Assembly (NCBI RefSeq): GCF_032854445.1
Contig: NC_088299.1
Location: 18,037,608-18,101,607 of the forward strand
Direction of reading: 5' to 3'
Source of the DNA: Liolophura sinensis
Taxonomy: Eukaryota > Mollusca > Polyplacophora > Chitonida > Chitonidae
DNA: 64,000 nt
Shown: positions 1 through 64,000 of the stretch, piece by piece
How the letters are laid out: every line of letters starts with the position of its first letter
How positions within the stretch are numbered: the first letter of the stretch is position 1
Notes under the pieces: model-generated
Told to the model about the DNA's origin: nothing
The model's input: only the letters and a program-made list of their open reading frames with translations
Databases searched by the model: none
Program-made: the position numbers and the translations under genes

Positions 1-460
1 CATACTGGTACCACCCAATGTAGCCAATTTTCCTTGCTACTTTTAAATTGGTACATGTCCTTAGTCCATTTTTTATATGATTTCCTTAGCTAACAGGTAT
101 CCTTAAAGGGGTTGTCGTCTATAAAATAGTGCACCTTTAATGAATTTTTATTTGAATAAATCTTTTACCAGTCGACTAAGTAAATATCTGACTATATGAT
201 GATGACGGTCCGTTCAGTTCCATAAGAAACCTTTCGCGTGTTCGTAGAATCAAGACAGATAATGAAGTGACATTAAATCGTAGCGATGTATATAATAGTG
301 TCTGGTGTGATTTAATGAAGATGTTGCAATTAGGACACGACCAAATATACGGAACATTTTCAGCAATTAAGATCGTTCCGGTCTAGTGTTCCAAGCCCAC
401 GCTTGAAAATAAAATTAATATATCACTCCGGATATATTCCAAATAGCAATCTGCAGATAG

Positions 461-572
461 TCGTGGGTTTCCCCCGGGTTCGGCCCAGTTTCCTCCCACC
501 ATAATGCTGGTTACCGTCGTATGGAATATTCTTGAATACGCCGTAAAACATCAATCAAATAAATAAATCAAA
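461..572 (+). mobile_element. SINE family I, 3' fragment
   Basis: The fragment contains the family body (tttcctcccaccataatgct), then a tail motif close to ggcgtaaaaca and an (aaat)n run. The tRNA head is missing. The remainder of 1-3870 shows no exon that I could support. Confidence 0.7.
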
Positions 573-2508
573 TATTGCAGACAGTCTGAATTGTTCCACA
601 GGAAGACAGTAAACAGCAGATCACTTTTTGACTTTTGACTCACTTATATTCACCAACAACATGCCTATAATGACACAATAAGGAATTATAATTTCTGTAT
701 CAGACTGTCATAAAGTAGGAAAACAAGGCTCCCGCAAAGAAAAGCGTACTCTCGTTATGCAGAGTATCGTAGCCGTAAGTCTACTCAACCTCTGCTGATA
801 ATCCCGCACAACTCGCATACGGTGACGTAAACATAGCTATTTAACATAATCTTGGCTGACCAATGGAAACGACTCTTCTATCTTCGGGCGGAAAGTCGTA
901 AACAGTGAATGGCAGTTGACATGTACAGACACCTATAGCTCTATCTACTGCAATCATGTGATTCGATGGCCACGCCAATGAAGTGGAAAGATCATGTGGA
1001 TTTCAAGGATTACTGTTGAATTTGTTTAGCACAGCTAGTATCCACAATGAATAATCGTGTTGTGACCGCCCAAAGGCGGGATTTGACGACGGAAAGGAAG
1101 ACTTCTAAGGAGCTCCTGGACGCTTTCCACTTCGTCTTCCCTAGCGTTGTTGTGGTAAAAGGAGAGGGCTACGTCTGCATGTCATGTTTCGTGAGATTAA
1201 ATAAATCAGAAAAGGCTGTAATACGGAAAGAGGAAACATGCAAACGAAAGAGCGGTGATATTTGCAAGGATATTAAAGAGTAGTGGGAAACGAACAAACA
1301 GCAGTTCTTCGGTCGACATCTGACTTTTGCAAGTTCTTGCTTGATGATGAATATTACCGAAGACACACCCACACTTCGACCAATGATTACATCACTGTTC
1401 ACTTGTATACTAATTTGATAGGTATTTCGACAGACCGGAAACAGGTAGGATACGGGAGGTTAGGTCTGGTTGAGAGAGACTAAGAAAAGCATAGTCCACA
1501 GTTTTCTGTAAGGATGGAAATTGACTTGGATTACAACTGTTCGTATATCCAACACGGAGATCATACTCAGCTGGATGGATATACTGCCCATGTCCTAGGT
1601 TAAGCGGAATTAACACAGTTGTAAAGTAACAGAGATTCTGGTCACTCCGTAGATGTCTACATGCAGGAGTCTCAAGTAGAAAAACTGTATGAGGCTGAAG
1701 CAGATAGATCAAGGATTCTTTCATCACAATACTGCTCCACGTATACTTTCATCTGCACTTGTAGCAAAAATTCATTGCCACAGAGCGGATGTTTTGGGAC
1801 ATATCAAGCAATGTTTTTGTGTAGAAGATTCACCAACGGCACATTAAGAAAGGGTCAAGTCTTTCACAAGACAGAAGCGCGTTATTGTAATTTGTTCATC
1901 TTATAATCTCTTGGCTACATCTAGAAGGGGGGCATATGTTGTCTGATCATCACCGCTGTAATAGGGCGTTCACTAACACCTTTCATCGACACCCGGCAAC
2001 ATCATTAGAGTTTACGATAAAGGCCAAGAGAACACAAAAAAGAACATACTTGCCCGATGAAGTACCACATGGGATAAAAAAAAGTTAGATTTATTTTTTT
2101 TCGTGTTTTTTCTCCAATCAGTAAAATGCTGTTGGGACCCAATTGAGATCAGCGATGTCACATTCATGCTTTGCTTGAAATGTTTCATTTCAAGGTCCAT
2201 TCGGAGAATATATTCATAGGTATGTGTTTTCATACATTTAAAATACAGATATAAAACAGTGTGGGTGTCTCAAGTAGCAAAATCCTAACGTGATTTCACT
2301 TGTATATAATATGGCCAAAACGGCAATCATGGCTAGTGCAGAATGCAGTATTTCAAACGCATTGTACTATCTTAATATTCAGGAACAGTGTTTAATGATC
2401 TTTCGTATACTAGTGTTTTGTTTGTCTTTGAATCCAAAGGGCTCACGTATACCCTTTGACTAAAAGTGGCACTTGCTGCTGCCTCGCTTGACTCAGCGAG
2501 AGATTAGA

Positions 2509-2700
2509 GCAAGGAAACAAGACTGGTTGGCCCGGTGTCAGTATAGTGTGACTGGTTGGCCCGGTGTCAGTATAATGTGACTGGTTGACCCGGTGTCAGT
2601 ATAATGGGACTGGGTGGGATGTCCTGGCCAGTCTGCTTATTGCTTTGTTATACTCGGGGAATGAACTTTAGGGTGATCAGCTGTGTATGATCTACGTTTA
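2509..2700 (+). mobile_element. SINE family II fragment with a 29-bp triplication
   Basis: The motif actggttggcccggtgtcag is present three times at about 29-bp spacing (2520-2610), followed by gggactgggtggg. The same motif, cggtatcagtataatg, lies inside the longer copy at 16920-17225, so this is a broken copy with a local triplication. No coding signal is present. Confidence 0.55.
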
Positions 2701-3870
2701 GACATTGGGCTGTTAACACTTTCAAACATGCCTCTTGTTTATCTTAGCCATCCATCAGGATATATACTGTCGATGTATATATGTTGTCTCTGTGTTGCTA
2801 TTAGAATCAACTGTGAACTGTTGTAAACATGTTTATTGTTTGTGTCGTACTTACGGTGGCCTGCTAGTGCCATTGGACATTTTTTCAAGGTTTCTCTAAG
2901 AAATATTTTTGTTGTTCTACGCAGCGGAAAGGTTTTCGCCAAGGTATAAACGCCTTTTCCGCGGTGCTTAATCCTTTTCTCCGTTGTATAAACCTTTCCT
3001 CCGCGGTGCGTATCAAGTTTTTGTTTCTTCTTTGATTTCCTGTTATATATAGCGATACTTCAAATCCTTTGTTCATAATTATAAGTTTCATTAGAACGTC
3101 CTGTGAATTATTGTAAATCAGTGGAAAAGGTTAAAAATTTAGAAAGGCACTAACGGGCAACCGGACCTACCCATTCAGACCGAAAGAACCTAGCTCGCAA
3201 ATGTTAGTTTGCTGTCTAAGTAGCGGGAGTGCAGTATAAAATGCCCGAGAGGCTAATAATGTTAACATATTAATTAAAAGTGATATAGGATAAAATTCTC
3301 GGTAAAATAAGAAAAGCTTATCTCATTCCGGTTAAGAAAAGAAAGGGTAATTAATGAAATTAATGTGGCCGACTATATTAAAAGTTACTGTTCCTTTGTT
3401 GTGAACAGTTAATTTAAACAGCGACACATCTCAAGTTCTCTTTCGCTTTTAGGCGATGATTTGACTGACCTGTGGTCGGATATTGTCTAGTTGCACGGGT
3501 AGTCAGTAGGATAGGAATCTGGTGCAGATTTTTCCTTCATTTGTAAGCCATGTTGATTAGGACCACATCAAACAAAAGATGTTAAGCGATGCAGAAGATT
3601 ATTTGTCTCCGTTAGCTTTTAACGACACTGCAACGTCTATATCTGAATGGTTTTGGAATCACCCCCAGTGACTTTAACATAACTTCTCGCCAATACACTT
3701 TCGTTAGGGTTTTATTCTAACTGTTTATGCTTTACTTTATGCCCCTGACATCAAGGCTTCAGCAGATTTGCAAAGACACCCAGTCGGCAAATTAAGCCTG
3801 TAATTAAAGCAAAAAGTTTTAATTGGTATGGCACCCTGTCCTGACTACAATCAAACATGTATATACTTAC

Positions 3871-4039
3871 CACACCCACGGCATCGGTGCTTGTTATCTC
3901 CGTGTGGCTTAGAATGGAGAAGTAAGCCATATTGGTGAGACAGTAGAGGGTGATGATCAGAGTGAAGCTGATGTACACAGACCGAGGTAGATCTCTCTCT
4001 GGATGCTTGCTCTCCTCCATCATATTCACTATCACTTGC
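3871..4039 (-). CDS. Gene A exon 4 (loop and helix 7)
   Basis: This 169-nt exon has an ACAAG acceptor and a GTAAGT donor; it reads QVIVNMMEESKHPERDLPRS followed by a hydrophobic helix with LTNMAYFSIL. The EE.K.PER.LPR signature is typical of SLC7 light chains. It is nearly the same as gene B exon 4, with identical length and phase. Confidence 0.92.
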
Positions 4040-7000
4040 CTTGTTGCAGATATAAATCAAACACAAATACGTCCCATTTTAAACGGTATTTATCGATCAC
4101 AGAAGCCACTGGAGTACAAGGGCGCTGCGAAAGACTCATATTGGAAAATATGTTCACAACAGCTATTAAATTCTTAAAATCAAGAATATTGGAGCGGGCT
4201 TTTGCTTAGTGGATAACGTGCGCGTCTTTCGTTCGTTACGTGCGGCCTCAAACCCGGCCTCCGGCAAGCATATTTGCCATCTCCACGCTCTTCCTATTGG
4301 TGACAATAAATGGTGGATGTTCTCAATTTTCTGGAACAAGACCAAAAGTCTGCGCAGTCCAGAGCTTGATGAAAACCACTTGTCTTGCACCAGTAAGGTG
4401 TATACACACAACTGGGAAAGTTCCCTACTACCTGGCCAAACGTCGGCGGTTTAAAAAAGTCGGGCATTCCAGTGCCTTCCGCCCAAAAAAATGACAACCA
4501 TCGTACAAGTTTTTTGAATTTTTGAGAAAATTTCAGACGCAAAATAAGAGCATCACTTACCAGCCCCCAAATGCAAAATAAAAGCATCACTTACCAGCTT
4601 CCAATCGCAAAATATGAGCATCACTTACCAGCCTCCAAACGCAAAATAAGAGTATCACTTACCAGCCTCCAAACGCAAAATAAGAGCATCACTTACCAGC
4701 CTCCAAACGCAAAAGAAGAGCATCATTTACCAGCCTCCAAACGCAAAATAAGAGCTTCACTTACCAGCATCCAAACGCAAAATATGACCATCACTTAGCA
4801 GCCTCCAAGCGCAAAATAAGAGCATCACTTACCAGCCTCCAAGCGCAAAATAAGAGCATCACTTACCAGCCTCCAAACGCAAAATATGAGCAGCACTTAC
4901 CAGCCTCTAAACGCATAAAATAAGAGCACTATTTACTATCCTCCAAAAGCAGAATAAGAGCATCACCTACCGGCCTCGAAACACAAATTATGTGCATCAC
5001 CTACCAGCCTCAAAACGCAAAATATGAGCATAACTTACCGGCCCCCAATCGCAAAATAAGAGCATCACTTACCAGCCGCCAAATGCAAAATAAGACCATC
5101 ATTTACCGGCCTCCAAACGCAAAACAAGAGCATCATTTACCAGCCCCCAAACGCAAAACAAGATCATCACTTACCAGCCTCCAAACGCAAAACAAGAGCA
5201 TCACTTACCAGGCTCCAAACGCAAAATAAGAACATCAGTTACCATCTCCCAAACGCAAAATACGAGCATCACTTACCAACCCTCAAACGCAAAAAAGGGC
5301 ATCACTTATCAGCCTCCAAACGCAGAATATGAGCATCACTTAAAGGTCCCCAATCGCAAAATACAAGCATCACTTACCAGCCCCCAAAGGGAAAATACAA
5401 GCATCACTTACCAGTCGCCAAACGCAAAATTAGAGCATCAATTACCGGCCTCCAAACGCAAAACAAGAGCATCACTTACCAGCCCCAAACGCCAGACAAG
5501 ACCATCATTTACCGGCCTCCAAACGCAAAACAAGAGCATCATTTACCAGCCCCCAAACGCAAAACAAGATCACCACTTACCAGTCTCCAAACGCAAAATA
5601 AAAACATCAGTTACCATCTCCCAAACGCAAAACTAGAGCATCACTTACCAGCCTTCAAACGCAAAGTAAGGGCATCACTTATCAGCCTCCAAACGCAGAA
5701 TATGAGCATCACTTAAAGATCCCCAATCGCAAAATACAAGCATCACTTACCAGCCCCCAAAGGGAAAATACAAGCATCACTTACCAGTCGCCAAACGCAA
5801 AATGTGAGCATCAATTGCCGGCCTCCAAACGCAAAATGTGAGCATCACTTACCAGCCCCAAACGCCAGACAAGAGCATCACTTACTGACCTCCAAACGCA
5901 AAACAAGAGCATCAATTACCAGCCTCCAAACGCAAAATAAGACTATCACCTACCAGCCTCCAAACGCAAAACAAGAGCATCACTTACCAGCCCCAAACGC
6001 CAGACAAGAGCATCACTTACTGACCTCCAAACGCAAAACAAGAGCATCAATTACCAGCCTCCAAACGCAAAATAAGACTATCACCTACCAGCCTCCAAAC
6101 GCAAAACAAGAGCGTCAGTTACCAGCCCCAAAACGCAAAACAAGAGCGTCAGTTACCAGCCTCCAAACGCAGAACAAGAGCATCATTTACCAGCCTCCAA
6201 ACGCAAAAACAAGAGCATCATTTAACAGCCCCCAAATGCAAAAACAAGAGCATCACTTACCAGGCTCCAAGCGCAAAATAAGAGCATCACCTACCGGCCT
6301 CCAAACGAAAAATAAGAGCATCACTTACCAGCCTCCAAACGCAAAACAAGAGCATCACTTACCATCCCCCAAATGCAAAATGTGAGCATCGCTTACCAGC
6401 CTCCAAGCGCAAAATACGAGCATCACTTACCATCCCCCAAACGCAAAATATGAGCATCACTTACCAGCCTCCAAACACAAAATAATAGCATTATTTACCA
6501 GCCTCCAAACGCAAAATAAAAGCATCACTTACCAGCCTCCAAACGCAAAATATGAGCATCACTTACCAGCTTCCAAACGCAAAATAATAGCATTATTTAC
6601 CAGCCTCCAAACGCAAAATAAAAGCATCACTTACCAGCCTCCAAACGCAAAATATGAGCATCACTTACCAGCTTCCAAACGCAATATATCAGCATCACTT
6701 AACGGCTTCCAAACGCAAAACAAGAGCATCATTTACCCGCCTCCAAACGCAGAACAAGAGCATCACTAATCAGCCCCCAAACGCAAAATAAGAGCATCAT
6801 TTACCAGCCTCCAAATGCAAAATAAGAGCATCACTTACCAGCCTCCAAATGCAAAGAAAAGAGCATCACTTACCAGCCTCCAAATGCAAAGAAAAGAGCA
6901 TCACTTACCAGCCTCCAAAAGCAAAATAAAAGCATCAGTTACCATCAACCAAACGGAAAACAAAAGCATCACTTACCATCCCCCAAACGCAAAACAAGAG

Positions 7001-9914
7001 CATCACTTACCAACCCCCAAACGCAAAATAAGAGCATCACTTACCAGCCCCCAAATGCAAAATGTGAGCATCACTTACCAGCCTCCATACGCAAAACAAG
7101 AGCATCACTTACCAGCCCCCAAACGCAAAATAAGAACATCATTTACCAGCTCCCAAACGCAAAATATAAGCATCACTTACCAGCCTCCAAACGCAAAACA
7201 AGAGCGTCACTTACCAGCCTCCAAACGCAAAACAAGAGCGTCACTTACGAGCCTCCAAACGCAAAACAAGAGCGTCACTTACCAGCCTCCAAACGCAAAA
7301 TAAGAGCATCACTTACCAGCCTCCAAACGCAAAATAATAGCATCACTTACCGGCCTCCAAGCGCAAAACAAGAGCATCACTTATCAGCCTTTAAACGCAA
7401 AATGTAAGCATCACTTACCAGCCTCCAAACGCAAAATATGAGCATCACTTACCAGCCTCCAAACGCAAAACTAGAGCATCACTTACCAGCTTTCAAACAC
7501 AAAATAAGAGCATCACTTACCAACCTCCAAACGCAAAATGAGAGCATCACTTACCAGCCTCCAAATGCAAAACTAGAGCATCACTTACCAGCCCCCAAAC
7601 GCAAAATAAGGACATCATTTACCAGCCCCCAAACGCAATACAAGAGAATCACTCACCAACCTCCAAACGCAAAATATGAGCATCACTTACCAGCCTCCAA
7701 ACGCAAAAACAAGAGCGTCACTTACCAGCCTCCGAACGCAAAAACAAGAGCATCATTTACCAGCCTCCAAATGCAAAAACAAGAGCATTACTTACCAGCC
7801 TCCAAACGTAAAATAAGAGCATCACTTACCAGCCTTCAAACGCAAAACAAGAGCATCACCTACCGGCCTCCAAAAGCAAAATAAGAGCATCACTTACCAA
7901 CCTCCAAACGCAAATATTGAGCATCATTTACCAGCCTCCAAACGCAAAAGGAAAGCATAACTTACCAGCCACCAAACGCAAAGCAAGAGCATCACTTACC
8001 AGCCTCCATACGCAAAATAAGATGAAAGCATGGCCAAAGCTATTTCGCCTGGCTTAGTTGAACTTCCCTCAAAAGGCTGGCTAAAGTTCTCAGTGTTTCC
8101 TACGTAAAGGTGATGCAATAATCATTAGTGTGTTGGCACCAAAACATACTTCTTCTGCATTAATTGGTTATCTTATGCGCTGTACACTAAAAACACACCC
8201 ATCGTCAATTTGTATACATAGCTTCCTTTTACCATACTCAAAACGCCCAACTCATTCTTCTAACCCGGTCTATAGCGACATTATAACTGAGCTTTCACCG
8301 ACGTTTCCTATTAACTATTCATACTTATTTCCATACTTCTTTACACCATGTAAACGAAACATTCGAAACATTCAGCTCATTCTCCTTCCTTTTTTTTTGT
8401 TATATTGTGGTTGAATGTTTCCAACGTGTCTTGTTATCTATACATACCCAATGCCATTTCGTATATTCCTCCCACGATGATAAGTACAATAGCCGTTGCT
8501 TTTGCCCCACTGAACCATATCTGAATTTTGGAGATGTACTTGACGTTGATGCAGTTCAGGACGGCGCATAATACTGAAATGGAATTTTGTTTCGAGTGGT
8601 GCTTAACGCCATATTGAAGAACTTTTCACTTATATATATGATGGTGGACAGCTGGTTAACCATTGCAAGCCATCGTATCATCGTATTACCCGCATGCGGA
8701 TGGCAAGTGTTACCCAAGCGGCTCTTAAAAGGGCGGGATCCGTGAATGTGATTGTGAAAATACCTGTCAGCCTAAAGATTGAACTGCTGATTCACTGATG
8801 TCTCTAACGCTGTACTCAATGACATGCAACGGTGGTAAATTTCATTGTGAAAACAACCCGGAACGAACTACGCTCATTTCTTGAGTAACTGAGAAACTTG
8901 TTGACGTTTGACGCGCGTGTTTTCATCCGCATTAAGCTCAGTATTAATGCCTTATTGTTGGAAGGCATGTGGTATCCGCCAAACTTTGTGTAATGCTGTC
9001 TGAATGGTCCTCAAGACGATATCGATCGTTTATTGGGACCAAGGTACGAGAACAACGGAGACAGAAGAGTGCGAAGTTCTCTGACCAAGCCCAAAATTGA
9101 ATGAATGATCATGGCTTAACGCCACATCGGCAATTTTGCAGCCATATCGTGCCGAGCGGCTGGGATTGAACCAACTGGTCATATATTCGCACTACTAAAT
9201 GACAAGGAACGACACCCCTGTGCTCAAGATGGGTCAGTATTTGTTCTCTAAGTGCAATCGTAAATTACAAATTATCTACTCACAGAAAATAGCCCCAGCC
9301 AGAAGCCTCACTCCCACTAGTGGCAGGGCGCAGCCTGAGAAGAACGGCTGGACGATGTACACGGCCGAGACGTAAGCCAACAACGCCCAAGCAGGGCACA
9401 CAAGAAGAATAATATAGCCCCACAAGGTAACAAAACCAGCCATTGACCCGAATGTCTGCAAAACGTACGAATACGACCCCCCTGCTTCCGGGAAACGGAT
9501 GCCCAGTTCTGTGTAACATAACGCTGACAAGAGATTCACAATTCCACCAGAGAACCAGACGATGAGTGACAGTCCCACAGAGCCGGAGTATTGCAAGATG
9601 GGACCAGGGGAGATGAATATGGACAATCCTCCACTCACAGCGAACAAAATAGCCACTAAATGTGGCAGAGAAATAGACCTGTCCAATCGGACAATGACAG
9701 CACCACGAGGAGATTTCTCCGCCGTCCCGGCCACAGCAGCTCCATTAGAAGAGTTGTCATCGCTATTGCTCACTTCCGTCGGCTCTGTCTGGTTGCCCGG
9801 GTTTGTGTTGCCAAGCGGACCGTTTTGGGTGTGGTCAAAGCTTGAAGATCCAGTGCCTAAGTCAACGTCCTCAAAGCCTGGGTTCGTTCGTCCGTCCTTG
9901 GCCGCAACCTGCAT
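3871..9914 (-). CDS. Gene A: SLC7-type amino-acid transporter light chain, 5' four exons (partial)
   Basis: Exons in transcript order are 9284-9914, 8448-8573, 8000-8099 and 3871-4039; together they give 342 codons with matching phases (1, 1, 2, 0). The product resembles the light chains of heteromeric amino-acid transporters (LAT, b0,+AT, xCT group), which exchange amino acids across the plasma membrane as 12-helix proteins linked to an SLC3 heavy chain. Visible are a polar N-terminus of about 80 residues, helices 1-4 in exon 1, helix 5 in exon 2, helix 6 in exon 3 and helix 7 in exon 4. The conserved loop cysteine for the heavy-chain disulfide is present (FFSGCALP, Cys195). Helices 8-12 were not found in bases 1-3870 and probably lie off the left edge; a truncated gene is the alternative. 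Intron 3 is almost entirely a 34-bp tandem array built from its own 5' splice site. The substrate cannot be named from sequence. Confidence 0.88.
4195..4460 (+). mobile_element. tRNA-derived SINE, family III, in intron 3 of gene A
   Basis: A tRNA-like head with a B-box-like CTCAAACCCGG near 4247 is followed by a body sharing the ACCACTTGTCTT and AGGTGTATA blocks with the copy at 49766-49980. It occupies the short stretch between exon 4 and the 34-bp array. Ends are approximate. Confidence 0.5.
4536..7999 (-). repeat. 34-bp minisatellite made of gene A exon 3 end plus 5' splice site, about 100 copies
   Basis: Read on the minus strand, each unit is TATTTTGCGT, TTGGAGGCTG, then GTAAGTGATGC and TCT. 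This is the last 23 nt of exon 3 followed by the first 11 nt of intron 3. The real exon differs from the consensus by one base (GCGTAT against GCGTTT); a copy near 7081-7098 shares the exon base. The array is continuous with the true donor at 7999/8000 and fills most of the intron. Copies vary at a few positions and some blocks are duplicated. It looks like repeated expansion of a splice junction by slippage or unequal exchange. Confidence 0.95.
8000..8099 (-). CDS. Gene A exon 3 (helix 6; seed of the intron 3 array)
   Basis: This 100-nt exon has a CGTAG acceptor and a strong GTAAGTG donor; it reads NTENFSQPFEGSSTKPGEIA then LSSYFAYGGW. Length and phase equal exon 3 of gene B, whose matching end is SSYYGYGGW. 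Its last 23 nt plus the first 11 nt of the intron are the unit of the following 34-bp array. Confidence 0.92.
8448..8573 (-). CDS. Gene A exon 2 (end of helix 4, helix 5)
   Basis: This 126-nt exon lies between a TTTCAG acceptor and a GTATGT donor and reads LCAVLNCINVKYISKIQ then AKATAIVLIIVGGIYEMA. It has the same length and phase as exon 2 of gene B. It matches the family region ending helix 4 (NC..VK) and helix 5. Confidence 0.92.
8574..9283. other. Intron 1 of gene A
   Basis: This 710-bp intron runs from the GTGAGT donor after exon 1 to the TTTCAG acceptor before exon 2. It holds the SINE-like fragment at 9040-9215 and nothing else recognisable. Unlike intron 1 of gene B, it has no tandem array. 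Confidence 0.75.
9040..9215 (-). mobile_element. tRNA-derived SINE fragment 3' of gene A exon 1
   Basis: On the minus strand, GGTTCAATCCCAGC resembles a tRNA B box, and the block also has a ggcgttaagccat motif typical of SINE tails. It lies in intron 1 of gene A. The family was not assigned and the ends are approximate. Confidence 0.45.
9284..9914 (-). CDS. Gene A exon 1 (start codon, N-terminus, helices 1-4)
   Basis: ATG at 9914-9912 opens a 210-codon exon ending at a GTGAGT donor in phase 1. Residues 11-20 (NPGFEDVDLG) match the start of paralogue B (NHGFEDIDLG), which supports the start. Helix 1 reads SGGLSIFISPG at 94-104, where the family usually has GSGIF. Helix 2 contains ALCYTELG and helix 3 contains CPAWALLAYVSAVY. 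Cys195 sits in the loop before helix 4. Confidence 0.92.
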
Positions 9915-10014
9915 GACTGGTGAACTATTTCAGCAGACTGCCTATGAATCAAGAAAAATGTTGGATGAACGTGAAAACAAATCTGTTGAACTCACGACTA
10001 AGAATGACTAAAGT

Positions 10015-11050
10015 CTAGCATGTTTGTCTAAAGCTATAACCACATCTAAGCATAAGGCTGGCGATAGACATAGTCATTGGTGTAAAGCTTGTCATCAATA
10101 AACCGTGACAGGGTAGTCATCCATAAACCTAGAGTCATTTAAGTTCTCTGAAAATCACGTGCGCAGTTTCCTGAACAAAAGCGCCAGAGGGTTTCAAATC
10201 TAAGTACATCTGTACTATGTTTGATTGATCAACTGCCAACAAAGAATAAACGGTAAATTATTTGGTGAAAAACCTGGTAGCAAAGTAACATTAGCTGGTT
10301 TTTTGAAGTCACCTATTTACTTCATACCTTCTAAATGTATACTTCTGTAAGACTGTGGCAAGTTCTGTTCAATCTGGTAATGTGAGAACCTCTCGTCCCC
10401 AGCTATTGGGCCTAACCCACATATGTATACAAAACCGGTATTAGATTATATCAACGTACCTAACCTAGCCCCATCTGCATCGGAGGCCTGCTGTCAAAGG
10501 CTCTACCCGTACCCGGTCATGTGATCTTCCTTGTTGTCGCTGGCTATGTGATACCTTTCAGCCACGTAAACACATTCAAACCCATTCCAAATTACAATTG
10601 ATTTCTCTCCAAAAACATCGCTAGTATCATTCAGAATAGAATTATCTTGTGAAACGTGCTGCAACGACAACGTCTATCTTTTTGACGATTTAATCTGAAA
10701 CCACTCCTAGGTTATAACATACATTCCCGATCACGCTAAGAAAAATAATTTTCTATACCCTTAGCCACTTTCTTGGAAAGTTACTTGCTTCAAAAAAGTT
10801 TTTTTTTGTAGTTAGATCCGACATAGAGATACTCGCATTGTGTGAGAAGTAAAACATTTTTTCAATGGGGCGGCATAGTTAGAATCAACCCCGACTCAGG
10901 TAAATTAACAAAAAGGCCGTATTTCGTGTGACCATTTGCCAGCTATCACACTGCCGTCGCTGCTCAAGTTCCTCTCGCTGCTGTATGTTTATCACACTGT
11001 AAATAAAACCCTTACTCAAGAAAGTTAACAAGAGTTCGTATTTCTCCGCT
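10015..11050. other. 5' flank of gene A, no gene seen
   Basis: About 1 kb upstream of exon 1 has no supported exon or clear promoter element. A 20-nt block, tggctatgtgatacctttca, occurs near 10541 and again near 11590 inside the following 48-bp array, so this flank shares ancestry with the array. Confidence 0.5.
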
Positions 11051-11059
11051 TACGTGTGG

Positions 11060-12100
11060 CCATTTGCCAGCTATCACACTGCCGTCGCTGCTCCAGTTCT
11101 GCTCTCTGCTGTGCGTTTATCACACTGTCGTCGCTGATCTGTTTTTACTCTCTATGCTGTACGTCTGTCACATTGTCGTGGCTGCTCTGGTTCTACTCCC
11201 TATGCTGTATGTCTATAACACTGTCGTCGCTGCTCTGGTTTTACTCTCTATTCTGTACGTCTATCACATTGTCGTGGCTGCTCTGGTTCTACTCCCTATG
11301 CTGTATGTCTATAACACTGTCGTGGCGGCTCTGGTTCTACTGTCTGTGCTGTACGTCTAACACGCTGTCGTGGTTGCTCTAGTCCTACTCTCCATGCTGT
11401 ACGTCTATCACGTTGTGGTGGTTGCTCTGGTTTTACTCTCTGTGCTGTACGTCTATCACTCTGTCGTGGCGGCCCTGGTTTAACTCTCTATGATTTACGT
11501 CTATCACACTGCCTTCGCTGCTCAGGTTCTACTCTTTATGCTGTACGTCTATTCAAATTGTCGTCGGTGCCATTGTTCTGTTCTATGTGCTGGCTATGTG
11601 ATACCTTTCACAGTTTCGTGGCTGCTCTGGTTTTATTCTGTATGCTGTACGTCTATCACACCGTCGTGGCTGCCCTGGTTCGACTCTATGTGCTGCACGT
11701 CTATCACGTGATAGCTGTCGTGGCTGCCTTTGTTTTATTCTCTATGCTGTACGTCTATCACACTGTCGTCGGTGCTCTGATTTAACTCTCTATGCTGTAC
11801 GTCTATCACATTGTGGTGATTGCCCTGGTTCTACTCTATGTGCTGTACGTCTATCATGCTGTGGGGCTGCTGTGGTTTTACTCTGTGTGCTGTACGTCTT
11901 CACACTGTCGTGACTGCTCTGGTTCTACTCTGTGTGCCGTACGTCTTCACACTGTCGTGGCTGCTCAGGTTTTACTCTCTATACTGTACGTCCATCATAC
12001 TGTCCTCGCTGCTCTGGTTTTATTCTCTGTGCTGTACGTCTATTACACTGTCATGGCTGCTCTGGTTCTACTCTCTGTGTTGTATGTCTTTAATTATAAT
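11060..12100 (+). repeat. 48-bp minisatellite upstream of gene A, about 21 copies
   Basis: Units of about 48 bp contain gctgctctggtt, gctgtacgtctatcaca and ctgtcgtgg; spacing is 48 bp at 11229, 11277 and 11325. Because 48 is a multiple of three, long open frames with a 16-residue period appear on the plus strand; I do not take them as genes. A single related unit lies near 36003-36070, so the unit probably came from a dispersed element. Confidence 0.9.
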
Positions 12101-12315
12101 GTTGATATTGAAATAAATATACAGGTGGTTTGTACTCTGCACGCGTTTATCGTGTTGAATAGACCGCACACAGATCTATACTGTATGTCGGTATGTAAGC
12201 CTGTCAGTATATAGAATTTATAAAGAAACAAAATCTGTTGTTTGACGAGAAATGCAGAGTATAGCGATCAATCCGAGTTAACGTATCAGTTGCATGATGG
12301 TTTAAATGTGAAATG

Positions 12316-12546
12316 TACGAAAAATAACCCAGGAGCCTCTCACCAGTGCGAGTGTGAGTTCGAGTCCAGTTCAGCTTGCTTCCTCACTGGCTCTACGCGG
12401 GAAAGTCTGCAACAGGCTGCCGAAGAACGTGTGTTTCCACCCGAGTTCTGTCCGTTTTCTTCCCACTATTATGCTGGCCGCCGTCGTATAAGTGAAATAT
12501 TCTTGAATATGGCGTAAAACATCATTCAAATAAATCAATAAATAAA
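12316..12546 (+). mobile_element. SINE family I copy
   Basis: The copy has a B-box-like GAGTTCGAGTCCAG, then the family body (ccactattatgctggccgcc) and the tail ggcgtaaaacatc with an A/T-rich end. It faces the opposite-strand copy at 12730-12990. Confidence 0.8.
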
Positions 12547-12729
12547 ATGTAAAAAGGCAACAAATGAAACATTCTAAGTTTCACTTACACGCACTCTGCC
12601 GATCAGGCCAAACACTAGCGCTTTTTAAATAATTTCAAAATATTTATAAAATTAACATTCATTAAAGACCTGCGTTGAGAGTTCTATGAAGCACCCTACA
12701 CCTGATTACCTACATAAGTATTAATTTTT

Positions 12730-12990
12730 TTTTGATTGTGGTGTTTTATGTCGTACTCAAGAATATTTCACTTAAACTACGACGGCCAGCATTACGCCAG
12801 CAGGAAATCCGGACAGAACACGGGGGGGGTGGGGGATAACACGACCATCCGCAGGCTGCTGACCCTCCTACGTTTCGACCGGAGAGCAAGCCAACATGAA
12901 TTCACAGCATTGCTGAGAGGCTCCTGGGTCAGTGTGCTGTGCCAGCACGCTATTCTCTCAACAACGGAGGCCCCCATTACAGATATAACT
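12730..12990 (-). mobile_element. SINE family I copy, inverted relative to its neighbour
   Basis: In minus orientation the copy reads from a head near 12990 (ggcctccgttg) through the body to the tail near 12740. A G-rich run (12822-12835) interrupts it. With the copy at 12316-12546 it forms an inverted pair about 180 bp apart. Confidence 0.8.
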
Positions 12991-14020
12991 GCTTGTAAAT
13001 AATTGTATTGTATTTTGTAGCCTGCAACCCATTTCCAATAACCCGTTGATCCGCAATATCATTTATTGATACCAAACGCAACTGATCCGTAATGCCAATT
13101 TTTTGAGCAAAGATCTTGCGTGCTTTAATCGACACGCCGCAGTTTAACTGTGTACATTTACATACTATGACTTTATATAATAATGTCACAAAATACGTGT
13201 AATTCTCAAATCCTTGGCAGAAACCATCAACCTTTGGTAAGTTACTGAAGAACTTTCCCAGGTGTAACGTACATACATATACAGCTGTAAGCACACCATA
13301 TTGGATAGATGTTAGACTGCGCATGCCCCTAATGTAAACAATGCCTGGTGAATACTGAGAGCGGAGGGGTGCGCAAATTCCTTGCCCAAGGCAAATAAAG
13401 AACCAGTATGTATATGCACTGCTGAACCCTAATGAATTCACGTCCAGTTCATTGCCCTATTTACCTGGGTTGATGCTGCTGATTGTAACTACACGCCAGT
13501 GGTTACAAGTCAGGAAGTATGTACAGTAACGAATACATAGGCTTTTATACATGTACATATGTAGTGATTACTTGAGCTGTAGCTAATGTTCATGAAATAA
13601 ACAAAGAATACTCAAGTACTTTAGTATTCAGCGGACAATGCCTATTTTTCACAGCTTGTGACGCGTCTTATATGTTGTTGGTTTCAACGTGACCGTCATG
13701 CATTTAAACACAACGGCACTTACAAATCGATATGCAACCATGCATAGCGAAACCTATTGTATAATCTCTTTTGTACACATGTATGAGTATAAATTGAGTC
13801 GATAGAGTTACATTTTTGAGCTGACCGCCAATGCCCCCAAAATAGCTTTTTATCTTGGTTACGAAATTCTGTTCTGGGTTTTTGTACAGATACCGATAGT
13901 TTTCTCCCCGAGCGAGGATATATGACCCTTTGAATCAGAGACACCTGTATAGATTGCGAAAAGGAATGAACTGTGCATTTGTCCATTCCCGGGGAATTGA
14001 GTGTGTAGCCCTATGATTCA
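12991..14020. other. Gap region between genes A and B, no gene seen
   Basis: No exon could be supported. The missing last exon of gene B, expected to start in phase 1 and encode a short cytoplasmic tail, should lie somewhere between here and 15330, but no convincing candidate was found. Confidence 0.5.
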
Positions 14021-14025
14021 TCAAC

Positions 14026-14440
14026 CTCGAAGTTCACTGGTCTCTCTTCAGGCCCAAGGCCATGGGCATTAATTGTCCGCATTCAGAGCTTATCCATGAG
14101 GAAATAATTGTAATCCAGCAAAACACAAATCGCTACGGCAATGTCCATAGGTGCTACCTCGAGGTTCACTGGGTTTTCTTCAGACCCAAAGTACCACACA
14201 TTGCCCGTGTGTAGAATTCATCCATGAAAAATGACACGTAATCCAACAAAACACAAGTCGCTGTAGGTGGTGTATCGAGGTACACTGGGTTTTCGTCAGA
14301 TCCAAGGCACCGCATAGTATCCGTGTGTAGAATTCATCCATGAGAAATGACAAGTAATCCAAAAAGACACAAGTTGGTGGAGGCGGTACCTCGTGGTTCA
14401 CTGGGTTTTCGTCAGATCCAAGGCGCTGGACATTATCCGG
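14026..14440. repeat. Tandem repeat of about 116-132 bp, 3-4 copies
   Basis: The phrase ttcactgggttttc recurs near 14033, 14165, 14281 and 14397, each time with related text containing gtaatccaa and acacaagt. Spacing is 132, 116 and 116 bp. No coding potential is apparent. Confidence 0.75.
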
Positions 14441-15000
14441 GTGAATTTGTCTGTAGATTGTAGACATGAAATAACAATAACAACTTCATCATTTAGTTCT
14501 TCGCCCTATCTGAGCTCTCACATTTTCATTTATATGAAAACTGTGTATGAAAACACAACACAACAATGCGGTATCAATTATATTATAAGTAGGTATGAAA
14601 TATGTTAAACTTCAAGTTTCGGCATATGCAATCGCGTCTTGTCTTAACCGCACAGCCATCAAGAGTTGTGATATGTGCTCGTTGATCTGACTTGCATTTA
14701 ACGCCATACTCCAGGCTTTTAACATATACATCTGCAGTCAGAGATATGTTTGAAAGAAATATGAGTGTCAGGGGTAAAAAAAAAACGTACTTCGCTAAAT
14801 ACCTAACGAACCTTAAGCATTTAGCGAAACCGTGGAAAAACCAGCCAGATCATGGATTTGAGTCTTTGATATCATTGGTTAAGGATGTTAAAGTTATTCG
14901 ACACTTTATTTCATGTAGTGAGTCAACATGACTACATTGTATATAAAGTTTTTATGTGTAACAGCTAACCCAGGAAATGTACTGCTCAAATTCTTGTTGT

Positions 15001-15245
15001 GGAGGGAACTTGCAGGCTCAGATGGTTAAAGTGCTGGGACGGTTCTATTGTCTGCCCCTTGACCAATGAAAGCCTGTTCGAATCCAACTCTCGCTGTTTC
15101 GGCTGGGGCTTTAAGTGAGGAAATTCATCAGGTATCTGACGACGGTCGGTGGTTTAATCTGGGCACTACAGTTTCCTACCTCTGACTGCCGTCATATGCG
15201 AAAAAACTCTTGTGCATGGCGCTAAACACCATGATATTACGCTGT
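15001..15245 (+). mobile_element. tRNA-derived SINE-like element
   Basis: An A-box-like head (ggctcagatggttaaagtgc) is followed by a clear B box (CTGTTCGAATCC) and a body ending in tggcgctaaacacc. The head and body differ from family I. It lies 3' of the last visible exon of gene B. Confidence 0.6.
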
Positions 15246-15329
15246 GAACATTTCGTTTGACAAACAAACATGTATGTAAAAGCACTCAGCTGAATTGATG
15301 GACTGATGAAGTGGTTTCTGACAGCTTAC

Positions 15330-15507
15330 CTAAGAAGGCTTGGAAGGTTTTAGGCTTATGTTTCCAAGCCACCCCAAACCAATAGACTGGGATGCCCACA
15401 AAGATGACGGCCAGGGCTATTCCCATCTCACTGGGCTTCTGGTAAACAGACAAACCCACAACGGCCAGATGAATGAAAACCAGCGTAACAGCCACCACAA
15501 GTGACAC
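15330..15507 (-). CDS. Gene B exon 8 (helices 11-12)
   Basis: This 178-nt exon has a TTTCACAG acceptor and a GTAAGC donor (phase 1). It encodes two hydrophobic helices split by VYQKPSEMG and ends WKHKPKTFQAFLG, like the family's end of helix 12 with W..KP. A short last exon must follow; it was not identified. Confidence 0.92.
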
Positions 15508-18500
15508 CTGTGAAAGAGTAATACAAGTGGGAATAAAATATGTTTTATTTATTTATTTGCTTGTTGTTAAAAGTTGTTGTCACAGTTTTGTGAGTGGAAG
15601 AAATCGGAGTGCCCTAGCAACCTGTGTAAGTCACTGACAGCATCTGACGCGTAGGCAGGCAAGCCATAATGAACTCCGCAATAGGCCACACCAGTGTAGC
15701 GGAGCGCCTGCATGGAATGGGATTTTGGCAAATCGTTCTGACCTATACACAACTTGCTAATACAGACTCGTTGACTGGGTTTACATTGTTTGTTTTTTTT
15801 CTGCCCAAACAATGTAGTAATGGGTAATGATTCTAATTAATATATGGCTTGTTAATACGAATAAACTCGTGTGTTCATTCGGTTTCCATTGGATTGTTTC
15901 TATGGATAACAATCCACGCTACATCCTGACGGCATCAGGATGGAAAATGCCAACCCTTGACTTTTCTTTTGTACATTTTTCTGTTATCTCCTGAGAATAT
16001 AAGCTTGAGAATGTCAGTTCTTTGTTTCTCTCTTATCCATGTCCTGAGAACATAAGCTTGGGTATACCAATTCTCTGTTTTTCTCTTATCTATTGTTCAG
16101 TTATGTCCTGAGAATATAAGCTTGCGAATGCCCCTGGGTATTTTTATTACTCATTTTTTTATCGTGTCCTCAGAATATAAGCTTGAAAAAGCTAATTCTT
16201 GGGTAATGTATTACTCATTTCTAAATGGTATCTCCACAGTTTAAATTTTCAAACGCTAATCCTTGATTTTTTGCGTTTGAAGATTCAAAATGACGAGCGC
16301 ATGCGTAACAGTACCTTATAGGGAGGCTTCCTGTTGGTCGGTTTCCAGCGAAGATATAGCAGAACAACCAAAACTTCCAAAGCCATCAAGATGGCGCCAA
16401 TACTGACGTATTCTATCAGGACTATGGTGTCTCCAGTAAACAGCATGACGATGGACATGATGCCCTGAGTGAAAATAAAGGCCGTGTTTCAATTAGGGTG
16501 GGGATTTTCAGAAAATATATCCATAATACGACGATGATGAGGTGTGTGAACTAAGGGAACCAAGAGCAGACAGGCTGCTGCTACATCCCCTCGAGGTAAA
16601 GCTTGTGACGTAAAGCCACAACCCAACACGCCGGAACTGGATTCGAACACGCGACGTTATTTTTTAAGGAGATGATGTATGCAGCGAGACCGGTTCGTCC
16701 GAAGCTGTATTTCATGAGTGATTAGAAGAGACTTTGATTTTAGAATGTTTTAATCGAGGTTCATGTATTGGTCACATGAACCGATTCCTCCAAATCATTT
16801 CTGAATTAAGTTAAAATTTTAAAATTGATTTAACGCTTGCTCTTAGTCCCAGCGAAGTTTAAGCGGAGACGAGTAACAGGTGATATGTTAGGTCAAATAT
16901 ATCAGTTTTAATTTTGGAGGCCTCAACATCTCAGTAGTAGAGCGCCCACTTCGACGGCGGAAGATCCAGCGTCAGTCATTGGGCGTTCAGCATTAAGGGG
17001 ATTGTGCAAAGACTGGTTGACCGGTATCAGTATAATGGCTCGAGTGGGCAGCTTACTTGCCTTCGGAAAGTCGTCTCACTGAAGCAGCTCTAGATAAAAT
17101 AGCAATGGAAATCCGTCCTGCACCAAGGAGGCACATTGCATTCACTCTAAGGACTCTTTCGTCATCATATGACTGAAAAATTGACAAGTACGATGTTAAA
17201 CCCTAAGCCCTCACTCCCTCAGTTTTAACTCTGAACCTCTGGGTGTATAAACTGTGTATTATATTGAGGTTTTCATTTTCCACTTAAGTACAAAATGAGA
17301 TTATAGAGTTTAATGGCCGTTTAAAATGCACAAACGTGGACTTAATCACACGGGTTTATCAGTTGATAAAAAGACAATGTAGGGGATGAACAAAAAATAT
17401 ATTTACATATAGCAAGTCCTCGGGCAAATTCCACTGTGCAATTTAATAATTAAATTTCGACAATGATTTAAAAGCATAGTTTTTAACCACTTCCTTAATG
17501 CTATCTCCAGAAAAGTCAAAATTTCAACATCCAGAAGAAAAATTAAGACTTTTAAGGAGGGTTTAAGCATTGACAAGTCGAAAATGGTTTTGTTAGGGGA
17601 GAAGAAAACATAACAATGACACCAAAAGAGCCTGAAAACTTATTTGCAAATATTGTCTTTAAATTTATTAAAAAAAATTTTCTTTTAGCAGAAAAGGGAA
17701 TTTTTTCTACGATGGATATTTGGGACCACCCCTTGGTATATATCTTCTTTGCATAATAATGTTGTAAATAAAGATGTGTCTAATAAGTCTGATGTAAATT
17801 TGTTTATTATATTCAAACACATGTATTTAATTTGGATATGTGTAAGCTGTAATGAAAGGCACACTCCATAAGACACCCTGAAAGTGTTTTATTAGAGATC
17901 CAACATGTTCGCTCGATTTCAGGTCATCTAGAGGATTTACAGCAACGTACTGATCACGCCTTCACTTACTCTTATATACCTGTTCCACAACAATGTAGAA
18001 CAATTCTGAACTGACAGTTTACACTTACCAGATCTCTTCAATGTAATGAGTTTCTACACAGCTTTTTGAGACGTTAATTTAAATCAAACCGGCTGGGTAA
18101 AAACGTATATGCCTCTATAATCAACAAACATTCGATTGCTGTCAGTGAGTTTGTATGAGATGTATCATGAGCTGCACGAATTGACACGAATCGTGGTGTG
18201 AGCTATACGCATTGACACGAATCGTGGTGTCCGTCACACGCATTGCCACGATTCGTGGTGTGCGTCACACGCATTGACACGAATCGTGGGGTGTGATCTA
18301 CGCCTTAGCACGAATCGTGGCGTGTGATGTACGCCTTGACACGAATCGTGGTGTGAGCTGTACGCCTTGAGACGAATCGTGGTGTGTACAGTACACATTG
18401 ACACGAACTGTGGTGTGTGTTGTACGCACGAATCGTTGTGTGAACTGTACGCATTGTAACGAACCGTGGTGTGAGCTGTGGGCATTGATGCGAATCGTGG

Positions 18501-21500
18501 TGTGAGCTGTACACACTGGCACGAATCATGGTAATGTGATGTACGTATTTACACGAATTGTGTGTCGCAAGCATTGGCAAGAATCGTGGTGTGCGATGCA
18601 CACTCTGACACGAATCATGGTGTGTGCTGTACGCATTAACACGAATCGTGGTGTGTGGTGCAAGCATACCCATTGACACGAATCGTGGTGTGCTGTACGC
18701 ATTGTGTGGCACAAAATGACACGAATAGTAGTGTGTGCTGTACGTATTGACATAAATCGTGGTGTGAGCTGTACGCACTGATGCGAATTATGGTGTGTGA
18801 TGTACGTATTAACACGAATTATGGTGTATGCCGCACGCATTGACACGAATCGTGATGTGAGCTGTACGCATTGACTCAAATCATGGTGTGTTTCGCACAC
18901 ACCGACACAAATCGTGGTGTGTGCTGTGCGGATTGACAAGAATCGTGGTGTGAGCTGTGCGTTTTGACACGAATCGTGGTGTGTGCTGTTCGCATTGACA
19001 CAAATCGTGGTGTGTGCTTTAGGCCTATGCATTGACACGAATGGTGGAGTGTGCTGTACGCATTAACACGATTCGTGGTGTGTGATGCACACACTGACAC
19101 GAATCTTGACGTCTGCTGTACGCAATGACATGAATCGTGGTGTGAGTTGGACGCATTTACACGAACCGTGATGTGTGCTGTGCAAATTAACACGAATCAT
19201 GGTGTGAGCTGTAAGGATGGACACGAGCTCACGGTAAACTCACGAGAATGAAGAGTGATGGCCATGGAGTGTGATACTTTTGGTGAACCATTCCCACAAA
19301 CGACGGCATATGTCCCACACGACCCGCGGCGAACAGTGACCTGAAAACAAAGGAGTCCAACATATCAAAGGCAGTGCTCCTTTAATAGACAAAAGGTGTT
19401 TTATTGTCACTAATTTCAAAGCTAAATTTTAACAAAAGTAATCTTTATAAATTTTACCTGTTAACAACATCGCTCGTGTGATTGCCAATACTATTTACAC
19501 ACGTTTTGAGGTCACATTCTAAGAGGCATTTATTCGATGATCACCATCATCATTGTAGCAATATGAAATCAGTTCACAGACAGAAAACATTATGATATTT
19601 ATTTATTTGATTTAAGTTTTGTGCACATTTATTTCATTGGTGTTATACGCATTTCACATATGCCACTCCAGCCGGCACTATGTTGGACGAACCGGAAAGA
19701 GCCCTGGGGAAGCCCACGACCACCCGCTGGTTGCCGGATTATTTTATTAACTTATTTGGTTGGTGATTTACGCCGTGCTTAAGATCATGTCACTTATATA
19801 ACGGCGACCGACATTATGGTCGGAGGAAACCCGGGGTAACATGCCGGTAGACCTTCCCAAGTACGACCCGTGAGGATGCCAACATAAACTGGATTTGAAC
19901 TCCCAGCGACTGCATCAGTTGAGGCTCTTGGGTCATTGTGCAGTGCTGACATGCTAAAAATATGCTAACAACGAAGTCACTGTAACTAAAATAAAATCCG
20001 TGATAAACGGAAAAAAAATTAAAAGCTGTCCAGGAAATTTATACACCGGTACGTTTATTTTCTTTGAACGTTTCCGGGTAAAATGCTTATCGATTATGTC
20101 ACATCAATTTGTTTCAAGGTCAATGCATTCACAGCTGTACAAGTATAAACATTTTAAATGCAGAAGGCTAGCAATGAATGTGTATTAGGTGCCAAAAATC
20201 CTCATGTCACTGGTGAGAATATGATCAAACTCAGGTGGAGAAAACATTAATAAACCAACCTATTTTTCAAGTGTTTAATGGTTTTATCATCTAGTATATA
20301 CATCCAGTTGGTATTGTTCTCACCTGGAGTGGCCGAGGACGAGAGCGTTGAGGGCTCCGATGGCTGACACCACAACCAGAACAGATATTACAGCTGTGAT
20401 TGGCCGGTACAATCTGTCTGCATATAACTAAAACACGGGGAAATGGTCATATAAAACTACCGTATTTAATACTGGGATTGCTCGTTTTTTTTATGCACAA
20501 GGTGACATTACATTGTTGTACCTGTAATAAAAAAGACTCGAGTCCAAAAGTAAAAGCATAAAAGTAATGGATCATTTTATCACGAGTATTTACTTGGCAA
20601 GTTTGGCCTCTTCTGCTGGCTTCACTGGTTTAAAATAGTTCATACTTTGTAATCCTATACCACAAACATCATTACTGCTGGAAATACTAGGCGAGCAACC
20701 TTTTGCAATATGACCTCACTTACAACAGCTATAGCATCGGTGCCTGTGATCTCCGTGAAGCTTAGGATGGAGAAGTAAGCCATGTTGGTGAGACAGAACA
20801 GGGTGATGACGAGAGCGAAGCTGATGTACACAGATCGAGGTAGATCTCTCTCCGGGCGCTTGCTCTCCTCAACCACGTTCACTATAACCTGCCTGACGGA
20901 AACAACGGGAATAACAGGAAATCAGTCTTGATTTTCTGATATTTTATCGAATTTTTCTGGAAATATTGTTTTGAAAAAAAGTGAGATTTCGCCAGTATGC
21001 CATTTTTGTTGGCACGGTAAATGTAAAATAACCTCTTGGTTTTCTGTTTAACTATTTGAATCCAAAATAAAAAGAAAATTAAAATAAACCATAAAGGACA
21101 TACTTCTGTTTTATAAAAACTCTTTCCAGGAAATATCGACAGCCATGCGCCTTTGGCGTACATTCTAACTCTGATTTCGTAAATGAGTAACCGTGTTGAT
21201 AGCAATGGTCAAAACAGTAATGTTTCGAGATGAAATGCCACAGGTAATAATGTTACACGATATGACTTATCGAAGAGTTTTAGATCATTGCCACTCCATA
21301 AGGGAACCTTAAGCAAAGTTAAACAGGAATAGTTCTACGTACCACCCACCATATCCGTAATACGAGGACAATATCGCCAGTGCTACCTGTCCCGGTTTCT
21401 CTGTGGTTCCATCGAATGACTGATTAAACTTTTCTATTTCCCCTAAAATGGAAGTGAATGTTTCTGATTAGTCGTATAATTAGTCGTATAATTAGTCGTC

Positions 21501-24500
21501 ACTACTAGCGACACAAACAACAGATGTACCATTGCCTGTATTTTGTGTAATATAACATTACACAGTTTGTCAACACAGAGCCTTATACAATAGTACAATG
21601 CCAAAACTTACGTGTCACGGGCAAAGGTCAGATAAATTACGTTCACCCAAGTCTTCGTGGTAACCTTGACATTCTTTATCTCATTCCGTGGCGCGCCATA
21701 GTACATCAACTCGCTCTCAAAACGTCCATTTCTTGTTATTTTAAAATTATCTGGCATTTCATACTTCTATTTCCTTCTAGAATAAGCTTTCAAAACAACA
21801 TTGTTGTTCTTCTTTGCGTGTTGAGCTGTTCTATAAATCCGAATACTTAAATAAGGTTGTTAGATATGTTTACACATGTCAGATTCTCAACAGACGTCAG
21901 TGTACTGAGGTCAGTCGGGTAGACAGTATAATGCGCGGCCTTATTTTCGAATTCGACTGAGATTTTCTGGGGAAATATTCGATAAAGGTCAGTGTCAATG
22001 GTTGCAAAAGGTACATAAAATGTCTTAGCCTGCGCACAGACCATGTATCAAGTGGATTTGGATGCAGTATGATTTGTCGATCGGGTAGCAGAATACAGAT
22101 ACATTGCCATCATCGGGTGCACACATTGTCCGGACTAAGGCAGACATCTGACTCCCTGTATCAGTAAATACAAGCGTTCCTTAGATTGGATTTTCGGGGT
22201 AACAGTTTGTATTTGCTTTTATTAGCGTAATTTTTATTCACGAAATCTGTAATGGGAGATGCAAAGGTTCCCCGAGAAAGAAAACATGATTTGATCTCTA
22301 TCTCCCAAGGACTGCAAGTGTCTATACATGGGCGATTTGAATACTGATTTCGTTCCTCCGACTAGAGTATTCCTTGTGTCTTTCCAACATCATGCTTTCT
22401 TAGTGCTTTGGTGACTTTTTGTTAAACGTTGTTGTGTGAATTGGCGTAGCGATTATTAATCGAAAATGGGATAGAGCTCCTTTCATTACAATTTTAATGT
22501 CCCTCGATTTCCTCCATAACTGTTCATCCGTTGGGCGTCACACTTGCCGGGTATATTCCCGAACACTAAAGAAAGTGAAGTGTTCAAGTATGGAAATATT
22601 GTGTATGAAAAAATCCGACATGTTGGATTTTTACATAAACCATAGATTCCTCGCATCCCGGTAGCGGCTTAGTGACAATAAAACACCTTTCGTCTATTAA
22701 AGGGGCACTGCCTTCGATATGTTGGATTTGTGCACTAAAATCACATTCCTCAGATCTCCAAAAGTGCTCAGTTACCTGTGGAATGACACCTATAGCCATG
22801 GTATTTACACTGTGTGGTAGATAGGAATTATTTACACATATATATTTAATTGGCATGGTATAAATTGCCTACAAATCACTGATAGGTTTCTTTGTCTTTG
22901 ACTCACCCGTGGCCATTCTGTAAATGCCTCCTACCACGATGATGAGAAGAGCCAGGAGCTTCACACTACTGAGGAATGTCTGGACTTTGGTGACGATTTT
23001 CACGTGAATACAGTTGAGAGCGACACAGGATACTGAAACAGTGGATACAGTTGAGAGCGACATAGGATACTGCAACAATGGATACAGTAGAAAGAGACAC
23101 AGGATACTGAAAGAGTGGGTACAGTTGAGAGCGACACAAGATACTGAAACAGTGGGTACAGTTAAGAGCGACACAGGATACTGAAAGAGTGGATACAGTT
23201 GAGAGCGACACAAGATACTGAAACAGTGGATACAGTTGAGAGCGACACAAGATACTGAAACAGTGGATACAGTTGAGAGTGACACAGGATACTGAAACAG
23301 TGGATACAGTTGAGAGCGACATAGGATACTGCAACGGTGGATACAGTTGAAAGAGACACAGGATACTGAAACAGTGGGTACAGTTGAGAGCGACACAAGA
23401 TACTGAAACAGTGGATATAGGTGAGAGCGACACAGGATACTGAAACAGTGGGTACACTTGAGAGCGACACAAGATACTGAAACAGAGGGTACAGTTGAGA
23501 GCGACATAGGATACTGCAGCAATGGATACAGTTGAAAGCGACACAGGATACTGAAAGAGTGGATACAGTTGAGAGCGACACAAGATACTGCAACAGTGGA
23601 TACAGTTGAGAGCGACATAGGATAATGCAACAATGGATACAGTTGAAAGCGACACAAGATACTGAAACAGTGGATACAGTTGAGAGCGACACAGGATACT
23701 GAAACAGTGGATACAGTTGAGAGCGACACAGGATACTGAAAGAGTGGATACAGTTGAGAGCGACACAAAATACTGAAAGAGTGGATACAGTTGAGGGCGA
23801 CACAGGATACAGAAAGAGTGGGTACAGTTGAGAGCGACACAAGATACTGAAACAGTGGATACAGTTGAGAGCGACACAGGATACTGAAAGAGTGGATACA
23901 GTTGAGAGCGACACAGGATACTGAAACAGTCGATACAGTTGAGAGCGACACAAGATACTGAAAGAGTGGATACAGTTGAGAGCGACACAAGATACCGAAA
24001 CAGTGGATACAGTTGAGAGCGACACAGGATACTGAAAGAGTGGATACAGTTGAGAGTGACACAGGATACTGAAACAGTCGATACAGTTGAGAGCGACATA
24101 GAATACTGCAACGGTGGATACAGTTGAGAGCGACACAGGATACTGAAAGAGTGCATACAGTTGAGGGCGACACAAGATACTGCAACAGTGGATACAGTTG
24201 AAAGCAACACAGGATACTGAAAGTGTGGATACAGTTGAGAGCGACACAAGATACTGAAAGCAACACAGGATACTAAAAGAGGGGATACAGTTGAGAGCGA
24301 CACAGGATACTGAAAGAGTGGATACAGTTGAGAGCGACACAAGATACTGAAACAGTGGATACAGTTGAAAGCGACACAGGGTACTGAAAGAGTGGGTACA
24401 GTTGAGAGCGACACAAGATACTGAAACAGTGGATACAGTTGAGAACGACACAAGATACTGCAACAGTGGATACAGTTGAGAGCGACACAGGATACTGAAA

Positions 24501-27500
24501 GAGTGCATACAGTTGAGAGCGACACAGGATACTGAAAGAGTGGATACAGTTGAGAGCGACACAACATACTGCAACAGTGCATACAGTTGAGAGCGACATA
24601 GGATAATGCAACAATGGATACAGTTGAGAGCGACACAAGATACTGAAAGAGTGGATACAGTTGAGAGCGACACAACATACTGCAACAGTGCATACAGTTG
24701 AGAGCGACATAGGATAATGCAACAATGGATACAGTTGAGAGCGACACAAGATACTGAAAGAGGGGATACAGTTGAGAGCGACACAGGATACTGAAACAGT
24801 GGATACAGTTGAGAGCGACACAAGATACTGAAACAGTGGATACAGTTGAGAGCGACACAAGATACTGAAAGAGTGGATACAGTTGAGAGCGACACAAGAT
24901 ACTGAAACAGTGGATACAGTTGAGAGCGACACAAGATACTGAAACAGTGGATACAGTTGAGAGCGACACAAGATACTGCAACAGTGGATACAGTTGAGAG
25001 CGACACAGGATACTGAAAGAGTGCATACAGTTGAGAGCGACACAAGATACTGAAACAGTGGATACAGTTGAGAGCGACACAGGATACTGAAAGAGTGGAT
25101 ACAGTTGAGAGCGACACAAGATATTGAAACAGTGGATACAGTTGAGAGCGACACAGGATACTGCAACAGTGGATACAGTTGAGAGCGACACAGGATACTG
25201 AAACAGTGGATACAGTTGAGAGCGACACAGGATACTGCAACGGTGGATACAGTTGAGAGCGATACAGGATACTGAAAGAGTGGATACAGTTGAGGGCGAT
25301 ACAGGATACTGAAACAGTCGATACAGTTGAGAGCGACACAGGATACTGCAACGGTGGATACAGTTGAGAGCGACACAGGATACTGAAAGAGTGCATACAG
25401 TTGAGAGCGACACAGGATACTGAAAGAGTGGGTACAGTTGAGAGCGACACAGGATACTGAAAGAGTGGATACAGTTGAGAGCGACACAGGATACTGAAAG
25501 AGTGGATACAGTTGAAAGCAACACAGGATACTGAAAGAGTGGATACAGTTGAGAGCGACACAGGATACTGAAAGAGGGGATACAGTTGAGAGCGACACAA
25601 GATACTGCAACAGTGGATACAGTTGAGAGCAACACAGGACACTGAAACAGTGGATACAGTTGAGAGCGACACAAGATACTGCAACAGTGGATACAGTTGA
25701 GAGCGACACAAGATACTGCAACAGTGGATACAGTTGAGAGCAACACAGGACACTGAAACAGTGGATACAGTTGAGAGTGACACAGGATACTGAAACAGTG
25801 GATACAGTTGAGAGCGACACAAGATACTGCAACAGTGGATACAGTTGAGAGCAACACAGGACACTGAAACAGTGGATACAGTTGAGAGTGACACAGGATA
25901 CTGAAACAGCTGAGAGCGAAACAGGATACTGAAACAGAAAGCTGGAAGTAGCTGCAAACTACAGTAGATAAAACTGCTCCCTGGTTCTGACAAAGCGGTT
26001 TAAAATTTTGTAGGCCTACTCTTTTCTTTCCCGTGGTAATTGTAACTTACTACACCCATTAAGCTTATGTGCAAAAACACCCAAGGTTTTTGTTTAGTGC
26101 ATGTAGTCACCTGCAATTACACCCAAGCTTTTGTTTAGTGCCTGTAGTCACCTACAATTGCACTCAAGTTTCTGTTTGGCGGATGTAGTCACCTACAATT
26201 ACACCCAAGTTTCTGTTTAGTGAATGATGTCACCTACAATTACACTCAAATTATTGTTGAGTGGATGAAGTCACCTACAATTACACCCAAGTTTCTGTTT
26301 AGCGGATGAAGTCACCTACAATTACACCCAAGTTGTTTGTTTAGTGGATGAAGTTACTTATAATTACTCCCAAGTTTCTGTTTACTGGATGAGGTCACCT
26401 ACAATTACACTCAAGTTTCTATTTAGTGAATGAGGTCACCTACAATTACACTCAAGTTTCTCTATAGTGGATGAGGTCACCTACAATTACACTCAAGCTT
26501 CTATTTAGTGAATGAGGTCACCTACAATTACACTCAAGTTTCTCTATAGTGGATGAGGTCACCTGCAATTACACTCAAGTTTCTGTTTGGCGGATGTAGT
26601 CACCTACAATTACACCCAAGTTTCTGTTTAGTGAATGATGTCACCTACAATTACACTCAAATTATTGTTGAGTGGATGAAGTCACCTACAATTACACCCA
26701 AGTTTCTGTTTAGCGGATGAAGTCACCTACAATTACACCCAAGTTGTTTGTTTAGTGGATGAAGTTACTTATAATTACTCCCAAGTTTCTGTTTACTGGA
26801 TGAGGTCACCTACAATTACACTCAAGTTTCTATTTAGTGAATGAGGTCACCTACAATTACACTCAAGTTTCTCTATAGTGGATGAGGTCACCTACAATTA
26901 CACTCAAGCTTCTATTTAGTGAATGAGGTCACCTACAATTACACTCAAGTTTCTCTATAGTGGATGAGGTCACCTGCAATTACACTCAAGTTTCTGTTTG
27001 GCGGATGTAGTCACCTACAATTACACCCAAGTTGTTTGTTTAGTGGATGAAGTTACTTATAATTACTCCCAAGTTTCTGTTTACTGGATGAGGTCACCTA
27101 CAATTACACTCAAGTTTCTATTTAGTGAATGAGGTCACCTACAATTACACTCAAGTTTCTATTTAGTGAATGGTGTCGCCTACAATTACACTCAAGCTTC
27201 TATTTAGTGAATGAGGTCACCTACAATTACACTCAAGTTTCTCTATAGTGGATGAGGTCACCTGCAATTACACTCAAGTTTCTGTTTGGCGGATGTAGTC
27301 ACCTACAATTACACCCAAGTTTCTTTTTAGTGAATGGTGTCACCTACAATTCCACCCAAGTTTCTTTTTAGTGAATGGTGTCACCTACAATTCCACCCAA
27401 GTTTCTTTTTAGTGAATGGTGTCACCTACAATTACACCCAAGTTGTTTGTTTAATGGATGAAGTTACTTATAATTACTCCCAAGTTTCTGTTTACTGGAT

Positions 27501-30353
27501 GAGGTCACCTACAATTACACTCAAGTTTCTCTATAGTGGATGAGGTCACCTACAATTACACTCAAGTTTCCGTTTACTGGATGAGGTCACCTACAATTAC
27601 ACCCAAGTTTCTGTTTAGCGGATGAAGTCACCTACAATTACACCCAAGTTGTTTGTTTAGTGGATGAAGTTACTTATAATTACACCCAAGTTTCTGTTTA
27701 CTGGATGAGGTCACCTACAATTACACTCAAGTTTCTGTTTGGCGGATGTAGTCACCTACAATTACACCCAAGTTTCTGTTTAGTGAATGGTGTCACCTAC
27801 AATTACACTCAAGCTTCTGTTTAGTGAATGAGGTCACCTACAATTACACTCAAGTTTCTGTTTAGTGAATGAGGTCACCTACAATTACTCTCAAGTTTCT
27901 CTATAATGGATGAGGTCACCTACAATTACTCTCAAGTTTCTCTATAATGGATGAGGTCACCAGCAATTACACTCAAGTTTCTCTATAATGGATGAGGTCA
28001 CCAGCAATTACACTCAAATTATTGTTTAGTGGATGTAGTCACCTATAATTCCACCCAAGTTTCTCTATGGTGAATGATGTCACCTACAATTACACTCAAA
28101 TTATTGTTTAGTGGACGAAGTCACCTATAATTACACCAAAGTTTCTGTTTCGTACTTGCAGTCACGTACAATTACACTCAAGTTTCTGTTTAGTGGATAA
28201 AGTCACCTACAATTACACCCAAGTTTCTGTTTAGTGGATAAAGTCACCTATAATTACACCCAAGTTGTTTGTTTAGTGGATGAAGTCACCTATAATTACA
28301 CCCAAGTTTCTGTTTAGTGGATGAAGTCACCTACAATTACACCCAAGTTTCTGTTTCGTACTTGTACTCACCTACAATAACACCCAAGCCTCTGCTTAGT
28401 TCATTAGGTTTGTGTACATATACTGTGTCTTCTTGTGACAGAGCGAGTGCATACCGCCAAAATGCTGCCGCCACTGAGGTATCATTATACTGACTCCGGG
28501 CCAAATAGTGATGTGTCCTTGCTTTTAACCTCTCAGTTCTGAGCACCAAGCGAGACAGTGCCATTTTTAACGTGTTTGCTATAACCCGATCTGGGATTGA
28601 TCACTTCGAAGCGGTCTCATCTGTGATTCAGCCAAACACTTTCTACTTCCCCAACCATGTACTTGCTCTATACTTTTCACTAGAGAAAAATTGCGGCGGT
28701 TTGTGAATGGCCTAAAACTCGTAATAACAAGTTTCTTTAGCAAGATGTAAGGACAGGAGCGTCCGTACAGATCATGTGGGTATTCGCAGGGATATTCAGA
28801 TTGTATCGTCGTCACTGGTTGTTTTTGGCATAAATATCATGTACGTTGAATACAAGTTGGAAATGTATTAATTAAAATCTATCTTACTCGCGCAATGACT
28901 CAGTTTTAATTAAAGTCAGTTTTAATTAAAGTAATGGGGGTGGGATCTAAATATATTGTTATGGAACATGAACATAAGGAATCCACAATATCAGAGTGTT
29001 CGTAATCCTTTATGCACTTTGAAAATTTAATTACTAAAATACGAAGACAGTGTATGCAGAATATCGTCTATAGATACATATACATGTATCGCTTAATGGA
29101 GTGTACTCAACATTAGTACATACTTACGACATGATCTTAAAGGCAGCTCGGTCTGTACACACACACAGATTAATGAGGGGTAACAATATATCAGATATAT
29201 ACAAGCATAATGAAGTACATGTACATACGATATCTGTGCGTAAGCATAATATAACATATGCAGCATCCGTCTGACACATGTAAATTATACAACTGACATG
29301 AAAAAGTAAAATAAAGCAAAGCTACGATAAAGCAGAATGTGTTGAAGCACGAAGTATAATAAAGTATAAACGTTATCTGCGCATGCAGTAAATTAGCATA
29401 GCTTGGATAACTATAAGCAGCATCCGTATGTGGACTTACACATTTAACATCATATAAAGTATAAGCTGCATGCGTCAAAACAAATAGCATATTTAAGTAT
29501 AAGCAGCATCCGTTTATGGACCTAGGCATTTAATATTTAATAAAGTATAAGCAGCATCTGTAAATACACATATATACTTTGACTTTCTCGTTGTGTAATT
29601 TATAGCTAATAATGAAGGGCTGTTAAAACAATCATCCACATCTGAACAATACAGATCTTTTTGGCACCCTATATTAAAAAAAAACATGTGTAAATCAGAG
29701 ATGGGATTTTACTCACGGAGGACAGTTGCTGCCAGAAGCCTTACCCCCAACAATGGCGGGGAACAGCCAGAAAAAAACGGTTGGACAGAGTAGAGCGCCG
29801 TGATGTACGCCAACAACGCCCAGGCGGGGCTGACCACCAGAATAGTATAGCCCCACGCTGTCAGGAAGGCAGGCATCGAGCCAAACGTTCTCAGGGTGAA
29901 CACATATGGGCCTCCAGCTTCTGGGAACAGCGTGCCCAGTTCCGTGAAGCATAGTGCCAATAGCAGATTTAAAATCCCCCCGGCGAACCAGATGATCAGA
30001 GCGAGTCCCACCGAGCCGGAGTATTGCAAGACCGGACCAGGGGATATAAATACAGATTGACCGCCTGTAGAAGCTACTAAAATGACCACAAAATGACCCA
30101 AAGACATAAACCTATCCAGCCGTACAGTTTCATTTCTTGTATTTATGGGAGGCGACTTCTCAACTGCTTCACACTCTGGTTTAACTGCCCCTGTTGCGGT
30201 GTAAATGTCACATTTATGTATTACTTGGGTCCCTGTCTGGTTGATCGGGCTTGAGTTACCAGGGTGACCAGTGTCAAGACTTGAGGGACTTTCACCTAGG
30301 TCGATGTCTTCAAAACCATGATTTGCTTCTCCGCCTTCGTCCTGCATCGCCAT
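15330..30353 (-). CDS. Gene B: SLC7-type amino-acid transporter light chain, eight exons (last exon not found)
   Basis: Exons in transcript order are 29717-30353, 22907-23032, 21343-21442, 20724-20892, 20324-20427, 19244-19340, 16315-16464 and 15330-15507. They sum to 1561 nt (520 codons plus 1 nt) with matching phases throughout. The usual family length is near 500 residues, so only a short tail exon is missing. The product should be a 12-helix plasma-membrane amino-acid exchanger light chain. Signatures are the loop cysteine (FFSGCSPP, Cys197), EESKRPERDLPRS before helix 7, GALNALVLGHSR in helix 8 and AAGRVGHMP after it. The helix 1 motif is TGGQSVFISP instead of the common GSGIF form. Gene A is its tandem paralogue. 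Four tandem arrays lie in or just upstream of the gene. The substrate cannot be predicted. Confidence 0.92.
15974..16210. repeat. Degenerate tandem repeat of about 60-75 bp, 4 copies, intron 7 of gene B
   Basis: The phrase ctgagaatataagcttg and close variants recur four times (about 15990, 16043, 16108 and 16172), with ttattactcattttt-like spacers. It lies between exons 8 and 7 of gene B. Confidence 0.7.
16315..16464 (-). CDS. Gene B exon 7 (helices 9-10)
   Basis: This 150-nt exon reads GIMSIVMLFTGDTIVLIEYV, then SIGAILMALEVLVVLLYLRW and KPTNRKPPYK. The final basic/proline segment matches the family's R...RP.K. loop. Acceptor CTCAG and donor GTACTG are acceptable. Confidence 0.92.
16560..16665 (-). 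mobile_element. tRNA-derived SINE head fragment, antisense
   Basis: Minus-strand text GTGTTCGAATCCAG is a near-perfect B box, and CTTTACGTCACAAGC follows. Only the head seems to be present. It lies in intron 6 of gene B. Confidence 0.5.
16920..17225 (+). mobile_element. SINE family II copy
   Basis: A tRNA-like head (ctcagtagtagagcgcccac) is followed by gactggttgaccggtatcag and a tail with catatgactgaaaaattg and acgatgttaaaccctaagcc. The body is shared with 2509-2700. It lies in intron 6 of gene B. Confidence 0.75.
17226..18160. other. Intron 6 of gene B, A/T-rich stretch
   Basis: No exon, array or mobile-element boundary was recognised in this A/T-rich stretch. It is intronic because the exons at 19244-19340 and 16315-16464 join in phase 0. 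Confidence 0.6.
18166..19226. repeat. 31-bp minisatellite with an 11-nt palindrome per unit, about 34 copies
   Basis: The unit is close to attgacacgaatcgtggtg followed by tgagctgtacgc. Each copy carries CACGANTCGTG, an almost perfect inverted repeat. Spacing is 31 bp (18181, 18212, 18243). The array ends about 20 bp downstream of the gene B exon 6 donor. Similarity of the unit to the exon end is too weak to call it exon-derived. Confidence 0.93.
19244..19340 (-). CDS. Gene B exon 6 (intracellular loop, start of helix 9)
   Basis: This 97-nt exon reads SLFAAGRVGHMPSFVGMVHQ then KYHTPWPSLFIL and ends at GTGAGT. It corresponds to the family segment with GREGHLP and TP.PSL. A 31-bp palindromic array begins about 20 bp downstream of its donor. 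Confidence 0.93.
19605..19735 (-). mobile_element. SINE family I, truncated antisense copy
   Basis: From its A/T-rich tail near 19605 this copy reads on the minus strand through the family body (gtgggcttccccagg) and stops at about 19735, where a second copy in the same orientation starts. Confidence 0.6.
19738..19990 (-). mobile_element. SINE family I copy, antisense, in intron 5 of gene B
   Basis: The tail motif (ttacgccgtgcttaagatca on plus) is followed by the body (cattatggtcggaggaaacc) and a head containing gatttgaactcccagcgact, which is an antisense B box. Confidence 0.75.
20324..20427 (-). CDS. Gene B exon 5 (helix 8)
   Basis: This 104-nt exon has a TTTTAG acceptor and a GTGAGA donor; it reads LYADRLYRPITAVISVLVVV then SAIGALNALVLGHSR. 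It matches the family block that usually reads ADR......S.FG.LN......SR. Confidence 0.92.
20724..20892 (-). CDS. Gene B exon 4 (loop and helix 7)
   Basis: This 169-nt exon has a GTCAG acceptor and a GTAAGT donor. It reads QVIVNVVEESKRPERDLPRS and then a helix with LTNMAYFSIL. An alternative AG four bases downstream would put a stop in frame, so the upstream AG is used. Confidence 0.93.
21343..21442 (-). CDS. Gene B exon 3 (helix 6)
   Basis: This 100-nt exon lies between a TTTTAG acceptor and a GTACGT donor; it reads GEIEKFNQSFDGTTEKPGQV then AILSSYYGYGGW. Length and phase match gene A exon 3. Confidence 0.92.
22907..23032 (-). CDS. Gene B exon 2 (end of helix 4, helix 5; seed of the 37-bp array)
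   Basis: This 126-nt exon follows a TGTTTCAG acceptor and ends at GTGAGT; it reads LSCVALNCIHVKIVTKVQ then LLALLIIVVGGIYRMATG. Its first 26 nt, together with the acceptor, are repeated in tandem through the adjoining intron. The boundary was fixed by gene A exon 2, which has equal length and phase. Confidence 0.9.
23007..25935 (-). repeat. 37-bp minisatellite made of gene B intron 1 acceptor plus exon 2 start, about 78 copies
   Basis: On the minus strand each unit reads ACTGTTTCAG, then TATCCTGTGTCGCTCTCAAC, then TGTATCC. This equals the last 10 nt of intron 1 followed by the first 27 nt of exon 2 (the true exon has TGTATTC). Spacing is 37 bp (for example 23228 and 23265). The innermost copy is the real splice acceptor at 23032/23033. 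Common variants are GTTTCAG, CTTTCAG and TTGCAG. All three minus-strand frames stay open for hundreds of codons because the unit has no stop; this follows from the repeat and does not show a separate gene. Confidence 0.95.
26040..28385. repeat. 41-bp minisatellite in intron 1 of gene B, about 57 copies, with higher-order structure
   Basis: The unit is close to cacctacaattacactcaag then tttctgtttagtggatgaggt. Spacing is 41 bp (26401, 26442). A block of ten units is duplicated at 411-bp distance: the variant tctgtttggcggatg lies at 26171, 26582 and 26993, and again at 27281. The array lies between exons 1 and 2. No link to an exon boundary was seen. Confidence 0.93.
28390..29700. other. Intron 1 of gene B, unique part
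   Basis: No exon was supported. Between about 29380 and 29560 the phrase ataagcagcatccg recurs three times, a loose tandem repeat of about 50-90 bp. The rest is A/T-rich. Confidence 0.5.
29717..30353 (-). CDS. Gene B exon 1 (start codon, N-terminus, helices 1-4)
   Basis: ATG at 30353-30351 (MAMQDEGGEANHGFEDIDLG) is preferred; a second ATG follows two codons later. The exon ends at a GTGAGT donor in phase 1, as in gene A. Helix 1 contains GGQSVFISPGP, and Cys197 lies in the loop before helix 4. The polar N-terminal part is much less similar to gene A than the helices. Confidence 0.9.
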
Positions 30354-31290
30354 AGCCAACAAATCACGATGACCTGATCGATATCACGGGCAAGGACTTA
30401 CTGGGTAGACATTACTTTTGTAGGTGTTAGATCGTCCCCCCACCCCCTCCCTTATCTGTTCACTCTTGTACGCCTGACTGAAGGCCTTTGGGGTAGGCAC
30501 AGACACTGAATGGCCCCTCGTTAGCAATTAATCTCGATTGACACTGTTTCCTTTGGTGGAAAAACATGCAATAGTAAGGTTGTCCTTCAGTTTTCAGACC
30601 TCTCTGAAAGCGTTTATACTCGCAACTGAAAAAGGCTAAGCGGTATGTACAGTTCGTCTGTCTGGCAGTTGTATATCCCATTCTAATAGATGCATCAAGT
30701 ATTATAGTATAGAGAAATCTCAAGGGGAATCTGTGCGTGAAAGTACTGCTTGGGAGTTGTTTGAAAACGTATGCCACAGAAGAATTAGTATTCAAGGCAT
30801 GGTGACCTAAAATGTGTTTTATTCATCATAGGTTTGATGCGTTTAACATGCATTTATCATTTGAGTGCATGATTATCACACGTTATAAATGAGGAATTGG
30901 ACTCTCTGGGCTCTCGGTTGACAAAAAGTTTAACAAGCACGCATTTTACACCCATAACATTGAAAACTGTGGGCTCCACAGTAGCTTGAGTCAATATAAA
31001 GAATTATAGTTGACAAATGGTCACCGATAACCGATGGTATCCGGTAACCTGTGACCATCGTTATATGTTTATCTCAGTCAGAATTTTATTTTAGCAGTTG
31101 ATGTAAGTGCTTGTATAGTGGTTATATAAAAAAGATTATTACATACAGAGGGAGAGTGAAACCAGGGCAGGGCAGTCGAGACAGCGATATAGTTGGTAAA
31201 TTGTCAATTTACCTCAATTTTTTCTTGATTTAAGTACCTTAAACGGTAGAAACGTAGAATTAGAAAAAAAAAACAATTTAGTAAAGTTGA

Positions 31291-31560
31291 TTATAATTGA
31301 TCAGATGTCACGTGGCCGTGTAGTTAGCACGCCAGCGCGGAGCAATGACTCAGAAGCCACTGTGGTCGCTGTGAGTTCAGGTCCAGCTCAGGCTGGCTTC
31401 CTTTGTGATCGTACGTTAGTTCTGTTAGCAACCCGCGGATGGTCGTGGAATACCGTTGGGTTCTGCCCGGTTTCCTCCCACCATAATACTGGCCACCATC
31501 GTATTTATAAGTGAAATATCCTTGAGTACGGCGTAAAACACAAATGAAATAAAAACATAA
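31291..31560 (+). mobile_element. SINE family I copy upstream of gene B
   Basis: This near full-length copy has a diverged tRNA head (gtgtagttagcacgccagcg), a B box (gtgagttcaggtccagctc), the body (tcccaccataatactggcca) and the tail ggcgtaaaacacaaa. Confidence 0.8.
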
Positions 31561-31879
31561 GTAAATCAGACGTCACTAATCTAGAATCACTGAAATGGGA
31601 AGAAGCTAATCCGACGTAACAAAATTAATAATCAGGAACATAAAACAAGACCAATCTCAAAACATCCAGTATGTTGTAAGACTACCCATGCATGCAGCCA
31701 CTGTTTAGTCGTTTCTTCATTTGTTTGCAAGAAGAAAGCACGCCAGCATAGGCAAAGCGCATGCAGAAGACCACCAAACATTCTGCTCCATGTTATCCAC
31801 AGTGGACGACAACTGGTATGTCACAATGGCCATAATCCAATAAGTTGTCAAGCAAGGATATTAACAGGTGGCATCCAAT

Positions 31880-33436
31880 ATGACGGTTCCAAACACTACA
31901 AATTATCCAGCGGGGACAACAGCCGGTATCTAATACGACGGTCCCAACACTAAACCTTATTCAACGGGGACATCAGTCGGTATCTAATATGACAGTCCAA
32001 AACACTAAACGTTGTCCAAAGGGGACAACAACCGGTATCTATTACGATAGTCCCAAACACTAAACGTTGTACAACGGGGATAACAGCCAGTATCTAATGT
32101 GACGGTCCAAAGCACTAAACGTTGTTCAACGGGGTCAACAAATGGCATGTAATGTAACGGTCAAAATCGCTAAACGCTGTCAAATGGGGTTAACAGCCGG
32201 CATCTAATGTAACTGCCCAATACACGAAACGTTGTTCAACGCGGTCAACAACTTGCATCTAATGTGACGGTTCCAAACACGAAACGTTGTCCAGCGGGGA
32301 CAACAGCCGGTATCTAATGTGACGGTCTCAAACACTAAACGTTGCTCAACGGGGTCAACAACTGGTATATGATGTGACGGTTCCAAACGCAAAACTTTAT
32401 ATATACGGGTCCACAACTGGCATCTAATGTGTTTAGTGTCCAAACACTCAACTTTGTCCAACGTGGTCAGCGGCCTGTATCTAATACGACAGTCTCAAAC
32501 AATAAACGTTGTTCAACGTGGTCAGGAGTTGTTATCAAGTGTCAACAACTGGCATCTAATGTGACGGTCTCAAACCCTAAACGTTTTCAAACGGGGTCAA
32601 CAGCCGGTATCTAATATGACGGCCCCAAACACTAAACGTTGTCCGTCGGGGACAACATCCAGTATGTATTACGATGGTCCCAAACACTAAACGTTGTACA
32701 ACGGGGACAACACCCAGTATCTAATGTGACGGTCAAAAACACAAAACGTTGTCAAACGGGGTCAACAGCCGGTATCTAATGTGACGGTCCAAAACACTAA
32801 ACGTTGTTCAACGAGGTCAACAAATGACATCTAATGTGACGGTTCAAAACACTAATCGTTGTCCAACGGGGACAACAGCCGGTATCTAATGTGACGGTCC
32901 CAAACACGCAACGTTGTTCAACGCGGTCAACAACCGGCATCTAATGTGACGGTCCCAAACACTAAACGTTGTTCAACGGGGTCAACAACTGGTATATGAT
33001 GTGACGGTCCCAAACGCTAAACAACTTTCTATATAGGGGTCAACAACTGGCATCTTATGTGTTTAGTGTCGAAACACTAAACGTTGTCCAACGTGGTCAG
33101 CGGCCTGTATCTCAAACCCTAAACGTCATCTAACAGGGTCAGCAGCCGGTATCTAATATGACGGACCCAAACACTGGACGTTTTCCAAAGTGGTCAGCAG
33201 CCTGTATCTAATATGACGGTCCGAAACACTAAACGATGTCCAACGGGGTCAAAAACTGGCATTTAAAGTGACGGTCCCAAACACTAAACGTTGTCCAACG
33301 GGGTCAGTAGTCGGTGTCTAATACGACGATCTCAAACTAAACGTTGTCCAACGGGGCCAACAACCGGTTTCTAATATGGCGATGCCAAACACTAAACATT
33401 GTCCAACAGGGTCAACGGTCGGTTTCTAATATGACG
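31880..33436. repeat. 55-bp minisatellite upstream of gene B, about 28 copies
   Basis: The unit is close to acgttgtccaacggggtcaa, caaccggtatctaatgtgac, ggtcccaaacactaa. Spacing is 55 bp (32581, 32636). A larger duplication is visible: the atypical segment with tatatacgggtccacaactg near 32400 recurs near 33030. The array begins about 1.5 kb upstream of gene B exon 1. Confidence 0.92.
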
Positions 33437-33439
33437 AAA

Positions 33440-34634
33440 CGGAGCTTATGCGGTTTAACATTATAGATGAGAAGAAGTGTTATAATTTCATTTTATGTTA
33501 TGACTTCTAACATATACATGTTGCAGCTTGTGTTGTTACGTGTTACCGACTAAAGGTAACTTGTGCAGCTAGCATGGCGTATTTTACAGACATCTAAATA
33601 CACGCGATTAGATATAAAATGAAATAGACTATAGTAACTTTTTGGCACAAAGCTCATATCTTTCGTTTTCCGTGAGGTGCATAGTATTTACTTAAAATGC
33701 AGATAAAATCACAAAACCTGATGAAATGATATTTAAAAGAAAATATTATTTTTAATATACGTCCGCGCTAAGACGCCTTGAATAAACGTTTTTTTTTTAT
33801 CAACAAGCAGTCTTCATTTGTCCACTTCAGTAAACGCTGTTTTCATCACAAAAACTAAGTCCTCTTGGTGCATGACACTCGGTCAGCTGTGCCTCTGGGC
33901 ACTCTGACCTATTAACCTGAACGGTCTCATAGAAGTGATAATATATATAATACATATATATAATGCATGGGCAGAAATGCTACAGGCCAGAAACTGAGTG
34001 ACAGTGACCCCACATGAACTGTACTCAAAAAGCAAATATACAATTCACATACATTTCCTTTATTAATACTGTAAATCAGGTGGTACAGAAAGCAATCAAT
34101 TTTGAACAGACACAGTGAACTTCTGAATATTGACAAAATTACTGTCTAAGTATAGATTGATACAAAATTCATGAAAATAACAAATTCGAGACATACAAAA
34201 ACATAAAAATCAGTTCTGGACTCATAAGAACAGCTTAGCCATTGTAGAAATCCATCCCCACCAGAAATGGCAACGCCTCAAACTGATTTGGTTGTTTATT
34301 TAATACCTTTTGCATGGATTAGTTTTACATAAAATGTCAAAATGAATTTTGATAGCAAATATAGCAAAGCAAACTGCATATATGCATATGGACTTGTGTG
34401 ATGAATCCGCCAAGTAAATAAATGTTTGCGGAAAAGCGAAAATACTTATGTTTAACATATAGAAACCCTGTAAAGTGTCAAAATACCGTCAACATTTTAT
34501 GAAAGATACGTCATTTGCAATGCAGCTGTTATATAATAGAAAGTACATGGACGTTCTGTTTGGGTAGGACATAGACGGTGACCTAGAGGCTCTGCAGTGA
34601 TTACCGGTGTAGCTTATGGCATGTAGAGCGACAT
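33440..34634. other. 3' flank of gene C, probable 3' UTR
   Basis: This A/T-rich stretch has no exon. Minus-strand AATAAA hexamers at 34295-34300 and 34059-34064 could end the gene C transcript. The 55-bp array starts at its left edge. Confidence 0.5.
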
Positions 34635-34782
34635 CTAGCGAGCTGGAGAGATCTGAATGACTGCCGATCCAGTAACGTCCTGCAACTCTTCACAGTCAAA
34701 GGAAGCAAGCACTTGCTTCTTACCCCTCCTGCGTGGCGTCAAATCAATCTCGGTTTCCCAGGAGCCACCGGCAGCGATCTCA
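34635..34782 (-). CDS. Gene C exon 15 (C-terminus and stop)
   Basis: This 148-nt coding part begins after TCTTCAG and reads [48 protein letters not shown], then TAG at 34637-34635. ..LV.SF....L.DV.G matches the family's C-terminal strand. Confidence 0.9.
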
Positions 34783-37700
34783 CTGAAGAGAGAAAAAGTG
34801 ACACTGATTACATGGGCAAGACTAATTAGCAATCACAGGGGATCGGTGATGAGAATGGGCCAAGCAAAGCCTGGATATTATTTATTATTATTATTTAATT
34901 GGTGTTTTACGCCGTGCTCAAGAATATTTCACTTATACGACGGCGGCTAGCATTATGGTGGAAGGAGCCCGGGGAAAACCCACGACAATCCGCAGGTTGC
35001 TGCCAGACCTTCACACGTACGGCTTAAGAGGAAGCCAGCATGAGCTGGACTTGAACTCACAGCGACCGCATCGGTGAGAGGCTCCTGGGTCATTATGCTG
35101 AGCCATGGAGGCCCCGCAAAAAGCCTGGATAAGAGTAATCGCTAGGATGGTAATAATAGCCGATCATTCCAGAAAACATCTGGTTTTATTTTCTGACAAC
35201 ATTAGACACCAGAACTAAAACCGTTGACTTTCGAAACAGACAGGGTTTGATATTGGCAGTCATGGGAGATATGGTCTCCATAAATACATGCAAAGAAATC
35301 TGCCACTTTTCGTCTAGAATACTAAATTAAGCAACTGTGTGTTTTCGAGTACTTTTTCCATGTTTGAGTTTTTTAAACGACCTGCACTAATAAACTGCCT
35401 CAAGGAAGACCTTAGCAACCATAAAAATCTTCTAACGAGATATTGTGTGTTCGATCACTGGCTAAGCGTCATTATTACATCCGGCGGCACTAATAATCTT
35501 CTGAAATACCCTTTAAAACATCAGGCTTAAGTGACCTGAAGCCTGATGTTTTAAGTCAGAGTATCATGTGAACGCAGACTCTGAAAGAGTCTTAGCCAGC
35601 TAGGCGTTTAAATAAAAATGCCAAACATAATTGAAAACGATTTTAAGATTTACAAAGATGAATTTGACCTGAGCTACTTTGTATATATACTCCGGACGAG
35701 CAATTCTACCATTTATGTTTCTGTTTAATCTTTCTATGCCACCTGCTACCTATGTATTAACAGCGGATCGAATCCCGCAGATAATGTTAGTTAACGGAAT
35801 ACTGAAACTCAGTTTTAACAAATACAATTCTTACTCAAGAAACCAAATTAAAATTAACAACATTCTTCGATGACCTGACGTGAAGCACTCAGTTTGTTAC
35901 AGGTGTTTTTATCCTAGTCGACTTAAATTATTGAATTGCTACTGTTTATACATTTACATGAACAGTTTATATAGAATAAACAATTGACGCAAGGCCGGTT
36001 TTCACCGGTTACTATAACCATTTGCCAAGTAACACATTGTCGTTACTGCTCTGGTTTCACTCATTATGTTGCAGTTTTGTTTATATTGGAATCTTCCCTA
36101 AAGGGGAGTTGTGATGGCTGAGTATACGGGGCCGATGGTCACTGTCAGTCATCAAATTGTACAACTCATGATACAGCCTTTCAAGACACGGGAATTTTTG
36201 TCTAAGGAGATCCACTGTATATAGTTTCCAGTTCTCCAAACAGTTCCCCAGATAACCACTATGAATCACAAAGTCTACGACTCCTGCGTCAGTGTTGCCA
36301 GACATGAACTCATTGTTAGAAGATGCGCTGTTTGGCCTCCATATCGGTTTGCTTGGATATTATGAAAAAAGAACTGCAAGAGGATTTCACTACTAAAACA
36401 ATGATGAAACAAGTCGAATCGACATAATGTTTAATCGAGTGCAATCGTTGGTTGCACGATAGATTAAACTGAGTATTGATTTTCAGAATAGGAAACATAT
36501 AATGTATGAAACTGACAAAACTTTACTCGTCAACATTCAGAAAAGTTCAGATAATTTTACTCACGCAATTTTTATTTTCTTAGCTTTGCGCATGCCCGGG
36601 CCTTCCAGGGAAAGGATACCGTTGGTTAACGGTACAGGAAGTGGATTGGTCAAACTGATCTTACAAGTGAATGGAGATTTAGCTTTGGACCTGGCAGGTA
36701 GCTGCAATGAAATATTTCTTTAAAGTTTGCATGTTGTTGCGTACAGATACTTTGGTCATTTAGCTTAGGGAAAGTCCCTTAATGTTAAATATCAAAGAAG
36801 GAAATTGTCAAAATGAGAGCATTGTCATTATTAGGGCTTGTACTTTCTGGATATAGCACAAATTCTACAGCTTAAAATTGGCCGTGACCACCCCGAGTTT
36901 AGAAAAAAATAATCGCCTACAATACATATAAACCGTCTTGACTATTTGACCAACTTGTCTGTAACAAAAAGGGAGGCGGAGTGTGAGTCTGGTACGTCAA
37001 GAAGTGTGCTCTCTAATAACTTTGACAGTGATATTAAAAAGCACTTTCTAAATGATATCTAGCAATCTGAAATGAAACACAGCTTCTCATTTCGAAATTC
37101 TACAAGTTAATCTGTGTTCCTGTCTTAAACACAGCCCCTTCTATTACCCGAAGTTCAAGTTTTGGTGGATCCAGTCGCAAGTCGTCCTCACATAGGAAGT
37201 AATGGTCGCTTCCGGTTATCATGCCGACAGCGCGCATGCGTATACCATTCAGCTCAGCAATATGGGGGAGATACTCGTCTTTGGTGACAGTGGTCGCCAC
37301 AGTTACGCCTGAAATGCCAAAAATCATTGCAGGAATAAAAATTTGACACAGTCGCACAAGAACATTAGGCCTGTATATTCTGCTTCCTAATCGATTGCTA
37401 ATGGAGAAAACACTGGGCGTATATTTCATCTACTAACGAACTACATATTAGAGTTACATCATCACTTCTTATTGGAGAGAAATTGCTCAAGAGGAGATTT
37501 CATCCCTTTACACTTACTTTCTCCAGCTTTTACTTTGATGTCCTTGAACAGTTCTGTTTTGATTTCCCCTGCTACAGTTCCGATGTAAAACACAGACTCG
37601 CAGTGCAGTCTCATGTGTCCCACAGTTACATCCTTATCACTGATATTTGTAAGTACAATCTGCACGTCAAAGTCCTCCCCTATCATCTGTTGGTCATTCA

Positions 37701-40700
37701 GAATCAACTCCGCACGGATACTCTGTCGAATAAGGAAAACAGATCAGTGATAAATACCAGTGTGCGGCGGTCCGAGAATAAAAAATTAAACTGATCAGCC
37801 AGTGTGAAATGAGCACCCTCTATTCAAATTGTATTGACACCTGATTACACCCCGAGGCTTAAGAAAACTTCATTCTTAGAATCTGGTGTTTCCTACCAAG
37901 CATATACGCATAGATATATTCGACTAGATATATTACCAAGATTACTGGAAACATAACTATGTTAACTATCCAGTCAAGCTTGATTACAACTGCACGTTTA
38001 CACCTTTCAAGGCTTGTCTCTCTTGGTCGTAACTCACCCCAAGATCTTGGTCATATGCACTCCGGTCAGAGGTCACGTTGAAACTTGCCCGGATGACAGC
38101 ATTTCTTTCAGCGTCAAGTCCTGAGAGGTATAAAATAAATCTCTAGGTATTTATCACAAAGTTGATTATCCCATAACTTGTCTTAAGAGGCTGAATTATC
38201 ACAAGTGGACTTTTATTTGAATGTTTAAAAGGTTAACATGTACAACCTTAAGCACTTCGCCAAAACAGCATGAAAAAAGAAAGGACAACGTACCTTCCGG
38301 ATGTTTGTATGTATCGGTGATATCCAGTCGCTGAGCTTTATGGTCTTCCATCGGCTGTCCATCTGGAGTCTTTGTACTAATGTGTTGCCCAATCCCTTAC
38401 AGAACAGAAGTAAAATCCATAAGGATGAAGGTATACAACATAAGATCTGATACTGGCCATGCCCAAGGTGAGTGTTTGCTTTGACGAGGCTTTCAGTAAT
38501 CTGCATGTACAAGGTATATAATCAGTCTAAGAGAGTCAAAGTAGCTTGGGCATGTCTCCAGAAGCGCTCTCAGATATACGCACGGGCACATAATTACCAT
38601 AGAGAAACCTTGACTTCACCGATCACTCATGGTTCATGTTAAAGCATTTCTTTCAATCACATCTCCCAAGGCTCCCGACTCAAATAAATCTGATTTTTTT
38701 CTGATTAATTACGTACATGTTTTCCATGATTTTGTAGACTTTGAAATCGCCATCAGGGGTTTCCATCCAGTAGACTCTGTCAGCGTTGACTTCGGCAAAG
38801 ATGAAGGTGGCGTCATAAGACACCCCAATGTCCCCGGCCTTAATGGCGGCCACTGGAGCTGGACCACAGCAGAACAGACCTGCAACAAACAAGGCTGCTT
38901 ATTCGGACAATCCTGCACATTCAACATGGTGTGCACTGTTTACACAACAATCAATCATGTCTTCAGCCACGGAATATCTAGGTTTAAACTTTCTGCATAT
39001 TATACTTGGCTTGGGACAAATGTCATTTTCGAATGCTTCCTCGAGACGTATCTATTTATTCAGATGATTAATACGTTTTATGCCATACATAAGAATGTTT
39101 CACTTATACAAAGAAGGCCATGTTAAGAGGTTGAATACACCACGGCCTATCGGCAGATACCTGAAACAACTCTACTTCATTCAGTATAAGGATTTTGATT
39201 TCTGTGTTATATTTCCTAATGTATGATTTTCAAGAAGTTCTATAATGTAAAATGAGCCCCACATGGCACCGAATTGCTATCTAAATAACCAGGTGTATCT
39301 AAAATGGTTGGTTTACCGTCGCTGGCCTCTTGTGGGGTGGCGTCTATCACCTGCCAGCCGTCGTACCCAGGGTTTGCAGTAAGGTCCGGACGGCGCATCC
39401 AAGCCTCATTCCATACGTGAAAGTTCCTGCGGGGATTATACGTTTGCAGAATAAACTAATCCGAACATCAGAGATGTAAACTGTAAACATGACAAAGTTA
39501 AATGAACAACAACTTCTACCGACGTTTCGATATAGGTACACACTGGAATACAGATTATAGTTTACAGCGGTGACAGAACCTATATTGAATAAACACGAAG
39601 TTGTTACTCGTATAACTTTGTCATATTGTCTTTCTGACTTCAAAATATACTATGTATCGACATTTTTGTTTGAAAATGCTTTAAATAGGCGATTTTCTAA
39701 AAGTTCATCAGGGAAAACGGAACTATTACTTTGTGCTCTCGGAAGGGTTAGGAAATGGTATATCAGTTACTGGGCCACCATCCAGTTTTCGGTGTGGGAT
39801 CGTTTGTTAAGAAGCCTATACTTCTTACAGTAATAACGACTAAAACACTGTTCTAGCCATAGTCTATAGAGTCTAATGAGGTCCAATGTATGCTCTGTCT
39901 GGTGCAAGAGTTCCGGTTTGTGACTTGCAAAAAAGGGTAACAGTCCTACCAGACAGAATCTTCATTCATTTCGTTGATTGGCTGAATAATGCCCCCTTCT
40001 TCTTCAAAGTACGAGTCAATGGTGATGTTGCCGTCAGTGTCATGCGCGGACTGGAAGTTACTGACACACCGGGATGGGAGACCAATAGCACGACAGACTG
40101 AAGTTGAAACGACATGGCATGTAGAAATTGAACCAATCTCGCAAATATAAGTCTTAAAACTATAAGAATACATATTGTAAAAGAAAATTAATCCGTAACA
40201 ATTTCAGATTTAGTTTGGACCAACCTTTCATTTACGGACCGATGTTTGTTTAGCGTCGTCCTCAAAGCGGTTAGTTTCCTGGAGAAGAGGAAACCGGAGA
40301 TTTGTGAGTAAACCACCTATCTTGAGCAAGTAAGTGACTCATTGCGACGCACCGTGTTACACCCGCTAGACAAACTTGAGCAAGTAAGTGACCCATTGTG
40401 ACGCACGGTGTTACACCAGCCAAGCAAACTTGAGCAAGCAAGTGACCAATGTGACGCACCATTTTACACCGGCCAAGCCAACTCAAAGGTAATAGCATCT
40501 TGGTGGAAGGCACGCCACCTTCAACAAACTTCATCAAGGAGACACCTTAAGCAGCCTTACGGTTGTCCTCCGCCGCCTATTTCAACCAATTCACATAGAA
40601 CAGTCGTAGGATAGTGTAAGATTACAAAATGATGTTTCTGGTCTGAATTGTTTGTCAGCTGTCAACAAGAGGTGTTCAGTTCGTTAAAACTTTCACGAAC

Positions 40701-43700
40701 TGACGTATGAAGAGACTATGCTCATGACTGAGAAAAGTGATTACCCGTGGTGGTGACCCCAGCATAGACCCAGCACTGGCCGTACTTGACCGGCTTCCGG
40801 CGAGCCATGTATTCCTGTAGGATCTCCACACTGCCTGACCAGAGTGTGGGAGCGGTGCCGTCGTCATAGACACCAGACCAGTTCCCGTACACCACACCCT
40901 CGTCATCATTGCTGTTCACCTGTCAGCCATACATGCGCATACAGTGTACACCTAAACGAGAACTTCTCCTGATAAAGGAGAGCTTATACCTTAAACATCA
41001 TTGGAGAATTTTCAATTCCAACTGTTAGGCTAATAAATCGGGATTCGGTCACGGAAACCAAGGTGAATGGTGGAACTAAAGTTTGTGGCATTAACGTATT
41101 CCTTTCTCTTTAAGTTTTTTTATTACCATACTGACATTTTTACTTATCAGACATCTCTTAACACACTGACTATTGCATATTTCATGAAAATGATATATTA
41201 CATATTGCGTAAACATTATAAGGATGATGTTCGTTGCATATATTTCCAGGATATACGTGTTTCATTCAGCTGGCTTTAATTCGAAGACAAATGACACACA
41301 TTGTATAACAATCGCAGAAAAACAATACGTGTCCATGGGCAAGTTATGGAGGAATGATGTAATTAGCGATGATACAATTCTCACTAAGTCGTGCTCACTT
41401 ACCATTTGAGAGATGACTCTGCTAACCCGCACAGGATCTCCTCGGATCTGGCTGTACTGCCAGGCAAATCCCTTGTTCATGATAAACATTGCTGCCTCCA
41501 AAATACCTTCTTCAAACTGTAAAAAATTTAAACAAAACAAAATTTGTTGAACCTCTTTCGAATTAGCATCTCTGTGAATACCGATTTTAATGGTCAATGC
41601 TAAGTAACGATACACAATATACAATCAGGTGAGATTTAGGGACAGTCAGAATATCAGAACCGACAAAACCGATGCCAAGCAAAACGCATAGTCCGATCTT
41701 ATTTTATCTCAGAGAACAGGTACACGAGTTTGTACGGCTGGCCAGTAATGACGAATATGACATCAGTGTCAAATGCACGGCTGGCCAATCAGCACCAACG
41801 TGACATTAGTATAGAATGCAGGTAAGCTTCCAACCACAGCTGGTCAATCAGGACCAACGTGAGACCAGTATGAAATGCACGTAAGCTTCCAACCCCAGCT
41901 GGTCAATCATGTCCAACGTGAGACCAGTATGAAATGCACGTAAGTTTCCAACCACAGCTGGTCAATCAGGACCAACGTGGCACCAGTGTGGAATGCACGT
42001 AAGCTTCCAACCACGCTAGCCAACCAGGACAAACGTGACAACCTGGCCAGTCGGAACGAATGCATCAACAGTCTGTAGCGATGGTGACCAGTTCAGGGCG
42101 TTCTTTGTTTTTAGTTATTCTCTTAACAAGGATGAGTTTGAGGTCAAAACATAAATGATTATATCGTGACAGAGAGAAACAATACCTGTCCAAAGTTCCA
42201 GGCCTTGGCACCGATTTGTCTGGAGTTACCGTTATAAATACAGCCCACGTCATTCAGCACGTACTCCTCGAGATCCGACTCTTTTTCCATGTACGTGGAA
42301 TCGTCTAGAAAACGCACAAAAATAGAATAACTTCAGCCTAATTTCAACATTCGGCGTATCAGTAGTAGAGTGAACAGAAACTCCGGAAACCTGAGCACTG
42401 TTATTTTACAGAACGGACTGGAGATGGATGGACGAGATTTTATGGTGGGATATGAAGGTGGGAGTTTTATATTTACCCTGTAATGATTGGAGTTTTAAAT
42501 TCACCGTGCGATGATGGGAGTTTTATATTCACCATGTGGCGGTGGTAGTTGTGTATTCATCATGTGACGGTGGGGGTCCGGAGAAAGGGTTTTTACTTAA
42601 AGCACCTGAAAGATGCCCACCAGCAGAATTCATGAGTACCATAATGCCCTTTAATTACGATACACGTCACCATCTAATTTAATAGACGGGATTTTACTAT
42701 TCTTCAAAGGTACATATACGTATATGTATTTAAATTTAAAAAAATGAAGACTGGTCTACTGGGTTAAACTTGTATAGTTGATTATTGACGATTGTCCTAT
42801 CTCCTTCAACAGAGATCCTACATATGCCATATAACCTTCATTCTTATCTCCTTATGCATAAATTAACAAAGCGTGAATACCTTTGCACCAGGGATTAAAA
42901 AGAATGAAGATCGGCTCTGCGTCTCGTCTCAACCACTGGGCTTGGCCGGGCTCCTTGGTTTCCAAGAAGAGCTTCCATTTGCCGATGATGCAGTCCGCAG
43001 GGATGTGAATCTTCAGGTGAAGGTCATTGCCAGTCTGGCTCTCCTGCACCATGCCCCATTTCTTGGGCTTCACCTGAGCGGAAATGGGTAACCGGATCAG
43101 GGACCCTTTTCCCGGGGAGGGGTTTTTACCTGCAAGTTCAAGGTCATTACAATGAGGCCAAACATAAACGCATAACCTAGAAGCAAACGGTTTCGACAGT
43201 AGCTTTGTCTAGTGTGCAAGTCCGTTCACATACACGAAAGTGGTCAAGTTTAAGGATAGAGGAAACCAGAGTGCCTGGAGTAAACCAGAGTACCTGGAGT
43301 AAATCAGAGTGCCTGGAGGAAACCAGAGTGCCTGAAGTAAATCCAGAGCGCCTGGAGGAAACCAGGGTACCTGGAGTAAATCAGAAACCAGAGTGCCTGA
43401 AGTAAATCAGAGTGCCTGGAGGAATCCAGAGCGCCTGGAGAAAACCAGAGTGCCTGGAGTAAACCAGAGTGCCTGGAGGAATCCAGAGTGCCTGGAGGAA
43501 ACCAGAGTGCCTGGAGTAAACCATCGACCTTCACCAGGTACTTGTACTTGACAAATCTCCCGACATAAAGCCACAGTCGTACCCGCGAGAGCTGGATACT
43601 GTTATAAAAGATAAAGATTATGAAATCTCCAACTAAAATAATATTTATGTAAGAATAGAATATATGTTTATTACGGTTACAGTCTGTTATTATTTCGCTG

Positions 43701-44837
43701 TCGGCAAACATCATTATGTAAATGTTATTAAAACAGCCTATTTACTGTAGCTTAGGGCTAACCTATCTCGAGAACGAGCCTGAACTTGTCATTAGCGGTG
43801 TTCACTGGCCTGCTGAAGGTAACAGTCAGCCTGAAGGCCTCTCCTCTCCTCAGTACAAGCTTTTGTTCTTCATCTACACAGTCGTACGTGTCTGTGTGGT
43901 GAGTTTTTCCATTCGTCAGAATATGAAGGTCAACTTGGGTCACATGCATGTTCTTCTGCATCTCTTCTTTTGGAATCTCTATGTAGATAACGATAACAGT
44001 CAAGCGAAAATGACACCAGTTATGTTAACGCACATCGAATACTTCCAGAAAGCATGTTAAATAGATTCGTCATACAACATACAACAATCAGTACATGAGT
44101 TTCTTAATGATTACGCTCACTAGTATTTGAACACCACAAAAACGTACATGGACCACAAAGTCTTTATCTGGACCACTTAAAGACATTAAGACGTATTATG
44201 ATTCCTTATGTGTCACAGATAAGTCAGCAGACTAACATCGCTTACCTGGAGTTGGAGGTCGTTCATCTTTCGGCTTTTCTTCATCAGGGTTTTCGGGCTT
44301 TCCAGGGACATGAGGCTTATTGGTAGGCCGTTCTCGACAAGGTCCGCGCCCTGGACCAATCGGCAGTATCCATGGTGGCAGTCGCCCCCCGCGGAACCCC
44401 CCTGGGAAGCTGAAGATTGGTAATCTTCCAGGACGCCCAGGGAACCAACCTCCTGGACGATGACGTCCAGGAGAGCAACGTCCAGGTGAATGACGTCCAG
44501 GTGAATGACGACCTGGTGAATGACGTCCAGGTGAGTGACGCCTGGGCGAGTGACGCCCGGGTGAGTGACGCCCGGGTGAGTGACGCCCGGGTGAACGACG
44601 TCCTGGAGAACGACGTCCTGGAGAACAACGTCCAGGTGAATGACGTCCAGGTGAATGACGTCCCGGGGAATGCCGTCTTGGAGAATGACGTCCGGGTGAA
44701 CGACGTCCAGGTGAATGACGTCCTGGGGAATGGCGTCTCCCAGGCGATGGTGAGCGTCCCCGTCTACCATAAACAAAGTGGCGACGTCCTCTCCCTGGTC
44801 TTCCCCCGAAACGACCTCGACCTCTTCTGCATGGCAT
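34635..44837 (-). CDS. Gene C: transglutaminase (protein-glutamine gamma-glutamyltransferase), complete 15-exon model
   Basis: Exons in transcript order are 44246-44837, 43763-43978, 42881-43129, 42186-42304, 41403-41516, 40745-40919, 39950-40097, 39317-39426, 38717-38879, 38294-38376, 38038-38120, 37518-37722, 37104-37308, 36565-36690 and 34635-34782. They total 2736 nt (911 residues). The enzyme joins glutamine side chains to lysines or amines and needs calcium. The order is a repeat-rich N-terminal extension (about 1-197), beta-sandwich (about 198-352), catalytic core (about 353-680) and two beta-barrels. The triad is complete: Cys479 ([10 protein letters not shown]), His541 (NFHVWNE) and Asp566 ([10 protein letters not shown]). 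The Trp that stabilises the transition state is kept (TLWSGS). Family members are near 700 residues; the excess is the extension. Cellular role, such as clotting, cuticle or shell, cannot be told from sequence. Likely poly(A) signals (AATAAA on minus) lie at 34295-34300 and 34059-34064. Confidence 0.93.
34884..35120 (-). mobile_element. SINE family I copy, antisense, intron 14 of gene C
   Basis: The copy starts with a (tta)n-like tail and ggtgttttacgccgtgctca, then the body (cattatggtggaaggagccc) and an antisense B box (ggacttgaactcacagcgac). Confidence 0.8.
35121..36564. other. Intron 14 of gene C, unique part
   Basis: No exon was seen. Near 36003-36070 there is a single diverged unit of the 48-bp array found at 11060-12100, with the flanking phrase accatttgccaa shared, which marks a dispersed parent element. 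Confidence 0.55.
36565..36690 (-). CDS. Gene C exon 14 (beta-barrel 2)
   Basis: This 126-nt exon reads [20 protein letters not shown] then [29 protein letters not shown]...EG.G is a transglutaminase barrel mark. The donor GTGAGT in phase 2 is preferred over reading on to a TGA three bases later. Confidence 0.9.
37104..37308 (-). CDS. Gene C exon 13 (beta-barrels 1-2)
   Basis: This 205-nt exon reads [60 protein letters not shown] and TGTQIN. The donor ACTT/GTAGAA was chosen because it keeps frame with exon 14; an earlier GTAATA would put a stop in exon 14. Confidence 0.85.
37518..37722 (-). CDS. Gene C exon 12 (beta-barrel 1)
   Basis: This 205-nt exon reads [60 protein letters not shown] and DIKVKAGE. 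It aligns with gene D at 57654-57852 (GEDFDV.L..SN.S). Donor GTAAGT is in phase 1. Confidence 0.92.
38038..38120 (-). CDS. Gene C exon 11 (end of catalytic core)
   Basis: This 83-nt exon reads [20 protein letters not shown] then AYDQDLG; ..EER.AV..A is the family pattern. Acceptor CTCTCAG and donor GTGAGT are clear. Confidence 0.88.
38294..38376 (-). CDS. Gene C exon 10 (catalytic core; acceptor uncertain)
   Basis: With the acceptor ATTAG at 38377-38378 this 83-nt exon reads [20 protein letters not shown] then DTYKHPE and keeps frame. The preceding bases encode IGQHIS in the same frame, which matches the family (VGKHIS in gene D), but the only AG upstream of them (exon start 38395) gives the wrong phase. 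The conserved residues may be lost or the exon 9 donor may differ. Confidence 0.65.
38717..38879 (-). CDS. Gene C exon 9 (catalytic core)
   Basis: This 163-nt exon reads [40 protein letters not shown] and [22 protein letters not shown].....YD..F.FAEVNAD is a strong family match. The donor GTACGT leaves phase 2. Confidence 0.92.
39068..39125 (-). mobile_element. SINE family I tail fragment, intron 8 of gene C
   Basis: The plus text acgttttatgccatacataa followed by gaatgtttcacttatac is the antisense family tail. Only about 55 bp remain. Confidence 0.5.
39317..39426 (-). CDS. Gene C exon 8 (active-site His and Asp)
   Basis: This 110-nt exon reads [20 protein letters not shown] then [16 protein letters not shown]. 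The His of NFHVW and the Asp of IDATPQE complete the triad. Two extra residues (AN) lie between them relative to gene D. Confidence 0.95.
39950..40097 (-). CDS. Gene C exon 7 (catalytic core)
   Basis: This 148-nt exon reads [40 protein letters not shown] and [22 protein letters not shown] is a family signature. It is three codons longer than the matching exon of gene D. Confidence 0.94.
40318..40480. repeat. 53-bp tandem repeat, 3 copies, intron 6 of gene C
   Basis: The phrase cttgagcaagtaagtga starts at 40321 and 40375 and, with one substitution (cttgagcaagcaagtga), at 40428; each copy is followed by cattgtgacgcac-like text. Confidence 0.8.
40745..40919 (-). CDS. Gene C exon 6 (active-site cysteine)
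   Basis: This 175-nt exon contains [20 protein letters not shown] and [14 protein letters not shown]. The Cys in GQCW is the nucleophile (residue 479 of the model). Length and phase equal the matching exon of gene D. Confidence 0.96.
41403..41516 (-). CDS. Gene C exon 5 (catalytic core)
   Basis: This 114-nt exon reads [20 protein letters not shown] then [22 protein letters not shown].......... RG.PV.VSRV.S.M is the family pattern. The ACAG acceptor and GTAAGT donor are clear. Confidence 0.94.
41735..42050. repeat. 59-bp tandem repeat, about 5 copies, intron 4 of gene C
   Basis: The unit contains agctggtcaatcaggaccaa, cgtgagaccagtatgaaatg and cacgtaagcttccaacc; spacing is 59 bp (41838, 41897). 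Confidence 0.85.
42186..42304 (-). CDS. Gene C exon 4 (start of catalytic core)
   Basis: This 119-nt exon reads [20 protein letters not shown] then [28 protein letters not shown]....I....WNFGQ is highly conserved in transglutaminases. It ends in phase 0 at GTATTG. Confidence 0.94.
42450..42575. repeat. Degenerate repeat of about 34 bp, 4 copies, intron 3 of gene C
   Basis: The phrases gggagttttatattcacc and gatgatgg recur about four times with substitutions. No coding signal is present. Confidence 0.6.
42881..43129 (-). CDS. Gene C exon 3 (beta-sandwich, second half)
   Basis: This 249-nt exon contains [50 protein letters not shown] and FILFNPWCK. The LFNPWC motif marks the end of the N-domain in this family. 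The donor is GTATTC. Confidence 0.92.
43255..43525. repeat. 18-19-bp minisatellite, about 14 copies, intron 2 of gene C
   Basis: The unit is cagagtgcctggagtaaac, with variants ggaggaaac and gaagtaaat. It lies about 125 bp upstream of the exon 3 acceptor on the transcript. Confidence 0.88.
43763..43978 (-). CDS. Gene C exon 2 (N-terminal beta-sandwich, first half)
   Basis: This 216-nt exon reads [40 protein letters not shown] and [18 protein letters not shown] and LV.RRG..F.L...F are transglutaminase N-domain marks. The acceptor ACATAG is weak in pyrimidines, but phase 1 fits both neighbours. Confidence 0.88.
44246..44837 (-). CDS. Gene C exon 1 (start codon and Arg-Ser-Pro-Gly-His repeat)
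   Basis: ATG at 44837-44835 gives [19 protein letters not shown], a basic start like that of several animal transglutaminases. Residues 29-130 are about 20 copies of a five-residue unit (HSPGR, with [10 protein letters not shown] and HSPRR variants). Residues 131-197 are Pro/Gly-rich, then acidic and Lys-rich, and the exon ends at GTAAGC in phase 1. A further 5' untranslated exon may exist. Confidence 0.8.
44448..44753 (-). repeat. 15-bp coding minisatellite in gene C exon 1
   Basis: On the minus strand the unit is CGTCATTCACCTGGA (Arg-His-Ser-Pro-Gly), about 20 copies. Changes at the second codon swap His for Arg or Cys. The 15-bp length keeps the frame, so copy number can vary without breaking the gene. 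Confidence 0.92.
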
Positions 44838-46130
44838 AGCTGCGGCTGCTGATTGAATTTCTTGTCATAACTATAATACAATGGAAAAATGTTTGCTGCA
44901 AACATGTGAATCTTTGGCGTCACGTTGTGATATAAATCAGAACACACCATGTGTAACTTTCAACAACTCGTTCACAGAACCGTTTCATTTTGTTGTGGAA
45001 TGCAGTAGTCGTTCACTATGGACTGATGTTTGCGTTCGTAGTTTTGTTCTTTTTCTTCCCACCAGCCGATTCACATATGTAGCTGACAAAAATCTCTTTT
45101 TTGTACAGCGAAATAGTTTAGTGGATACGTGGATTTGGTAGAGGAGAGGGGGATATTTGTGAGTGTCATTTGTCCAGTTTGTTTAAGAATAGAGCGTCTT
45201 TTCTTTACTTTGAGATAACTTTGCACAGCCTTGCACTGGCAGAATAGCTAGTGTATTGAAGTACTAAAGTATCTAATAACGACTAGTGACTAGAACGCCA
45301 TAAATTATACGGTGGCAGATTCGATCGACTGCCTGTAATACGACAACGTCACGTGGTGACTGTAAAACCTGGTCATCCAGGGGAGGGTGTCACATAACTA
45401 TTAACAGGAGAAACGGAGTTATGTTCAGAGGGTCGTATACAACCACTGAATACCCTCTGATAACATGTTAACAGGCGCTGTCTAGTCAACTTTATCTAAC
45501 ACTGATCTTGAACAAACAAAACATGTTTGACCACAAAAAAACCATCGACAGTCTTCTGAAAAGCACTGCAAGTTAGTTGCATTTTATTGATATTCACAAG
45601 TTCCCTACTGACATCAAAAGTCCTTAAGGAATACATAGGTGGCGTCGTTTTCAAAATTACCTAACTATCTTTTGTCACAAAATGTTAAAGCAGTCACTAG
45701 TGTTCGCCTATATCTTACCATGACACTGCGTTTTTGTGAAATATAGTAGGATAGTAGTTGTACACACAGTGCAGTTTCTTTGATAAAGTGGATCTGCCCT
45801 CCAGACACAATAAGGACATAAAAGCTGACTGTGTACTCAAACACCCAACCTTTTGTCAGGAAAACGATTTCACTAACCAAACACTGCCCGGATCTGTCTA
45901 ACTTGGTAGGCATTGTCAATCCGAAAGTCGTGACCACCAAACTTTGTATACTGAAAGTCTAAGCGCCACGTTTCCCTAAAAATTGTACCTAGGGTCCGAT
46001 TTAGCTGATTATATATCAAGTGGCATATTGTGTCATATGACGAGTGTAGCATGTATAACAGTATAGAACGTTAACACCAGGGAAGATTCATCTGTCCATG
46101 TTATACACCCCGCTGGTAACTTTACTGCAC
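44838..46130. other. 5' flank of gene C, no gene seen
   Basis: No exon or clear promoter could be supported. The start of transcription of gene C was not located. Confidence 0.45.
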
Positions 46131-46134
46131 TCTA

Positions 46135-46245
46135 CAAGCACAATGACCCAGAAGTCTCTCACTAATACAGTGGTTTCCCCCGGGCTCTGCCAAGTTTCCT
46201 CCTACCCTGATGCCTGGCCACTGTCATATAAGTGAAATATAAGGC
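46135..46245 (+). mobile_element. SINE family I internal fragment
   Basis: The fragment holds gtggtttcccccgggctctg, then tttcctcctaccctgatgcc and atataagtgaaatat. Head and tail are missing. Confidence 0.6.
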
Positions 46246-46429
46246 CAAGCGCAAATATGTGGCATTCTGAACAAAGAATTGAACGGAATCGCTAAAAGAC
46301 CTGAGCTGTATGGCACTTTTACTTTTGTATCCAGGATAGTAATGCTGCGCTGTAACCTGTACATTTCAAAGTATTGTCTTTTTCACCTCTGGGCTCATAC
46401 CTTTAGCCCTGACACTACGGCAACGGCTT

Positions 46430-46565
46430 TAGACTTGTACTTTTGGGCGGGCTGTGCCCTGTGTTGAAGTGATTGTCTTCCCATCGCTGGGACACGTTTT
46501 GCGCGGGTTCAAACCCGGTTTGAGCAGGTAATTTGTACATTTTCACCCTCTCACTGTTCGTGAGG
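46430..46565 (+). mobile_element. tRNA-derived SINE family III fragment
   Basis: A B-box-like GGGTTCAAACCCGG near 46503 is followed by aatttgtacattttcaccc, shared in diverged form with 49766-49980 and 4195-4460. Confidence 0.45.
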
Positions 46566-47147
46566 CCTTCACGAAGGTTAACGAATCCTACTTGTTCATG
46601 CACTCGCAAATCGTGTAAGTAAAATAGGTTTGGGTATTGCGTTGAACAAATATGAAATAGTAAATAAACCAGAATAAAAGGACTCCAAGGGAGCAACCAC
46701 ACGAACCGTTTATAGGGACGCTTCTTTAAGTTTCTGCCCTGTCTTCAATGGTGAAGAATCAAAACAAAAGACTGATGACCCAACAAAAGACTGATGACTT
46801 AAAACTGAACTAATTAGCTTGAGAAACTTATAAATCGTAACAAATGTAGATAAATTGTCTTTTTTTTTCAACATAGCCGTCGTCCGGCGAAGATCTGCAA
46901 GCATGAAAGAACGCCTCACGATTGACAGACCTTCTGACTTTTCCGGTGGATACTTAATGGCCAGACACAAATCCCTGAGCATCGAAGAGGTACGAACTCT
47001 CCACCTTTCGCGGAAACAAGGTTGGTTGGTCGATGTTTAACGCCGTTCTTGCTATATGACAGCTTTATCAGCTTGTCAGCTTTAGGGTCAGTTTTATCTG
47101 CATATGGAAGCGAACTATCTGACGAAAACCACCGACCTTTGACAAGA

Positions 47148-47175
47148 GTTATACATATATATATATATATATACA
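47148..47175. repeat. (AT)n microsatellite
   Basis: A short run of alternating TA (47155-47172) is flanked by tacat repeats. The surrounding 46570-49260 has no supported gene. Confidence 0.8.
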
Positions 47176-47179
47176 TACA

Positions 47180-49260
47180 AACATGTGAAGGCTGGATAGA
47201 TACACACCTATACATATACATATACTTACATGTACGGGTACTTAGTTCAAGTAGTCGACAGAAGCTATTGACAACTGTAGGTGACCGACTTCTGTACGAC
47301 ACAATACTGGTATGGTACAGACTGGCAAAGCTCCCTGTATTTGTAGTTTGGCCGACCCACAAATAACCCCGTGTATATGTGAAGCGAGGTGGGGGATTTT
47401 GTGATCAGAAATTCGGGGGCGCAGGCTATTGTCGACTGCCGTGGATGGGGGCTTCAATAAAAGACCCTTTCTGAGAGTTTCGTCTTAAAGGCACGCATTT
47501 CTTTTCTTCATTTATTTGGTTGTTGAGCAAATATTAGTATAATTGAGAGGGAGCTTTTGGTACCTATCCGGGTGGGTGAGAATTGTATCTGTATCCCGCG
47601 GGTGTAAGCCCGGGTACAGTCAAACCATACGTCTACGATTTCAACTATAGTATAGTGCATGAGTCTCGCCCTAACACTTAACATCAATATCCCACATTCA
47701 CACGATTTACTTTACATCTTCTCCCCGTCCCCCGTACAAATACGAACAGAAACTGTGGCGCAACCAGCAACTAAAGTCCTTCAACAGAACTCAGTATAGC
47801 AGTGAATATACGAAGTTACATTGACTCGAAAAGGTATACAGTGCCGTAATTAATATTCTACATATAAGTTGCTTCTGTACAGTGTTTGTTAAGATTCCAA
47901 ACATCCGTAGTAAACTTAAATAGAGATTCTCATGTAGGTGTTTTGTCGCTATGAATGTGTTCCTATTTTGACAGGTGAAACCCTCGCCTGTGACGATAAT
48001 GTGTGGGTGACGTATTATGGGATGTACCGAGACCACATCCGTGTTGTCCATTCAATCTTGTCAGCAACACTGTCACATATACACGAGTACTTAGCGGAGG
48101 AAATGCCTTTTATATCTCTTGACGTGACCCATTTTTGGATGATAGTGGGCTTTTATTTTGCGATCCGTAATGAAAACAGACTCGATTTCCGTTGTACTAT
48201 TTGGTGGGAGTTGATGTATGACCCGTGGGGGTTTATACGTGTGTATAAGTGTTTTACAATTCCATACCGGATTTTTACTGTTATAAGCCAAGTATTAAAT
48301 TAAGTATTATTAAGCTAAGCTCAAAATAATCGTATTATAATATGTAGAAAAGTTACCAACCAGAACACTAAATTTTCGAAGTTTTTTTTTTTACTTTTTA
48401 TGACCTGTTGTTGTTGGTATTTATTATGAATAATATGACCTGAAGCTCTCAGGTGTACAATTTATGTAACATATTTATATCATAGGTCTTACTATTTCTC
48501 GACAACCAGGCACAAGACCTCTTATCAAATGAGACAGAAGCTCGTTCTGTGATAAACAAGGAGACATGGCAAAACATCAGCATCCTATTGAGAATGAAGA
48601 CATCCTTATTAAACCACTCTGTCACAGATCCTGTTTTCAAGCTGTAATGGCAACCCCAAAACATATGATAGCTTTTCATTTTAAAAGCACAATATCTCTG
48701 AAGGAGAATAATGTTAAGATAACCGAGGTTGATTTAGTATTATTCGTGTGTTTAACTCATAATTTTCTCAAATTCATTAAGTGGCAACGCGCTTTCAATA
48801 TACCTATGCTAAATTCCATGATTATCCTTTAATTTAACTCTTTAGTGTTAGGCCCCTATTTATTTCTCGAGGATTCCCAACAGCCACAGGCCACAAGTCG
48901 GTCCACTCAATTTTGTAATTTAGTCAAGAAAAAGAAAAAAGAAAGCTAAATATTGAATAATCACCACATGAGCCTTGATTGAAATAACCTTATTCTCCCT
49001 ATCCAAGGTATCCAAGCTTTTCGGATCGGAGAGTATTGTTAAAGTTCGTGTAGTTTGCCTTATAAGGCATAAAGTTAGTCGTGGATAAGTCATACATGTA
49101 AAAGGGACAAGATACCGGCATGGGACTACGCCGTGACACATCACATGGCCTTGGTGAATATGAATATTTCATCTCGTCATCAAACTGTCTAGGCCAAAAC
49201 GATTCTCGTAACGTGAGAAGCCTTACATAAAATTGTAGCTTAGATATGCTGTATGAATCA
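47180..49260. other. Intergenic stretch, no gene seen
   Basis: Short open frames occur by chance, but none resembles a family I recognise, and none has supporting splice sites or a paralogue in the window. Confidence 0.5.
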
Positions 49261-49261
49261 T

Positions 49262-49712
49262 GGTGGTTACTGTGGACGGACACGTAATGAACGGTCAGAT
49301 CTCAGTTTGAGATGTGTGGACGGACACGTAATGACCAGTCAGATCTCAGTTAGAGCTGTGTAGACAGACACGTAATGACCGGTCAAGTCTCAGTTTGAGC
49401 AGTATGGACGGACACGTAATGACAGGTCAGATCTCAGTTGGAGCAGTGAGGACGGACACGTTATGACCTGTCAAATCTCAGTTGGAGCAGTGTGGACGGC
49501 AACGTAATGACCGGTCAGATCTCAATTTGATCAGTGTGGACAGACACGTAATGACCCGTCAGATCTCAGTTTGGGCAGTATGGACGGACACGTAATGACC
49601 AGTCAGATCTCAGTTTGAGCATTGTGGACAGACACGTAATGACCCGGTCAGATCTCAGTTTCAGAAGTTTGGACGGACATGTAATGAACGGTCAGATCTC
49701 AATTTGATCAAG
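49262..49712. repeat. 44-bp minisatellite, about 10 copies, between genes D and C
   Basis: The unit is close to ggacggacacgtaatgaccg then gtcagatctcagtttgagca; spacing is 44 bp (49281, 49325). Confidence 0.92.
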
Positions 49713-49765
49713 GGCTTCTATCAAAGTATTTGCAAAGGTATTTGACATAATGAAGGTTAGAGGGA

Positions 49766-49985
49766 CGTGGCCTGGCTAGTAAGATGCACATCTCCTGGCG
49801 ACATTATAGCCACGAGGTACAGGAGGTACATGGGAGTTCTGTTTCGACCTTGGCAGAGGATTTGTACATTTCCCCCGTTCAGGGTATTTGTGGGACAACT
49901 TGCGCAGTCTTACGCTCTGCAAAGACCACTTGTCTTCCGCCAATACGGCGTGTATATCTGAGCATAACATAATATTGGCCTTAGT
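49766..49985 (+). mobile_element. SINE family III copy
   Basis: The body contains gcagaggatttgtacatttc, cttgcgcagtcttacgctct and accacttgtcttccgccaat; the last block is shared with 4195-4460. The head is a degenerate tRNA-like segment. Confidence 0.5.
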
Positions 49986-49989
49986 CCGG

Positions 49990-52900
49990 CTTGATTTAAT
50001 CCATATTTTAACCGACGACCATCATATAATAGTAAAATAATATCACATTTTTTAGTTACATCAGCACTAGCACCAGCCACACCACCACTGCATGTACTCA
50101 GGAGAAACAGTATTGACTAACTCCAAACCTACATCTTAATCTCTCGTACTACAACCTTATACTGGATTCCAAAAATAGACGAGAAGCCATAAATAGAAAA
50201 CTTGAGGATTTATTTCAGGTTTAAGAAAGTGCCTCATCATGCCTTTCTCAGTCCAATATAATAAAGAGATCAGAGAAGGTCAGCTTGTGTCATCTTATAC
50301 CAACAAAATGCAAAGTGTCTACTCTATGGGTCCCGGGATCACGAAGAGATCTTAGATCGACAATTCATTAAACTTGTAATGATTCTTTATGTAGTTTTAG
50401 CTAAAATTTGTTTTAACAATAATTTATCCAGAATTATAGTCGATAAGCAGAATTTCGACCTTGGTACGTAAGAAATAACATTTTGTCTTAAGAAGATGGC
50501 TAAGCATTTAGGTGAAAATTGTTGAGCCTACTTTTGTCCATGGCTACCAAGTATACGATTATATGCAGAAATTGTGTACAATTTATGCTTGTGAATCTCG
50601 CCCCGCTTCGAGGGCGAAGATGATCATTCTTAACTTTCAGTCGATCTGAGGCAGCAAGAAAGATAATTATAAGCACTTAAGATAGGCGTAAAGCAGTACT
50701 CCAAGGGGTCCAAAACTCTGATCAGGTGGAAAATGCGCCCATGCACGAGGTTTTGTGAAAATGACCACAGCATATGCGTTTCCGATGGCGATGATTTTTG
50801 ACGCCACCAAACTCAATCCAACTGTTGATATTAGTCAACGATGTTGTTTTATTTTATAAGACATCAAGACGATCTGAAATGTAGAACGACTTGTCATGTA
50901 ACTGGGATGAAAACAGAAATGCCCGTTTTTACGCTTCTTTGGAAGGCAGGGAAAAAGGAATCGCATATCTGAGACCAGTCCAATACAAGATTAGGCCTAC
51001 ATCCAAGTTTAGACTACCTTTATATACAATAATACAAATCGCACAACGGAATGGTTATTAGTATTTTATTTCTTTTAATGGCACAAACATTTCGCTCATA
51101 AGTAACATACATTGTTCAGCAGATATAGGGGAAGACAGCGGACTTGATCCCGCGCGAAAAAACAACCACGCCTAAAGGTATACTATCAGCAGAAAGTCCT
51201 CCAGCCAATACAGCTGTGAGGGGTGGAGAACGCTAACAAATGTCACCGAGGAAAGAGCAGCTTTGTTATTGATACAGATGAATCTCAGGAAAAGATCCTA
51301 CACCCTGAAATGCTACAATTTTTAATACCAAAATAAAACAAATTTTTAAATTCCAACATTAAAAAAAAAAATGACATCATGTTAACAACGATCTCAGACA
51401 TCTAGGATATAACAACTAGTGATGTACAGCACTCTGATACAACATGGCACATCCAATATACATTTGTCTTTTGTTTTTTCGCTTCGTCTTTCTTTGTAAA
51501 AATTGGCAATATAAAAGTAAAAATTGCCAATGTTTGACATAAACTGATATTAAAATAATAAAAAAAATATTATGCTACAAGGCACATATTGCATCAGCAC
51601 TTATTTGTCTATAAGACACACATGCTGTTCCACAAAGGCACATTGGTTAATCCACATGGACTCTTCAACTTGTACATACATGTATATACTGAACGGAATA
51701 AGGCCATTGTTAACTAATTCTTAGCGTCACATGACACTCCTTTCGAAAACAGAGAAACTGAGTGTGCAATAATTTTTCATTATTATTTCTTAAATAAAAT
51801 GTTTGAGAATTTTAATAAAATTTTGTTTGAATATGCCAACCGCACATTTATTTTCTTATGATTTTGTCCGATATATTAGATGCAGAAGGGATTGAGAAAC
51901 TAACAATTAAGTAACAGTGGTCTAAAGGCACAACGTAGATATACAACATGACTGGTATTTTCAAATCAGCTTACATCTGTCAGCAGCAAACTTGTTATAC
52001 AGACTATGAAGTTAAAAAATGTAATGACATGAATAAATGTCCAATAATATTTGAATATAATAAATCTTAGCAATAAAGTAAATATACAAAAATAGCACGG
52101 CTGAGACAATAAGTAACAACACACATAAAAGTTACAAATTCTATGAAAAGCTATAAAAAAACACTTTAAAAAAGTGACATCATTTCACAGCTCAACAGTC
52201 TTAAAAGCAATACAATTTAGCTACTGTAAATTTCTACGCTGACAACATTTGGAAATTTACAACCATTAAGCTACAACACAGAAGGGTTAGACTGAAGCTC
52301 CTTATTATCTGGCTAGCCCTTTTGATCATTAAGGAAATTTCTCCTATGGACACTTATGTATATTGCAAAGATAATGAATAGGTTAGGCCTAAATCTCAAG
52401 TTCTCCATAAATCCTTCAACCTTTTCATCCGCCTCTGCAAGTAATATTTTGAAGCATTCTGAGAGAGCTATTGGGTACAGAGAAATAGGTTGCACAGTTT
52501 TATGAAGCTTGCATCTTTAGTTACACAAACAAATCATTTTTATAATAATTGTATGCATAAATTCCAGTAAAAAAGTGCTTTACAGGTTGACAGGGTTGGA
52601 GGATTAACAGAAAACCACGATACCTTAGACTGCTGATGTAAATTTGACCCAACAAGTTGATAATCGCACCATATTTAGCAGAGCTGTTACCGGTTACTCA
52701 GAGCATCAGAACATTTAGCAATATCAAAACGGCATATACTTAGGCTGCACAAACACGTTAACAATTGAGCATAATACAATGTTGATGTAGCACCCTTTTA
52801 ACCCTACACATTTGTGGTCTGCGACCCCACAGATACAAAGATAACTACTACCAAAAACATGACATAAATGATAGAATAAGGCTGCAGGCTGAATGTAGGC

Positions 52901-54855
52901 ACATGGCGAGAGAAAATGTAGATGTTAGGCCCGCACTAAAACAACCACAACAAACATAGCTCACACAATTCTAATGATACTATAATGGTACGGTCTTGGG
53001 AGAAATACTGAAAAAATGCATGGGTTATTAATACTTGATAGGCTTCAATATAACAAGCTCAACTCTCAGTTTAATTAAAATCAAATCATATGTAAATTAT
53101 GTAGGCTTCGCTGACGATGACATAATTAGTTACTGCATGGAGCAGCCAGCCTCATTGAGTAGTTGTACTCGAGGAGTTTCCCTTCATTCACGTGTGTATG
53201 ATGACGGTTTGGCTTAACAATGGAAGACACTGGGTACAGCTCTTCATGGGTAGTACCAATGGTTGGTGACGATTCAACTGAACCAGCTGGCGATGAACTG
53301 ATAGCTTGGTAGTGTTCCTACTGTCATGTCACTGCTAAAGTCATCAGAGATCTCCAGACAGGGTTATGGTAGTAGATTAAATCATTGTCACCATTTCCAC
53401 ACGACCTGACCTTAGTTTCACTGTTCACCTCCATGCTATCACAACCCTTCAGGATGATCACAGAAGTGATGATACAATTATACCAGGACCCACATGAAAT
53501 TACAAAAAGCTATACACACATTTCAATCACACATGGTTATATTTGGAGTTATCTGTGTCAGCTGTAATACAGGAACCTGGCCCAAACCTTCCCAACCAGA
53601 CACAAACTTTCCCAACCTGGCCCAAACATTCCCAACCCTAGCCCAAACCTGGATTAAACTTTCTCAATTAACCTGTTCCAAACTTTACCAACCTAGCACA
53701 CACATTCCCAAATTTTCCCACCCCTAGCCAAAACCTGGATTAAACTTTCCCAAACAGGCCCAAACTTTCCCAATCTGCCTCAAACTTTCGTAGCCCTGCC
53801 TACACTTCTTACATCATATTAACTCAGAATTATTTCCAACATGACCCCCAACCTACACATGGCCCAAACTTCCACACATGCACATCAACTCAACTGTTTT
53901 GTACCCTTCCTAGATAGTACCTTTACCAGGTCAGTTCCTTCAGTACCTTTTCCAGGTAAATTCCTGTCACCCAGGAACAAATTTCTCAACATAGGTATTC
54001 ATGTTTCCCAGCATACAGTATCAACTACCATGTCAGCACCAACAACCGTTTAAGTTTAATAAAAGCACGGATACAACAAACCAATCCAAACCCTCTCTTT
54101 CACTGGGTATAAACTTCACAAGCCCACACTAAACCATCATTTATCTGTCACATAATAACAGGAGATTACAGTAAATACTAAATCCCATTTCTTCCCAAAA
54201 GGCGCGTATTCCATACTTACATGTGTAAAATGTAGTATTTTCAGACAATACATGTACATGAAATTTGTCTGCTTCTTTGAGTACGTGAGTGTAAGTGTAT
54301 AGTGAAGTTGTGGCAAATGCACAATGTATTAGTATTAAAATTCAGAAACTCAATACATTAAACATATAACATGTACCTCTCCAGAAATGTGAGCACTGAT
54401 GTTTGTTCTTAGTGAATAACTCACTCAAATAAAAACTGATAACTCGCTGAAAAAGATAAGGCCCGATGCTCCTCTGTTCCTGAAGGAACCAATTATTTAC
54501 TTATAATAGGAAACCAGAAAAAAACAAAACAAACAAAAACAAACCACGTTTACCCTCAACACAAACCCAATGTTATATGTACCCATCCCCACTTGACCAA
54601 AATGTTAACAACAATTATATTACCTCAGTTTAACAACAGCTTCAAATCCTTTACAAGATCAAGTTTATGCTTCCTTCAGGAAAACAAACCAACACAGCAC
54701 TGAACAAAATCACAAATGTCCATAGCCAAAACATACTGTTCATCAGCTCCACAGTAAAATACTCAGAATGTTTATGAACTGCTCAAAGCCTAAAGGGCAG
54801 CTTTCCAGAGAAGTAAACAGGCTCTTTTAGACCAAAAAGACAGTGAGTTCTTCGG
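49990..54855. other. Long A/T-rich region 3' of gene D, no gene seen
   Basis: No exon was supported over nearly 5 kb. It may include a long 3' UTR of gene D and intergenic DNA. At 53575-53800 a degenerate repeat of 16-20 bp is present (cccaaactttcccaacctgg-like), giving a Pro/Asn-rich plus-strand frame that I do not take as a gene. Confidence 0.5.
53575..53800. repeat. Degenerate 16-20-bp repeat rich in CCCAAA
   Basis: About ten diverged copies of cccaaactttcccaacc and ccctagcccaaacctgg follow each other. One 40-bp block (ctagcc..aaacctggatta) is duplicated near 53638 and 53725. Confidence 0.7.
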
Positions 54856-54857
54856 AA

Positions 54858-55165
54858 GCCAAACTCTCTGTTTATGAGCTCCTTATTAACCAAAACAATG
54901 TGTTTAAGAGCTCCTTGGTAATCAAACAATGTGTTTATGAGCTCCTCAGTAACCAAACAATGTGTTTAAGAGCTCATCAGTAACCAAACAATGTGTTTAA
55001 GAGCTCATCGGTAATCAAACAATGTGTTTGTGAGCTCCTCGGTAACCAAACAATGTCTTTATGAGCTCCTTGGTAACCAAACAATGTGTTTATGAGCTCA
55101 TCGGTAACCAAAAAATATGTTTACGAGCTCCTCAGTAACCAAACACTGTGTTTATGAGCTCCTCT
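54858..55165 (-). repeat. 31-bp minisatellite built on the gene D stop-codon region, about 10 copies
   Basis: On the minus strand the unit is GAGGAGCTCATAAACACATT then GTTTGGTTACC. The AGCTCATAA segment is the last two codons and stop of gene D; the first copy overlaps the coding end in register (31-bp spacing at 55149, 55118 and onward). Some copies read CTTAAACAC, which changes the stop. Confidence 0.88.
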
Positions 55166-55302
55166 TCCTCACAAAGATGTTCTTGAGCCCATCAACCATG
55201 CTTATCTGGCGTGAGTCAAAGCTGACAATAATCTGTCGGAAGCCAGCTTTAGCAGGTACCAGCCGGACTGTGGTAGACATCGTCTGATTGGCTGGGATGT
55301 TC
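55152..55302 (-). CDS. Gene D last exon (C-terminus and stop)
   Basis: This 151-nt coding part after CTTCAG reads [49 protein letters not shown], then TAA at 55154-55152. SFDS.Q...V.G matches the family C-terminus. The last codons and stop form part of the following 31-bp unit. Confidence 0.94.
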
Positions 55303-58300
55303 CTGAAGGAAGACAAGAAAACAGCCATCAGCTTAATCCACATCATATTTATTCACCTCAGCTAAAAACTTTCTTAGTTTCTTTGTCTGAGCAAAAGTGT
55401 TTTCATGGTTAGTTGGCAACTCAAGATTTTGACATCATTTATTCAAGAAATATTTCAGGTTTGGATACCAAGTGGAGCTATTTATTCAGCTTAGGGAGTT
55501 GCCTAAAATCTGGCCCATGCATACTTGTTCAGACATGGTCATGTTGGCACAATCACCACTTGTCATAGGGGACTAGTCGACTGTAAACAGAACCAGTATG
55601 CTCTGTTCCATCTGGCATGTAGCATTCAGCTTAAATTACAGCTTTATTTAGACAACACCAGTTGGTTGTGTTTTTAAGAATTGATGCTCTGTTCCATCTG
55701 GCATGTAGCATTCAGCTTAAATTACAGCTTTATTTAGACAACACCAGTTGGTTGTGTTTTTAAGAATTGATGCTCTGTTCCATCTGGCATGTAGCATTCA
55801 GCTTAAATTACAGCTTTATTTAGACAACACCAGTTGGTTGTGTTTTTAAGAATTGATGCTCTGTTCCATCTGGCATGTAGCATTCAGCTTAAATTACAGC
55901 TTTATTTAGACAACACCAGTTGGTTGTGTTTTTAAGAATTGAAATTTGACCTCATCTTCAATGAGATTTGCATTTGTGTGATGCACAACAACCAGTATCC
56001 ATACTTTATGCCAGCAAATTTTCCACACAGACATATACAGGGTAATTACAAGATTTTTTTCTTGTCACCATTAGTATGTCATTAGAATGGATATTAACAT
56101 TAAGAGAGTAGAAGTTGGAAAGCAGTAATACATACGCCTGGGGCAGGGAAAGCGGCTTCTGGAGGCCTGGTCCCTCCACGTTCAGCACACAGCCTGTCAG
56201 CGCTACGGGTAGGGTGTTGGTGAAGGATACCTGAGCCTCAAAGGCTTCTCCAACATGTGCCTCGTCAGGAGCCTGCAGAGAAAAGCCCAGAGGTGTATTT
56301 ACGTGTACAGGTGTGGTGCAGACAGAGACCCCTGTTTATACACACAAAGTTAATTTGTACTTGTTTGATTTGTTGCGGTCTCTGTATGCCATAGTCATAC
56401 AGAAACCAGACCCTTCAGCAGGTATCTGATCAACCTCATAACAAAACAACACAGGTATATATCACACATCTAACTTTGTCTGAAATGATATAAACATATT
56501 CAAATGGAGAAAAACTTAAAGTGGCTCTACAAATACACTAATGTACCGTGATTGTGAGCTCTGGTTTGAGCAGCCTGAAGTCGTCCTGGTCAGCAAACGT
56601 TTGCTTCGTCTCCATGACTTTGGCCATGCAGGAGAAGCGAAGGTTACAGTGGTCCACCAACCTGTCCAGGTACTCACTCTTCTTTACAGGCATCACCACA
56701 TCCTCACCTGTACAAACGCACCAACGCAAACAGTCACACAAGTGACAAACAGCATGCCCGGTCACAAAAGATTTTAGTTAGTATTTGTGTTTTTAAAATA
56801 CAAAATCAAACCACCTGAGTAACAAACAGGATTTATATGTATCAGCTTGTGGCAGCTTTTCACTGCTTAGTAGCATATACAGGTAGTTGGTGCAATTTGT
56901 TGTACTGACCACACAAATTGTTGTACTGACCACACAATATGTTGTACTGACCACACAAATTGTTGTACTGACCACACAAATTGTTGTACCGACCACACAA
57001 TATGTTGTACTGACCACACAATTTGTTGTACTGACCACACAATTGTTGTACTGACCACACAAATTGTTGTACTGACCACACAACATGTTGTACCGACCAC
57101 ACAATATGTTGTACCGACCACACAAATTGTTGTACTGACCACACAATATGTTGTACCGACCACACAAATTGTTGTACTGACCACACAATATGTTGTACCG
57201 ACCACACAAATTGTTGTACTGACCACACAAATTGTTGTACTGACCACACAATTTGTTGTACTGACCACACAAATTGTTGTACTGACCACACATATTCAGC
57301 CAGTCAAGTAAAAAACAGGATACATCTGTATTTAATATGACAATGTATATACATTCCAACAAATCACACTATATGAAAGTGGCCCGTGAAGTAGAATTAT
57401 TATTACTTTAAACTGACTAGATAATCTCACATACTACACTACAATATGTGAACAAAGCTAATAACAGGAACACATGTATGCTTCATACTAGCACTAGCCC
57501 GGGGAAATTTCAGGTTGGTGTGGAGATCTGGCTGAGTTCAAATCCTGATATGACATAATCCATATTTACCATGGCATCTAGTATACAGAATTAAAAAAGA
57601 AAGATTTTATTTCCACAACATCAACATCAACATCAAAAATTGTTAGTACGTACTTGTATTTGGTTTAAGTTTGATCTCAAAGTGATCAGTTTTGATCTTG
57701 CAGGCAGGCACTCCTGTGTAGTAGACAACATCTGCGGTGATCTTGATGGCGACCGTACGTTCAGCCCCACTTTTGTTTGACACCTTCAGTGTCACATCAA
57801 AGTCTTCTCCCATGAAGATAGAGTCCTTCTCAATCAGCTCAAACTCTACATCCTGCCAAAAGAAAATACAAAGTAATTTCATAATTTTCATAACTCAGTA
57901 AGCATTTAAAAATATGGGAACTGTACAAAATATGTTTATAATCACTGCTTAAAGTATCTGTCTTAAGATTTATCTATTAAGTTAAAATACATGTATCTTG
58001 ACAAAAATAAGAAAAAGAACTCTTCTCCAAAACACTTTTAAAATATTACACACTCCTCTTTCCAAGCTTGCGACGACAAAGGGGGGTAACTCTGCAAGTT
58101 GCCATCTGAAATGTTCATGATTTTGGAGTTGTGGTAAATATTGCAAAATCACATACTGCACACCCTGCTGCTAATAGTGTGTTTGTTTACCCATCGAATG
58201 GTAAACTTGTCCGGTACTGTGTTGAATGCAGGTAGTCGAAGGGCATTTCAAGTTTTTTTGGTTGGCGTGAAAACATATTTTGCTTTAAACGGTCCATTTG

Positions 58301-61300
58301 TTTCTTTGAATGTTTTACATATAATTGGCTGATGGCAATGTGGTGAGGTTGATGGAAACCTTGACAGACCTGGAGAAAACTACTACAGCTTCTCAGCTAG
58401 CTTAAAAACCTTCTGTAGTAATGAGATGTAACTTTGATGATTTCCTCACCTGAATACAGGTAAGTTATGTAGTTAGATGTAGTGTATAAAGTATATACAT
58501 GCAGTGGAATAAATTTGACTGTGTTGGATTTGGATGGTGCTGTGAGAAACATGCAGGCTATCACATATATAATGTGTACTGTGGTCAATGGTTTGAAGGT
58601 GACACAAAAAACCTGGCAATCATTCACACTGCACATGTATATGAGAACTTACAGTGGGTCCTGTCTCATAGATGCCCAAGCCGGTGTTCACATTCAGTTT
58701 CTGGGCTCTCAATACAGCTGCTCTTTCCTCCTCCGAACCTGAAAAGTTTTGTAAATTATACACATGGGACTTTAATCCAGAATGTAGTTAGTACTGTCAT
58801 CTGGCTGTACATGTACATTAGATCAACTGTGCTCTGTGCCTGTTGAGGGGCCTCCGTGGCTCAGTCGGTTAGAGCCCTAGCGCAGCGTAATGATCCTGGA
58901 GTTTCTCACCAATGCGGTCAGTGTGAGTTCAAGTCCAGCTCATGCTGGCTTCCTCTCCGGTCGTACGTGGGAAGGTCTGCCAGCAACCCGGGGGTTTCCC
59001 CCGGGATCTGCCCAGTTTTCTCTCACCATAATGCTGGCCGCCATCGTATAAGTGAAATATTCTTGAGTATGGCGTAAAACACCAATCAAATAAATAAATA
59101 AATAACTGTGCCTGTTGAGGTATCTGAAGACACACGTGGCTTTCGTTATACAAAGGTTTCTCACCGGCCGCACCAAGCTAATTTACCATATCTCTTCACC
59201 ACAAGTATACATGTTCTCATGGAAGTCACACCTGGCCCATTTCGCAACTCCCTTTTACGATGGGTTATTGCTAATAAAATGCAAACTTTTTTCCTTTTGT
59301 ATGTTAGACGTCAACAAAAAAACCAAAAAAATAAAAACAAAATCAAAATACCAGAATATTTATGCCATGGTGTATACGTAAGTTTACAAACTGACTTATT
59401 TATGAAAATATCCATGACACACAACTACTCTAGCACAAACGCACTCTCCTCTATCTAGTTCATCCTGCAGACTAAGCTACCCATGTGCTTACAAAAACAC
59501 AATGGAATTGACACTGACTTATAATAAAAAAGAAAATAAATGGTTATACACATGTAAAGCAGAAAAGCTGTTCTACCCGTGTATGAATGGTTGCTTACCC
59601 TCTTTGTACTTGTACAAGGCAGTCACATCTTCTCTGTCTTCATCATCTTTGTCAGCTGTGGTGTTTATACGTCCTTTCATCACGCCTTTCTTTTTTGTGC
59701 TGATGTGCTTTCCAACACTACACACAAAACATACACATGTACATACAGCTTAGAAAAGGTACTACATAGTAATTAAGAACTACAAAGTGATTAAAATTCT
59801 ATTCTTTATACACTGGGATAAACTGTTACTGAAGTAAATTATCTCTCTTTCTTTATTTGTATTTTTGTATATGTGGGCAATGTGTTATTCCTCAACAGAG
59901 GAAAGAAAACAAAGCATATGTAGTGAAAATGGTTAGTCATCATTTCCTTATGAGGATATATGTAAACAAATCAAGCTACAACAACAATATCCAGCCATCC
60001 TATGTACACATGTACATACTCAGGAATAATTATCTCCCCTTGTTCCACTGTTCTGCTGGGTGGTCTACATTGTCAGGTTTCTGCGACTTACACATTCTTC
60101 TGGAACTGTCTCTGCCATGTGCCATCCAGCTGCAGCAGCCAGTGCACCTTGTCTGCATTGACTTCAGCAAAGATGAAGGAGCCGTCATAGGGCAGGTGTA
60201 CCTCCCCACGTCTGATGGCAGTCAGCGAAGCAGGACCACAGCAGTACACACCTGGGGGAGAGAGGGTACAGGTATTTCATTACGTCTATTTTTTTGAAAT
60301 TATCATGATAAAATTTTACTTACATATGCATAACTTAAGAGAAACTTCCCACTTAAAGTTGGACAACTCTTTACAAGGGAAACAACTCATTAAAACATGA
60401 ATAATGCTAAAAGTGAAAACAGACATAAGTGGTTTTTTTCAAAATCAAAAAGTTAGACTCTCATCACTAATTCAAAGTCAGGATACAAATTAAGGAAAAA
60501 GAAACAATTAACAAATGTGACAAAAAGAGAGCCAAGTATTAGGTCACATACTGTACAGCTAGTACACTTACATTTACAAGTACATGTACATCAAATACCT
60601 GGTTGTTCTACCTGTCTAACTTCTATATGACTTCACATAGGTAACATAGACAGACTTATTATATTAAAGTGGCTGTGTCTGTGCTTACCATCACTGGCCT
60701 CTTGAGGAGTGGCGTCTATCGCCTGCCAGCCTCCGTACCCAGCAGGCAGGTCAGGGCGAGCCATCCACACCTCATTCCACACGTGAAAGTTCCTGACAGG
60801 AGAAGTCAAAAATACTGGATGATCATTACATGTCACAGCTGAGGTTGTATAACACCTGCAGCAATAAACCGCTGTCTAGTATAAAACATACTGGATGATC
60901 ATTACAAGTCACAGCTGAGGTTGTATAACACCTGCAGTAATAAACCGCTGTCTAGTATAAAACATACTGGATGACCATTACATGTCACAGCTGAGGTTGT
61001 ATAACACCTGCAGCCATAAACCGCTGTCTAGTATAAAACATACTGGATGATCATTACATGTCACAGCTGAGGTTGTATAACACCTGCAGCCATAAACCGC
61101 TGTCTAGTATAAAACATACTGGATGATCATTACAAGTCACAGCTGAGGTTGTATAACACCTGCAGCCTTAAACCGCTGTCTAGTATAAAACATACTGGAT
61201 GACCATTACAAGTCACAGCTGAGGTTGTATAACACCTGCAGCAATAAACCGCTGTCTAGTATAAAACATACTGGATGATCATTACAAGTCACAGCTGAGG

Positions 61301-63553
61301 TTGTATAACACCTGCAGTAATAAACCGCTGTCTAGTATAAAACACACTGGATGATCATTACAAGTCACAGCTGAGGTTGTATAACACCTGCAGCGATAAA
61401 CTGCTGTCTACTATAAAACATACTGGATGATCATTACATGTCACAGCTGAGGTTGTATAATACCTGCAGTAATAAACCGCTGTCTAGTATAAAACATACT
61501 GGATGATCATTACATGTCACAGCTGAGGTTGTATAACACCTGCAGCAATAAACCGCTGTCTAGTATAAAACATACTGGATGATCATTACATGTCACAGCT
61601 GAGGTTGTATAATACCTGCAGCAATAAACTGCTGTCTAGTATAAAACATACTGGATGATCATTACAAGTCACAGCTGAGGTTGTATAACACCTGCAGCGA
61701 TAAACTGCTGTCTACTATAAAACATACTGGATGATCATTACATGTCACAGCTGAGGTTGTATAACACCTGCAGTAATAAACCGCTGTCTAGTATAAAACA
61801 TACTGGATGATCATTACATGTCACAGCTGAGGTTGTATAATACCTGCAGCAATAAACTGCTGTCTAGTATAAAACATACTGGATGATCATTACAAGTCAC
61901 AGCTGAGGTTGTATAACACCTGCAGCAATAAACCGCTGTCTAGTATAAAACATACTGGATGATCATTACAAGTCACAGCTGAGGTTGTATAACACCTGCA
62001 GTAATAAACCGCTGTCTAATATAAAACATACTGGATGATCATTACATGTCACAGAACATTCTAATTTCACTGTGAAGGTATTATTCTACACTGACTAATA
62101 ATAAAATTAAAATAATACTTTTGTGAAGCCCTGAAACTGGTAAATCCACCCAATGCTCATGTAGCTTCATCTCCAAAATCTAATTATAAATGTGCATACA
62201 TTGCACAGAACGTAACTCCGTCATATGTGAAAAGGTTGAGGAATGAGGGTAGCCTTTTTGGGAATTATCACCATCATCCTGCTCATACTATACTGTAGCC
62301 AGGACTCATGTATTGTCAGCACCAGGGAAGGCTTATGGGGTTGATACACTTGCAGTCTGTGATGTTAAACAAGGATCATTTACACAGTTATCCTAATTAA
62401 TAACTGTATTTGTAAAACATTGCAAAAACTTGAAATTTAAAAAATTTAACACCAAGTACCATACTTGTAGATACACATGTACAAAGCTATCTTACCACAC
62501 AGAATCCTTGTTAAAGTCGCTAAGAGGCTCCATGGCCTCACTCCAGTGCACGTCAATGGTGACTGTCCCGTCAGTGTCGTGGGCGGAGGCAAAGTTTGTC
62601 ACACTGCGGGCAGGGATTCCCAACGTGCGACACACTGCAGGTGAAAAAGATGCAATGGGTTAACCACAGGCCGCACTCAAAACACTATTTTATCTACATT
62701 AAAGTGTGCTGCAATAAGAATTTTAGAAATTTTATCCAAAAAGATTAGAACATACACGAAAAATTATGGAATTTTGGAACAGGTGTATGATTTTTAATTT
62801 TTTAAATTATCAAAATTCAGTCTTTAGAAAGAATATTTGCAACATAGTGATATCGACCTCAAATCACAGATGGAAACTTTTGAACATCCCCATGTTTATT
62901 CATCTCAGTGGTCAGTCTATACTTGCCTGTCACTATATCAGTTTGCTTGTGTATTACAGACTTTCAAAATCATGGCACGGTTATTCAAAACTGGTTTAAG
63001 ACTTAATACCAGATTTAACTTTTAGCCATGTGTTCAATTTTGTACCTACCCTAAAACAGATTGTGTTACTTTTCATTAAATATGAACTAAAACTGCTGCT
63101 GTTACACTTTGACTTTGGCTGCTAAAATTTTCACTAAAAAATGTGACTTAATACCAGTATTAGCTAATACAGTTTCTAACAACTGGGCCCATGTATCATA
63201 TAGAGAAACACCCATGCTGTATCTCTCCACTCACACGAGAGACTCACACGAACATTCACATCTACCTTTTCTCGGGAAACCCATGGGGCTATGGAGGCAG
63301 TGATCTATCTGATTTTAGTTCATTTTGTGTGCTTCTGTCCTTGTATGATGCAGAGTGGGTGATGAGAGGGTAACTTACATGTGGTCAGCACCCCAGAGAA
63401 GACCCAGCACTGGCCAAACTTGACCGGTTGTCTCTCTCTGTAGAACTTCTCCAGAATCTCCTCACTACCAGTCCAGCTTAAAGGTGACCGCCCACTTGTG
63501 TAGTTCCCTGACCAGTTCCCCACCAGGATCCCATTATCGTCAGGTGAGTTTGC
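55152..63553 (-). CDS. Gene D: transglutaminase, 3' ten exons (5' part beyond the window)
   Basis: Exons in transcript order are 63379-63553, 62496-62634, 60689-60792, 60092-60251, 59599-59717, 58653-58738, 57654-57852, 56547-56707, 56136-56272 and 55152-55302. They sum to 1431 nt (476 residues plus stop) with phases that match gene C exon by exon, except that the exon 13 to 14 boundary is shifted. The visible part covers the catalytic core from the nucleophile onward and both beta-barrels. The triad is complete: Cys in [10 protein letters not shown], His in NFHVWNE and Asp in [10 protein letters not shown]; the Trp of LSWTGS is also kept. The enzyme would cross-link proteins through glutamine and lysine in a calcium-dependent way. 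It is a tandem paralogue upstream of gene C. The beta-sandwich exons should lie above base 64000. Its stop-codon region has seeded a 31-bp array. Confidence 0.93.
55599..55942. repeat. 86-bp tandem repeat, 4 near-identical copies, in the last intron of gene D
   Basis: The unit starts tgctctgttccatctggcat and contains acaccagttggttgtgtttt. Copies start at 55599, 55685, 55771 and 55857. Very low divergence points to recent expansion. Confidence 0.95.
56136..56272 (-). CDS. Gene D exon, beta-barrel 2
   Basis: This 137-nt exon reads [40 protein letters not shown] and LSLPQ. F.N.LPV.LTG....VEG.GL is the barrel mark. Donor GTATGT is in phase 2. Confidence 0.92.
56547..56707 (-). CDS. Gene D exon, beta-barrel 1 end
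   Basis: This 161-nt exon reads [40 protein letters not shown] and [14 protein letters not shown]...L.......A.V........D.F.L..P.L.I is the family pattern. Confidence 0.92.
56897..57292. repeat. 21-bp minisatellite, about 19 copies, intron of gene D
   Basis: The unit is ttgttgtactgaccacacaa(a/t). It lies between the two beta-barrel 1 exons. Open frames in all minus-strand phases follow from the lack of stops in the unit. Confidence 0.93.
57654..57852 (-). CDS. Gene D exon, beta-barrel 1
   Basis: This 199-nt exon reads [60 protein letters not shown] and KLKPNT. It aligns with gene C exon 12, including GEDFDV and Y.G......KT..F..I. Confidence 0.93.
57853..58652. other. Intron of gene D between 58653-58738 and 57654-57852
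   Basis: No exon, array or mobile element was recognised in this intron of about 800 bp. Confidence 0.6.
58653..58738 (-). CDS. Gene D exon, end of catalytic core
   Basis: This 86-nt exon reads [20 protein letters not shown] then GIYETGPT. It sits between TTTTCAG and GTAAGT. Confidence 0.9.
58848..59102 (+). mobile_element. SINE family I, full-length copy with intact tRNA-like promoter
   Basis: This is the best copy in the window. The A box is gtggctcagtcggttagag and the B box gttcaagtcc about 65 bp later. The body has tctcaccataatgctggccg, and the tail is ggcgtaaaacaccaatcaaa then (taaa)n. It lies antisense in an intron of gene D. Such elements are transcribed by RNA polymerase III and depend on a LINE for copying. 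Confidence 0.9.
59599..59717 (-). CDS. Gene D exon, catalytic core
   Basis: This 119-nt exon reads [45 protein letters not shown] and LYKY.E are family marks; the basic/acidic middle is longer than in gene C. Confidence 0.93.
60092..60251 (-). CDS. Gene D exon, catalytic core
   Basis: This 160-nt exon reads [40 protein letters not shown] and [12 protein letters not shown]. Donor GTAAGT leaves phase 2. Confidence 0.94.
60689..60792 (-). CDS. Gene D exon with active-site His and Asp
   Basis: This 104-nt exon reads [20 protein letters not shown] then [15 protein letters not shown] 76-bp array begins about 20 bp upstream of its acceptor. Confidence 0.95.
60813..62054. repeat. 76-bp minisatellite, about 16 copies, intron of gene D
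   Basis: The unit starts tactggatgatcattacatg and contains tcacagctgaggttgtataa and ataaaccgctgtctagtata. Spacing is 76 bp (60813, 60889, 60965). Copies differ at few sites, mainly acatg/acaag and gcaata/gtaata. It starts 21 bp upstream of the acceptor of the His/Asp exon. Confidence 0.95.
62055..62495. other. Intron of gene D, unique part
   Basis: This stretch lies between the 76-bp array and the SAHDTD exon; nothing recognisable was seen. Confidence 0.6.
62496..62634 (-). CDS. Gene D exon, catalytic core (SAHDTD motif)
   Basis: This 139-nt exon reads [40 protein letters not shown] and NKDSVW. It is three codons shorter than gene C exon 7. Acceptor CTGCAG and donor GTAAGA are clear. Confidence 0.95.
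62635..63378. other. Intron of gene D between 63379-63553 and 62496-62634
   Basis: This A/T-rich intron has no exon, array or mobile element that I recognise. Confidence 0.6.
63379..63553 (-). CDS. Gene D exon with active-site cysteine
   Basis: This 175-nt exon contains [21 protein letters not shown] and [14 protein letters not shown]. It starts in phase 0 after TTACAG and ends at GTAAGT in phase 1, as gene C exon 6 does. Confidence 0.95.
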
Positions 63554-64000
63554 CTGTAACATAAATCAAAGTGCATGTCATTTTTTCACCTTTTGACCTG
63601 GATTAACAACCATGTGGTCCTGCTGTTAGGGGAGAGGCTTTCGTATTTGTATTCATCTTGTACAGGTTAATAGAGTTCAAATCATGCATCCTTTGATCAT
63701 AGATAATTTTAGTTCACACAGAAAACAGTAAATGGTGTTTTGGAGCACATTCAAACAGTTATTAGAAGCTAATCTCATGTGTTTTACAATGTAACTGCAC
63801 GAATCATGTTGGGTTGTCTGCCCTTAGTCTGCATACACACATTCATTGTTGCCATGGGTTGTCTCCCATTAGTCCACCTACACAAATTCTATACACACAT
63901 ATTTTACTGTAAACAATCATAATAAATTATAATTTTGTGAAACAAATAAATTGTTGACTGGAAACTGTAATGCTTTGGTCTTTTGAACTATAGTTTGAAG
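63554..64000. other. Upstream intron of gene D at the window edge
   Basis: No further exon is visible. The exon matching gene C exon 5 (FEEG...VSRV) should lie above base 64000. Confidence 0.55.

Follow-up and report, generated by a model that had tools for sequence, protein, structure and literature searches.

We describe a tandem array of 37-bp units that straddles the intron 1/exon 2 boundary of a putative SLC7 transporter gene, gene B, in a window of 64,000 nucleotides. The array is probably a boundary-spanning minisatellite ("mirage") that expanded into the intron while selection kept its innermost copy. The simplest reading is neutral: the array would be a by-product of a genome rich in minisatellites, in which selection keeps the inner copy as exon and splicing would ignore the others. 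Boundary-spanning minisatellites are already known as a class from amphioxus, and related cases occur in human and potato.

Results

Unit, copy number and extent of the array

Tandem Repeats Finder reported a period of 37, 78.0 copies, 88% matches and a score of 4324, which is too high for a chance match. The unit consists of 10 nt of intron end (ACTGTTTCAG) followed by 27 nt of exon 2 start, and the unit alignment agrees with the original prediction on this division. Wrap-around alignment gave 79 unit rows, a count that takes in the real exon copy (23042–23006) and a short internal remnant near 24282–24260; an 80th row is two bases only. The tandem array of about 78 copies that had been predicted therefore stands, with the count corrected to 79 units once the real copy is included. 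The further expectation that each copy offers a pyrimidine-AG holds for 73 of the 79 units and fails for the six that have no AG. The predicted variation in the pyrimidine stretch (GTTTCAG, CTTTCAG, TTGCAG) was seen in the unit alignment, in which ACTGTTTCAG occurs 26 times, ACTCTTTCAG 23 times and ACTGTTGCAG 11 times. Relative to the consensus used, the exon copy has one difference in 37 positions.

Many variants, some private and some shared, are distributed over the units in mosaic order. The assembly contains an odd mitochondrial concatemer (contig C99), and some of its repeats may be misassembled. However, it is very improbable that the array is an assembly artefact, with its copy number inflated or the array collapsed and then rebuilt: apart from the mosaic order of the variants, several different boundary arrays exist, and misassembly would not align the unit edges with a conserved intron boundary. 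The abundance of tandem arrays in this genome would suit an unrelated satellite or mobile repeat inserted beside exon 2, but this explanation is hardly credible because the unit includes codons of the segment VALNC, which is conserved in SLC7 and shared with paralogue C. The unit is thus derived from this exon.

At its outer end in transcript order, the array closes with a degenerate partial copy (Table 1) that has a pyrimidine-rich acceptor, TTTCTGTTTCAG, in front of it. This region is presumably the old intron end of gene B; its comparison with the introns of genes A and C gave no similarity above shuffles.

Table 1 Features of genes A and B in the window (gene B array, TRF: Tandem Repeats Finder).
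Feature	Position	Strand	Remarks
34-bp array, gene A	4537..8022	−	102.4 copies; donor-repeating
Exon 3, gene A	8000..8099	−	Its end is the first copy of the 34-bp array
Exon 4, gene B	20658..20892	−	Acceptor end from reading frame; low end not fixed
Exon 3, gene B	21343..21442	−	Neither end with an array
Exon 2, gene B	22907..23032	−	126 nt; phase 1 at both ends; open spliced frame
37-bp array, SLC7 gene B	23004..25909	−	TRF and unit alignment
Intron 1, gene B	23033..29716	−	6684 bp; contains the 37-bp and 41-bp arrays
Degenerate partial copy, outer array end in transcript order	25910..25937 (end approximate)	−	Sequence
41-bp array in intron 1, next to the 37-bp array	26077..28400	−	TRF
Exon 1, gene B	29717..30353	−	212 codons + 1 nt; donor C/GTGAGT

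Gene structure and the authentic acceptor

Exons 1 and 2 of gene B match PF13520 at 3.2e-18, and the exon 1–2 region matches PDB chains of the xCT type, y+LAT, LAT1, LAT2 and b(0,+)AT (best 4e-40). From this match over exons 1–2, gene B is predicted to encode an SLC7 (LAT-type) amino-acid transporter. Exon 2 is bounded by the acceptor AG at 23034–23033 and a donor GTGAGT starting from 22906. The join of exons 1 and 2 aligns gapless in the three PDB SLC7 alignments listed, and the position and phase of intron 1 are identical in paralogues A, B, and C. Together, these observations fix the true acceptor at the innermost copy, the terminal unit of the array, which continues into exon 2; the original prediction had named the same copy. 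Compared with 6.7 kb in gene B, the homologous intron spans about 0.7 kb in paralogue A and about 0.8 kb in paralogue C, and it has no array in either of them.

The one close relative of exon 1 (81% identity across 83% of the query) lies on a 1.7-kb contig. Its frame exits exon 1 at the gene B position and does not extend to the array.

Splice-site strength and frame consequences

Donors and acceptors were scored with home-made weights. Acceptors with exon starts at 25928 and 25909 scored 6.06 and 5.59, respectively, against 2.24 at the real site, and among the 82 further AGs in 22990–26000, 51 equalled or exceeded the score of the real acceptor. Therefore, strength alone cannot select the real acceptor. 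The stronger outer acceptor is probably ignored by splicing. None of the 352 GT in 23040–25909 had a donor score above 4 (best −0.4). As the real exon 1 donor of gene B itself scores only −1.1 on this scale, the score does not prove that the array is free of donors.

Seventy acceptors were scored for frame, namely the 79 units minus six without AG and three irregular rows. Ten of them, including the real one, leave the frame open and 60 lead to an early stop; that is, 60 of the 69 scorable decoys would truncate the protein. The nine in-frame decoys occur at every third unit upstream, from unit 3 to unit 30, except at unit 21, which has no AG. The array is itself near-wholly open in three frames, with two stops in total, and gene predictors can be misled for this reason. 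Among 34 distinct substitutions, a single one creates a stop, where 3.5 would be expected (P = 0.07, gapped rows dropped), and 24% of shuffled units were also without a stop. The shortage of stops and the open frames hint weakly at coding constraint; with this P value and this share of stop-free shuffles, the idea that the open frames show such constraint is not supported. When relatives of a 111-residue piece of the array translation were sought in public proteins, none of 1023 candidates reached E 0.001 or better, although short public contigs may miss such arrays.

These results bear on the possibility that the array is a working splice-choice device, in which some upstream acceptors are used to add 37 residues per three in-frame units, or to switch the gene off via frameshift and decay. 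The AG in most units, the many acceptors scoring like the real one, the nine decoys that keep the frame open, and the shortage of stops would all suit such a device. It is nevertheless quite unlikely, given the large share of truncating decoys, the paralogues that lack an array at this intron, the 111-residue piece of array translation without relatives among the candidates searched (with the same caveat on short contigs), and the reports that splicing is intact in published mirages (PMC3087553, PMC3902484). Slightly less probable still is the fuller form of this idea, in which the 79-unit array is a graded splice-choice element: exon 1 would be joined to upstream copies in a share of the transcripts, producing either decay or a ladder of isoforms longer by 37, 74, 111 ... 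residues, with heritable array length as the tuning factor and with such arrays widespread in the lineage.

Boundary arrays in other genes

The original prediction regarded the two genes as a mirror case, and this is what we observed: the gene A array repeats a donor and the gene B array an acceptor. The former has its start within the end of exon 3, whose donor CTG/GTAAGT it repeats, with 49 exact copies of CTGGTAAGT in 4537–8060. In total, six boundary arrays were found, all on contig C5, from which most of the samples came: the window holds two, a 200-kb sample holds one (L013, at the donor of a WD40-family exon), and SLC7 genes hold three, at donors (L029, L030, and L031). The SLC7 genes came from four loci fetched blind to their repeats, of which the fourth has no boundary array. 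Only the gene B array lies at an acceptor, and the share of donors (five of six) is not predicted by random placement. A 76-bp array at 60808–62054 was rejected as a boundary array because it stops 16 nt before the exon.

The six arrays in a small survey, their presence in three of the four blind-fetched SLC7 loci, and the preponderance of donors could indicate that splice boundaries are active seeding points for minisatellites, whether through RNA-DNA hybrids, reinsertion of spliced RNA or some other route, and the location would then be mechanistic rather than accidental. However, under the strict definition 3 of 49 boundaries carried an array, compared with a mean of 2.29 for circularly shifted arrays (P = 0.41), and the loose definition gave P = 0.95, in a small test whose exon ends were judged by eye. 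An excess of boundary arrays is thus unsupported by the shift test. Furthermore, none of 18 transglutaminase boundaries outside the window had a boundary array. Active seeding is therefore considered unlikely. A rough Poisson estimate (P = 0.02, two in 26 boundaries) was set aside because the window had been chosen for its arrays.

The listed tandem arrays sum to 19,934 of the 200,000 bp sampled. Pfam matches next to arrays were collected from 20 stretches of 10 kb each. Only one exon (WD40) was recognised as coding, a number from which no boundary-array rate can be derived; Polyhedrin, YmaF, and two DUFs were among the further matches.

Discussion

We propose that the gene B array began as a short tandem duplication spanning the boundary between intron 1 and exon 2, which would then have expanded into the intron, presumably by unequal exchange or slippage. 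As the innermost copy alone is still attached to the rest of exon 2, selection on the protein would retain that copy and leave the others free to drift. Exon definition may act as the selector, with the spliceosome pairing the exon 2 donor with the nearest acceptor. Within the array, no donor-like site appears to follow the upstream acceptors, so that these are unlikely to be spliced as separate exons; most of them, if joined to exon 2, would ruin the protein. The array itself probably has no function.

Mirage minisatellites are reported in amphioxus in Adh3, the globin genes BflGb6 and BflGb9, PGBD5, and TnC; the repeats span the intron-exon boundary at either intron end, include an authentic copy, and carry AG or GT in many but not all units (PMC3087553, PMC3902484). 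RT-PCR and the Adh3 data are reported to suggest that splicing there is intact (PMC3087553). The gene B array is similar in its boundary-spanning unit, its authentic terminal copy, and the AG in 73/79 units, and donors and acceptors are both affected across the arrays found here. In contrast, the present host genome has a mollusc-type mitochondrial gene order, as judged from reported arrangements (PMC5162086, PMC7003433), and very probably lies outside the cephalochordates; an amphioxus origin, first considered because mirages were known there, was rejected on this ground. A search for the GFP family gave no hit, but it was equally negative in all 14 control genomes and so carries no information. 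The arrays are also longer, with 79 and about 102 units compared with 6 and 3 in the two haplotypes of the published globin case.

In human segmental-duplication genes, variable internal tandem repeats at exon-intron boundaries reportedly change the intron, with alternative transcripts and new introns described (PMC2812944), whereas the intron position in gene B is ancestral. In potato, a duplication that, like that of gene B, crosses an intron 1/exon 2 boundary is reported to have made a new intron (PMC4974935). In gene B an old intron was lengthened, and with position and phase equal in A, B, and C, no new intron position of the kind expected from intron gain by tandem duplication was seen.

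Boundary arrays provide natural experiments in splice-site choice, with dozens of near-identical acceptors in one intron, and in gene B the acceptor that must be chosen is not the strongest by a simple score. That a survey this small, in what is very probably not a lancelet genome, yielded six arrays suggests that boundary arrays may occur generally in animal genomes rich in minisatellites, rather than being peculiar to cephalochordates. Such arrays lengthen introns and could be a source of intron gain or exon extension. Among the donor-like sites of the neighbouring 41-bp array in intron 1, the sole GTGAGT is in the first copy in transcript order, and this array may, speculatively, be a decayed donor array.

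A tandem array at the exon 2 acceptor of an SLC7 gene

The end of intron 1 in the SLC7 transporter gene B carries a tandem array whose unit is ACTGTTTCAG plus TATCCTGTGTCGCTCTCAACTGTATCC. The original prediction of an array at the exon 2 acceptor proved real, with 78.0 copies by Tandem Repeats Finder (TRF) and 79 rows by alignment to a circular consensus, a total that takes in the real copy at the exon and a short remnant. Units vary mostly at three sites (G/C, T/G and C/T). In raw counts, identical unit pairs occur nine times at lag three versus 0–4 times at other lags up to 15; the excess would fit an earlier duplication of 111-bp blocks.

Exons 1 and 2 of gene B match 24 distinct PDB sequences, all named amino-acid transporters; their join is gapless in the three PDB alignments printed, and the spliced frame is open through exons 1–4. 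Gene B intron 1 shares its codon position and phase with an intron of each of the paralogues A (in the window) and C (the third SLC7 paralogue), and the sequences at the join are L-LCAVLNC (A), L-SCVALNC (B) and V-TFVALNC (C). On this basis, 23033/23032 is the ancestral acceptor; it is also the innermost array copy, which the original prediction had taken for the real acceptor. Intron 1 of A and C contains no array, and its length is 6684 bp in B versus approximately 0.7 kb in A and 0.8 kb in C. The gene C introns between exons 1 and 4 are short and array-free.

A 41-bp array (26077–28400) also lies in gene B intron 1. Read in the direction of transcription, the first copy (approximately 28371) is the sole one with GTGAGT, and the other donor-like sites found in the array are GTGACN. 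The open frame of approximately 76 codons preceding this array has no Pfam match. The array may be the decayed remains of donor repeats that belonged to a first exon, either alternative or unannotated.

Repeat arrays at exon–intron boundaries, and the gene C locus
Feature	Location	Strand	Remarks
37-bp tandem array, gene B	23004-25909	minus	TRF, 78.0 copies
34-bp array, gene A	4537-8022		starts inside exon 3, repeats exon 3 donor
46-bp array	L013:7275-8322		22.8 copies; first copy is the donor of a WD40 exon (WD40 7e-09)
47-bp unit, SLC7 gene	L029:4364-4788		donor-spanning
76-bp unit, SLC7 gene	L030:7581-8000		donor-spanning; ~62 nt into exon; runs off fetched end
53-bp unit, SLC7 gene	L031:5998-6930		donor-spanning
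Gene C, third SLC7 paralogue (L028)	G000:C5:17986688-17987008		~51 kb before window

Splicing potential of the extra copies

An AG acceptor had been expected in every copy; it is intact in 73 of the 79 units and missing from the remaining six. The motif CTCAAC, which resembles a branch point, lies approximately 18 nt before each AG, so that each copy is close to a complete acceptor. On a home-made position-weight score with unfitted base frequencies, the real acceptor is equalled or surpassed by 51 of the 82 AGs elsewhere in 22990–26000, and the top scores belong to the two outermost array sites, behind an inferred old pyrimidine tract. None of the 352 GTs in the array scores above −0.4 on the equivalent donor score (cut-off 4), which makes a free-standing pseudo-exon unlikely, although this score is no proof because it rates the real exon 1 donor at just −1.1.

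Each upstream unit joined to exon 1 would add 37 nt to exon 2. Frame was scored for 70 acceptors (79 less the six without AG and three irregular rows): 10, including the real one, remain open, and 60 meet a premature stop. The array itself is almost fully open in three frames (two stops in all), and 24% of shuffled units are equally open. Stop-making changes were 1 of 34 seen versus 3.5 expected (P=0.07, not significant), and the openness stems mostly from the unit itself. By contrast, the gene A donor array has 73–75 stops per frame.

Short exons in long introns are recognised as units. If this applies to gene B, the winner would be whichever copy lies closest to the donor of exon 2. Selection at the protein level probably maintains this arrangement, and the remaining copies would be tolerated passengers. 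The array is most likely a neutral by-product.

Other boundary arrays and their frequency

Boundary-spanning minisatellites called mirages occur in amphioxus at both intron ends, with splice signals in many repeats, variable length and apparently undisturbed splicing (PMC3087553, PMC3902484). Exon–intron boundary tandem repeats alter introns of human segmental-duplication genes (PMC2812944), a potato gene gained an intron through a boundary-crossing duplication (PMC4974935), and an earthworm metallothionein intron contains minisatellites, with no boundary repeat described in the available part of that report (PMC12783039). The literature matches listed (titles and abstract beginnings, with subscription papers mostly outside) include no report of boundary arrays in molluscs. 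The gene B array is of the mirage type, a class known already, probably in another phylum than the known cases.

The gene A array contains 49 exact copies of CTGGTAAGT in 4537–8060. Across 20 stretches of 10 kb along contig C5, TRF listed 43 arrays totalling 19,934 of 200,000 bp; the alternative fraction of 0.117 takes as denominator just the 17 stretches with repeats. Two of 118 open frames beside arrays match the WD40 family, one being the L013 exon. Four more SLC7 loci (L028–L031) were chosen from 22 matches with repeat content unknown beforehand. L028 has no boundary array, and those of L029, L030 and L031 each lie at a different exon, the three loci being within approximately 70 kb. No boundary array was found in six transglutaminase loci, of which one belongs to the window and three to contig C9. 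C5, the site of nearly all sampling, holds all six boundary arrays, with a tilt to donors (five of the six).

Chance overlap was evaluated in nine loci outside the window, picked regardless of repeats, by circular shifts of arrays within loci. Arrays contained 3 of 49 exon boundaries, versus a shifted mean of 2.29 on the strict count (P=0.41); on the loose count the shifted mean was 5.8 (P=0.95). The exon ends used were placed by eye, with tblastn hits, open frames and splice letters as guides; a few may be in error by several bases (9 in the case of gene C exon 1). Of the five transglutaminase loci in this test, four are array-free. In the window, arrays contain 2 of 28 boundaries. Among the exons counted, one late SLC7 candidate and three transglutaminase exons gave no family match and were assigned from motifs, and two further transglutaminase exons are candidates. 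Since there is no excess over shifted arrays, no special seeding at splice sites is needed; frequent array birth and exon-copy protection suffice.

Further repeats lie elsewhere in the window. A 76-bp array (60808–62054; 16.4 copies, 95% alike) ends 16 nt before a transglutaminase-like exon acceptor, which it does not include. A 15-bp array (44460–44737) may be coding: it translates to HSPGR-like repeats within an open frame that precedes a transglutaminase N-terminal exon. No stretch of an Axin motif match there passes alone, and the match looks like low complexity. Two 31-bp arrays (18168–19226) have the near-palindrome CACGAATCGTG in their unit.

Genome and mitochondrial contigs

The assembly (G000) comprises 609 Mb in 632 contigs, including a mitochondrial contig of 15,209 bp (C632). 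One strand reads COX3-K-A-R-N-I-ND3-S-ND2-COX1-COX2-D-ATP6 and the other F-ND5-H-ND4-ND4L-S-CYTB-ND6-ND1-L-L-16S-V-12S-M-C-Y-W-Q-G-E, with T and P reversed. Pfam confirmed ND1, CYTB, ND4L, ND5, ATP6, COX2, ND3 and COX3, with a generic subunit match for ND2 and no Pfam match for ND6; 16S was confirmed by Rfam, and COX1 was identified separately. ND4, ND6 and 12S were assigned from position and reading alone, and four extra ARAGORN tRNA calls were set aside. The K-A-R-N-I and M-C-Y-W-Q-G-E runs are shared with the chitons Katharina and Cryptochiton, from which the KARNI and MCYWQGE tRNA groups are described; an aggregation that includes trnG-trnE has been named as a potential synapomorphy of molluscs, and chiton gene orders are mostly conserved and near the inferred mollusc ancestor (PMC5162086, PMC7003433). 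The animal is thus probably a mollusc; less probable alternatives are another lophotrochozoan whose gene order is conserved, or a mitochondrial contig that comes from a different animal. Another contig (C99; 108,685 bp) is a head-to-tail mitochondrial concatemer, with seven COX1 matches at intervals of approximately 15.5 kb; its unit length differs from that of the single-copy contig, and it is likely an assembly artefact.
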